Source of the DNA: a virus
DNA: 28,238 nucleotides
Strand: one strand, 5' to 3'
IMG/VR virus record: IMGVR_UViG_3300027851_000103
Location: 1-28,238 of that record
The position numbers were made by a program, and so were the translations under genes. Positions within the stretch are counted from its first letter, which is position 1. Each line of letters opens with the position of its first letter. Positions 1 through 28,238 of the stretch are shown here, in pieces. The notes beneath the pieces were generated by a model. It was not told the DNA's origin. It saw only the letters and a program-made list of their open reading frames with translations, and searched no databases.

Positions 1-650
1 GCCGCACGCCAAATGCCTGAGCGCGTTGCAGCAACCTGAGCTTCGACAAGCTCGGGCGCGGTGCCACTCATGGCTAGGTTCTGGCGCATCGCCATCACCG
101 CAAGGTCGGCAGATGCTTCGATGTATTTCGGGTTGTTGTAGTTCACAGCCGCGTCATTCGCTGCGCCAGTCACAACGCCTTTGGCCGTTTGTTCAAAAAA
201 CGAGCGACGCTCAGCCGACTCGTGGCGCGACAGGCTGTCAAGCGTGCCATCAAGCTGGCGGCGGTAGAGCGAGTCGAACTTAATGCGCGCGGCCTCGGGC
301 AACGTGCTGCTGATCTTTTGCGCCATGGTGCCAAGTTCGCTTGCGCCACGGCCAGCGATGCCCATTGCATTGCCGCCCTTAGCGTTGAATAAGCCCTTCT
401 CAGGCCCGTACAGATAATCGCGTTGCTCGTTCGAGAATTGTGTGTATGCGTTCCATGCAGCAGCCTCGGCATCCTCTTCAGCCTTCTTCGCCGCATAGCG
501 ATCAAGCATGGCCGATGTACGCGCAAGGCTTGCTGACGCAGCGCGCGTGTCTACGCCGAAAGCTGCTGCCGGCGCATCAATCGACTGGCGAACGCCGGGA
601 AGCGCGGCAACATTCGCTTGCGGCTGGTCATATGTCGGCACTCTTGGCAC
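1..650 (-). CDS. Internal virion (DNA-ejection) protein, N-terminal part, cut by window edge
   Basis: The frame is open from a GTG at 650 to the left edge (216 codons, no stop). The protein starts VPRVPTYDQPQ, a beginning I associate with large internal core proteins of podoviruses encoded just after the gp14-like protein. The rest of the visible part is rich in Ala, Gln, Glu and Arg and looks mainly helical. The GTG is chosen because an in-frame TAG lies two codons upstream and GGGTGAG sits 6 nt before it. It follows the gp14-like gene, the place of gp15 in T7-like gene order, so a role in the ejection channel is inferred. A lytic transglycosylase domain could lie in the missing part. Confidence is high for a real gene and moderate for the role. 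Confidence 0.75.
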   Translation of the reverse strand, partial: MPRVPTYDQPQANVAALPGVRQSIDAPAAAFGVDTRAASASLARTSAMLDRYAAKKAEEDAEAAAWNAYTQFSNEQRDYLYGPEKGLFNAKGGNAMGIAGRGASELGTMAQKISSTLPEAARIKFDSLYRRQLDGTLDSLSRHESAERRSFFEQTAKGVVTGAANDAAVNYNNPKYIEASADLAVMAMRQNLAMSGTAPELVEAQVAATRSGIWRA

Positions 651-667
651 TTGCTACTCACCCGGTA

Positions 668-683
668 TTGTGTTATTCTCAAT
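668..683 (-). promoter_or_regulatory. Phage-wide motif copy (divergent member) before internal virion gene
   Basis: On the minus strand this reads ATTGAGAATAACACAA, which matches most positions of the minus-side consensus RTTGAGATAATCGCAA. It lies 18 nt before the GTG at 650. It is the weakest of the minus-side copies, but its place between genes and its orientation fit the others. Confidence 0.45.
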
Positions 684-710
684 GCACCTGTGTCTTTTAT
701 TCTTGGTTTT

Positions 711-737
711 CCCTCGCTTCGGCGGGGGATTTTTTTT
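711..737 (+). terminator. Intrinsic terminator on the plus strand, antisense to the virion genes
   Basis: CCCTCGC (711-717), loop TTCG, GCGGGGG (722-728), then A and eight T (730-737). The 7 bp stem has one T-G pair. In plus-strand RNA the loop is the very stable cUUCGg type, followed by a U tract. Read on the minus strand there is no U tract, so it should stop rightward transcription only. The T tract also supplies the stop codon of the gp14-like gene. Confidence 0.75.
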
Positions 738-1314
738 AGTAGAATCCGCCACCCATCCACGAAGGCTTCACGTTGCCGGAAGTCTGCCACGGTAGAGTTG
801 TGCTGCTTTTGCCGTACTGCGTCGCGAACTTGCTCGCCCCGCCAAGCAGGTCAGCACCAGCGGTCATGTACGCAGAGGTCATCGCGTTCTTACCAGCCGC
901 GCCATAGGCACCAGCCTGCGCAGTAAAGTTGCTGCCTTGCGTGCGGTAGCCCCAAGCTTCACGAGCCGCGTTGTTGCGGATAACCAGCGCATCGTACTCG
1001 CCCATTGCCGCAGCATCGCCAAGTAGCGAAAGCGATGTGTCGTCACCAAATTCAAACCCACTACCGCCAATCGCAGCACGCTGGCCGCCAACAAACTGGC
1101 GCACCTTCGCGCGTTGCTCATTCTCAGCAATCTTGCCGCGTGCTTCCGAATCCTGCGCCTGCCACTCAGCAATCTTCGCATTGTTCGTCGCAACCTGCGC
1201 CTGATAGTTCGCTTGTGCCTTCGCCGCCTTGCCCTGCTGAATAGAACCCATGACGCTCATCGCCGTTGAAGCGATGCTGCCAATCATGCCAATGGTTGCC
1301 ATTGCTACGCACAT
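736..1314 (-). CDS. T7 gp14-like internal virion protein
   Basis: 192 residues starting MCVAMATIGMIG. The hydrophobic, small-residue N-terminus is followed by a long Ala/Gln/Glu-rich helical region (roughly residues 30-90) and a Gly/Ala-rich C-terminal part ending in WMGGGFY. T7 gp14 also begins MCWAAAI and has the same layout; in T7 it helps form the ejection channel across the outer membrane. A longer in-frame start at 1389 exists, but the ATG at 1314 is preferred because it begins just after the stop of the upstream gp13-like gene (1316) and restores the MC start. It lies between gp13-like and internal virion genes, as in T7-type order. Confidence 0.8.
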   Translation of the reverse strand: MCVAMATIGMIGSIASTAMSVMGSIQQGKAAKAQANYQAQVATNNAKIAEWQAQDSEARGKIAENEQRAKVRQFVGGQRAAIGGSGFEFGDDTSLSLLGDAAAMGEYDALVIRNNAAREAWGYRTQGSNFTAQAGAYGAAGKNAMTSAYMTAGADLLGGASKFATQYGKSSTTLPWQTSGNVKPSWMGGGFY

Positions 1315-1315
1315 T

Positions 1316-1789
1316 TTACTCTCGCACCATGCGGAAAGGGTGGAACGGTAGCCCATACGGGCCGTGAGGTACTGTTGCGAATATATCAAAACCCAGCCAG
1401 CTAAGCCAGCGAATTGATGTGGTGTTGCGCGCGTCTACGTGGTTCTCAAGCACTCGAAAGTCATCAAGCATATCAGCCACAACGCCGTGACACTCACGCA
1501 GGAATTTGCGCTGGTGTTTCACCACCAGGTCAGTGCCAACCATCCACGGCGAGCCAACGCCATCAAGGCCATCAACCGTTGCAACGCCGAACAGGCACAT
1601 AGCTGTGCCATCCACAAGGCCAGCGTACACGCGCTCGCTTGCGCCAACACTCGTTCCAATAGCCATGGCCGGATGCATGCCAGATTGTGCCTTCACCTCA
1701 GCCGCATCGTCATCGCGCAGATTTGCAATTACGTGCTCAATGAACTCAGCCGTTGCCGGAACGATTGCATAGTGTGGGTGGTAGCTCAT
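1316..1789 (-). CDS. T7 gp13-like internal virion protein (acetyltransferase-like fold)
   Basis: 157 residues. It has the layout of the gp13-like small virion proteins of podoviruses, which look like GNAT acetyltransferases: an N-terminal 'ATAEFIEHVIANLRDDDAAEV' type helix, a central 'PWMVGTDLVVKHQRKFLREC' strand-helix, and 'NHVDARNTTSIRWLSWLGF' near residue 125, the usual position of the GNAT asparagine and helix. In T7, gp13 is needed for assembly of infectious particles. Whether this protein has enzymatic activity cannot be told. Its start overlaps the end of the 760-residue tail gene by 4 nt, so the two are probably translationally coupled. Family assignment is by recognition of overall pattern. 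Confidence 0.75.
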   Translation of the reverse strand: MSYHPHYAIVPATAEFIEHVIANLRDDDAAEVKAQSGMHPAMAIGTSVGASERVYAGLVDGTAMCLFGVATVDGLDGVGSPWMVGTDLVVKHQRKFLRECHGVVADMLDDFRVLENHVDARNTTSIRWLSWLGFDIFATVPHGPYGLPFHPFRMVRE

Positions 1790-4068
1790 GCGTCAACCTC
1801 AGGAATAAGTGCGAGAACGGAAAGCGGCAACGGGTCGCGCTGCTGCACGATAAGCGTCGCCTGTTCAACATTCTCAGGCACAATAAGAAGTTCGAGTTCT
1901 TCGGTGCGCAGGCCGTTCGTCCACAGCGGGTCGCGCTTCAGCTCGGTCATATCATTGCGGTTCGGCCCAGCCCACATGCCGCGGCTACGCTCAACACGCG
2001 CGCGCAGTCGCACCGTCTTCTTGCGCCGGCCAATGCCACCTTGTGTATCGCCAATAGGCAGCGACTCGATCTCAGAAACGTAAGGCAAACCGATGTGAAT
2101 CACGCTGGCAGCGACCGGCAACGTGATGCTGCCGTTCGTCACCGTGTCTTGAGGAAGAACTGCGCCATCGGCCAGAATGGCGACAGTTTCCCCTTCCAAG
2201 TGGTCAAGACCTGAAACCGTCGAAACCGGCGAGCCATCATACGTTAGGCCGCAATGAACAAAGAATGCATCCTCAGGCGCGCTTACAAGGCGCGAGGCAA
2301 AGCGCTCAACATAGCGGCGGGTCACGCCGTCGATAGTGCGCTTCACAATCACATACACGGCATCTTCGTTGCCCTCACTGATCGAGCAGACCGACTCGTA
2401 CTCACCGTCAGTCACCTGATGCGTCCATGCGATAAGCTCTTGCTCGCGCATATACGTCATCGTTGCCATCTGGCCGTTATCAAGCACAGCCCACACGACT
2501 GAGTACGGCACTGCCGCATAGGCCCACTCTTGAATCTCACGCCCTTCAAACAGGTGCGACGAGATAACCGAGAGGTCAGAACCCACATAGTTATCAGCAG
2601 AGAACGAGTAGCCAAGGTCGCGAACGATGTTGCCCTTTTCCTGCACGTACAGCACGATGTCACCAATCACGATGGGCGGTACATGGCTGACGCCAATCTC
2701 GCTTTGCAGCCGCACCATCATCGACGAAGGCGTGACAACATCCGAATTGCCGCCAGCCGAGATTTTCCACACGCCGCCGCTGGTCAGAACAAGCAGCTCG
2801 CGGATGGGGACAAAGTGGCGAATCTCGTTGACCTGGCGCGCAGCAATGTTCCGGCTGATTGCGTCATCAGGCTTCGATGGGGTAGAGATGTTGTAGTTCT
2901 TGTACTGGCCAGACTGACTCATATCCAAACCCTGCGGCCTGTTTATCGAGCCGCCTTCTACTGAGCGCTGCTCAAAGTAAGACGAACACTGCGGGTATTT
3001 GCCTGCCGCATCAAACGGGTTGCGCGCTTCAGGCGGCGCATCAAGGGTGTCAGGCTCGATCTTCGTGTCGCGGAACGACCAGTTGTTGCTGCCATCCGGC
3101 ACAGCCTGACCAATGAAGCCGTAAACGCCGTTAGCGCTTTTATAGATGTTCACCTTGCCAGCCGTGGCGGGGGCTGTACCAACAAGTTCAAGATACTCGC
3201 CGGCGTTCCAGTCGGCATCTACCACACCAGCTGCGGTGTATTCAGTGGTTGGCAATGACTCTTCAGCCGTGTCCTCGTCCGTCGATGTCGCCTTATATTT
3301 GTAGTTCTGCGCAGTACCGGCGCCGCTGAATGAGCTGCTCGAAATCGTGGGAGCGCTGATAGAAGGCGCATAGGTTGGCGTCGTCAGCGTCCACGAGTCA
3401 TGGTCGGTGCGGGTCAGTTCGCGCTGCTGATAGCTGCGATGCGTCAGCGTCATCACGTCAGCCGACTGCTTGTATTTCAGAAGCGGGAGGTCAGCGGTCA
3501 CGTATGGCGTCACAAGCGTATAGACGCGCGCCATGCTGCCGCCGCTGGTGTACGCGGTGAATCCGCTGGTGTCGATGGCGTTACCGTCAACGTCATTCAG
3601 CTCGAAAGTATTTGCGCCTGCGTTCACATTCGCCACAACGACCGTCTTGCCGTTCAGCTCGGTCATGCCGACGATGCCGCTAAGCACGAACCAGTCACCG
3701 TTCGACGGGTCAGCGCCAACATAGGTGAGCACACCGGTAGCAGCCTGAGTGATGCCGCCAATGTTCTGCGCATCTTCAAGCACGTATGCGCCGTCTTTGA
3801 TGACGCGCATGTAAAGGTTGCCGAACTCAAGCGCGTAGGTTTGCGTGGTGTTAAATTGAAATGGAATCAGGCGTGTGCGTGCGGCGCTGTTCTTCACCTC
3901 GCCCACAAACATGGTGCCAGGTGTGTTCACCAGACCGCCCGCCCGTGTGACAAGAACATTCTCGCCAACCCTTACACCAGAGCCAAGCGCGGCAAGGTCT
4001 ATACGCCCGTACAATGACGGGGCAACCTCACCCTTGGCAAATGATGGCTGAGGAACCCATTGCGCCAT
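1786..4068 (-). CDS. Large tail/structural protein (tail tube B-position)
   Basis: 760 residues. The N-terminus (SFAKGEVAPSLYGRIDLAALGSGV, then NVLVTRAGGLVNTPGTMFVG and LIPFQFN) is the typical opening of a large tail protein widespread in BPP-1/epsilon15-type and many other podoviruses. The middle, about residues 230-310, is Ser/Thr/Ala-rich and may be an Ig-like or fibronectin-like insert. The C-terminal part holds RRKKTVRLRARVERSRGMWAG. It follows the tail-tube-A-like gene with a 1 nt overlap, the position occupied by gp12 (nozzle) in T7-type order. That functional match is inferred from position, not from visible sequence similarity. No signal peptide or membrane segment was seen. Confidence 0.8.
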   Translation of the reverse strand: MAQWVPQPSFAKGEVAPSLYGRIDLAALGSGVRVGENVLVTRAGGLVNTPGTMFVGEVKNSAARTRLIPFQFNTTQTYALEFGNLYMRVIKDGAYVLEDAQNIGGITQAATGVLTYVGADPSNGDWFVLSGIVGMTELNGKTVVVANVNAGANTFELNDVDGNAIDTSGFTAYTSGGSMARVYTLVTPYVTADLPLLKYKQSADVMTLTHRSYQQRELTRTDHDSWTLTTPTYAPSISAPTISSSSFSGAGTAQNYKYKATSTDEDTAEESLPTTEYTAAGVVDADWNAGEYLELVGTAPATAGKVNIYKSANGVYGFIGQAVPDGSNNWSFRDTKIEPDTLDAPPEARNPFDAAGKYPQCSSYFEQRSVEGGSINRPQGLDMSQSGQYKNYNISTPSKPDDAISRNIAARQVNEIRHFVPIRELLVLTSGGVWKISAGGNSDVVTPSSMMVRLQSEIGVSHVPPIVIGDIVLYVQEKGNIVRDLGYSFSADNYVGSDLSVISSHLFEGREIQEWAYAAVPYSVVWAVLDNGQMATMTYMREQELIAWTHQVTDGEYESVCSISEGNEDAVYVIVKRTIDGVTRRYVERFASRLVSAPEDAFFVHCGLTYDGSPVSTVSGLDHLEGETVAILADGAVLPQDTVTNGSITLPVAASVIHIGLPYVSEIESLPIGDTQGGIGRRKKTVRLRARVERSRGMWAGPNRNDMTELKRDPLWTNGLRTEELELLIVPENVEQATLIVQQRDPLPLSVLALIPEVDA

Positions 4069-4694
4069 TACGAACCTTCGCCGCCGAGATAGCGCAGATA
4101 GTATTCAGGCGTGCCGCCGAGCCGTGCCTCAAGCCAGTCCGGTGCAGCAGGCTCTTCAGCCTCGCCCTCGCTTGCGTCAGCAGCTTGTGCCATGCGCATT
4201 GCATTCATGAATTTGGTTGCGGCTTCCTGCGACTTCGACGGCGCGATGGTCGGAGCCAGGCGGTACGCAAGGCCGAATGCGAATGCGTCAATGAAAGTGG
4301 CATCAAAGAGCAGATCGTTCTCAACGTCGAACGTGAAAACAAGTACCGCATCTTCTTGGTTTGTGTAGAGCACGCGCGTGGTGCCGTCAGCAGACAGGCC
4401 AACCTCGAATGGAATCTTGACGCCAGGCAGCGACGACACGATGTAGCGCGCTTTCACGCAGCCGGTCGGCAGTACATACATATACGTCCACGGCGCTGGG
4501 CCATCGCCAAGCAGCGCAAGGTTCACGCGAACGGTCGCGAAGTTCCACGGGTGTGCGCGCAATGTCGCGCGGCGGGCAACGTCATAGTAAAGCTTGCCGT
4601 AGCGAGCCTCTACGCTTGCCTCGTCGATAGACTGGATGAATGCCTTGTGGCCTATGCCAGCATACGCAAGGTTCAAAATGGAAACCTTAGACAC
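4068..4694 (-). CDS. Tail tubular protein A-like (head-tail adaptor)
   Basis: 208 residues from a GTG at 4694. The segment 'ILNLAYAGIGHKAFIQSIDEASVEA' followed by 'YDVARRATLRAHPWNFATVR' (residues about 5-55) is the hallmark of tail tubular A / gp11-like proteins, which bind below the portal and start the tail tube. The C-terminal region is Ala/Glu-rich and ends YYLRYLGGEGS. A copy of the phage-wide motif lies 16 nt upstream (4710-4725), so this gene may begin a transcription unit or be controlled separately. It overlaps the next gene by 1 nt. Confidence 0.82.
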   Translation of the reverse strand: MSKVSILNLAYAGIGHKAFIQSIDEASVEARYGKLYYDVARRATLRAHPWNFATVRVNLALLGDGPAPWTYMYVLPTGCVKARYIVSSLPGVKIPFEVGLSADGTTRVLYTNQEDAVLVFTFDVENDLLFDATFIDAFAFGLAYRLAPTIAPSKSQEAATKFMNAMRMAQAADASEGEAEEPAAPDWLEARLGGTPEYYLRYLGGEGS

Positions 4695-4709
4695 AGAACG
4701 CCCCGCGGC

Positions 4710-4725
4710 TTGCGATTATCTCAAT
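4710..4725 (-). promoter_or_regulatory. Phage-wide motif copy before tail tube gene
   Basis: The minus strand reads ATTGAGATAATCGCAA, a full match to the minus-side consensus. It lies in the 63 bp gap between the 68-residue gene and the tail-tube-A-like gene. No TTGACA-like box sits 14-18 nt upstream. Confidence 0.65.
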
Positions 4726-4757
4726 ACGAGAGGCGAGGCATTACGCCCCGCCACCCA

Positions 4758-4964
4758 TTACATCACCTCGTCAGCAGCCGGTTCAGGCTCGGCTACCTTG
4801 GGCGTTTCCTTTTTCGATGGCTTCGGCTTGTCTGCCTTGACCTCGATAGGCTCAACAGGGGCCATCCACGAGCCGAGCTTTTCGTTCGCGCCAATGTCGA
4901 ACTCTTCGCCCTTCTCGCGGATGGCACCGCCGTAATAGCCTTTGCTGGTTGCAACGACCTTCAT
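4758..4964 (-). CDS. Small conserved virion-cluster protein
   Basis: 68 residues. The N-terminal half (MKVVATSKGYYGGAIREKGEEFDI ... LGSWMAPVEP) resembles a short conserved protein often encoded next to capsid genes in BPP-1-like and other phages. The motif is 'GYYGG...R..GE.FDI' followed by 'WM.PV'. The second half is a Lys/Pro/Glu-rich low-complexity tail. It lies between the cement protein and the tail tube gene. Function is unknown; a head-completion or small structural role is only suggested by position. Confidence 0.7.
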   Translation of the reverse strand: MKVVATSKGYYGGAIREKGEEFDIGANEKLGSWMAPVEPIEVKADKPKPSKKETPKVAEPEPAADEVM

Positions 4965-4972
4965 GCTAACCT

Positions 4973-5416
4973 CTACAGAGGCGCAGTCTGGTTGCCGGCA
5001 GTTACGCCCGCAGTGATCTTACCAGCAGTGAAGTTACCAGCACCGCCTACGGTGTAGTACAGGCGCATGTACTGGTAGTTCACACCTTTCGGGATGTAGT
5101 CGAAAGGAATCTGGAAGCCAGCCACCAGCTCGGCCTCGGTGTAAGTACCAAGGCTGATGCTTTTGTCAGGCGTGAACGTGTCAGTGCTGTCGAGTTGGAT
5201 TGCGATGGTCAGTGTTCCATCCTCAGCAGCAGTGTCGAAGGTTTCCACCACCTGGATCAGCAGCGGCACCGGAGTGCCCTTGCCTTGGTCCATGTTGATG
5301 TCAGCCGACGCGCCATAGACACGCCCGTTGTCACCGAAGTCGATGACGTTGGTCGAGGCCGCGCTTGCCGTAATGGCCTGCGCGTTCGAGAGTTGAAGTT
5401 TCTTGTCGAAGATCAT
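4973..5416 (-). CDS. Bbp16-like capsid cement/decoration protein
   Basis: 147 residues. It begins MIFDKKLQLSNAQAITASAAS and continues with STNVIDFG and a run of beta strands, including 'GTPVPLLIQVVETFD', 'DGTLTIAIQLDSTD', 'SISLGTYTEAEL' and 'YQYMRLYYTVGG'. This matches the pattern of the Bbp16 family, which binds on the outside of BPP-1-type capsids and stabilises them. It lies 25 nt after the major capsid gene, as expected, and no membrane segment or signal peptide is present. The intergenic sequence has a purine-rich ribosome binding site (GGAAAGGAA on the minus strand). Confidence 0.82.
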   Translation of the reverse strand: MIFDKKLQLSNAQAITASAASTNVIDFGDNGRVYGASADINMDQGKGTPVPLLIQVVETFDTAAEDGTLTIAIQLDSTDTFTPDKSISLGTYTEAELVAGFQIPFDYIPKGVNYQYMRLYYTVGGAGNFTAGKITAGVTAGNQTAPL

Positions 5417-5441
5417 GGTTCTATTCCTTTCCTTCGATGGG

Positions 5442-6431
5442 TTACGCTACAGCGGTTTCGGTGTTGAGCAGCGCATCCGTTTCGCGAATCGGAATGCCGC
5501 GGTAGGTCATCACTTCCTGACCTTCCACTTCACGACGCTCAAGACGCACGAAGTTGTCCGAGCTGCCCTTGTTGGTGGCCAGCGCGTCCAGAACTTCAAG
5601 CATGTCGCGGTTCATGTAGATGACCTGTTTGCCACCGGCCACGCGACGCGATTGCAGCTTGTAGTAAGCATTGCGCATGTAGGTGTAGAGGTCTACAGAG
5701 CCGCCACGAGCATTGCTCACGTCGATGTTCGCGATGCGCGCGTTGTAGCGCCAGTCACGTACAGCAACGCCGAGGTGCCAGGTAAACAGTTCTTCTTTGA
5801 CGAAGTACGGGTTGTTGTTTCCGTCAAGAACACGCTGCTCGCCCTTGTCTTCACGCTTCAGGCCAGCAGTCACGCCCTCGGGGTAGATCATGTGGGTGAA
5901 GTTCTCACCCCAAGTCACAAACCAGATCGAGGTCAGGTCGCTGTCCGAACCGCTTGCGTTCACAACCTGGCTGTTGCTCAGGGTGTTATAACGCGAAGCC
6001 AGACCCTTGATTTTCTCAGGGGTCGTCGCGGTGTCGTGGTAGAAGAAGCCGGTCGAAACTTCTTGGTTCATTGCCTCAAGGAAGCCGCTGGCTTCGTTCA
6101 GGCGAACCTTTGCCGGATTCTTCGAGATGTCCAGCAAGCGCTTATCAACGCTCGACAGGGCTTCAACGAAACCGGTGGTGTCATCGACCTGTTGGGTCAG
6201 GCCCTTGCTTTGAGGAATGCCCTGATAGAGAGCGCCCCACGAAACCGAGGGAAGACCGGTGCGGATGGTGTGACGATGCTTCGTGCCCATGTTGCATTCC
6301 ATGGCAATCGCATCTTCAACGATTGGGTTTTGTTTAGCGAGAACCTCAACAACATCAGCAATGCCACCATCAGGGTCGGTCTGCTTCGCGATGTCGAGAA
6401 GGGTCAGGTTGCTGGCGGTTAAAGTGGCCAT
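5442..6431 (-). CDS. Major capsid protein (BPP-1/epsilon15 type, HK97 fold)
   Basis: 329 residues. Characteristic stretches are 'TLLDIAKQTDPDGGIADVVEVL', 'HRHTIRTGLPSVSWGALYQG', 'FLEAMNQEVSTGFFYHDTATTPEK', 'LTSIWFVTWGENFTHMIYPEG' and 'VAVRDWRYNARIANIDVSNA', all typical of the epsilon15/BPP-1-type major head protein. The length fits the family, which forms T=7 heads. The ATG at 6431 is preferred over the GTG at 6434 because AAGGAG lies 6 nt before it. The scaffold gene is immediately upstream and the cement protein downstream, which is the usual assembly order. Confidence 0.92.
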   Translation of the reverse strand: MATLTASNLTLLDIAKQTDPDGGIADVVEVLAKQNPIVEDAIAMECNMGTKHRHTIRTGLPSVSWGALYQGIPQSKGLTQQVDDTTGFVEALSSVDKRLLDISKNPAKVRLNEASGFLEAMNQEVSTGFFYHDTATTPEKIKGLASRYNTLSNSQVVNASGSDSDLTSIWFVTWGENFTHMIYPEGVTAGLKREDKGEQRVLDGNNNPYFVKEELFTWHLGVAVRDWRYNARIANIDVSNARGGSVDLYTYMRNAYYKLQSRRVAGGKQVIYMNRDMLEVLDALATNKGSSDNFVRLERREVEGQEVMTYRGIPIRETDALLNTETAVA

Positions 6432-6441
6432 CACTTACTCC

Positions 6442-7125
6442 TTAACTTTTTGGTTGATCGTTTGGATAGAGTCGTTGCTCCGCGGTCTTGGCTTTAGCCG
6501 CTGGCTTGCCGAAACCTGGAGTGTCCTCGCGTAGAGCCTGGCCAACTTTTGCGAGTGCCTTGAGCACAGCGGGATGGTTATTCCCGCCTAGCTGTTTGAT
6601 TGCCGCCGAGAAGTCAGCGCCTAAATAGTCACGGCCTACAGCCACCTCGGGGCGCACAGCCTTTGCCGATGCGTCGAAAATATCGGCATCCTTTTTGGCA
6701 TCAGCGGCCCACTGTTTTTGTGTGGCCTTCCACTGCGCCGCCATCTTCTCACCAACCTTGGAGAGGATTTGCGGCCCAAGCTTTTCGACCAGACCTTGCG
6801 CCTGGTCTTTGTTCAGCCCCAGCTCTTTGAAGATGGGCTTGCTAATATCGGCCAGCTCAGCGTCAGCCTCATAGCCCTCGGGAATGGTGAACTCACCGTA
6901 TTCGTCAGCACCATCGGCTGCGGCTTCAGGCTTCTCTTCTTCGCCAACCTTGCCATCAAGCAGGTCGTCGCCATCGTCAGCGCTCTCAGTCTTTTTCGCG
7001 CCAGCGTCTTCAGCACCTTCAGCACCAGCGGCATCGCCAAGAAGATCATCAGCGGCTTCAGTGGCCTCGGTTGCTTCTGTGACTTGCTCGGTTGCGGTTG
7101 TGTCTGCTGCTGCGGCTACGGTCAT
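6442..7125 (-). CDS. Capsid scaffolding protein
   Basis: 227 residues. The N-terminal 90 residues are strongly acidic and rich in Ala, Thr, Glu and Asp. The central part, about residues 85-180, is helical with 'DISKPIFKELGLNKDQAQGLVEKLGPQI' and a Trp/Gln/Lys-rich segment. The C-terminus is basic ('KPAAKAKTAEQRLYPNDQPKS'). This layout and its position directly before the major capsid gene are typical of phage scaffolds, which guide head assembly from the inside and then leave. It overlaps the Bbp19-like gene by 4 nt (ATGA), suggesting coupled translation. Confidence 0.8.
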   Translation of the reverse strand: MTVAAAADTTATEQVTEATEATEAADDLLGDAAGAEGAEDAGAKKTESADDGDDLLDGKVGEEEKPEAAADGADEYGEFTIPEGYEADAELADISKPIFKELGLNKDQAQGLVEKLGPQILSKVGEKMAAQWKATQKQWAADAKKDADIFDASAKAVRPEVAVGRDYLGADFSAAIKQLGGNNHPAVLKALAKVGQALREDTPGFGKPAAKAKTAEQRLYPNDQPKS

Positions 7126-7415
7126 AGATACATCTCTCTATATAGTTTCATGAACCCTTGCGGGTCGTTATCGCGCAGGATTCGAGTAGCCATCAGCCCC
7201 ACAGCGCGCGCCCCTTCGACGCGACCGGATGCTGCGCCTTCAAACGCGTTGATGTTTTCGAGCTGGCACAGCTTGAGGAACTCCCCCAGAACTGTACGGC
7301 CAGACTCCGATGCCAAGACCTCTGAAACGGCAACCGCCAAGCGCTTCTTTTTTTGCGCTTCGGTTTCTTTGCGCCGCCTAGCCTTGTCTTCATCAACGTG
7401 TTCAATCTCAGCCAT
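7122..7415 (-). CDS. Bbp19-like small virion-cluster protein
   Basis: 97 residues. A very basic N-terminal helix (residues 10-30, many Arg/Lys) precedes 'SESGRTVLGEFLKLCQLENINAFEG' and 'GARAVGLMATRIL', the pattern of the Bbp19 family encoded near the portal in BPP-1-like phages. Function is unknown. A copy of the phage-wide motif ends on the A of the start codon, and there is no room for, or sign of, a ribosome binding site. The gene could be read from a leaderless message. It overlaps the scaffold gene by 4 nt. Confidence 0.75.
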   Translation of the reverse strand: MAEIEHVDEDKARRRKETEAQKKKRLAVAVSEVLASESGRTVLGEFLKLCQLENINAFEGAASGRVEGARAVGLMATRILRDNDPQGFMKLYREMYL

Positions 7416-7430
7416 TGCGATTATCTCAAC
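7415..7430 (-). promoter_or_regulatory. Phage-wide motif copy abutting the Bbp19-like start codon
   Basis: The minus strand reads GTTGAGATAATCGCAA and its last A is the A of ATG. The embedded GATAAT resembles a -10 box and would place the transcript start at or next to the start codon. Thirty-eight bp upstream begins a 16 bp element (7453-7468) shared with the site at 10985. Confidence 0.65.
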
Positions 7431-7452
7431 ATATCAAACAAGAAGCGCGCTC

Positions 7453-7468
7453 ACAACGCAGGATATTC
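7453..7468 (-). repeat. 16 bp upstream element, copy 1 of 2
   Basis: The minus strand reads GAATATCCTGCGTTGT. An identical 16-mer lies at 11023-11038. Both copies have exactly the same spacing (38 bp, start to start) to a copy of the phage-wide motif, so each pair may form a two-part promoter or operator. Confidence 0.7.
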
Positions 7469-7482
7469 TGAACGTACAGCCA

Positions 7483-7833
7483 TTAGTGGTTTTGCTTAAC
7501 GGCGACTAAAGTCACATCAAGGTCAGAGCCGGAACCGCCAGATAGCAGCGGGCGAATGAATGCAGCCTTAGTGTAGACGTGCTTCAAGCCAGCAGAGGTG
7601 AATGTTACAGCAGCGCCAGCCTGGTCGGTTGCCGTCACCCAGTTTGAACCGTCATTGCTCGCCTGAATCGTGCAGGTAGCACCACCGAACGTGCCAGTCA
7701 CCTGTACGCTCGCATGCGCAAACGACGAAGCCGCAACCGGCGAACCATCAGAGTTCGCGTTCGTGATCGTTTCCCAAAGAACTTTCATTGCGCCAAAGCC
7801 AAGGTCTTGCGCGACGCCTGCTACTGTTGCCAT
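7483..7833 (-). CDS. Small beta-rich virion-cluster protein
   Basis: 116 residues. The core 'ASVQVTGTFGGATCTIQASNDGSNWVTATDQAGAAVTFTSAGLKHVY' and the end 'FIRPLLSGGSGSDLDVTLVAVKQN' form a compact beta domain. This layout is common in small phage virion proteins (V.V.GTFGGA...SNDG.NW...D..G...). It probably decorates the head or tail, but no specific function is shown. It is encoded between the 118-residue 'MC' protein and the Bbp19-like gene. No membrane segment or signal peptide was seen. Confidence 0.72.
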   Translation of the reverse strand: MATVAGVAQDLGFGAMKVLWETITNANSDGSPVAASSFAHASVQVTGTFGGATCTIQASNDGSNWVTATDQAGAAVTFTSAGLKHVYTKAAFIRPLLSGGSGSDLDVTLVAVKQNH

Positions 7834-7849
7834 AAACTACACTCCCAAT

Positions 7850-8206
7850 CTACTTCGCATATTGTTTTGCTTGACTCTCATGCAAGCGGTTGGCGTATGC
7901 CGTCGCTGCACTTGGCGTTCTAAATTTACCGAGATGCTTGCCAGTTTTCTTAAACATCTCGATGGCCTCTTTATTCGACACGACACGACCATCATCGCTG
8001 ACTGTCGGTATGAGTATCTCACCCTCGTCAGTCCCAATAGAAATCGACCGCACTGTGCTTATTGAGCCGTCGCTGTTCTTAGCAATCGGGCGTGCGTTCA
8101 GGTCTATGTTACCTTTCTCAATCATACCAGACTCTAATGACTCAGGCTTAGCTGAGGAAGCCGGCGGTGGAGGTGGGGGCGCTGAGTTATTGCCTGCTAC
8201 GCACAT
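7850..8206 (-). CDS. Small 'MC...PPPPPP' protein with GNIDLN-type domain
   Basis: 118 residues. It begins MCVAGNNS followed by six prolines (residues about 11-16). The rest ([26 protein letters not shown] ... [31 protein letters not shown]...A.AYA..LH) is a domain I recognise from many phage virion proteins, often as a module of larger internal or tail proteins. Its function is not established to my knowledge. The ATG lies 2 nt beyond the portal stop codon. The MC start resembles that of the 72-residue and gp14-like proteins of this phage. Confidence 0.72.
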
Positions 8207-8208
8207 AA

Positions 8209-9912
8209 CTACACTCCCAACATTGCACCCAGAGCGTTCTGCTGCGGGTTGATTTGCGTTTCACTTAAAGCCTTCGCGGCTTCCACTGCCTGTGCGGCCT
8301 GCACCTGCTGTTCCATTTGCTGCTGCTGCTGCGCGCGGCCTTCGCGAATTGCATCGCGCTTTTCGACCGGCGTGATGATGCGAACAGGCGCGCCACCCTT
8401 GTTGCCGAGAATCTGCGCAGCTTCATCAGCATCAAGATTATCCATCACATCGGGGTTGCCAGTGGCCTGCGCCATCAGCGCAAGGTTCTGCACATAGCCA
8501 ATGGTGCGGGTCACTTCTTCTTGCTCCTGCGCCTGACGGAAGATCGAGAGGAATTGCACCTCAAGCTTCACGTCTTGCAGCTCAGGCGGCGGCGGCGACA
8601 CTAGCATGGGGTTGCCGTCCATATCCTGCGCGGTCATCATCACATCAAACGAGCGATCAATAAGCGGCTCAAGCACCTCGTCGTTCAGGCGCTCAACCAC
8701 AGGGCCGAGGCCGATAAGCTTCTCAGCTTTGCGCTCGATGATTTCAGTCGCGGTGATTTGCCCTCGCTCCATTTGGTGAAGCATCAGGAACAGGTCTTTG
8801 TAGCATCCGTGCTCGATGCGCTGCTGCACTTCCTGAATGTCAGCCACAAAATGCTGAAGGTTCGGCTGCACGGTCTGCGCCGGCGTTGCGTTCACGCCCT
8901 GCCCCATACCGTCAACGAAATTCTGTGTGCCAGGGTCGAGCGAGTATGCAGCCCCGCCGTGCTTCATCGCGCCAGGCAGGTTCACCGCAGGGTCAATTTG
9001 CTTGTCAACCGCGCGCGCCTTTTTCTTTGTCATGGCTTGCAGCGAGATGGCATCGCCAAGCACGTCACTGCCTGGGTGTCCCGTCCCATATGCATCACGG
9101 CCAATGACTTTCCATCGCGGGCACATGAATGGTTTGCTGTCGAAGCCCTCGGTCGCGAGAATTTCGTCTGCGTTCGAGCCTTGCTCCCACCAGATCGAGC
9201 GCCACGGTTTGCCACGCCAGCCGAATAGGCCAGGCATGAACTCGTCATTCGGTTCGATCATGTGGCAGACAACTAGCGTCGAATCGAGCTGGCCACGGTT
9301 GTAGAGATTGCGGGCCGAACGCGAGAGCTTCTCAACGCCAAAGCGGCGGGCTGCCTGCCCTACCGTCCACTGCATCTCACGCACCATCGTGCTGATTTCA
9401 TCGCGGTCATCAGACGCCAGCCAGTATTCACCAATCGTCAGGCCGTAGCCGCGGATAATGTCTTGCCGGTCTTCGTACAGCATGATGACGCCAGTGCCGA
9501 AGGTGCCAAGCTCCTCGTAGCAATTCGACAGTACGTTGTAGACGTTGCTGTTCGCAAACATCCCAGCCATGCGGTTCTCGACTTCTTCAAGCCAAAGCTT
9601 GATTGAGCCGTGCTTCATCATGTCGGGGTCTGGCGTGGTCAGCTTGAACCACGGGCGAGCTGGCGAGGTGATGCCAGCCATGAGGCCAGATGCCAGCGTG
9701 CGCATCGCGTAGGTCGCGGTGCCATCGTAAATCTTACGGGGGCGCTTGGTTCCTCGGTTGGCCTCAGTCGTCAGCCATCGGCCTCGGGTCGGCAGAATGA
9801 AGTCCTGCTGATCTTTCCAGTCGGATTCCCACGGCGTGCGGTCAGCCTTCATCGCCTCGAGCCGGCGTTCAAGATACTGCCGAGGCTTTGATTTGTAGCT
9901 GAAGTCAGCCAT
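8209..9912 (-). CDS. Portal protein (head-tail connector family)
   Basis: 567 residues. The N-terminus '[34 protein letters not shown]' followed by '[32 protein letters not shown]' is diagnostic of the portal / head-to-tail connector family of BPP-1-, epsilon15- and T7-type phages. Twelve copies form the channel through which DNA enters and leaves the head. The C-terminal part (about residues 470-567) is rich in Gln, Ala and Glu and probably forms the long helical crown. Length fits the family. It lies downstream of the terminase genes and upstream of the scaffold and capsid genes. Confidence 0.92.
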
Positions 9913-9922
9913 TCATTACCAC

Positions 9923-10438
9923 CTACTCAGCCGCAATCGCGGAGCCGAGAGAAACAGCAATGCACGCGCTACCCGCGTCACCATCAGAGAAGTATGCAAT
10001 GCAGCCAGCGAACTCGGTTGCGTCCGGCTGCGTGGCCACGGTGTAAACCGGCAGCTCAAGCGGCAGCTCGATGGCAATGCGGTCATCACCAACAGTGGCA
10101 ACCGTGTTACCAAAGCGGTCTTTGGTTTCGCTGATCGTCATCGCACGCGCAGTCAGCGTGTACGTAATCTCATCTTCTTCTTCTTCAGGGTCAGTGACCA
10201 GCGCGCGGAGGCGGTAGTTCGTCGGCTCGTTGATGTCGTTGGCGTACAGTGTGGCCGTAGTGTCCACAGCGTATTCGTTCACCTTGTCCCATACGTTGAG
10301 GCTGGTGCCACGCTCGACAACAACCTTCAGACCCGCATAGGTGCCTGAAAGCGTTAGGTCTACGAATTGGCCAGGGTAGACTGTGACAAGCGCCGATGCG
10401 CCTGCCGCCGTGAATGTTCCGCTTGCGCTCGTTGCCAT
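9923..10438 (-). CDS. Beta-rich virion-cluster protein, function unknown
   Basis: 171 residues. The first ~100 residues resemble a small beta sandwich ('ALVTVYPGQFVDLTLSGTYAGLKVVVERG...WDKVNEYAVDTTATLYANDI...YRLRALVTD'). There is an acidic loop (residues about 83-90, PEEEEDE), then 'ITYTLTARAMTISETKDRFGNTVATV' and a hydrophobic end. It lies between the 72-residue 'MC' protein and the portal, where related phages often carry a head decoration or fibre-like gene. I do not recognise a named family. Confidence 0.65.
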   Translation of the reverse strand: MATSASGTFTAAGASALVTVYPGQFVDLTLSGTYAGLKVVVERGTSLNVWDKVNEYAVDTTATLYANDINEPTNYRLRALVTDPEEEEDEITYTLTARAMTISETKDRFGNTVATVGDDRIAIELPLELPVYTVATQPDATEFAGCIAYFSDGDAGSACIAVSLGSAIAAE

Positions 10439-10447
10439 GGCTTGCCC

Positions 10448-10666
10448 CTACTGTCCGATAAGTTTCTTTTGCATCGTGTTTGCTTCGCCGGTCACACCCA
10501 TGGGGCTAGTGGCGACGGTTGATGCCGAACCTGCTGCTGCACGAGCACGGCTACGTTCATCGGTACGTGCGCGCTGCACGGCTTCATCAGCCTGCTTCGG
10601 CGGTGCGGGCGGCTTTACAGGTTCAGGCGGTGGCGGGGGCGCGGCGGGCGCAGAGAACATGCACAT
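10448..10666 (-). CDS. Small 'MC...PPPPP...KLIGQ' phage protein
   Basis: 72 residues starting MCMFSAPAAPPPPPEPVK. A proline-rich N-terminus is followed by a charged helical stretch (EAVQRARTDERSRARAAAG) and a Ser/Thr/Gly/Pro loop, ending QKKLIGQ. Small proteins with this plan (MC start, proline run, Arg-rich helix, '(K)TLLG' type end) are common next to portal or terminase genes in podoviruses and other phages. Their role is unknown. A longer in-frame start at 10903 would overlap the upstream membrane gene widely; the ATG at 10666, 2 nt past that gene's stop, is preferred. Confidence 0.7.
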   Translation of the reverse strand: MCMFSAPAAPPPPPEPVKPPAPPKQADEAVQRARTDERSRARAAAGSASTVATSPMGVTGEANTMQKKLIGQ

Positions 10667-10668
10667 AG

Positions 10669-10974
10669 CTAAACTCCAAGGATTACGATGATTGCGGTCA
10701 GGTAGCCGGCAGCTACCGAGAGCGCTGGCAGTGTTTGCGATAAGCGCCAAAGGCCGTAGAGCTTCTCGTACTCTTCGCCCTTCTCTTCGCTGTATGCCAT
10801 GAGCTTCGTGTAAAGCTCTTCGTGCATGTACGCGCTGGCCAGCGACAAGACGCCAAAGATGCCAGGGATAATGCCCGCGTCGATGCGGCGGCCAAGAAGC
10901 CAACCCGAGATAACGATGAGCAAAAGCGTCAGGATGTAGCCGATGACGAGTGCGTTAATTGAACGATTGTACAT
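10669..10974 (-). CDS. Three-helix inner-membrane protein (holin candidate)
   Basis: 101 residues with three hydrophobic segments: about residues 9-27 (LVIGYILTLLLIVISGWLL), 32-50 (after a charged RRID turn) and 82-101. A charged loop EEKGEEYEKLYG separates the last two. GGAG lies a few bases before the ATG, and a copy of the phage-wide motif lies just upstream. The size and number of helices would fit a class I holin, but no lysozyme gene is adjacent, and many phages have unrelated membrane proteins here. No specific family was recognised. Confidence 0.65.
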   Translation of the reverse strand: MYNRSINALVIGYILTLLLIVISGWLLGRRIDAGIIPGIFGVLSLASAYMHEELYTKLMAYSEEKGEEYEKLYGLWRLSQTLPALSVAAGYLTAIIVILGV

Positions 10975-10984
10975 GCATGCTCCG

Positions 10985-11000
10985 TTGCGATTTCCTCAAT
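10985..11000 (-). promoter_or_regulatory. Phage-wide motif copy before the membrane protein gene
   Basis: The minus strand reads ATTGAGGAAATCGCAA, differing from the consensus at one position. It lies 10 nt before the ATG at 10974. The 16 bp upstream element at 11023-11038 has the same spacing to it as the pair at 7415/7453. Confidence 0.62.
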
Positions 11001-11022
11001 ATGCCAGAATTGCGGCAAGGCA

Positions 11023-11038
11023 ACAACGCAGGATATTC
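11023..11038 (-). repeat. 16 bp upstream element, copy 2 of 2
   Basis: Identical on the minus strand (GAATATCCTGCGTTGT) to 7453-7468. It lies in the short gap after the terminase stop codon. Confidence 0.7.
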
Positions 11039-11051
11039 CTAACATTGATGG

Positions 11052-12515
11052 CTACACAGCGAACGGGTCGTAGTCAGGTCGCCGCGACTGAGTGCGTGGC
11101 GCTGCGCCGTACACCGACTGAGCAAGCACAGGGAATGCAAACGTCAGTGCTAAGGCATCAGCTCGGTTGGGCGACGGAAGGCCGCGGTCTTTGAGCGCCT
11201 CTTTTGGCTCAAGCTGAATCTTGCCGTCCATGCGCGGCACGGTTTCAATGCCGGTCAGGTCGTCGCGCAGCACGTTGTCTTTGGGTATTGCACCGCCAGA
11301 CTTCAGCCAGTCGCGCATCTCGCCCCACATTTCAGCACGCTTGTTCAGGTAGCCGGCGCTGGTCGGCTTGCCCGAGAACCAGACGATTTGCCAGCCACGC
11401 CCCATGGTGCTGCCTGCTGACACGATGCCAGTGCCATAGCCGCCATCGACAAACACGGCCTGAGCTTTGTGCTCGTCTTGCAAGCGGGCGAGAATGTTGG
11501 CCACATGCACATCGTTGTCGTTCTTCGGCATGGTGAGAAGAACCTCGCTAAAAAGACCCTGACGCTTGACAATCACCAGCTCGTCATCACCAGACCATGC
11601 AGGGTCAACGCCGAGAATGACCGGCGCGAAGTCGTATTGCTCTTTGCGTAGGAAGCGGCCAAATGCTGCATCCACATCGGCTTCGGAGATGAACTGCTTG
11701 GCTGACATCGAGGGGAATACGCCGCGAACACGCACCTTCACAAAGTCTGAGTCTTCGCCGTAATCCTCAACCCACTTGGCGATCTGCACCTTGTTCGTGC
11801 CATCGACCGTGCGGCTGTCGATCTGCCTGTTCACCCATCGGTGCTTCCATCTGCGGAAGCACTCACGGAAGCGACCAGTTGCCCGTGTTGGGTTACCAAA
11901 TGCAATCCAGATGATTTCGGTGCCCTCGTCGGTCAGCGCGCCTTCTGCCACCTCCCACACCTTGTCAGCGATTGCTGAGCCTTCGTCGAAAATGAGGATG
12001 ATGCGCTTGCCCTCGTTGTGAAGACCAGCGAACGCCTCGGTGTTGTTCTCGCTCCACGGCACAGCGTCGGCGCGCCATGAGCGGTCATGCTGCGGGTCGG
12101 TCGAGAAGATTGCGGTCGCTGTGGGTTTGAACCAGTGGTTGTTCTCGCCAAGCCTGAACCACTTGGTGATCTCAGGCCAGGTCTTTGTCATGAGCTGCTT
12201 CTCGGTGTTCGCCGTAACGACCACCTTGCAGTCTTCGCAGGTAGACATGCCCCAGTGCGTCACCTGCCCGATGAGCGCTGACTTGCCAATGCCGTGGCCG
12301 GATGCGACTGAGATGAGAAGAGGCTGGTGCCGTGTTGCCTTATTGCGCAAGTGCTTGCCGATGACGCCAAGGATGTCATCCTGCCACTCGCGTGGGCCAT
12401 TGCTGTTCGACAGCTCGCCTTCGCCCCATGGGTAAGCATAACGCACAAAGCCACGAGGGTCGTGGGTATAGCGCGCGATGTCTTCGATTAGCTGCTGCTC
12501 GGGGTCAACCGCCAT
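11052..12515 (-). CDS. terL: Terminase large subunit
   Basis: 487 residues; packages DNA into the head using ATP and cuts it with a nuclease domain. Walker A is at about residues 71-79 (ASGHGIGKS) and Walker B with the catalytic acid at about 171-178 (RIILIFDE). The C-terminal RNase H-like nuclease carries 'LGVDPAWSGDDE' (D304), 'AVFVDGGYGTG' (D357) and 'NRADALALTFA' near residue 460, which give the expected acidic metal ligands. All key motifs are intact and the length is normal. It is preceded by the small subunit and a tiny membrane peptide gene. Confidence 0.95.
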   Translation of the reverse strand: MAVDPEQQLIEDIARYTHDPRGFVRYAYPWGEGELSNSNGPREWQDDILGVIGKHLRNKATRHQPLLISVASGHGIGKSALIGQVTHWGMSTCEDCKVVVTANTEKQLMTKTWPEITKWFRLGENNHWFKPTATAIFSTDPQHDRSWRADAVPWSENNTEAFAGLHNEGKRIILIFDEGSAIADKVWEVAEGALTDEGTEIIWIAFGNPTRATGRFRECFRRWKHRWVNRQIDSRTVDGTNKVQIAKWVEDYGEDSDFVKVRVRGVFPSMSAKQFISEADVDAAFGRFLRKEQYDFAPVILGVDPAWSGDDELVIVKRQGLFSEVLLTMPKNDNDVHVANILARLQDEHKAQAVFVDGGYGTGIVSAGSTMGRGWQIVWFSGKPTSAGYLNKRAEMWGEMRDWLKSGGAIPKDNVLRDDLTGIETVPRMDGKIQLEPKEALKDRGLPSPNRADALALTFAFPVLAQSVYGAAPRTQSRRPDYDPFAV

Positions 12516-12518
12516 GGG

Positions 12519-12611
12519 CTATACGAATGCGGCACCAATCAGCATGCCGATGACGATGATGGCCAGCACAGCGACGGTGCCAGCGGTTACGAGCAATAGG
12601 TCTTTAAGCAT
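12519..12611 (-). CDS. Tiny single-helix membrane peptide between terminase genes
   Basis: 30 residues (MLKDLLLVTAGTVAVLAIIV and further hydrophobic residues), nearly all one transmembrane segment. Three ATG codons follow each other (12617, 12614, 12611). The last is preferred because GTGAGG lies 6 nt upstream of it. The gene overlaps the end of the small terminase gene by 8 nt and ends 3 nt before the large terminase start, so it is embedded in the packaging operon and would be translated with it. No family was recognised. Confidence 0.5.
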   Translation of the reverse strand: MLKDLLLVTAGTVAVLAIIVIGMLIGAAFV

Positions 12612-13152
12612 CATCATCCTCACCCTCGGCAGCTTTTGCACGAGCACGCGCCTTTGCAATGCGGTCAGCAAGGGCAACGGTTCCGCTGTGCTCGATTTGT
12701 TCTTTGAACGCTTGTACAGCAACGTGCTTACCAAGCAGCTCAGTGCGCTTGATGCGACTATCAAGCTTGATCTTGCGCGTGTAGCCAATCAGGTTGCCCT
12801 GCTTGTCGCGCTCCTCGAACGTGTCGATGCCCTGCACTAAGCCCTGACGCCAGATTAGCGGCCATTGGCTTGGCGGTTTGATTGCACCGGTTTCGTCGTA
12901 CAGGTCAGAAATATCGGCCTCAGCTTCAGCGGCCAAACGCTTGAGCACCCACGCCGCGTCAATCTTGGCTTCCCGCGCAACTTCAGCCATCCCCTCAGCA
13001 ATAGCCTTAGCAACTTCAGGGTACTTCATGATGGCAACAGCCTGCTGTTCTGCGGACTTCGCGCTATAACCAGCTTCAATTGCCGCCTGCTTGCCATTGC
13101 GACAAATGAGGTATCGTTCAACGAACAGCCTGTGCTTTGGGTTAAGTGCCAT
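12604..13152 (-). CDS. terS: Terminase small subunit
   Basis: 182 residues. The N-terminal DNA-binding domain 'MALNPKHRLFVERYLICRNGKQAAIEAGYSAKSAEQQAVAIMKYPEVAKAI' is typical of the Terminase_2 (XtmA) family, with a helix-turn-helix at about residues 18-45. The middle is helical ('AWVLKRLAAEAEADISDLYDETG') and probably makes the ring. 'PSQWPLIWRQGLVQGIDTFEERDKQG' and 'KIKLDSRIKRTELLGKHVAVQAF' are also family-typical. The protein recognises phage DNA and starts packaging. It is the first gene of the minus-strand virion unit, with a motif copy 20 nt upstream. Confidence 0.9.
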   Translation of the reverse strand: MALNPKHRLFVERYLICRNGKQAAIEAGYSAKSAEQQAVAIMKYPEVAKAIAEGMAEVAREAKIDAAWVLKRLAAEAEADISDLYDETGAIKPPSQWPLIWRQGLVQGIDTFEERDKQGNLIGYTRKIKLDSRIKRTELLGKHVAVQAFKEQIEHSGTVALADRIAKARARAKAAEGEDDDA

Positions 13153-13171
13153 GCCATCAGAATAGCATTGC

Positions 13172-13187
13172 TTGCGATTTTCTCAAC
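13172..13187 (-). promoter_or_regulatory. Phage-wide motif copy before terminase small subunit
   Basis: The minus strand reads GTTGAGAAAATCGCAA, one mismatch to the consensus. It lies 20 nt before the ATG at 13152. Just upstream on the same strand is GGATTATCC (13191-13199). Confidence 0.62.
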
Positions 13188-13213
13188 GATGGATAATCCG
13201 AACAAAAACGGCT

Positions 13214-13444
13214 GTCCCACCGTCCCCATCTAGTCCCCGTTTAGATTGTCAGAACATGGGACAGAAAAAACCCAATAACTCCAATATATTATATACTATG
13301 TCCCTCTTGTCCCTCTTCTATTTGGTAAAAAGGTATAATGGTTGGTAGTGGGTATATGCATGTTCACATAATCATTACAGTATGTAGAAGTATCCCATTT
13401 CTGTGGTGTCACCATGAGCTATGTCTCGGGACAGGGACAGGGAC
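13214..13444. repeat. Cluster of nine GTCCC/GGGAC motifs
   Basis: GTCCC at 13214, 13222, 13233, 13300 and 13309; GGGAC at 13258, 13428, 13434 and 13440. The left group points one way and the last three copies the other (GGGACAGGGACAGGGAC, 6 bp period). A 9 bp tandem repeat TGTCCCTCT occupies 13299-13316. A pentamer would be expected about once or less in this length, counting both strands. Confidence 0.75.
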
Positions 13445-13504
13445 GAATAAACCATTGTAAAACCTCAATTCACAAACAATCCGCTAACGTAACGATATTT
13501 GGCG

Positions 13505-13520
13505 TTGCGGTTATCTCAAT
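13505..13520 (-). promoter_or_regulatory. Phage-wide motif copy in the divergent region
   Basis: The minus strand reads ATTGAGATAACCGCAA, one mismatch to the consensus. It has the orientation of the minus-side sites but lies closer to the plus-strand gene at 13571, so it could serve leftward transcription or act as an operator for the rightward promoter. Confidence 0.6.
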
Positions 13521-13570
13521 GCTCATGTAGCTTCAATTTACAAATTCTATAATAAGAAACGGAGTCGTTA

Positions 13571-13771
13571 ATGCGTAAATTTACACGCGAACAGAGGTGT
13601 GATGCGGCGCTAATTTGTCGTCGCTGGAGAATGGAAAAAGGTCTATCCCAGTATCAGGCTGCTAAGATTCTCGAAACACACGCGCCAATTATTTCGCTAG
13701 CCGAGAGCGCAGATCATCGCTGCCCAAAGTGGCTCGTCGCTACATTCTTATATGGGATGGGTGATTTATGA
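13571..13771 (+). CDS. Small XRE-type HTH regulator
   Basis: 66 residues. 'ALICRRWRMEKGLSQYQAAKILETHAPIISLAESADHRCPKWLVATF' (residues about 14-60) forms a helix-turn-helix of the XRE/Cro type, although the recognition helix is unusual. It is the first gene of the rightward unit and overlaps the primase-helicase start by 4 nt (ATGA), so it is probably co-translated. CGGAG lies before the ATG and a TATAAT box at 13548-13553. It may control the GTCCC cluster or the motif at 13505, but that is untested. A role as a Cro-like early regulator is an inference. Confidence 0.65.
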   Translation: MRKFTREQRCDAALICRRWRMEKGLSQYQAAKILETHAPIISLAESADHRCPKWLVATFLYGMGDL

Positions 13772-16224
13772 GCCTCTACGATACCGACAAAATCCGCGCA
13801 GACTACCCTGTGAGCCGTGCCGTTGAGGCTGCTGGCATCAAGCTCACGCGCGACGGGCAAGAGTTCAAGGCATGCTGCCCCTTCCACAAAGAGCGCACAC
13901 CCAGCTTCACGATTAACGACGCAAAGGGCTTCTACCACTGTTTTGCGTGCTCAGCCCACGGCGACGTGGTGGACTTTGTGAAGGCATATCACAGCGTCAG
14001 CTTTCGCGAGGCATGCGCCATCATCACTGGCGACGAACCGGCACCCGAGGGTGAGCGTGAAGAACGAGCAAGCAAGGCTGTAGACGTATATGCTGGCCTG
14101 ACTGGTTTGCCAGCGCCGCAGGAAGTATGGCAAGCGGGCAAGCGCACACCTCTTATATATAACCCCAAGCGCGCCGATGACGAGAAGCGCCGCTTTGTAC
14201 GCTACACGCCAAGCATGGTGTTTCCCTATCGCAAGCCATCGGGCGAGATAGGCGGCTACGTCCTGCGCATCGACCTTGATGGCGGCGGCAAGATCACCCC
14301 AACCATCCGCTATGCACAATTGCCAGATGGCACCGAAGGCTGGACGCACTGGGCTTTCAAAGACCCGCGGCCACTATACGGGCTGGACAGAATGGCAGCA
14401 GCGCCGAACGCTCAGGTGTTCGTGTGCGAGGGTGAGAAGGCAGCCGATGCCTGCGCGCGCCTGCTTGGCGTTGTCGCTGTGGCGTGGCCAGGCGGTACGA
14501 ACGCGGTTGAGAAGGTGAACTGGCCGTTGCTGCGCGGGCGCAAGGTCGTGCTGTGGCCGGATGCCGACCCCGTTGGTTGGGATGCGATGCAGCGTGTGGC
14601 TGTTGCCCTGCAAGGCATTGCCGCCGAGGTGAAGATCATCGACAGCCGCGACCATGCCGTGAAGGGATGGGATGCAGCCGATGCCGAAGCCGATGGCATG
14701 AGTAAAGCCGACGCACTGGCGTGGGGCAAGGCACGTATAAGCATATGGCGGCCAGAGATGGCAGCCAGTGAGGGGGATGCCTCTACCCGTAAGGATGAGG
14801 TTGCGAGTGCGCACGCATTGGCTGGAAATGGTCAGCCATCCCCCAACCCTACCCCAAGTGTTGAGATAAAAGCAACGCAGCAAGAGAAGCCAGAACCAGC
14901 GCCCGAGCCTAAGAAAAAGCCAAAGCCGCGCCTGACAGTGATCGAGGCAGGTGAGCCGCACCCAGACCTGTGGCGCAACCGGCTGGTGGTGAAAGAAGAC
15001 GGCGCGCCAAAACCACGAAGCGTCGAAAACGGCATGCTGACTTTGCAATACCACGACGCCATGGCCGGTTCGCTGGTTTACGATGCCTTTGCCGATATGG
15101 TCATGTTCACCCGCCGCCCGCCATGGGAGAAAGAAGATGGCAAATGGCACCCCCGCCCTATTCGCGATGATGATGCCATCGCATGCGCCGGTTGGCTTGA
15201 GCGACCCGAGGCAGGCTCGCTAGGCTTGAAGCCGCACGAGGTGCAGGCATGCATGATGCGCGTGGCGAAGGCGAACGAGGTAGACCCAGCGCGCGAGTGG
15301 CTTGAAGCACAGGTGTGGGATGGCACCGAGCGCATAAACCACTGGCTTAGCGACTTTTGCGAGGCCGAGAGCACAGCGTTCGTCACCACAGTGGCGCGCA
15401 AGTTCCTTATCAGCGCCGTGAAGCGTGTGATGGAGCCAGGCTGCAAGGTCGATGCGATGCTTATTCTCGAAGGCTCACAGGGCTTGGGCAAGTCAGCGGC
15501 ATTGCGCGTGCTGGGCACATGGGGTGGCCGTTCGTACTTCACCGACCAGGTGGACGACATCAACAACAAGGACGCGTTGATTCAGATTCAGGGTGTGGCC
15601 GTGATCGAGTTCGCTGAGATGGACACGCTCAATAAGGCTGACACCGACAACATCAAGAAGTTCATCACCCGTCAGGTTGACCGCTACCGACCGCCCTATG
15701 GCCGTGTGCTGGTAGACAGACCACGCCGCTGTGTGTTCGCCGGCACCGTGAACCCAGGCGGCAACGGGTACTTGAAAGACCCCACAGGCGCGCGCCGGTT
15801 CTGGCCAGTGGCCGTGGGAAATATCGACCTTGATGGGCTGGCCAAGGCAGTGCCGCAGCTTTGGGCTGAAGCCGTAGCCGCATGGCGTGCGGGCGAGCGC
15901 AACTGGATTGACGACCCCGAGGTGATGAAGCTGGCGAGCGACGAGCAAAGCGCACGGTATGAAGACGACCCGTGGGCTGAGCTGATCGACCGCCACCTGC
16001 TGCATGTGGATGCCATCACCATCACCGAGCTGATGGAGAAGCTTGACATCCCACCAGAGCGTCGCGACCGGCGCGCATCAAACCGCATTGGCGCGCACCT
16101 GCGTCATCGCGGCTGGTCGAATCGCAAAGACTACCGCCCTCACCCACGGGCTAACCCTCAGCGTCGATTCTATGCGCCGACAAGCAACCTCGTGGATGAG
16201 CAAGGCGAGATCGAGTTCACTTAA
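13768..16224 (+). CDS. Primase-helicase fusion: CHC2 zinc finger, Toprim, VapE-type ATPase
   Basis: 818 residues; the phage replication primase and helicase. The N-terminal CHC2 zinc finger has C37, H40, C58 and C61 (CCPFH...YHCFAC). The Toprim domain has E221 (CEGEKAADA) and D265/D267 (LWPDADPVGWD). A Pro/Lys/Glu-rich linker covers about residues 335-390. The C-terminal virulence-associated E (VapE) ATPase has Walker A at about 569-576 (GSQGLGKS), 'VAVIEFAEMDTL', 'RPPYGR' and 'GARRFWPV'. All key residues are present. The linker carries the 30 bp GDASTRKDEV repeat and a 15/16 match to the phage-wide motif at 14860, which suggests that two once separate genes were fused. Confidence 0.93.
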   Translation: MSLYDTDKIRADYPVSRAVEAAGIKLTRDGQEFKACCPFHKERTPSFTINDAKGFYHCFACSAHGDVVDFVKAYHSVSFREACAIITGDEPAPEGEREERASKAVDVYAGLTGLPAPQEVWQAGKRTPLIYNPKRADDEKRRFVRYTPSMVFPYRKPSGEIGGYVLRIDLDGGGKITPTIRYAQLPDGTEGWTHWAFKDPRPLYGLDRMAAAPNAQVFVCEGEKAADACARLLGVVAVAWPGGTNAVEKVNWPLLRGRKVVLWPDADPVGWDAMQRVAVALQGIAAEVKIIDSRDHAVKGWDAADAEADGMSKADALAWGKARISIWRPEMAASEGDASTRKDEVASAHALAGNGQPSPNPTPSVEIKATQQEKPEPAPEPKKKPKPRLTVIEAGEPHPDLWRNRLVVKEDGAPKPRSVENGMLTLQYHDAMAGSLVYDAFADMVMFTRRPPWEKEDGKWHPRPIRDDDAIACAGWLERPEAGSLGLKPHEVQACMMRVAKANEVDPAREWLEAQVWDGTERINHWLSDFCEAESTAFVTTVARKFLISAVKRVMEPGCKVDAMLILEGSQGLGKSAALRVLGTWGGRSYFTDQVDDINNKDALIQIQGVAVIEFAEMDTLNKADTDNIKKFITRQVDRYRPPYGRVLVDRPRRCVFAGTVNPGGNGYLKDPTGARRFWPVAVGNIDLDGLAKAVPQLWAEAVAAWRAGERNWIDDPEVMKLASDEQSARYEDDPWAELIDRHLLHVDAITITELMEKLDIPPERRDRRASNRIGAHLRHRGWSNRKDYRPHPRANPQRRFYAPTSNLVDEQGEIEFT
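14772..14801 (+). repeat. 30 bp direct repeat, copy 1 (encodes GDASTRKDEV)
   Basis: It starts GGGGGATGCC and ends GGATGAGGT, and is identical at all 30 bases to 20795-20824. Both copies are read in the same frame as GDASTRKDEV. CATCCCCC at 14837-14844 can pair with the starting GGGGGATG, so the whole unit may extend to about 14855. Confidence 0.85.
14860..14876 (+). promoter_or_regulatory. Motif-like sequence inside the primase linker
   Basis: GTTGAGATAAAAGCAAC matches RTTGAGATAATCGCAA at 14 of 16 positions, here on the plus strand and inside a coding region. It directly follows the GDASTRKDEV unit. It may be a relic of an intergenic site or act inside the gene. Confidence 0.35.
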
Positions 16225-16241
16225 ACAACAACGGAGATAGC

Positions 16242-16538
16242 ATGTTCAATTTATTCAGATGCAAAAACTGGGATGACCTCCCAAAACCGCACCTAGATTA
16301 TTACATCTTTGAAAAGTGCGGCAAATACTACGTGGTGCACAAATCGTGGGCCATCGACAAGCTCTATGGTCAAGACGTTTACCCGCGAGGAATTGTGACG
16401 AGCACCTGGCCGCCGCAGGATGCCACGATTTTGGCACGTGAATGCATGGTGCCAACCATCGAAGAAGCGCGCGACATTATCAAGCGCCACAAAGAGCACA
16501 ACAAACAAGCAACCCTAGTAGAAATAGTAACGGAGTAA
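16242..16538 (+). CDS. Hypothetical protein (98 aa)
   Basis: 98 residues. It is rich in aromatic residues near the start ('WDDLPKPHLDYYIFEKCGKYYVVHKSWAI') and has a helical C-terminus ('IEEARDIIKRHKEHNKQATLVEIV'). CGGAG precedes the ATG by 8 nt and the gene follows the primase-helicase with a 17 nt gap. No membrane segment or known family was recognised. Confidence 0.7.
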   Translation: MFNLFRCKNWDDLPKPHLDYYIFEKCGKYYVVHKSWAIDKLYGQDVYPRGIVTSTWPPQDATILARECMVPTIEEARDIIKRHKEHNKQATLVEIVTE

Positions 16539-16543
16539 CACAT

Positions 16544-16810
16544 ATGAAACGCATTAAACGCATCGTCGCTGTGACGGGCAAATACACTGACCGCGACGGC
16601 AACGAGAAAAACCAGTACGCAACCATCGGCGGCCTGTTCGAGCGAGAAGATGGCACACAGGCGATTAAGATCGACAACATCCCAGTTGGCGGTAGCTGGA
16701 ACGGCTGGGCTTCACTTTTTGAACTTGAAGACCAGCGCAAGCCAACGGCGCACGACGAGGCAAAGGCGAACGGCTATCAGAAGCAGGTTGAAGACGAGAT
16801 ACCGTACTAA
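16544..16810 (+). CDS. Conserved small phage protein (88 aa)
   Basis: 88 residues. 'RIVAVTGKYTDRDGNEKNQYATIGGLFEREDGTQAIKIDNIPVGGSWNGWASLFELED' is a pattern I recognise from many small phage proteins encoded near replication genes (V.GKYTD..G.EK..Y..IG......DG...IKID.IPV..W.GW). They are often considered OB-fold or ssDNA-binding-like, but I cannot confirm that here. The ATG at 16544 is preferred over an in-frame ATG at 16442 because GGAG lies 8 nt before it and the longer form would overlap the upstream gene. It ends in an acidic tail, a feature also found in single-strand binding proteins. Confidence 0.72.
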   Translation: MKRIKRIVAVTGKYTDRDGNEKNQYATIGGLFEREDGTQAIKIDNIPVGGSWNGWASLFELEDQRKPTAHDEAKANGYQKQVEDEIPY

Positions 16811-17049
16811 AGGAATCGGTTGGTGCTGATCCTCTGGTCGCACGGCGCGACATCGTACTCAGCCTCCCGAGTTTGCCGAACCGTGGTGATTTGTCTTCGG
16901 CACTCAGTAGGGCAATGCCTGGCACCGTAAACATAAGAGGCCAAGGCTGAGAGCCGCACTCACACTGGGTTACAGGGATGTGAAAATAATCCTTGACTGG
17001 CATGAGTGTTGAGATTATCTTAACACGACCAGACACACAGGAGGAACTT
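16811..17049. other. Intergenic region with a single promoter-like site
   Basis: 239 bp without a convincing gene. The left 170 bp hold nothing I can name. The right end holds the AT-rich stretch, TTGACT box and phage-wide palindrome that precede the gene at 17050. Confidence 0.6.
16983..17024 (+). promoter_or_regulatory. Promoter/operator-like site, plus-side type
   Basis: An AT-rich stretch (AAAATAATCC), then TTGACT at 16993-16998, 10 nt later GTTGAGATTATCTTAAC (17008-17024, imperfect palindrome). GATTAT inside it begins 14 nt after the -35-like box. The upstream stretch GAAAATAATCCTTGAC is repeated exactly at 28150-28165. Confidence 0.65.
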
Positions 17050-17271
17050 ATGACACAAGAAACCAAACACACGCCTAAACCCTTTTTACTCAGCAAAGAG
17101 CATTACGAACTTATTGCCCAGTTTGAGAAGGAATTTAAGGGCTGCCGTCTGGACAAAGAAGAAAAGTCGTTTTGGTCAAAGGGAAATATTTTCCAGAGCG
17201 GCGAAGTCAATAATTTGTTTTTGGCATATCGTCGTGGCTATGCACTCGCCAAAGCACGCGGGGAGGCATAG
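17050..17271 (+). CDS. Hypothetical protein (73 aa)
   Basis: 73 residues, Lys/Glu-rich, with 'LLSKEHYELIAQFEKEFKGCRLDKEEKSFWSKGNIFQSGEVNNLFLAYRRGYALAKA'. The end 'LFLAYRRGYALAKARGEA' is a frequent ending of small phage proteins. GGAGGAA precedes the ATG closely. The plus-side promoter/operator site lies about 26 nt upstream, so this gene probably begins the accessory transcription unit. No family was recognised. Confidence 0.68.
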   Translation: MTQETKHTPKPFLLSKEHYELIAQFEKEFKGCRLDKEEKSFWSKGNIFQSGEVNNLFLAYRRGYALAKARGEA

Positions 17272-17273
17272 CC

Positions 17274-17384
17274 ATGACACGCTTACTCAACATCACATTG
17301 CTAGCACTGCTTATAGCCATGCCGTTTGCGGCTGATATTGGCTACAGCAAATGGGTGAAAATGGAGCAGGAACGCAATCAGTAG
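17274..17384 (+). CDS. 36-aa membrane or secreted peptide
   Basis: 36 residues: a short basic start (MTRLLN), a hydrophobic stretch (residues 6-20) and a charged tail. It could be a single-pass membrane peptide; 'PFAAD' would also fit signal peptidase cleavage. GGGAGG lies about 8 nt before the ATG and the gene starts 2 nt after the previous stop. No homolog was recognised. Confidence 0.45.
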   Translation: MTRLLNITLLALLIAMPFAADIGYSKWVKMEQERNQ

Positions 17385-17392
17385 GAGGATTT

Positions 17393-18142
17393 GTGTCTAA
17401 GAAATTTGAACTAACATCGGAAACGACAATTCATTTCGGAAAGAAATTATACCGCATCAAGGCGCTGGTGTCATTTGGCAACGTTGCTGCTGGCGATCTA
17501 GGTGGCTTTGTTGAGAAAGAAGAAAACCTAGAGCAGCACGGCAATGCTTGGGTGTCCGGCAATGCTCAGGTGTCCGGCAATGCTTGGGTGTACGGCAATG
17601 CTTGGGTGTCCGGCAATGCTCAGGTGTCCGGCAATGCTTGGGTGTACGGCGATGCTCAGGTGTACGGCAATGCTTGGGTGTCCGGCAATGCTTGGGTGTC
17701 CGGCAATGCTCAGGTGTACGACAATGCTTGGGTGTACGGCGATGCTCAGGTGTACGGCAATGCTCAGGTGTCCGGCAATGCTCAGGTGTCCGGCAATGCT
17801 TGGGTGTACGACAATGCTTGGGTGTCCGGCAATGCTCGGGTGTACGACAATGCTTGGGTGTCCGGCAATGCTCGGGTGTACGGCGATGCTCAGGTGTACG
17901 GCGATGCTCAGGTGTACGACAATGCTCAAATCATCTGGATATCAAAAATTGGCAGCGAATTAGGAACGCTAACCGGCTTCAAAGACAAAGATGGCCAACT
18001 GATTTTAACGCGTGGTTGCTTCATCGGAACGGCGGAGCAGTTTGTTGAGGCCGTCAGCGAGAAGCATGGCGACTCAAAGATTGCTCGTGAATATGCCCTT
18101 GCAGTCGAGTTGATAAAGCTTCGTCTGTCGGAGGATGTATGA
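17393..18142 (+). CDS. Hexapeptide-repeat (left-handed beta-helix-like) phage protein
   Basis: 249 residues from a GTG at 17393, chosen because AGGAGG lies 4 nt before it; an in-frame ATG at 17351 has no such site. Residues 1-49 hold 'IKALVSFGNVAAGDLGGFVEKEENL', a typical lead-in. Residues 50-181 are 22 hexapeptide units of the type [GD][ND]A[WQR]V[SY], with regular spacing expected for a stacked beta helix. The C-terminal 'IGSELGTLTGFKDKDGQLILTRGCFIGTAEQFVEAV' is also typical of this prophage family. The biochemical role is unknown; similar proteins have been called putative transferases only from the repeat. It ends in an ATGA overlap with the next gene. Confidence 0.8.
   Translation: MSKKFELTSETTIHFGKKLYRIKALVSFGNVAAGDLGGFVEKEENLEQHGNAWVSGNAQVSGNAWVYGNAWVSGNAQVSGNAWVYGDAQVYGNAWVSGNAWVSGNAQVYDNAWVYGDAQVYGNAQVSGNAQVSGNAWVYDNAWVSGNARVYDNAWVSGNARVYGDAQVYGDAQVYDNAQIIWISKIGSELGTLTGFKDKDGQLILTRGCFIGTAEQFVEAVSEKHGDSKIAREYALAVELIKLRLSEDV
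17540..17935 (+). repeat. 22-unit, 18 bp tandem repeat inside the hexapeptide gene
   Basis: Units differ at only a few bases: GGC/GAC, AAT/GAT, TGG/CAG/CGG and TCC/TAC. The last unit is degenerate. No stop occurs in this stretch in several other frames, which creates long false reading frames on both strands. Confidence 0.95.
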
Positions 18143-18375
18143 CACACCTCACTGTGATCGAAGGCGGCAACAAGCCGCGCGGCAAAGAGCAGGCGCTATC
18201 ACAATTCGCGCTTGAGTTCTCATTCACCGTGCACGCCTTGCGCACAATCGTCTACGGCGTAGCGCTGCTTTGTCAGCCGGATAGGAACGCCGCTGAGTGG
18301 AACGATGTGCTTGAGAGCATGGCCAGACTAACCGAGGCGTCAGAGCGTATGGCACAGGTGTATGGGGGTGAGTGA
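18139..18375 (+). CDS. Hypothetical protein (78 aa)
   Basis: 78 residues. It begins MTHLTVIEGGNKPRGKEQALSQFALEF, continues with a moderately hydrophobic helix ('HALRTIVYGVALLC') and ends in a helical part. The start overlaps the hexapeptide gene by 4 nt (ATGA), so coupled translation is likely. I recognise no family, though 'LTVIEGG' starts occur in small phage proteins. Confidence 0.65.
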   Translation: MTHLTVIEGGNKPRGKEQALSQFALEFSFTVHALRTIVYGVALLCQPDRNAAEWNDVLESMARLTEASERMAQVYGGE

Positions 18376-18530
18376 TGACTAACGCACCCACCACGCTCGT
18401 TGAACAAATCAAACTACTAACCCGCCTGAAAGACGAATGCCGCCACGAACCTGACCCTATAGTGCGGGAAGCTGGTGAGAATTACTTTCAAGCACGTATT
18501 GATAAAATCACGAAGGAGCTGAAACGATGA
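18375..18530 (+). CDS. Hypothetical protein (51 aa)
   Basis: 51 residues: helical N-terminus (LVEQIKLLTRLKDEC), short acidic loop, second helix (YFQARIDKITKELKR). GGGGGTGA lies just before the ATG. The ends overlap the genes on each side by 1 and 4 nt. It is too short to assign a family. Confidence 0.55.
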   Translation: MTNAPTTLVEQIKLLTRLKDECRHEPDPIVREAGENYFQARIDKITKELKR

Positions 18531-18739
18531 AACAAGCCATAGAGTGGCATGCCCAGTGCCTGAAAAAACACAGATACTCAGTTCAGAGTATGCGCGAAAC
18601 AGTGCGGCGTGAGATTGAGGGATTAGAGCGAGCGGAGAAACGACTAGAAGAACACGAGGCACAGTACGCTGAAGCAATCAGGCGGGGCGTAAAAGAATAT
18701 GATGCAGACAAATTTAACAAAAAAAGGAATAAATCATGA
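18527..18739 (+). CDS. Coiled-coil hypothetical protein (70 aa)
   Basis: 70 residues, strongly charged and mostly one long helix (residues about 20-60: 'MRETVRREIEGLERAEKRLEEHEAQYAEAIRRGV') with heptad-like spacing. It ends in a basic tail. ATGA overlaps join it to both neighbours. It probably works as a dimer; function is unknown. Confidence 0.62.
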   Translation: MKQAIEWHAQCLKKHRYSVQSMRETVRREIEGLERAEKRLEEHEAQYAEAIRRGVKEYDADKFNKKRNKS

Positions 18740-19200
18740 CCACTAAACTAGAACGCATTGCTAAGATGGAAGCCGAGCTTGCAGCACTTAAAGCTGATGT
18801 GCAGGCAGAGAGTAAACCAAAGACACCGTGCTTTACGCCTGAGGGTGGTGAGCGGCATTCATATTTGTGCGTTGGCTTAGACGGTGCCCACCTCCAATCA
18901 GCAACGTCTAGTGTTTGCCCACCCAAAGCAGCATTCCGCGACCAAGCCACAGCCGATGCATACGCAGAAGCATTCAACGTCATGCTTGAACTGCGACTGT
19001 ATGCTGATGGTGGGGATTGGTACATTTGGTGTGATAGTTGTGGTACGAACTGTTACGCTGAATACTCAGTAACCGACTACTCAGTCCCCGGCGCATTCAG
19101 TGGCCGCTACTCATCCCGCGAGCAAGCCGAACTGTCCTTTAAATCCGTAGGCGAAGCACGCATCATTGCTGCAATCAAAACACTGTGCGGGGCTGTATGA
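18736..19200 (+). CDS. Hypothetical protein (154 aa)
   Basis: 154 residues. A short helical start ('LERIAKMEAELAALKADVQ') precedes a folded part with 'RHSYLCVGLDGAHLQSA', 'DQATADAYAEAFNVMLELR', 'WYIWCDSCGTNCYAEYSV' and 'SSREQAELSFKSVGEARIIAAI'. The CDSC pair could bind metal but only two close cysteines are visible. It overlaps both neighbours by 4 nt. No family was recognised. Confidence 0.65.
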   Translation: MTTKLERIAKMEAELAALKADVQAESKPKTPCFTPEGGERHSYLCVGLDGAHLQSATSSVCPPKAAFRDQATADAYAEAFNVMLELRLYADGGDWYIWCDSCGTNCYAEYSVTDYSVPGAFSGRYSSREQAELSFKSVGEARIIAAIKTLCGAV

Positions 19201-19400
19201 GTGACGAAGATTCAGGCTACCTAGTTGGCAACGATGATATGTCGGTAGCTTTCACCGATGAGGAAAACATGGCGATTGCGTCAATCAAGCCAGATGCATT
19301 GCGGCCAGTTCTTAGCGATGAACAATTCACCGCGCTAACCAAGCTTATTAGCTGCATAAGCGCATGCGTATTTATGAATCAGGGAGGGCAGAAACAATGA
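19197..19400 (+). CDS. Hypothetical protein (67 aa)
   Basis: 67 residues. The acidic N-terminus is followed by 'IKPDALRPVLSDEQFTALTKLISCISACVFMNQG', whose end is moderately hydrophobic. The ATG at 19197 gives the ATGA overlap with the upstream stop seen throughout this cluster and is preferred to the in-frame start at 19185. Function is unknown. Confidence 0.58.
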   Translation: MSDEDSGYLVGNDDMSVAFTDEENMAIASIKPDALRPVLSDEQFTALTKLISCISACVFMNQGGQKQ

Positions 19401-19708
19401 CAATCGACACTAAACAATTGGCGCAAGATATAGCGCGGGTGATGAGCATTGCGCATAAAAACCCGCGAGGCAAAAGTGAACTTGAGGCGGCTGCACTTTA
19501 CCATGAAAAAAGACTTGGTTTGCAAGCCGAGATTCCAACCATGCTTGACATCATCCGCCGCCAGCAAGACGTAATACGTGAGTTGGTTGGTGCAATGCAG
19601 AAGGCAAAAGAAGACGGATGTGTGAAATATTTAGACACGTGCGACGATGGTGGTGAGTTTTGGCACTCGGCCCTCGCACTTGCCGAGCCGTTGCTAGGGG
19701 GTGAGTGA
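19397..19708 (+). CDS. Hypothetical protein (103 aa)
   Basis: 103 residues, mainly helical: 'DTKQLAQDIARVMSIAHKNPRG', 'TMLDIIRRQQDVIRELVGAMQKAKEDG' and a C-terminal 'ALALAEPLLGGE'. The ATG at 19397 overlaps the previous stop (ATGA) and follows GGGAGGGCAG. It may form a coiled coil. No family was recognised. Confidence 0.62.
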   Translation: MTIDTKQLAQDIARVMSIAHKNPRGKSELEAAALYHEKRLGLQAEIPTMLDIIRRQQDVIRELVGAMQKAKEDGCVKYLDTCDDGGEFWHSALALAEPLLGGE

Positions 19709-19770
19709 TGCAAACTATGTATTTTATTTTTGTGACGGCTGTTTGCCTCTGGATATGGTTTGGGGTGTAG
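19708..19770 (+). CDS. 20-aa hydrophobic peptide
   Basis: 20 residues, MQTMYFIFVTAVCLWIWFGV, essentially one membrane-spanning segment. Its ATG shares the A with the upstream TGA, and GGGGGTGAG lies just before. Too short to be sure it is made, but it sits in an unbroken chain of overlapping genes. Confidence 0.35.
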   Translation: MQTMYFIFVTAVCLWIWFGV

Positions 19771-19772
19771 CC

Positions 19773-19865
19773 ATGAGCGAGCAAACCATACACGCCATTG
19801 CAGCGGCTCTAACAGTCCTAGCCCTGCCGTGTGTACTTTTGATCGGGCTGATGGGGGGAATGTGA
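19773..19865 (+). CDS. 30-aa membrane peptide
   Basis: 30 residues starting MSEQTIHAIAAAL, with a hydrophobic segment from residue 7 to about 27. It begins 2 nt after the 20-aa peptide and overlaps the next start by 1 nt. Like its neighbour it could be an inner-membrane micropeptide; no homolog was recognised. Confidence 0.4.
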   Translation: MSEQTIHAIAAALTVLALPCVLLIGLMGGM

Positions 19866-20065
19866 TGAGTAAAATTTGGAGGCGACTATTTCCTGTGCGC
19901 GAGAAGTATATTCCGTATGAAAGCGGAAGCGTTATTTCGCATGTGCAGCCATATCGTGACTGCGTGCTAGTCATCACGAGTTACGGTGCGATGTATTGTG
20001 TACAGTGGGCTGATATTGCGCACAGCTTCGTCGTGACCAAAATCACGGAGTTCCGCAATGACTAA
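19865..20065 (+). CDS. Hypothetical protein (66 aa)
   Basis: 66 residues: basic start (MSKIWRRLFPVREKY), then 'SVISHVQPYRDCVLVITSYGAMYCVQWADIAHSFVVTKI', which looks like a small beta fold. GGGGGGAA precedes the ATG. It overlaps the next gene by 8 nt. A longer in-frame start at 19760 is less likely, because it would cover the small membrane peptide. No family was recognised. Confidence 0.6.
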   Translation: MSKIWRRLFPVREKYIPYESGSVISHVQPYRDCVLVITSYGAMYCVQWADIAHSFVVTKITEFRND

Positions 20066-20465
20066 ACCAATCAACCTAACCGAAGTGCTGGAGCGGATGA
20101 AGGAATACAACGGCACACTATATGACTACACCGCTGGTGCTTATTGCGGCGTTTTAGTTACTGAAAAAGTAATGAAGAAGCTTGCAAAATTACAAGCCGA
20201 GCATTTGGCAAAAATAAAACGCTTATTAGGTGATTCAGTGGGCGAGGTTTTTCCATCATCATGGACGCTTCATTACCCGAATGGCGAGCAAACAATTGTA
20301 CGCTATATTGATGGTTCTGCCGATTTATCAGAGCGCATTGACCTCGCGGTTATTGGCAGTCAACCAAGGGCATGTCATCCAGTGTTCTTTGCCGACAGCA
20401 TGGATGAAGCCAGAAAACTTGCCGATGAACGACACGCCGCGCAGGCACATGGGGTGAAGGAGTAG
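20058..20465 (+). CDS. Hypothetical protein (135 aa)
   Basis: 135 residues. Segments are 'LTEVLERMKEYNGTLYDYTAGAYCGVLVTEKVMKKLAKLQAEHLAKIKRLL', 'SSWTLHYPNGEQTIVRYIDGSADLSERI' and 'FFADSMDEARKLADERHAAQAHG'. It looks like a folded soluble protein. No membrane segment, metal-binding motif or known family was recognised. Confidence 0.62.
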   Translation: MTKPINLTEVLERMKEYNGTLYDYTAGAYCGVLVTEKVMKKLAKLQAEHLAKIKRLLGDSVGEVFPSSWTLHYPNGEQTIVRYIDGSADLSERIDLAVIGSQPRACHPVFFADSMDEARKLADERHAAQAHGVKE

Positions 20466-20469
20466 TGGT

Positions 20470-20625
20470 ATGGCCAAGATAATAACGAGAAAATGCCAAC
20501 GCTGTAAGTGCGAATTTGAAGCGCGTGAGGCTGACGTGAAGCGCGGCTGGGCAAAGTTCTGTTCTAAATCCTGCAAAGCAATCAAGCAGACATACGGCAA
20601 AATGGCATTCAAGGAGCAATTATGA
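20470..20625 (+). CDS. Small zinc-binding protein (51 aa)
   Basis: 51 residues with two cysteine pairs: KCQRC (C9, C12) and FCSKSC (C32, C35) flanking a basic stretch (EAREADVKRGWAK). This C2-C2 spacing is a treble-clef or zinc-ribbon type common in small phage proteins. GTGGT precedes the ATG and the end overlaps the next gene by 4 nt. It probably binds nucleic acid, which is inferred from the fold only. Confidence 0.62.
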   Translation: MAKIITRKCQRCKCEFEAREADVKRGWAKFCSKSCKAIKQTYGKMAFKEQL

Positions 20626-21269
20626 ACGAACTAAAACAATCAATGGCTAAAGCGATTTTCCCCTTCGTATCTGACAACCCAGATAACGACCATCACAGGG
20701 CTTTGGCTGGAGCCATAGCACAAGCCATACTCGACATGCCTGAGATTAAGCAGGCACTACAAAACACCGTCGCGTTAGATGGCGGTGTGACTATGGGGGA
20801 TGCCTCTACCCGTAAGGATGAGGTCAGCAGCACTGCTGCTTTTGTTACGTCCCCCACCAACCCCCGCGATTGTAAAGAGTGTGGGCAATCTGCTCGCGGT
20901 GGAGTGCACCACTGCCAGCCCACCTACACGCACGAGCAGGTCATGAGGCCAACCATGACAACGGATAACACACGCGGCAAAGTGAAGGTGCCTAGTGGTG
21001 TGGTTGAGCGGGCGTTAAAACAGATTCCAACGGAAAACGTGAATATGAGTGCACGCGATGCTAGACGCATTGTAACGGAATTAGCAGCAGCACTCGACCA
21101 CGAACGCGCACGGCTTATGCCAGTGCTGGAACAGGTGAGGGAGGCTTTGTCATTTATTCAGATGGTCGGGATAGAGCCAAATGACTTGCCAGACAATATA
21201 AGACTACGGCAATCGGCAACTATGGCCACCAAAGCACTCGCAGCGATTAACGAAGTGTTGAAGGGGTAG
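20622..21269 (+). CDS. Hypothetical protein with inserted GDASTRKDEV element (215 aa)
   Basis: 215 residues. The N-terminal 55 residues are helical ('LKQSMAKAIFPFVSDNPDNDHHRALAGAIAQAILDMPEIKQAL'). Residues 59-68 are GDASTRKDEV from the 30 bp repeat, followed by a low-complexity Ser/Thr/Pro stretch. 'CKECGQSARGGVHHC' (residues about 84-98) could bind zinc. The C-terminal 100 residues are helical. The repeat sits where two different-looking parts meet, as in the primase. It overlaps the zinc protein by 4 nt. No family was recognised for the whole. Confidence 0.62.
   Translation: MNELKQSMAKAIFPFVSDNPDNDHHRALAGAIAQAILDMPEIKQALQNTVALDGGVTMGDASTRKDEVSSTAAFVTSPTNPRDCKECGQSARGGVHHCQPTYTHEQVMRPTMTTDNTRGKVKVPSGVVERALKQIPTENVNMSARDARRIVTELAAALDHERARLMPVLEQVREALSFIQMVGIEPNDLPDNIRLRQSATMATKALAAINEVLKG
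20795..20824 (+). repeat. 30 bp direct repeat, copy 2 (encodes GDASTRKDEV)
   Basis: Identical to 14772-14801 and read in the same frame. It is followed about 25 bp later by GTCCCCCACCAACCCCC (20849-20865), similar to CATCCCCCAACCCTACCCC after copy 1, so the related unit may be about 70 bp long. Confidence 0.85.
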
Positions 21270-21273
21270 GGTG

Positions 21274-21561
21274 ATGCTGAGTCCACGCATATTATTTGGT
21301 GATACTACACGCCTGATAAAAGTTGGCATGCATAGACAGGCGGCTTTGTGGTTTGGCTTTAATGTCTGGGCTTGGGTTGCGAGAGTGCCTGTGTTTATTA
21401 TCGTCGCTCCCTTGGTTTTAATTCATCTAATAGCAGAAGGCATTGTTGAATGGCTGCGCTCAAGCCGCGTGAAGCGTTACTATGTTGCGTTGGACGATAA
21501 AGAAGATCGCTGGCGCGATGAATTGCGCAAAGAATATATAAAACGCAAGGAGTCCGTATGA
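21274..21561 (+). CDS. Single-pass membrane protein (95 aa)
   Basis: 95 residues. A basic amphipathic start precedes a long hydrophobic stretch (about residues 26-60, 'FGFNVWAWVARVPVFIIVAPLVLIHLI') which spans the membrane once or as a tight hairpin. The tail is strongly charged ('DDKEDRWRDELRKEYIKRKES'), probably cytoplasmic. The ATG at 21274 is preferred to the GTG at 21271 because of spacing to AAGGGG. It overlaps the next gene by 4 nt. Function is unknown. Confidence 0.6.
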   Translation: MLSPRILFGDTTRLIKVGMHRQAALWFGFNVWAWVARVPVFIIVAPLVLIHLIAEGIVEWLRSSRVKRYYVALDDKEDRWRDELRKEYIKRKESV

Positions 21562-21752
21562 CCGATAACCACTATGCGCTTTTCAAAGATGGGAAGCAGA
21601 TAAGCAAAAAACACGCTTCACGGCAAGTTGCTTTAATAGAAGCCTATGAACGTGGCGCTATTGTTCATTACTCGGCTGATTTTATTGGCGATGCCAGCGG
21701 CACTGAAATGATTGGTGGCTACGAAATACGGGAGGTTCAGAATGACCGATAA
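21558..21752 (+). CDS. Hypothetical protein (64 aa)
   Basis: 64 residues. 'YALFKDGKQISKKHASRQVALIEAYERGAIVHYSADF' resembles a small phage protein pattern (K.GK.ISK.H......A..EA.E.G.V.....DF), then 'MIGGYEIREV'. I recall this pattern in small phage proteins without a known function. AAGGAG lies before the ATG. It overlaps the Lar-like gene by 11 nt. Confidence 0.6.
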   Translation: MTDNHYALFKDGKQISKKHASRQVALIEAYERGAIVHYSADFIGDASGTEMIGGYEIREVQNDR

Positions 21753-22446
21753 CCAAGAGCTACTGCCATGCCCTTTTTGTGGTTCGACAGATGTTGACCC
21801 AACTGGTGTTGCTTCATTCAAAGATAATGAGAAAAACAACCCTGATGGAAGCCCACGTAATTGGTATAAGGCTAAGCCAGAATGGATAGAGCATCGCCCC
21901 GCGTGCAATAATTGTGGCGCTAGCACAGATAGTGATTGGAACACCCGCCCCACACAGCCGCAGGGCGACGTGGTGGAGCTTAGAGGTGTTGCAGAAGTTC
22001 TAGCCGAAACAAAGGAAGAAGGCATAGGTTTCTGGCGAACCTGCACCGGATGCTATGAAGGCGTAGACGGGCAAAACGTTCATGGCTACCAGCACAGCAA
22101 GGTGTTCGAGTGCGTGATCGGCATGGGTTGTCGTGAATGCGGTGGAATTGGCGCGACATGGGATACGACAGATTATGAAGAGATGGCTAAAAGCATGATT
22201 GCCGATGATATATCCGCCATGCCGCAGATGCCGGAGGAGGATGAAATCGAGAAGGCATTACGCTATCTTTTCCAAGTGGGTTATAACGTAGGCCACGGCG
22301 ATTGTGTTCTCGGTAAGCCTTTCAATAATGATGCAGGCAAAGAATATGCGATATTCGATACGCGAGAGCCGGAGTCATCCACGCTTCGCGCCCTACTCAA
22401 ACACATGCGGGGTGAGTGCCGTGACATTGCGCCACGCGAAAATTAA
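21742..22446 (+). CDS. Lar-like zinc protein with extended C-terminus
   Basis: 234 residues. The N-terminal 'ELLPCPFCGSTDVDPTG...RPACNNCGASTDSDWNTRP' (about residues 5-72) is the pattern of Lar-family proteins, which in the Rac prophage reduce host EcoKI restriction. CPFC and CNNC would hold one zinc. Unlike Lar proteins, which are short, this one has a second cysteine cluster (CTGCYEG near residue 104, CRECGGIG near 135) and a helical C-terminal region ('EKALRYLFQVGYNVG'). GGGAGG precedes the ATG by 8 nt. Restriction relief is a possible role, not demonstrated. Confidence 0.62.
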   Translation: MTDNQELLPCPFCGSTDVDPTGVASFKDNEKNNPDGSPRNWYKAKPEWIEHRPACNNCGASTDSDWNTRPTQPQGDVVELRGVAEVLAETKEEGIGFWRTCTGCYEGVDGQNVHGYQHSKVFECVIGMGCRECGGIGATWDTTDYEEMAKSMIADDISAMPQMPEEDEIEKALRYLFQVGYNVGHGDCVLGKPFNNDAGKEYAIFDTREPESSTLRALLKHMRGECRDIAPREN

Positions 22447-22472
22447 CTTTTGATTCCGAATTGTTATGCACC

Positions 22473-22505
22473 ATCTCTCTATGTAATTTTACACATGGGA
22501 GAGAT
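22473..22505 (+). promoter_or_regulatory. Hairpin covering the ribosome binding site of the next gene
   Basis: ATCTCTC (22473-22479) pairs with GAGAGAT (22499-22505) and ATGT with ACAT inside. GGGAGAG, the likely ribosome binding site for the ATG at 22507, lies in the stem. No T tract follows, so it is not an intrinsic terminator. Confidence 0.4.
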
Positions 22506-22506
22506 C

Positions 22507-22725
22507 ATGCGCTGGTTGGAAGGCATCAAGTGCGAAGACGGACTTGAAGAAGCTAGTTGCGGCAGGCTTGTTTCCTACATCAACGGCGACACACAGATTC
22601 AGCTCGCCGGTTTCTTTACTCCGTGTGAACTGTGTCGCCTGGCATGGTTTGTAAGATGGCAAGGGCAGCCTCCTCAGAACGCGCAACCCCAGCAATGCCC
22701 CCAGCAGTGCGCACCGCCTGAATAA
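22507..22725 (+). CDS. Small Cys-containing hypothetical protein, converges with VRR-NUC
   Basis: 72 residues from the ATG at 22507, with 'WLEGIKCEDGLEEASCGRLVSYINGDTQIQLAGFFTPCELCRLAWFVRWQ' and a Gln/Pro-rich tail. CELC could bind metal with the earlier cysteines. The last 110 nt overlap the end of the VRR-NUC gene on the other strand. Only the first half looks like a normal protein, and the tail could be an effect of reading through the opposite gene. Confidence 0.42.
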   Translation: MRWLEGIKCEDGLEEASCGRLVSYINGDTQIQLAGFFTPCELCRLAWFVRWQGQPPQNAQPQQCPQQCAPPE

Positions 22726-22984
22726 AGGAAAGCTGCGCATCAGTAGCGCGCCCTTTATCCTTCACCTCAACAGCAACGAACACGGCCAAACGCGCACCGA
22801 CCATCTCGGGCGTGACCGTAACCGTGCGCCATCCAATGAGATCACTGCCGCCTGGGTTGGCGACCCCGTACCTTACCCACTGCCCGTTCTTATCCTGCAA
22901 CGCGCCGCAGTTATTGCGGAACATCCGCACAGCGCCACGGCTACACGCGAGCATAATACGCTTGAGAATGGCAGACTCAGACAC
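22616..22984 (-). CDS. VRR-NUC domain nuclease
   Basis: 122 residues; stand-alone VRR-NUC proteins are common phage nucleases that may act on branched DNA. The signature is clear: 'RYGVANPGGSDLIGW' (D48), 'VAVEVKDKGRATDAQLSFIQAVRTAGG' (E73, K75, Q84) and 'AGVARSEEAA'. The GTG at 22984 is chosen because GAGAGG lies 4 nt before it and it gives an 8 nt overlap with the upstream zinc-ribbon gene. A longer in-frame start at 23110 would cover most of that gene. It is the last gene of the minus-strand recombination block. Confidence 0.85.
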   Translation of the reverse strand: MSESAILKRIMLACSRGAVRMFRNNCGALQDKNGQWVRYGVANPGGSDLIGWRTVTVTPEMVGARLAVFVAVEVKDKGRATDAQLSFIQAVRTAGGIAGVARSEEAALAILQTMPGDTVHTE

Positions 22985-23195
22985 CGCACCTCTCAGGGCC
23001 GGCGCACCACCATGTTCCAAGTAGGTGTTGATATGGCTTGCCCGCCCCCGCTGCGTTGAGAGCTGCACGGTACTGCACACCAACACCGAACGCCGGCATG
23101 TCACAGCCACACCCAGCGCACACGCGGCGAATAATAACCGTGCCAGACTCAGCGCGTCGGGTTAGGCGGGGTGATGTGATTTTATCAACGGTCAT
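22977..23195 (-). CDS. Small zinc-ribbon protein (72 aa)
   Basis: 72 residues. 'RRVCAGCGCDMPAFGVGVQYRAA' and 'LLGTWWCAGPERCGV' give C-x2-C and C-x5-C pairs that can hold a zinc. The long loop between them has no other Cys. It is encoded between the helicase (9 nt gap) and the VRR-NUC gene (8 nt overlap). It may be a helper of one of those enzymes, but no family is known to me. Confidence 0.6.
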   Translation of the reverse strand: MTVDKITSPRLTRRAESGTVIIRRVCAGCGCDMPAFGVGVQYRAALNAAGAGKPYQHLLGTWWCAGPERCGV

Positions 23196-23204
23196 GGCGC
23201 AGCA

Positions 23205-24674
23205 TTACCTACCTATCGCGCTCAAAACCCACGCAGCGAACTTCCCAGGGTCAGGCTTCCCGATGCTGCTTGCGTAAGCCACCAGCTCACCAAGCGTAGC
23301 CTCACTGCCCTTGCGCGCGCGGTGATAATGCGCCGCCCAGAATAGCGGGCGCTTGTAGCCCCTGCCCTCACCCACAGCGACCAGCTCAGCGAGCGACTCG
23401 CACTTGCGGTTCTCGATCACACGGCGTTTGCGCGCGGCCTCAAGGTCAACCTCGACCAACTCAGCGTCCACAACCTCAGGCTCACGAGCTTGCACCACAT
23501 ATTCGTGGCCGCACTCGGGGCACTTAGGCGCAGGCGCGTGCGCGGCGTAGCAGCTTGGGCACTGGCGCACAGCGGGTCCACTATCCACACCTTTGCCCCC
23601 AGCTTTCTTTGCCCGACCCTCTAGGCTCCATTCCCGTTCATCGTCAGGCAGGCCGTGGCGCGCGATGTTGCCGGCGTGGTCGAGAATGAGCGCCTGCTTC
23701 TTGCCCGCATCAGGTCGAAGGCACCGGCCAACCTGTTGCAGATATAAGCTGAGCGACTGCGTGGGGCGAAGGAGAATGGATACCTCAAGCTGCGGAAGGT
23801 CGAACCCTTCACCGAATAAATCGACGTTGCAAAGAACCTGTATCTCACCGCGTCGGAAGGCCGCGATAGTCTGCTTGCGAACCTCAGGCTGCGTCGTGCC
23901 ATCGAGATGCACCGCGACAACACCAGCCAGCCGGAACTGTTCAGCCACATGCTGCGAATGCTTGACTGACACACAGAACGCAACCGCAGACTTGCCGCGA
24001 GCCAGCTTCAGATAATGCTTGATCGCGTCACCCGTGATGGTGGGCTTATCCATCACGCTTTCATTCTCACCTCGGGCGTAGTCGCCCATACGCTTTGTCA
24101 CGCCAGCCATGTCAGGCGCGGGCGGGGCAAAGGCTCGGTACTTGCTGAGGTAACCATTCTCTATCAGCCACGGCACGCTTGGGCCGCGCACCATTGCGGC
24201 AAAAAGATCATCAAGACCCTTGCCATCAAGGCGCTCAGGCGTAGCGCTCAGACCCACATGCTTTGCCTGCGGGTTGGCTTGCATCACCCGCTTCCAGCCA
24301 GCGGCGGCGGTGTGGTGGGCCTCGTCCCACACAATAAGGTCGGGCGCGCGGTAGCGGCTCATACGATTTTTTAAGGTGTCTATGCTGCAAATCTGCACCG
24401 GCATGTTCGGGTTCACAGGCCAACCTGCTGCAATCACACCATAAGGAATGCCGACCTTATCGAAGGTACGCGCGGTTTGCTCTACCAGCTCAGCGCGGTG
24501 GCAGTTGAACCATGAGATGCGACCACGTGAAGATGCCGAGCCAAGCATGTGCGCAGCAAGCGCAGTCTTACCAGCACCAGTGGGTGCCTGAATGAGAACC
24601 GAGTCATTGTGCCGCAGAAGGCCGCGCGCCTCCGCAATCATCGCGTCCTGATATGGGCGAAGCTGAAATGTCAC
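23205..24674 (-). CDS. SF2 DEAD/DEAH-box DNA/RNA helicase
   Basis: 489 residues. It begins 'LRPYQDAMIAEARGLL' (Q motif-like). Walker A is PTGAGKT (residues 31-37), motif II is DEAH (117-120), motif III SAT (143-145) and motif VI 'QQVGRCLRP' (313-321). A C-terminal zinc finger has C372, C375, C385 and C388. This is the helicase common in temperate phage replication or recombination clusters next to VRR-NUC. All motifs are intact. It overlaps the upstream HTH gene by 4 nt. Confidence 0.9.
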   Translation of the reverse strand: MTFQLRPYQDAMIAEARGLLRHNDSVLIQAPTGAGKTALAAHMLGSASSRGRISWFNCHRAELVEQTARTFDKVGIPYGVIAAGWPVNPNMPVQICSIDTLKNRMSRYRAPDLIVWDEAHHTAAAGWKRVMQANPQAKHVGLSATPERLDGKGLDDLFAAMVRGPSVPWLIENGYLSKYRAFAPPAPDMAGVTKRMGDYARGENESVMDKPTITGDAIKHYLKLARGKSAVAFCVSVKHSQHVAEQFRLAGVVAVHLDGTTQPEVRKQTIAAFRRGEIQVLCNVDLFGEGFDLPQLEVSILLRPTQSLSLYLQQVGRCLRPDAGKKQALILDHAGNIARHGLPDDEREWSLEGRAKKAGGKGVDSGPAVRQCPSCYAAHAPAPKCPECGHEYVVQAREPEVVDAELVEVDLEAARKRRVIENRKCESLAELVAVGEGRGYKRPLFWAAHYHRARKGSEATLGELVAYASSIGKPDPGKFAAWVLSAIGR

Positions 24675-24877
24675 AGCCCATTCAACTCTTCAAACGAAAG
24701 GGCTGCGCCGCGACGCCGCGCCTCCATCACCAGAAACGCATGGTGGCGGGTAGGAATCTTGCCGTCTTTGCGGGTTTCCCACTCGCGTGGGCAGGTGCGG
24801 GTTACGCCACACAGCCGCGCCAGTTCGGCCTTCGACCCAATGTCAAGCCGTTTCATTACCAATTTGACTACCGTCAT
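24671..24877 (-). CDS. Cro-like HTH regulator
   Basis: 68 residues. 'LDIGSKAELARLCGVTRTCPREWETRKDGKIPTRHHAFLVMEARRRG' is a helix-turn-helix of the Cro/YdaS-like type: helix 2 is 'KAELARLCG' and the recognition helix 'TRTCPREWE'. The end is 'LSFEELNGL'. The gene diverges from the XRE repressor at 24995 across 117 bp, a typical lysogeny switch arrangement. It is the first gene of the helicase/VRR-NUC unit. The pairing as a true switch is inferred. Confidence 0.7.
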   Translation of the reverse strand: MTVVKLVMKRLDIGSKAELARLCGVTRTCPREWETRKDGKIPTRHHAFLVMEARRRGAALSFEELNGL

Positions 24878-24937
24878 AAAAACTCACCAGTTAGATTTTC
24901 ACAACCATACCATTTCGTAAATCACAACGCAACATTA

Positions 24938-24967
24938 TTGACATTTTACCGACACTTACTCTATGAT
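24938..24967 (+). promoter_or_regulatory. Sigma70-type promoter for the XRE repressor
   Basis: TTGACA (24938-24943), 18 nt spacer, TATGAT (24962-24967), followed by AAGGAGG and the GTG at 24995. This is the most canonical promoter in the window. It does not carry the phage-wide motif. On the other strand a weaker TTGCGT-17-TATGGT pair may serve the Cro-like gene. TCACAAC occurs twice in the gap and might be an operator half site. Confidence 0.7.
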
Positions 24968-24994
24968 ACCTGACCCTAACCAAGGAGGCCGAAC

Positions 24995-25354
24995 GTGGCC
25001 ATCAACGGCAAGTGGTTTCGTGCGAAGCTGGTCGAGAAATCCCGAAGCCAAAGGCAGCTTGCAAAGCACCTCGGGCTAGACCCCGCCGCCATCACCCTCA
25101 TGCTTCGCGGCGACCGCCGCATGCAGCTAGACGAAGCCAAATCCATAGCCGCTTTTATAGGTGAACCGCTGATTGATGTGCTGCGTGCCGCTGGCCTGCC
25201 ACTGCGCCAGTCTGGTAGCGCGTCCATCGGAATGACACCCATGCCAGAGAGCGCCGCCGACAGCGCAACCGTTCGTGATCTTGTGCGCAAATATAACGGG
25301 CTACTGGCTGAGGCCGAGAAGGTTGCGCGCGCTATTGAGGTATTGAAATCATAG
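24995..25354 (+). CDS. XRE-family repressor candidate
   Basis: 119 residues from a GTG with AAGGAGG 6 nt upstream. 'KSRSQRQLAKHLGLDPAAITLMLRGDRRMQLDEAKSIAAFIGEPLIDVLRAAG' is a clear XRE helix-turn-helix (residues about 12-63). The C-terminal part is a short helix ('DLVRKYNGLLAEAEKVARAIEVLKS') that may dimerise. There is no LexA-like S24 peptidase domain, so RecA-driven self-cleavage is not expected. Divergent from a Cro-like gene, it is the best candidate for the lysogenic repressor. Confidence 0.75.
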   Translation: MAINGKWFRAKLVEKSRSQRQLAKHLGLDPAAITLMLRGDRRMQLDEAKSIAAFIGEPLIDVLRAAGLPLRQSGSASIGMTPMPESAADSATVRDLVRKYNGLLAEAEKVARAIEVLKS

Positions 25355-25370
25355 GCCGCAAACTTTCCTG

Positions 25371-25402
25371 TTGACTATTGCGAATGTTGAGATAATCTCA
25401 AC
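25371..25402 (+). promoter_or_regulatory. Promoter/operator-like site with perfect 17 bp palindrome
   Basis: TTGACT (25371-25376), 9 nt, then GTTGAGATAATCTCAAC (25386-25402), a perfect palindrome around one central base. GATAAT begins 14 nt after the TTGACT box. It lies 25 nt before the ATG of the 69-aa gene that leads the recombination genes. Confidence 0.7.
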
Positions 25403-25427
25403 GGCGCAATATAGCACAGGAGAGAAC

Positions 25428-25637
25428 ATGAAAGTAATGCCAGTTGATACCCTAGCAGCGCGCATGGCCGAAGCGGTCATCATCGTCGCCTCACATCAAG
25501 GGTATCGCGCCCCCGCCAAACCAGACATCGAAACCCTACGCGCACTCATTGCCGACTGGGTAGATGCCAACCTAGGACCAGCGCGCGCCGAGGTGCACAC
25601 CATTGCCCGCGCACCGCTTGCTATGGTGGAGGGTTAG
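25428..25637 (+). CDS. Hypothetical protein (69 aa)
   Basis: 69 residues, MKVMPVDTLAARMAEAVIIV, then 'PDIETLRALIADWVDANLGPARAEVHTI'. It is mainly helical. The ATG at 25428 has AGGAGAG upstream; an in-frame start at 25371 would lie within the promoter box. It abuts the exonuclease gene and is probably co-expressed with RecE/RecT. No family was recognised. Confidence 0.65.
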   Translation: MKVMPVDTLAARMAEAVIIVASHQGYRAPAKPDIETLRALIADWVDANLGPARAEVHTIARAPLAMVEG

Positions 25638-26453
25638 ATGCAACCAGGTATCTACAGCGATCTAAGCAATGAGCAATACCACGGCGGCGAAGGCATCTCG
25701 AAGTCTGGCCTGTGGAAGCTGCACACCAAGTCGCCCGCGCATTACCGCGCCGAGGTGATGGAAGAAACCGACGCAATGAAGTTCGGAACCGCAGCGCACA
25801 TGGCGTTGCTTGAGCCGGAAAAGCTCGAACGATTTTATGCTCGGCTGCCTGATGCTTACGATGGGCGCACCAAGGCTGGCAAAGACCTGCTTGCAGCCAT
25901 CGAGGCATCGGGTGTCGTGGCACTCAAGGCCGCTGAGTTCGATGCTGTGCTTGCCATCCGCGACAAGCTGCACGCCGAGCCTCTTATTAAGAAAGCGCTG
26001 GCCGGTGCTCAGTTTGAATATAGCGCGTACTGGATTGACGATGTGACCGGCGAACTATGCCGCTGCCGACCGGATGCATATAACCCAGGGCTGCGCCTCA
26101 TGGTTGACCTGAAGACCACCGTAGATGCCAGCCCGTCAGCCTTCCCTAAGTCGGTGGCTAACTTCGGCTACCACATGCAACAAGCATGGTATCGCGACGG
26201 GTGGGAAGCAGCAGGTGGCGGCGAGGTCGATGCGTTCGTGTTCATCGCGGTCGAGAAAACCGCGCCGTTCGCATACGCCATCTATGACTTGAACCCCACC
26301 GACGAGGCTATTGGCCGCATGCTGTGCCGAGAGGCGCTGGACAAATACGCCGCATGCAAACGCGCCGATGACTGGCCAGCCTACCCAACCGGCGTGCAGT
26401 CCCTATCGTTGCCCGCGTGGGCACGACCAGCCATGCCTGAAGCATTGATCTAA
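25638..26453 (+). CDS. RecE-like PD-(D/E)XK exonuclease
   Basis: 271 residues; resects DNA ends so that RecT can anneal the strand. It begins 'GIYSDLSNEQYHGGEGISKSGLWKL', the usual opening of the phage PDDEXK exonuclease family (DUF3799). 'KFGTAAHMALLEPE' carries H54, 'CRCRPDAYN' carries D146, and 'LMVDLKTT' gives D157 and K159. 'HMQQAWYRDGW' holds the conserved Gln and Tyr. All catalytic residues are present and length is normal for a single-domain protein. It is followed by recT after 20 nt. Confidence 0.9.
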   Translation: MQPGIYSDLSNEQYHGGEGISKSGLWKLHTKSPAHYRAEVMEETDAMKFGTAAHMALLEPEKLERFYARLPDAYDGRTKAGKDLLAAIEASGVVALKAAEFDAVLAIRDKLHAEPLIKKALAGAQFEYSAYWIDDVTGELCRCRPDAYNPGLRLMVDLKTTVDASPSAFPKSVANFGYHMQQAWYRDGWEAAGGGEVDAFVFIAVEKTAPFAYAIYDLNPTDEAIGRMLCREALDKYAACKRADDWPAYPTGVQSLSLPAWARPAMPEALI

Positions 26454-26473
26454 TCACAACAACGGAGAGAATA

Positions 26474-27328
26474 ATGACTGAGAAAGTACACCCAATCGTA
26501 GAGTTCAAAGGCGAGCTTGAGAAACGCTCAGGCGACTTCAAGGCTGCCCTGCCCGCGCACATTCCCGCCGAGCGCTTTATTCGCACCACCGTCACGGCAA
26601 TCCAAAACAGCCCTGACATTCTCGAATGCACTAAGGCCAGCATCCTCACGTCCTGCATGAAGGCAGCGCAGGATGGTCTGGTGCTTGATGGTCGCGAGGC
26701 AGCACTTGTCAAGTACAATGTGAAGGAAGGTGACAAGTGGGTGGCCAAGGCACAGTACATGCCTATGATCGCCGGCGTGATGAAGCTGGTGCGTAACAGC
26801 GGCCAGCTCAGCAGCCTCACTGCACAGGTTGTCTATAGCGGCGACAAGTTCTCATACAACCCCGCCAGCGGCGAAGCGCCAAACCATGAGCCAGACTGGT
26901 TCGGCAAGCGCGGCACCGTCATTGGCGTATATGCCGTAGCCCGCCTGAAAGATGGCAGCGTTGTGGTCGAGGTGATGAGCCGCGACGATGTGGAAGCAAT
27001 CCGCGCGCGCAGCAAGGGCAAAGACAAAGGGCCATGGGTAACTGACTGGAACGAGATGGCGCGCAAGACCGTCATTCGCCGCATCAGCAAGTACCTGCCA
27101 AAGTCTACCGACCGCGACGACGACGCGCGGTTGTTCTCGGCAATCGAACGTCATGATGAAGACTTCGACTTTGAAGCAGAGGCCGAGCCAGCCACCGCGC
27201 CAAAGCAGAAGCGCAAGCGCGCGGCTGAAATTCTCTCAGGCGCAACGGTTGAGGTGAACCCCGAAACCGGCGAGATCATCGACGCACTTGGGTCAGTTAC
27301 CGAACCGACTGACAGCGACGTGATGTAG
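26474..27328 (+). CDS. recT: RecT-family single-strand annealing protein
   Basis: 284 residues. The RecT pattern is clear: 'RFIRTTVTAIQNSPDILECTKASILTSCMKAAQDGLVLDGREAALVKYN', 'AQYMPMIAGVMKLVRNSGQLSSLTAQVVYSGD', 'VIGVYAVARLKDGS' and 'WVTDWNEMARKTVIRRISKYLP'. It binds ssDNA and anneals strands, working with the adjacent exonuclease in phage recombination. The C-terminal ~65 residues are charged and low in order, with a basic stretch KQKRKR. CGGAGAG precedes the ATG. Confidence 0.93.
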   Translation: MTEKVHPIVEFKGELEKRSGDFKAALPAHIPAERFIRTTVTAIQNSPDILECTKASILTSCMKAAQDGLVLDGREAALVKYNVKEGDKWVAKAQYMPMIAGVMKLVRNSGQLSSLTAQVVYSGDKFSYNPASGEAPNHEPDWFGKRGTVIGVYAVARLKDGSVVVEVMSRDDVEAIRARSKGKDKGPWVTDWNEMARKTVIRRISKYLPKSTDRDDDARLFSAIERHDEDFDFEAEAEPATAPKQKRKRAAEILSGATVEVNPETGEIIDALGSVTEPTDSDVM

Positions 27329-27330
27329 TT

Positions 27331-27450
27331 ATGCGCTGGGTTGTCTGGTTTTTCGCTATCTGGATGGCAGTTGCGGCAATGGCCGCGCTGCTTTCCGGCT
27401 GCGAAATTGAAAGCGACAAAGTAACCCCAACGTCAGTGTGGTTCGTATGA
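27331..27450 (+). CDS. 39-aa lipoprotein
   Basis: 39 residues with a hydrophobic signal (MRWVVWFFAIWMAVAAMAA) and a lipobox 'LLSGC', which would be cut before Cys24 and lipidated. Only 16 residues would remain, 'CEIESDKVTPTSVWFV'. It starts 2 nt after recT and ends in an ATGA overlap. The form recalls tiny phage lipoproteins such as Rz1 or exclusion lipoproteins, but nothing shows which. Confidence 0.55.
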   Translation: MRWVVWFFAIWMAVAAMAALLSGCEIESDKVTPTSVWFV

Positions 27451-27764
27451 CCAGGTACTACATGCCATCACCACTGCACGCCTCGATCATGCGCGGCACC
27501 TACGGCATGCGGTTTCAGCGCATAGGCGAAGACGGTGAAACGCACGAGATTGCGGTTGACGAGCCTATGCCAGTGATGGGGCGCATCTATGTTCACCCCG
27601 AAAGCGTGCACATACTTGAGCCGCGACGTGGCGACATCGTTGCCATTGGCGAGGTCGATGGTTGGGTTCAGTACAAGGCATGGCATGAGAACGACCGCAA
27701 CGTGCGGTGCGTTGTCAGCCGCGTAGGTCAGCCGTTCTTTTGGCCAGCACGAGAGGATGCATGA
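27447..27764 (+). CDS. Hypothetical protein (105 aa)
   Basis: 105 residues. It appears soluble and beta-rich: 'YGMRFQRIGEDGETHEIAVDEPMPVMGRIYVHPESVHILEPRRGDIVAIGEVDGWVQYKAWHENDRNVRCVVSRVG'. The ATG at 27447 overlaps the lipoprotein stop (ATGA) and is preferred to the GTG at 27438. It overlaps the next gene by 4 nt. No family was recognised. Confidence 0.62.
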   Translation: MTRYYMPSPLHASIMRGTYGMRFQRIGEDGETHEIAVDEPMPVMGRIYVHPESVHILEPRRGDIVAIGEVDGWVQYKAWHENDRNVRCVVSRVGQPFFWPAREDA

Positions 27765-27967
27765 ACGCGGGTGAGCTTCTAACTGCAATGGTAAGGGGCA
27801 AGGCGAATTGCTCGGTCATCGAGCCATGCCCCTATGTGTCATTCTTCAACGGGCAGATGATTGATTACGTCTGGCAGTTTTACGATTCTTATGCCGACTT
27901 CGTTGAATTCGATGACGGCAAGCCAAGTAAATGTACCCGCTATTTTTACACGGACTATGTGACATGA
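27761..27967 (+). CDS. Hypothetical protein (68 aa)
   Basis: 68 residues: 'MNAGELLTAMVRGKANCSVIEP', then an aromatic-rich part 'YVSFFNGQMIDYVWQFYDSYADFVEFDDGKPSKCTRYFYTDYVT'. GAGAGGA precedes the ATG, which overlaps the upstream stop. It overlaps the HTH gene by 4 nt. No family was recognised. Confidence 0.58.
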   Translation: MNAGELLTAMVRGKANCSVIEPCPYVSFFNGQMIDYVWQFYDSYADFVEFDDGKPSKCTRYFYTDYVT

Positions 27968-28164
27968 AACTACTATCACCAAAGCAGGCCGCTGAGCGTC
28001 TTAGTTTGGCCGAACAAACGCTGGCGAACATGCGCTGCGCAGGTGGCGGGCCTCGGTTCTACAAGCTTGGCCGTCGCGTTGCCTATTCAGAGGCCGATCT
28101 GAATGAGTGGCTTTCACTTCGCGTTTTCGACAACACCCAGCAGGCACAGGAAAATAATCCTTGA
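27964..28164 (+). CDS. Excisionase-like HTH (HTH_17) protein
   Basis: 66 residues. 'LLSPKQAAERLSLAEQTLANMRCAGGGPRFYKLGRRVAYSEADLNEWLSLR' is the winged helix-turn-helix of the MerR-like HTH_17 / AlpA / Xis family. In phages these proteins act as excisionases or transcriptional activators. The stop codon lies inside the TTGACC box of the next promoter-like site, and the last ten codons fall in the left arm of the terminal inverted repeat. No integrase is visible, but it could be encoded beyond the right end. Confidence 0.72.
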   Translation: MKLLSPKQAAERLSLAEQTLANMRCAGGGPRFYKLGRRVAYSEADLNEWLSLRVFDNTQQAQENNP

Positions 28165-28238
28165 CCTGAGATAAGTGTTGTGATTATCTCACAACACTTA
28201 TCTCAGGTCAAGGATTATTTTCCTGTGCCTGCTGGGTG
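28134..28238. repeat. Perfect 50-5-50 bp inverted repeat at the end of the window
   Basis: The left arm 28134-28183 and right arm 28189-28238 are exact reverse complements, separated by TTATC. The right arm ends on the last base of the window. The left arm contains the end of the HTH_17 gene, so the right arm is a backward copy of coding sequence. A fold-back artefact or hairpin end are the two main explanations. Confidence 0.95.
28161..28195 (+). promoter_or_regulatory. Promoter/operator-like site at the right end
   Basis: TTGACC (28161-28166) followed by GTTGTGATTATCTCACAAC (28177-28195), a palindrome with a non-symmetric centre. The preceding 16 bases match those before the site at 16993. 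The centre of the large inverted repeat falls exactly on its middle (28186). Confidence 0.55.

Follow-up and report, generated by a model that had tools for sequence, protein, structure and literature searches.

The window analysed here, a stretch of 28,238 nucleotides that makes up positions 1 to 28,238 of the IMG/VR virus record IMGVR_UViG_3300027851_000103, carries a short repeated sequence in its gene gaps, which raises the question of what this repeat is and which protein would act on it. The comparisons described below make it quite probable that the repeats form a dispersed set of operators for a C1/Cro-type repressor encoded by the phage itself at 24995–25354.

Judged by its proteins, the window belongs to an epsilon15-like podovirus (TerL is 56–64% identical to five aligned relatives and the portal protein is 39% identical to that of epsilon15). 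A second contig, G001 (IMGVR_UViG_3300006033_000083), is identical to the window over 13,296 bases and holds the remainder of the late region and an integrase gene. The operator that comes last in G001 (30960) reads as the window-end operator (28178) seen from the other side, suggesting that the genome is probably circular or permuted, with a length of about 45.8 kb. At the window end (28134–28238) the last 50 bases are a perfect 50-nt inverted repeat of the preceding stretch, ending at the contig end; this fold-back, which is centred on the operator, is probably an artefact of assembly or amplification. Other features of this genome are an identical 30-nt direct repeat present twice in the window, 6 kb apart (14772–14801 and 20795–20824), and, in the late operon, one reading frame of 2528 aa (1887–9473 of locus L046 from G001).

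Form and distribution of the repeat

The repeat had been described in an earlier note on this DNA as a 16-mer, RTTGAGATAATCGCAA, and all five copies listed there with 0–2 changes are present, at 4710 and 7415 (no mismatch), 13172 and 13505 (one mismatch) and 10985 (two mismatches). Allowing up to three mismatches on both strands, there are 14 matches to this 16-mer compared with 0.38 expected from 100 dinucleotide shuffles. The true form of the repeat is an odd-centred dyad of 15 bp, TTGNGATNATCNCAA, of which the 16-mer is one version. The common orientation reported for the copies therefore holds for their minor asymmetries but not otherwise, and an asymmetric one-way motif is ruled out since the site is a dyad.

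Counts against the dyad were made over window positions 1–28193 plus the G001 extension, with the last G001 site dropped as a duplicate of window 28178, and were compared with 300 first-order Markov shuffles. There are five perfect sites (shuffle mean 0.000, maximum 0), 11 sites with at most one mismatch (mean 0.083, maximum 2) and 17 with at most two (mean 1.65, maximum 7); at the one-mismatch level the window alone contributes seven sites and the extension adds four that are not duplicates. A search over all hexamer dyads that used a likelihood score ranks TTGAGA-N3-TCTCAA first, with a score of 18.8 against 9.9 for the best of three null runs, whereas by raw count there is no excess (12 copies, the best dyad in each of three shuffles having 12–20). 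The further dyads from this search of the phage, AATGCC-N9-GGCATT (score 17.5) and CTATGC-N5-GCATAG, probably derive from the 18-nt tandem repeats at 17448–17998. The gene that contains these repeats (17351–18142) is predicted to encode a YdcK-type β-solenoid or bactofilin-like protein, which is unusual for an early phage operon.

With a gene list made by hand, in which gaps amount to 7.3% of the window, all seven window sites with at most one mismatch are centred in gaps (binomial p = 1.1 × 10−8), as are nine of the 13 with at most two (p = 3.1 × 10−8). The motif is thus not equally frequent inside genes in the window, in agreement with the placement first reported. The four in-gene sites (1375, 10735, 14861 and 26445) all carry two mismatches. 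A crude automatic ORF caller placed three of eight window sites in gaps in its best test (p = 0.06), a result that probably reflects gene calls extended into the gaps from TTG starts. Of the four non-duplicate sites in the G001 extension, two are in gaps and two lie within lysis genes.

Placement of the sites and their possible mode of action

Perfect dyads are found at 4710–4724, 15 bp before a tail gene (4068–4694, minus strand), and at 7415–7429, where the operator abuts the start codon of a gene that is gp5-like by position (7122–7415, minus strand) and shares with it the A of the ATG. Sites with one mismatch lie at 13172–13186, 19 bp before terS (12604–13152, minus strand), and at 13505–13519, in the gap from which terS (minus) and the 13571–primase operon (plus) diverge. 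A site with two mismatches occupies the gap after terL at 10985–10999, 10 bp before gene 10669–10974 (minus strand). The copy at 668–682, noted earlier as a weaker one, is present and is indeed weak, matching the dyad with two mismatches; 6 bp separate its end from a GTG that is a possible start of a minus-strand gene. From 668 to G001:22492, where an operator precedes the tail fibre gene, a stretch of ∼10 kb is free of sites. The operator at G001:26377 precedes the gene for a small membrane protein, called holin-like from its sequence only, with no family match, and perfect operators lie inside the coding sequences of the endolysin (G001 28178–28192, L046 15179) and the spanin (G001 28462–28476, L046 15463).

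The set had been described for the minus-strand half; copies are also present in the plus-strand half at 17009, 25387 and 28178. Read by eye and with no control, each of these covers the weak −10 of a plus-strand promoter-like element with a TTGAC-type −35 box. The first element (16993–17023) consists of TTGACT (16993–16998), a 17-bp spacer and TATCTT (17016–17021), with the operator at 17009–17023. The second (25371–25415) consists of TTGACT (25371–25376), a 16-bp spacer and TAATCT (25393–25398); its operator, the perfect palindrome TTGAGATAATCTCAA at 25387–25401, lies between the repressor gene and a recE-like operon, and an alternative plus-strand promoter (TTGAGA, 17 bp, TATAGC) ending at 25415 can also be read there by eye. 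The third (28161–28192) consists of TTGACC (28161–28166), a 17-bp spacer and TTATCT (28184–28189), and its operator (28178–28192), the window copy of which is distorted by the fold-back, reads TTGTGATTATCTCAA in G001. The divergent promoter gap beside 24995 holds only weak matches, two with three mismatches each (24890 and 24913, spanning 24890–24927).

At these places a dimer of the 24995 product would bind the odd-centred palindrome. On the sites within 16993–17023, 25371–25415 and 28161–28192 it would cover the spacer and the −10 and so block early transcription, by ordinary promoter occlusion. Repressor bound before terS, the gene after terL, genes 7122–7415 and 4068–4694, the tail fibre gene and the holin-like gene, and likewise inside the endolysin and spanin genes, may add local blocks that would prevent expression of the virion and lysis genes during lysogeny.

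Two accounts of what happens at the virion sites are sub-cases of this operator-set explanation and do not exclude it. The first, a serious possibility if somewhat short of an even one, is that the operators of the virion operon are superimposed on weak extended −10 promoters (TGN-GATAAT), so that each site is promoter and operator for the gene behind it. A TGNGATAAT-like sequence appears in several virion sites when they are read along the direction of transcription, and the base at the centre, on which a symmetric protein makes no demand, is A in 16, T in four and C in one of 21 gap sites on the coding strand, in a small tally of rows that were chosen where the direction seemed clear and are not independent (the sites of L301 look orthologous to those of L300). 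The phage's own late gap sites contribute five A and two T and its relatives 11 A, two T and one C, not all 14 of the latter preceding virion genes; the tally leaves out the three early sites, both readings of 13505, the two in-gene sites (both A) and sites that have an ambiguous direction or lie inside ORFs. As a sign of an extended −10 under the operator, this bias is only suggestive. Moreover, several sites read GAAAAT, GGAAAT or GAATAT instead, a transcript starting at 7415 would be leaderless, and no −35 box could be seen by eye at the virion sites. The original proposal that GATAAT is a −10 box survives as an overlap of operator and promoter, and the remark that most sites lack a −35 box is borne out for the virion sites but overlooked the TTGAC boxes upstream of the three early ones, all of this being read by eye.

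The second account, possible but rather doubtful, is that the repressor, when bound to the virion sites, stops polymerase during elongation, the mode of action proposed for the stoperators of mycobacteriophage L5. Such an action could account for sites that recur along a long run of genes on the same strand (0.3–4 kb apart save for the one ∼10 kb stretch), that include two perfect copies inside the endolysin and spanin genes and that have no −35 boxes in the virion region. However, the sites are palindromic rather than asymmetric, and, as regards the direction dependence reported for L5 in the available text of PMC9283540, what is seen here is the central A in 16 of the 21 selected rows. In addition, the late operators of four epsilon15-like phages precede genes at fixed distances (89, 103–105 and 64 bp) with a promoter-like element between, which fits promoter control.

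The candidate repressor

The most likely repressor of the operator set is the predicted 119-aa product of 24995–25354 (plus strand), which matches Pfam HTH_3 (E = 5.9 × 10−6), an HTH_3-type domain being the only one recognized, and which is the positional equivalent of the epsilon15 repressor. Divergent from it, 24671–24877 (minus strand) encodes a small HTH protein of 68 aa with a weak YdaS match (E = 0.04) and is a candidate for a Cro-like gene. The 66-aa product of 13571 has a weak HTH_3 match (E = 0.021); as a binder it was dropped when tblastn against the loci collected at that point gave no match, leaving no linkage to assess. Among the three regulators that the earlier note had put forward, 24995 is singled out by the linkage of operator and repressor in other phages.

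This linkage emerged from operator-only scans of viral contigs with two patterns, which returned 88 loci, or 87 once one from this phage was set aside. The majority of the 88 are presumably chance matches; six have at least three sites with at most one mismatch, or two perfect sites. The comparison set comprised 159 loci of TerL relatives (the top 80 among 239 and the top 80 among at least 596, with one from this phage left out). In a search with an HTH-domain profile, a gene of the 24995 family (E < 10−9) is present in five of the 87 operator-fetched loci and absent from 82, compared with none of the 159 TerL-relative loci, a result to be read with a cut-off that was chosen after the scores were seen and a profile of six sequences that is not independent, four coming from those operator-fetched loci and one from G002. 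Four of the five had already come up in a tblastn search that used only the window protein as query. Weaker HTH matches (E ∼10−5 to 10−4) occur on both sides, in L267 and L273 beside perfect operators and in the TerL loci L095 and L133, where no operator was found nearby. The weakly related proteins of the former pair (L267 4191–4541 and L273 9048–9395, E ∼7 × 10−5) perhaps belong to a separate lineage of repressors that uses this operator.

In L265, L289 and L282 the operator lies ∼60–100 bp before the repressor gene, in the gap to a small Cro-like gene that diverges from it; the operator of L276 lies ∼60 bp behind the repressor gene, as in the window (25387 behind 24995). The small genes of L289 and L276 have P22_Cro matches below the Pfam cut-off, and those of L265 and L282 were judged Cro-like by eye. 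An HTH_3 repressor gene with adjoining palindromic operators, the arrangement expected of a C1/Cro-type pair, is thus found. A comparison with solved structures matched the repressor profile only to generic C1/HigA-type HTH proteins (best E = 0.0035).

In the reverse direction, a single-query search of viral contigs with the repressor found no relative, while an alignment of six homologues as the query found nine loci. Six contigs were fetched by the repressor protein only. Three of them, L309, L310 and L311, which look like one lineage, have five, six and six sites with at most two mismatches, compared with shuffle means of 0.45, 0.80 and 0.50, and operator-like sites, mostly with two mismatches, flank the repressor gene on both sides. 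The other three, L316, Itty13 (L317) and SopranoGao (L318), have no site with at most two mismatches within 1 kb of the repressor gene. Overall, ten of the 13 contigs with a family member (E < 10−9) have such a site within 1 kb. The 24995 protein is without the C-terminal region of its 193–206-aa homologues; the family members in G005 (no more than 108 aa between stops) and G007 (no more than 93 aa) are short as well.

A host-encoded regulator on which many phages of a single host group rely could also own these sites, and the motif does recur in phages with TerL only 36–38% identical (G003, G005 and G006). This origin is highly improbable, since the operator-only searches retrieve the 24995 family, since ten of 13 contigs with a member have sites close by and since the operator-found contigs G002, G005 and G007 (TerL identity 63, 36 and 51%) each encode a member within ∼500 bp of operator-like sites. 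G003, G004 and G006, fragments of 6.5–17.8 kb, yielded no member of the family. Finally, a chance or compositional repeat without function, with which the two-mismatch copies inside genes would be compatible, is already refuted for the strong sites by their excess over the shuffled expectation (11 against 0.083) and by the same motif standing beside homologous repressors in other contigs, and can be dismissed.

Comparison with known repressor–operator systems

The closest precedent is epsilon15 rather than L5. The GenBank record of epsilon15 (NC_004775) annotates seven scattered binding features, labelled 'repressor, lysogeny', of the form ATTACC-N5-GGTAAT, and the hexamer-dyad search ranks this dyad or a one-base variant of it first in epsilon15, phiV10, SPN1S and Tyrion, with 12–14 copies per phage under a rule of one mismatch per half, a few of the copies lying inside genes. 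In this group a site lies 19 bp before terS in epsilon15 and Tyrion (the terS annotated in phiV10 and SPN1S begins upstream of the operator), 89 bp before gp3, 103–105 bp before the tail fibre or spike gene and 104 bp before a lysis gene, and ruvC or the gene in the equivalent position has sites 64 and 2 bp ahead of it; the stretch between the repressor gene and the downstream operon holds two or three sites, and the divergent gap beside the repressor gene one or two.

A conserved promoter-like element, CATATGTGGTT, mostly followed by a TAATA/TATGAT-like box, is observed in all four phages (L047, L049, L050 and L051) ∼30–50 bp behind the late and ruvC-side operators, before gp3, the tail fibre gene, the lysis genes and ruvC. 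The epsilon15 GenBank record has no feature annotated for it. Its position behind the late operators favours promoter control in the epsilon15 group.

The present phage belongs to the same group (TerL 56–59% identical) and likewise repeats an odd-centred palindromic operator, a dyad of ∼17 bp in epsilon15, in gaps of both the early and late regions. Equivalent sites are found before terS (13172), in the gap after terL (10985), before the tail fibre gene (G001:22492), before the lysis genes (G001:26377), between the repressor and the recE operon (25387) and in the replication operon. The operator sequence differs, TTGAGA-N3-TCTCAA here in place of ATTACC-N5-GGTAAT, and 24995 is not clearly homologous to the epsilon15 repressor gp38 (19% identity over 52 aa, E = 0.008, in the HTH only). 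Sites before genes 7122–7415 and 4068–4694 and inside the endolysin and spanin genes are additional here, and most late sites abut start codons, whereas those of epsilon15 are mostly 64–105 bp away (19 bp for terS).

Among the 159 TerL-relative loci, 150 have no site of the present type with at most one mismatch, six have one and three have two. A de novo palindrome search of the 126 of 160 such loci that are at least 14 kb long shows clear ATTACC-N5-GGTAAT in enterobacterial prophages and weaker TAACCA-N3-TGGTTA or ATAACC-N5-GGTTAT, mostly in gaps and with scores near the null, in Proteus and some Providencia loci; no clear palindrome was found in rhizobial and most other loci, and several high dyad scores there look like low-complexity or repeat artefacts. 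Pseudomonas phage Flu_PA14_4 (L048) has strongly repeated GC-rich dyads, ACCGGT-N1-ACCGGT (21 copies) and GGCTAC-N6-GTAGCC (27 copies). For the epsilon15-like phage vB_EcoP_ZX5, the available text of PMC9782041 speculates on one repressor-controlled promoter and has no mention of scattered sites.

It is conceivable, although unlikely, that in this epsilon15-like phage, and in those of its relatives that share the operator, the virion and lysis operon is silenced by a small dimeric repressor of the C1 type acting through palindromic roadblocks at gene starts and even inside lysis genes, as a stoperator system with an origin independent of L5, and that the operators of the entire genome changed to a new specificity along with the repressor while the core gaps were retained. 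Dispersed operators of one repressor are already known from L5 (available text of PMC9283540) and are annotated in epsilon15. Within the literature searched, what appears to be new is the operator sequence and its link to the 24995 repressor family, its occurrence in a number of uncultured podoviruses, and the observation that related phages have operators of different specificity in equivalent gaps. None of six written-out variants of the site is printed in that literature, and the epsilon15 sites are known through the GenBank features only. The analysis provides a candidate repressor–operator pair that is shared by several uncultured podoviruses, each genome having about a dozen sites, and it shows epsilon15-like phages to have operators in equivalent gaps despite differing repressor and operator sequences. 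How a dispersed set of some dozen sites changes specificity when an immunity gene is swapped can be tested by comparing the two phage groups, and the roadblock question becomes testable outside actinobacteriophages.

According to the available text of PMC9283540, L5 and its cluster A relatives have short sites genome-wide in gaps, at promoters and away from them, for one repressor; the L5 sites are asymmetric 13-mers, more than 20 in number, predicted to be bound by a monomer and dependent on orientation, and the cluster A repressor of solved structure uses two DNA-binding domains. That the sites are operators for a phage repressor is well supported, but the analogy with L5 stoperators drawn at the outset holds only in part, the sites being palindromic here and asymmetric in L5 (PMC9283540). 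The present phage resembles L5 in its short sites scattered in gaps and its single (here candidate) repressor, and its sites lie both at promoter-like elements and away from them. It differs in having 11 strong sites of the palindromic form TTGNGATNATCNCAA in place of more than 20 asymmetric 13-bp sites, and a candidate repressor with an HTH_3-type domain only, in place of the two DNA-binding domains of the cluster A protein.

The C1 repressor of phage P1 serves many operators around the genome, which are asymmetric 17-mers. The likeness to P1 is therefore that of one repressor with many operators, and the difference is that the operators are palindromic here; a literature search for this comparison found nothing. 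The operators of lambda and P22 are confined to the immunity region. The C1–Cro arrangement of those phages is resembled in L265, L282 and L289 by an HTH_3-type repressor gene divergent from a small Cro-like gene, with a palindromic operator in or near the gap, and in L276 with the operator shifted to a position behind the repressor gene. Unlike those of lambda and P22, the operators described here are dispersed over the virion genes.

Follow-up and report, generated by a model that had tools for sequence, protein, structure and literature searches.

A cluster of short facing repeats at positions 13212–13444 of an IMG/VR virus contig (hereafter, the window, 28,238 bp in all) is proposed here to serve a tailed phage as a SaPI/PICI-type replication origin, one that is read by the phage's own VapE primase-helicase. 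We regard this assignment, which draws on repeat layout and locus comparisons, as probable; in simpler terms, the array is most likely the site where the phage's replication protein binds to start DNA copying. The array lies between two divergent gene units. To its left, the minus strand encodes the terminase small subunit (terS; PF03592; 12604–13152), the large subunit (terL), a portal protein (PF12236), a capsid protein (GP7), and other structural genes. To its right, the plus strand encodes HTH66, a 66-aa HTH-like ORF without a family match (13571–13771) that overlaps the start of VapE (13768–16224) by 4 nt, followed by VapE and then by genes of early type, RecT and an exonuclease among them. 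The original prediction had taken the primase-helicase as the neighbor of the repeats; it is second in the operon, and the immediate neighbor is HTH66.

Nine copies of one pentamer define the array, five as GTCCC (13214, 13222, 13233, 13300, and 13309) and four as GGGAC (13258, 13428, 13434, and 13440), exactly as had been predicted for 13214–13444, and these amount to half of the 18 copies in the window. When the intergenic region (13153–13570) was shuffled 5000 times with its dinucleotides preserved, nine GTCCC/GGGAC were never reached, and some 5-mer of whatever sequence attained nine or more copies in only ~1.4% of these shuffles. Scans at k = 5, 6, and 7 turned up no second facing array in the window's non-coding DNA. 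GTCCC looked avoided in the rest of the genome when compared with dinucleotide shuffles (18 copies against 38) but not when compared with an order-3 model (13 against 17.9), and the idea was dropped.

The array can be divided into an outer module, two inner iteron groups, and a core. The left outer module, CTGTCCCACCGTCC..GGGACAG (13212–13264, plus strand), which was recognized from its sequence and by blind retrieval in 32 other viral contigs (see below), consists of three plus-strand GTCCC iteron cores (13214–13218, 13222–13226, and 13233–13237) followed by one on the minus strand, read as GGGAC on the plus strand (13258–13262). An AT-rich spacer (13265–13298) separates it from the inner left doublet, TGTCCCTCTTGTCCCTCT (13299–13316, plus strand), which is the 9-bp tandem TGTCCCTCT and holds GTCCC at 13300–13304 and 13309–13313, 9 bp apart; the 42-bp start-to-start distance across the spacer is close to the 41–44 of four other arrays (L048, L058, L233, and L193). 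The core (13314–13427, 114 bp) is presumed to be the region of melting and loading, and its GC content is 37% compared to 56% for the window. It is closed by the inner right triplet, GGGACAGGGACAGGGAC (13428–13444, minus strand), with a period of 6 bp. Both this triplet and the 9-bp tandem had been singled out in the original prediction, as had the facing of the two sides around an AT-rich core, which holds for the inner groups, with the refinement that the left group has an inward GGGAC of its own (13258). Overall the order is >>> < / >> / core / <<<, with start-to-start distances of > 8 > 11 > 25 < 42 > 9 > 119 < 6 < 6 <, and a right outer module is absent. Since six of 126 possible strings conform to the orientation grammar, the order of the array by itself carries little evidential weight.

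In PICI origins, an AT-rich region always lies between two iteron sets, an organization stated to be known from no other bacterial replicon (PMC6092414), and the SaPI Rep protein recognizes the origin iterons via its C-terminal domain (PMC7581432). The window shares this arrangement with the SaPI/PICI origin and its PriRep protein, having two short-iteron sets that face each other across an AT-rich stretch and an adjoining VapE-type primase-helicase (PMC6092414, PMC7581432). Unlike SaPIs and PICIs, which as satellites lack a full structural module, the window belongs to a tailed phage that itself encodes a capsid protein, a portal, and the small and large terminase subunits; its array lies 5′ rather than 3′ of the operon (the next ORF begins 17 bp after VapE), is without a right outer module, and is built from the iteron GTCCC. 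The placement of this origin, 5′ of the operon and common to the divergent terminase unit, with the right outer module missing, is thus atypical. A further parallel is found in SCCmec elements, where the C-terminal domain of the initiator helicase Cch2 binds 5-nt iterons (PMC7581432). Cch2 and its putative origin resemble the system proposed here in this respect, but the helicase belongs to the D5/Primase_Cterm-type family, and only three iterons and no facing arrays have been described.

VapE, the proposed initiator, comprises a CHC2 zinc domain, a toprim-like region, a VapE helicase domain (PF05272), and a predicted winged-helix C-terminus. Its profile matched PDB entry 7pds, SaPI PriRep1 bound to dsDNA (E = 2e-72), and chains of the same entry were the best PDB matches of its AlphaFold model (TM 0.72–0.74, normalized by target). 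The last 80 residues were predicted to form helices at 737–744, 752–758, and 768–780 and strands at 784–788 and 798–802, in a block with pLDDT mostly 88–96; the predicted winged helix at residues 737–802 (15976–16173, plus strand) is the proposed reader of the iterons. Used as a single-sequence query against viral contigs, VapE retrieved no relatives, and VapE loci were instead found by scans with VapE alignments.

We surveyed 226 VapE loci, which were reduced to 163 non-redundant loci by removal of those more than 70% identical. Strong facing-repeat arrays, defined by a score of −9.5 or below (the best of 120 shuffled loci scored −8.2), were present in 62 of the 163; the scan kept the best array per locus, and the remaining loci had no strong array in the DNA examined. 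Fifty-two of the 62 had their center no more than 600 bp 3′ of the VapE stop, where ~6% would be expected under uniform placement, as estimated from locus lengths. Loci that combine a TerL relative with a VapE homolog (L060, L048, and L058) show the same array layout in the stretch from VapE to terS, with the repeat units GTCCCAG, GTCCCAC, and GTCACAG. The original prediction had looked to conservation of the pentamers in relatives, and this was borne out for the type of array but not for the closest VapE relatives of the window: its nearest homologs (L091, L256, L257, L092, L176, and L093; about 38–44% identity) had no array, several of them over most of the contig, and neither did L268, whose VapE C-terminus is closest to that of the window, in the DNA examined. 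Facing-array candidates in L284, L293, and L315 were not convincing upon inspection. One contig (G010, the contig of L258) appears to carry two different VapE genes, at 4334–6802 and 47029–49272. Alternating purine-pyrimidine tracts, which can form Z-DNA, reach up to 55 nt inside arrays 3′ of VapE (L251, L216, L210, L103, L111, L060, and others), and in 34 of 52 arrays they equaled or exceeded the 95th percentile for the array's own shuffles; the longest in the window array, 12 nt, is not unusual.

Arrays built from GTCCC were also found at L171, L060, L048, L233, L193, and L153, and spacing similar to that of the window was seen in L233, L048, and L098. Close in design is Pseudomonas phage LPPA36, which has CTGTCCCACCGTCC at the same outer position in an array of > 8 > 10 > 22 < 33 > 8 > 100 < 9 < 8 <. 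LPPA36 and related Pseudomonas phages and prophages have in common with the window the outer module, GTCCC iterons, near-identical spacing, and a VapE neighbor; in contrast to the window, their array lies 3′ of VapE, has a right outer module, and has a core with alternating purine-pyrimidine stretches. We consider this unannotated array, found here, a putative origin. A blind search of viral contigs with the pattern CTGTCCCACCGTCC-N15-45-GGGACAG matched 33 contigs, one of them a near-identical contig of the window phage, where about one chance match is expected (an estimate that assumes tens of billions of bases). VapE was within the stretch in 28 of the 33, and the element was 381–451 bp 3′ of VapE in all 28; in the remaining four, three had the element near one end of the stretch and one (L346) looks unrelated. 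Because many of the matches are close relatives (22 distinct arrays), they stand for perhaps three independent lineages rather than 28. Two exact gapped patterns spanning the whole inner array had no matches in viral contigs.

Comparisons across loci suggest that repeat sequence tracks the VapE C-terminal domain. Among 68 loci, identity in this domain was the best predictor of repeat-sequence similarity (standardized beta 0.34, permutation P = 0.001, P values being indicative because the loci are mutually related), followed by the helicase (beta 0.20) and, lowest, the primase (beta 0.10). Natural swaps show the same pattern. L048 and L058 are 98% identical in the N-terminal part and 45% in the C-terminal domain and have no repeat in common; L141 and L115 (helicase 82%, C-terminal domain 47%) likewise have none in common; and L123 and L096, with 41% identity in the N-terminal part and 85% in the C-terminal domain, do have repeats in common. 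The association of arrays with VapE is therefore general and strong, while the partnership between the window's array and its own VapE is one that we infer, given the 5′ position, the lack of a right outer module, the relatives without arrays, and a VapE C-terminus just 12–22% identical to those at the loci of the most similar arrays.

We envision that the winged-helix C-terminus of VapE (residues 737–802) would bind the GTCCC iterons, and that the two inward-facing inner groups would load two oppositely oriented VapE hexamers. The AT-rich core would melt, and VapE would unwind outward and prime, giving bidirectional replication; the probable role of the outer module is to reinforce loading or to regulate initiation. 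GC skew, which had been suggested as a check, does change direction near the array, but gene orientation changes there too, and the signal is confounded.

A regulator array for both divergent units had been considered as likely as an origin. Under such an explanation, HTH66 or another phage regulator would bind the pentamers to regulate the two divergent promoters, those of packaging and of replication, and the array would have no origin function. The position between two divergent units, one of which begins with a small HTH-like protein, is what one would expect of an operator, and a 5′ location suits a regulatory site. However, no relative of HTH66 turned up in 50,697 phage records or in the ORFs immediately preceding VapE at array-bearing loci, the same type of array occurs 3′ of VapE beside unrelated neighbors, and promoter-like sites were few, with none found within the array. 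Moreover, a divergent HTH pair that looks like a lysogeny switch lies elsewhere (24671–25354), comprising a 68-aa protein with a weak, below-cut-off match to carph-isopro and a 119-aa HTH_3 protein, with no GTCCC between the two genes. A lysogeny operator would separate a repressor from a divergent early gene, and the array is flanked instead by terS and HTH66-VapE, the CI-like pair being at the distant site. We now consider a pure operator unlikely, whereas locus comparison favors the other half of the original prediction, iterons of a replication origin, and specifies them as the SaPI type with a VapE/PriRep helicase.

It is more doubtful still that the repeats are genuine SaPI-type iterons surviving as a vestige, or serving as a copy-control or incompatibility site, with the active origin elsewhere in the ~46-kb genome. 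The atypical 5′ position, the missing right outer module, and the nearest VapE relatives without arrays would all be explained in this way, yet no other facing array was found in the window's non-coding DNA, and just four scattered GTCCC/GGGAC occur in the remaining 17.7 kb of the genome. The start of terS only 60 bp from the array, together with a near-identical contig (L002/G001) that starts inside the array at 13296, raises the question of a packaging or end-recognition site (cos/pac). We judge this very improbable, as other genes intervene between array and terS in LPPA36, L060, L048, and L058, and it is VapE that the arrays accompany; a single contig end does not amount to a terminus, and the other end of L002/G001 appears to meet the right end of the window, which points to a circle broken in assembly. 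This contig (L002/L329, 30,977 bp) is identical to window positions 1–13296 and reaches 17.7 kb past the left end of the window, and its far end has ~18 nt in common with the window's right end, which suggests that the two form a circle of about 45.8 kb. At the end of the window is a fold-back palindrome (28134–28238), probably an assembly or amplification artifact, and among the window's other features is a gene (17351–18142) for a protein with seven YdcK beta-solenoid repeats, whose DNA is strongly repetitive.

Returning to a SaPI/PICI-type origin read by VapE, the position of the array between divergent units means that bound VapE may also affect both promoters. A broader reading, which we hold only tentatively, is that the array is both the origin and the operator of the two units, and that VapE phages have a readable code in common, whereby the winged-helix C-terminus determines which iteron sequence is used and is swapped along with the origin. 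If this dual use were true, VapE loading would fire replication and would also repress or time both its own operon and the terminase/late operon, thereby tying copy number to the point at which the phage turns from replication to packaging.

An origin layout that was called unique to satellites in 2018 appears to be widespread beside VapE in phages and prophages; prior accounts were sought in the open-access literature, and earlier ones on phages may exist outside it. Satellites and phages may accordingly have a single replication module in common and pass it between them. The arrays with matched C-terminal domains, and the natural swaps among them, would make the origin-recognition code of self-loading helicases directly testable, and the same set would offer a route to the origins of uncultured phages from sequence.

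Follow-up and report, generated by a model that had tools for sequence, protein, structure and literature searches.

Predicted operators of a CI-like repressor dispersed over early and late units of an uncultured epsilon15-like podovirus

Genes and palindromic sites of the phage

The stretch of 28,238 nt analysed here (the window) belongs to a previously unknown epsilon15-like temperate podovirus. Together with a second contig, IMGVR_UViG_3300006033_000083, which is identical to it over positions 1-13296, the window closes a genome of ~45.9 kb; the closure rests on a 17-nt overlap between the two contigs, and a search for a contig spanning this junction found none. The phage encodes both a CI-like repressor (Table 1) and a tyrosine integrase, the latter in the adjoining contig. 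The order of the genes (divergent small HTH gene, repressor, recE/recT, integrase) is that of Burkholderia phage DC1. Homologues of the repressor are annotated as such in DC1, JC1 and CSP3, the homology being confined to the N-terminal HTH region. No close relative of the protein was found in viral_contigs or genome_contigs, and the search for RecT relatives gave distant ones only. Further HTH genes encode a 66-aa protein (13571-13771) and a 93-aa protein located after the third of the sites described below.

Three plus-strand sites share a TTGAC box 9-10 nt 5' of a palindrome; beyond the palindrome come a ribosome-binding site and, at 26-29 nt, an ATG. For the first two, a sequence-only reading had placed the palindrome 9 nt after TTGACT and GATWAT 14 nt after it, and both the sequences and the spacings are as it gave them. 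At the first site the palindrome, GTTGAGATTATCTTAAC, is perfect but for one mismatch, and the ribosome-binding site AGGAGG and the ATG at 17050 lie 3' of it; upstream of the box stands GAAAATAATCC, and the 16-mer GAAAATAATCCTTGAC is present exactly twice in the genome. At the second site the palindrome, GTTGAGATAATCTCAAC, is perfect apart from the central base. A related site, which the same reading had placed at 28161, is real as well, with TTGACC as its box, 10 nt ahead of GTTGTGATTATCTCA. There, positions 28134-28238 form a perfect 50-nt inverted repeat around the site. Since the second contig continues differently past this point, the final ~47 nt of our sequence (after about 28191) are a fold-back artefact, and the third site must therefore be read from the second contig, in which GTTGTGATTATCTCAAC is followed by a ribosome-binding site, the ATG of the 93-aa HTH gene and then the integrase. 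The different read-through also rules out that the long palindrome is a telomere or hairpin end.

Table 1. Predicted regulatory features of the window, with score or supporting element
Position	Strand	Feature	Remarks
667..683	-	weaker operator-like site	17.0 bits
1374..1390	-	weak operator-like site	13.9 bits
4709..4725	-	predicted operator ATTGAGATAATCGCAAG	15 nt upstream of tail gene at 4694
7414..7430	-	predicted operator GTTGAGATAATCGCAAT	overlaps ATG at 7415
10984..11000	-	predicted operator ATTGAGGAAATCGCAAC	between terL and next gene
13171..13187	-	predicted operator GTTGAGAAAATCGCAAG	19 nt upstream of terS
13504..13520	-	predicted operator ATTGAGATAACCGCAAC	between terS and HTH/primase unit
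14860..14876	+	weaker operator-like site	15.1 bits; inside primase gene
16993..16998	+	TTGACT, predicted -35 box of early promoter	sequence match
17008..17024	+	predicted operator GTTGAGATTATCTTAAC	contains -10 TATCTT (17016-17021), 17 nt from -35
24671..24877	-	small HTH protein, Cro-like by position	divergent from repressor; weak YdaS match, E 0.04
24878..24994	.	immunity switch region	two degenerate operator-like sites; TTGACA-18-TATGAT towards repressor
24995..25354	+	CI-like repressor, 119 aa, HTH_3	predicted operator binder; homologues
25371..25376	+	TTGACT, predicted -35 box upstream of recE/recT unit	
25386..25402	+	predicted operator GTTGAGATAATCTCAAC	between repressor gene and recE/recT
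26444..26460	+	weak operator-like site	12.9 bits; between RecE and RecT genes
28161..28166	+	TTGACC, predicted -35 box of third early promoter	
28177..28191	+	predicted operator, corrected to GTTGTGATTATCTCAAC	final two bases taken from second contig
28192..28238	.	fold-back (snap-back) assembly artefact	reverse complement of 28134-28180; contradicted by IMGVR_UViG_3300006033_000083

One motif and its promoter context

The motif was matched 16 times in the window with at most three mismatches (0.06 expected), and its 15-mer core 14 times in the closed genome (0.05 expected). The closed genome holds 12 strong sites of the form RTTGNGAWWWTCNCAAY, which are set apart by their score: all reach at least 22 bits and the next best site 17.0 bits, at a background rate of 0.35 per genome for 12 bits or more. 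A gap of 3 bp separates the two half-sites in 13 cases, and no other spacing occurs more than twice. Non-coding DNA makes up just 12% of the genome but accommodates 10 of the 12 strong sites (P about 3e-8), the coding sequence holding the other two; 11 of the 12 stand no more than ~80 nt 5' of a gene start. The same putative operator is present in many copies across early and late units, mainly in non-coding DNA. Between the repressor and the divergent HTH gene the operator-like sites (24889 and 24912) are degenerate, at about 10 bits each, and no stronger ones occur.

A reading of GATWAT as the -10 hexamer is not supported, its 14-nt spacing being too short for sigma-70. Better-fitting -10 hexamers lie inside the palindromes, namely TATCTT (17 nt), TAATCT (16 nt) and TATCTC (18 nt). 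At 25386 the left half of the palindrome could also act as -35 with TATAGC, at a fitting spacing; because transcription would then start within the ribosome-binding site, TTGACT is preferred. As a prediction, the proposed combination of a promoter with a dimer-binding operator is well supported for the plus-strand sites by the TTGAC box, the ribosome-binding site with ATG, and the operators of phages with homologous repressors. In the closed genome, a -10 match is found 16-18 nt downstream of the left half, in the direction of the gene, at five of the 12 sites against a background of 6% (P=4e-4); at 13171-13187 the left half reads as -35 TTGAGA, with 16 nt to TATTCT. Judged by sequence match, the operator overlaps promoter elements in these five cases and in the three plus-strand promoter-like sequences. 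At several late sites the promoter assignments are weak and differ in geometry, and at some (4709, 30675, 30959) a convincing promoter is absent.

The two strand-specific forms of the motif that had been proposed are only partly real: they are variants of one motif in which positions 5 and 13 are free. What stands is a base bias at position 13, where G occurs in eight of the nine minus sites versus none of the three plus sites (P=0.018). The minus set of the whole genome includes symmetric sites (30675, 36645; closed-genome coordinates) and a T/A site (30959, likewise) that resembles the third plus-strand site. Each of the six A/C-asymmetric sites points in the direction of late-gene transcription; symmetric sites occur as well. 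Because of this orientation and the position-13 bias, a graded early/late effect of the site variants is possible.

Dispersed palindromes in related phages

Phages with homologous repressors likewise have dispersed palindromes, each a set of its own, at the heads of equivalent units. The DC1 repressor is 30% identical to that of our phage in the N-terminal region, and the predicted DC1 operators (core GGTTNGATWATCNAACC) have the same length, the same GATWATC centre and the same free positions 5 and 13, whereas the outer 4 bp differ. Similarly, the operators of BcepIL02 have the GATWATC core in common with this phage but not the outer box. BcepIL02, SopranoGao, PEp14 and Itty13 each have their own dispersed candidate operators, in a pattern as in DC1. 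In DC1 and BcepIL02 a -10 hexamer falls on the centre of the operator and is paired with a -35 match at 17-nt spacing. These Bcep22-like phages further resemble our phage in the homologous repressor N-terminus, the repressor-recE-recT arrangement with a divergent regulator and the 17-bp frame; their sites are located at terS, capsid, DarB, lysis and switch. They differ in the outer box (GGTT versus GTTG), in the length of the repressor (about 180-200 versus 119 aa) and in the virion genes. The operator set of DC1 and BcepIL02 was found by computation in this analysis; the records carry no annotation of it. In DC1 the predicted operators are located at 7142, 7844, 18812, 30162, 45765 and 60505. 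A palindrome survey of the whole GC-rich genomes of DC1 and Itty13 was swamped by composition, which was solved by restriction to intergenic DNA.

For epsilon15 (Salmonella, Uetakevirus; NC_004775), protein_bind 'repressor' sites of the form ATTACC-N5-GGTAAT have been deposited before terS, after terL, before the tailspike gene and between repressor and recET. Epsilon15 has the virion family, the dispersed 17-bp palindromes and an operator overlapping early promoters in common with our phage, and its switch sites are imperfect as well. However, the palindrome sequence differs, the late-region sites are fewer and the repressors display no convincing similarity. Sites equivalent to that at 25386-25402 are present in epsilon15 (32478-32632), DC1 (7142), BcepIL02 (6093) and Itty13 (50298). 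Flu_PA14_4, whose terminase gave the closest match among deposited phages, and Nostoc phage Nsp-JY18 have tandem or composition repeats but no dispersed operator. As a set the motif is absent from the portal relatives (L007-L039), and it therefore does not follow the capsid genes.

Proposed binding protein and its mode of action

The parallel palindromes in phages with homologous repressors, and the epsilon15 'repressor' sites at similar places, argue for a dispersed operator network. The sites are very likely bound as operators by the CI-like immunity repressor that the phage itself encodes (24995-25354). This repressor probably acts directly in switching off both early and late units, and some phages are already known to work in this way. 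Phage P1 has one repressor, C1, with many operators scattered over the genome, as proposed here, although the 17-bp C1 sites are asymmetric, of another sequence and recognized by another type of repressor.

A repressor dimer would bind the 17-bp palindrome through two 7-bp arms (RTTGNGA / TCNCAAY) flanking an A/T centre of 3 bp. In the three plus-strand cases the operator would cover the -10 of a promoter with -35 TTGAC(T/C), so that binding would block the early unit (17050 onward), recE/recT (25428 onward) and the HTH/integrase genes beyond 28222. The same predicted operator heads the minus-strand late units (terS, after terL, scaffold/capsid, tail and lysis), where it may overlap promoter elements or form a roadblock for elongating RNA polymerase. 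In a lysogen one protein would keep both classes of units off directly, and loss of the repressor would release both.

The roadblock resembles the situation in mycobacteriophage L5, and it is conceivable, if rather doubtful, that some late sites are stoperators, at which bound repressor halts the elongating RNA polymerase. L5-type stoperators are numerous, dispersed over short intergenic spaces and orientation-dependent, their orientation correlating with transcription (PMC9283540); here, the sites repeat along the late operon, those without a convincing promoter included, and the six asymmetric sites all point with late-gene transcription. Most sites, however, stand at the start of a unit and overlap with sequences resembling promoters, and the operators of the related phages are centred on -10 hexamers. 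Moreover, our 17-bp palindromes have equal half-sites that would be read by a plain, dimer-type HTH repressor, whereas the L5-type sites are asymmetric 13-mers whose repressor binds as a monomer and has a second DNA-binding domain (PMC9283540).

It is unlikely that the sites are bound by another regulator of the phage (24671-24877, 13571-13771 or the 93-aa HTH protein), be it a Cro-like repressor or a late activator. The phage does encode several HTH proteins, the late and early sites differ slightly (P=0.018), and the site at 13504 has an activator-like position, ~48 nt upstream of the start expected from TATAAT at 13548. Yet the operator type tracks the family of the CI-like repressor: DC1 and BcepIL02 combine the GATWATC core with homologous repressors, and epsilon15, with a different repressor, has a different palindrome deposited as repressor sites. 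Since Cro-type proteins usually share the operators of the repressor, binding by such a regulator would be partly compatible with binding by the CI-like repressor. Recruitment of a host factor, with the sites belonging to its regulon, is highly improbable. The pattern does precede a gene in an unrelated viral contig (L040), but the promoter-plus-palindrome pattern was found seven times in 257 Gb of genomes, where we estimate ~6 by chance, and bacterial promoters are not enriched for it, which largely refutes a host regulon; in addition, the portal relatives lack the motif, and the palindrome of each related phage matches its own repressor family.

With operators assigned to the CI-like repressor, puzzling repeats become a defined, predicted repressor-operator network in an uncultured phage. 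The same unbiased test showed that phages whose repressors are homologous have matching sets of dispersed predicted operators, including sites before capsid and lysis genes, and late-gene silencing in such podoviruses becomes a testable question. We offer only as a speculation, with the odds against it, that in epsilon15- and Bcep22-like podoviruses a small repressor might directly gate every unit, early or late, via graded, orientation-biased operators that take the place of a dedicated activator or antiterminator of late genes; the 4-bp outer box would drift with the repressor, and the GATWATC centre, doubling as -10, would stay fixed. The boxes GTTG, GGTT, TGTTG and TGTTT on related repressors form a natural series that may serve as a model for the evolution of operator specificity and, therefore, of superinfection immunity.

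Distribution of the palindromes

The phage resembles epsilon15-like podoviruses in its portal, protease, capsid, tail and terminase genes. A primase/helicase, a RecE-type exonuclease, RecT and an excisionase-like HTH protein are among the products of the plus-strand genes, and lysozyme and integrase are encoded on the adjoining contig. The HTH_3 protein (see table) also matches proteins annotated as repressor in the Burkholderia phages DC1, JC1 and CSP3.

The IMG/VR record of the window (28238 bp) represents the same phage as IMGVR_UViG_3300006033_000083 (30977 bp), since the latter is 100% identical to window positions 1-13296. The other end of this second contig overlaps the third plus-strand site by 17 nt (GTGTTGTGATTATCTCA) and proceeds with ACGTGCTTTTAACCAACAGGAGAATTTTTTATG. 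Joined on this 17-nt overlap, the two records give a 45855-bp circle, in whose coordinates positions above 28191 are expressed; a search for another contig spanning the junction found none. In the window, the operator palindrome of the third site lies at the centre of a perfect inverted repeat (28134-28238) with 50-nt arms and a 5-nt loop. Because the second contig continues differently past this site, the last ~47 nt of the window are a fold-back artefact, for which the operator probably provided the seed. The second contig breaks at the same spot as the inverted repeat. The true third site reads TTGACC-N10-GTTGTGATTATCTCAAC; a ribosome-binding site and start codon come next.

The palindromes are very probably operators of the phage's own repressor, forming a network dispersed over the genome. 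An unbiased palindrome survey of the circle put the motif at the top, finding it 14 times where 0.05 hits are expected (log10 P -27; runner-up -5.7), and within the window it occurs 16 times with at most three mismatches, against 0.06 expected. Twelve strong sites score at least 22 bits on a symmetrised matrix derived from these same sites; the best score below them is 17.0, and simulated genomes yield 0.35 sites that reach 12 bits. The half-sites RTTGNGA and TCNCAAY are separated by 3 bp 13 times and by any other spacing at most twice. On the approximate gene calls made in this analysis, 10 of the 12 strong sites are non-coding, in a genome that is ~12% non-coding (P about 3e-8), and 11 have a gene start no more than 81 nt downstream.

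Strong sites (each at least 22 bits), putative promoters and regulatory genes
Position	Strand	Feature	Putative promoter
4709	-	strong site	
7414	-	strong site	TTGTGA-17-TATGTT, overlapping operator
10984	-	strong site	TTGTTG-17-CATATT, overlapping operator
13171	-	strong site	TTGAGA-16-TATTCT, left half as -35
13504	-	strong site	
17008	+	strong site	TTGACT-17-TATCTT
25386	+	strong site	TTGACT-16-TAATCT
28177	+	strong site	TTGACC-18-TATCTC
30675	-	strong site	
30959	-	strong site	
32760	-	strong site	TTGAGA-17-TACAAA, left half as -35
36645	-	strong site	TTGCGA-17-TATAGT, left half as -35
24671-24877		HTH protein, 68 aa, divergent from the repressor gene	
24995-25354		HTH_3 protein, 119 aa, matches phage transcriptional repressors	

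The sequence-only reading had proposed separate plus- and minus-strand forms. Within the window a strand-linked difference indeed exists, the strong minus sites all reading TTGAG(A/G)...(T/C)CGCAA and those on the plus strand TTGWGA...TCTYAA, but genome-wide the separation is only partial, as two C/C palindromes and one T/A site are found among the minus sites. Position 13 is G in 8 of the 9 minus sites and in none of the 3 plus sites (P=0.018). The response may be graded between early and late units, with few sites behind this idea.

Promoter geometry

The sequence and spacing noted at the plus-strand sites were confirmed: GTTGAGATTATCTTAAC lies 9 nt past TTGACT at 16993, and GTTGAGATAATCTCAAC 9 nt past TTGACT at 25371; GATWAT starts 14 nt past both boxes; and the third box, at 28161, is TTGACC. 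The proposal of a promoter with an operator over its -10 holds, by sequence match, at all three plus sites, where the operator overlies the putative -10 and is itself followed by an ATG 26-29 nt downstream. GATWAT itself is not supported as the -10, because a 14-nt spacing is too short for sigma-70. GAAAATAATCCTTGAC occurs exactly twice (16982-16997, 28150-28165), upstream of two of the three plus-strand operators, and is possibly an UP element plus -35.

At several minus sites the operator's left half matches a -35, and a -10 at 16-18 nt is present at 5 of 12 sites against a 6% background (P=4e-4), with the AT-rich flanks as a caveat. AATATCCTGCGTTGT occurs exactly twice on the minus strand (7453-7467, 11023-11037), 22 nt upstream of operators 7414 and 10984, and looks like a duplicated upstream region of a late promoter. 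At 4709, 30675 and 30959 a search for promoter elements found no good promoter, so that the operators there may act as a roadblock.

Comparison with other phages

Phages with homologous repressors are expected to carry related palindromes if this repressor binds the palindrome as its operator. DC1, like our phage, has repressor, RecE, RecT and integrase in order, plus a divergent regulator. The top dyad of a DC1 intergenic survey has seven sites against 0.056 expected, among them sites at the switch, in the gap between repressor and recE, and at the heads of late units. Its core, GGTTNGATWATCNAACC, equals GTTGNGATWATCNCAAC of our phage in length, centre and free positions 5 and 13, whereas the outer box differs. 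Run over all of DC1, the matrix places its best 17 hits all in intergenic DNA, as checked against gene tables; 10 of these lie outside the matrix-building set, and AT-rich intergenic DNA is a possible bias. DC1 (L065/L066) also contains operator pairs 19-20 bp apart (60505/60524, 45765/45785, 2037/2056), which suggests cooperative binding ahead of the lysis, DarB and integrase genes.

The BcepIL02 palindrome is of the DC1 type. In both phages the best match to a -10 is the operator centre itself (mean 3.65 of 6); a -35 match is present at 17-nt spacing, although another offset scores higher. PEp14 has TGTTGTCAAAACGGCAACA, SopranoGao YGTTGC...GCAACA and Itty13 TGTTTGC...GCAAACA; significance is lower for these three sets (log10 P about -7). 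The palindromes of these four phages stand before capsid, terminase or lysis genes or at the switch, and the repressors are alignable through the HTH region. The motif was absent from portal relatives in IMG/VR. The records of the Bcep22-like phages carry no annotation of parallel operator sets, and operators go unmentioned in the JC1 paper; as this comparison drew on those records and that paper, rather than on the original Bcep22/BcepIL02 and epsilon15 publications, we claim no priority.

An independent parallel is found in epsilon15: binding sites labelled 'repressor' are deposited in its record ahead of terS, past terL, ahead of the tailspike gene, between repressor and recET, and elsewhere. 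These sites are ATTACC-N5-GGTAAT, which ranks first in the same survey of epsilon15, phiV10 and Kp4865-1. The epsilon15 repressor has no convincing similarity to ours; an equal layout with a different protein and sequence thus supports operator function at such places. Phage P1 is known to have repressor operators scattered over its genome. Those of L5-type phages are dispersed as well (PMC9283540). With epsilon15 as a further case, the kind of arrangement is therefore not new here.

Some further observations concern repeats and single loci. Shortly after the first putative operator-controlled promoter, a gene for a 263-aa protein with a match to YdcK beta-solenoid repeats contains about 20 near-perfect 18-nt repeats (17448-17998). 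An exact 30-nt direct repeat, GGGGGATGCCTCTACCCGTAAGGATGAGGT, is shared by the primase gene (14772-14801) and a gene of unknown function (20795-20824). A late gene by the lysis region (10842-11369 in the coordinates of contig L050, not of the window) weakly matches the Pgp3 C-terminal domain family (E 4e-5), and its product perhaps has a receptor-binding or trimeric fibre domain. Finally, an unrelated viral contig (L040) carries TTGACA-N10-GTTGAGATAATCTCAAC at its positions 2964-2996, upstream of a gene, which could be due to chance (a few expected) or to another phage with a similar repressor.
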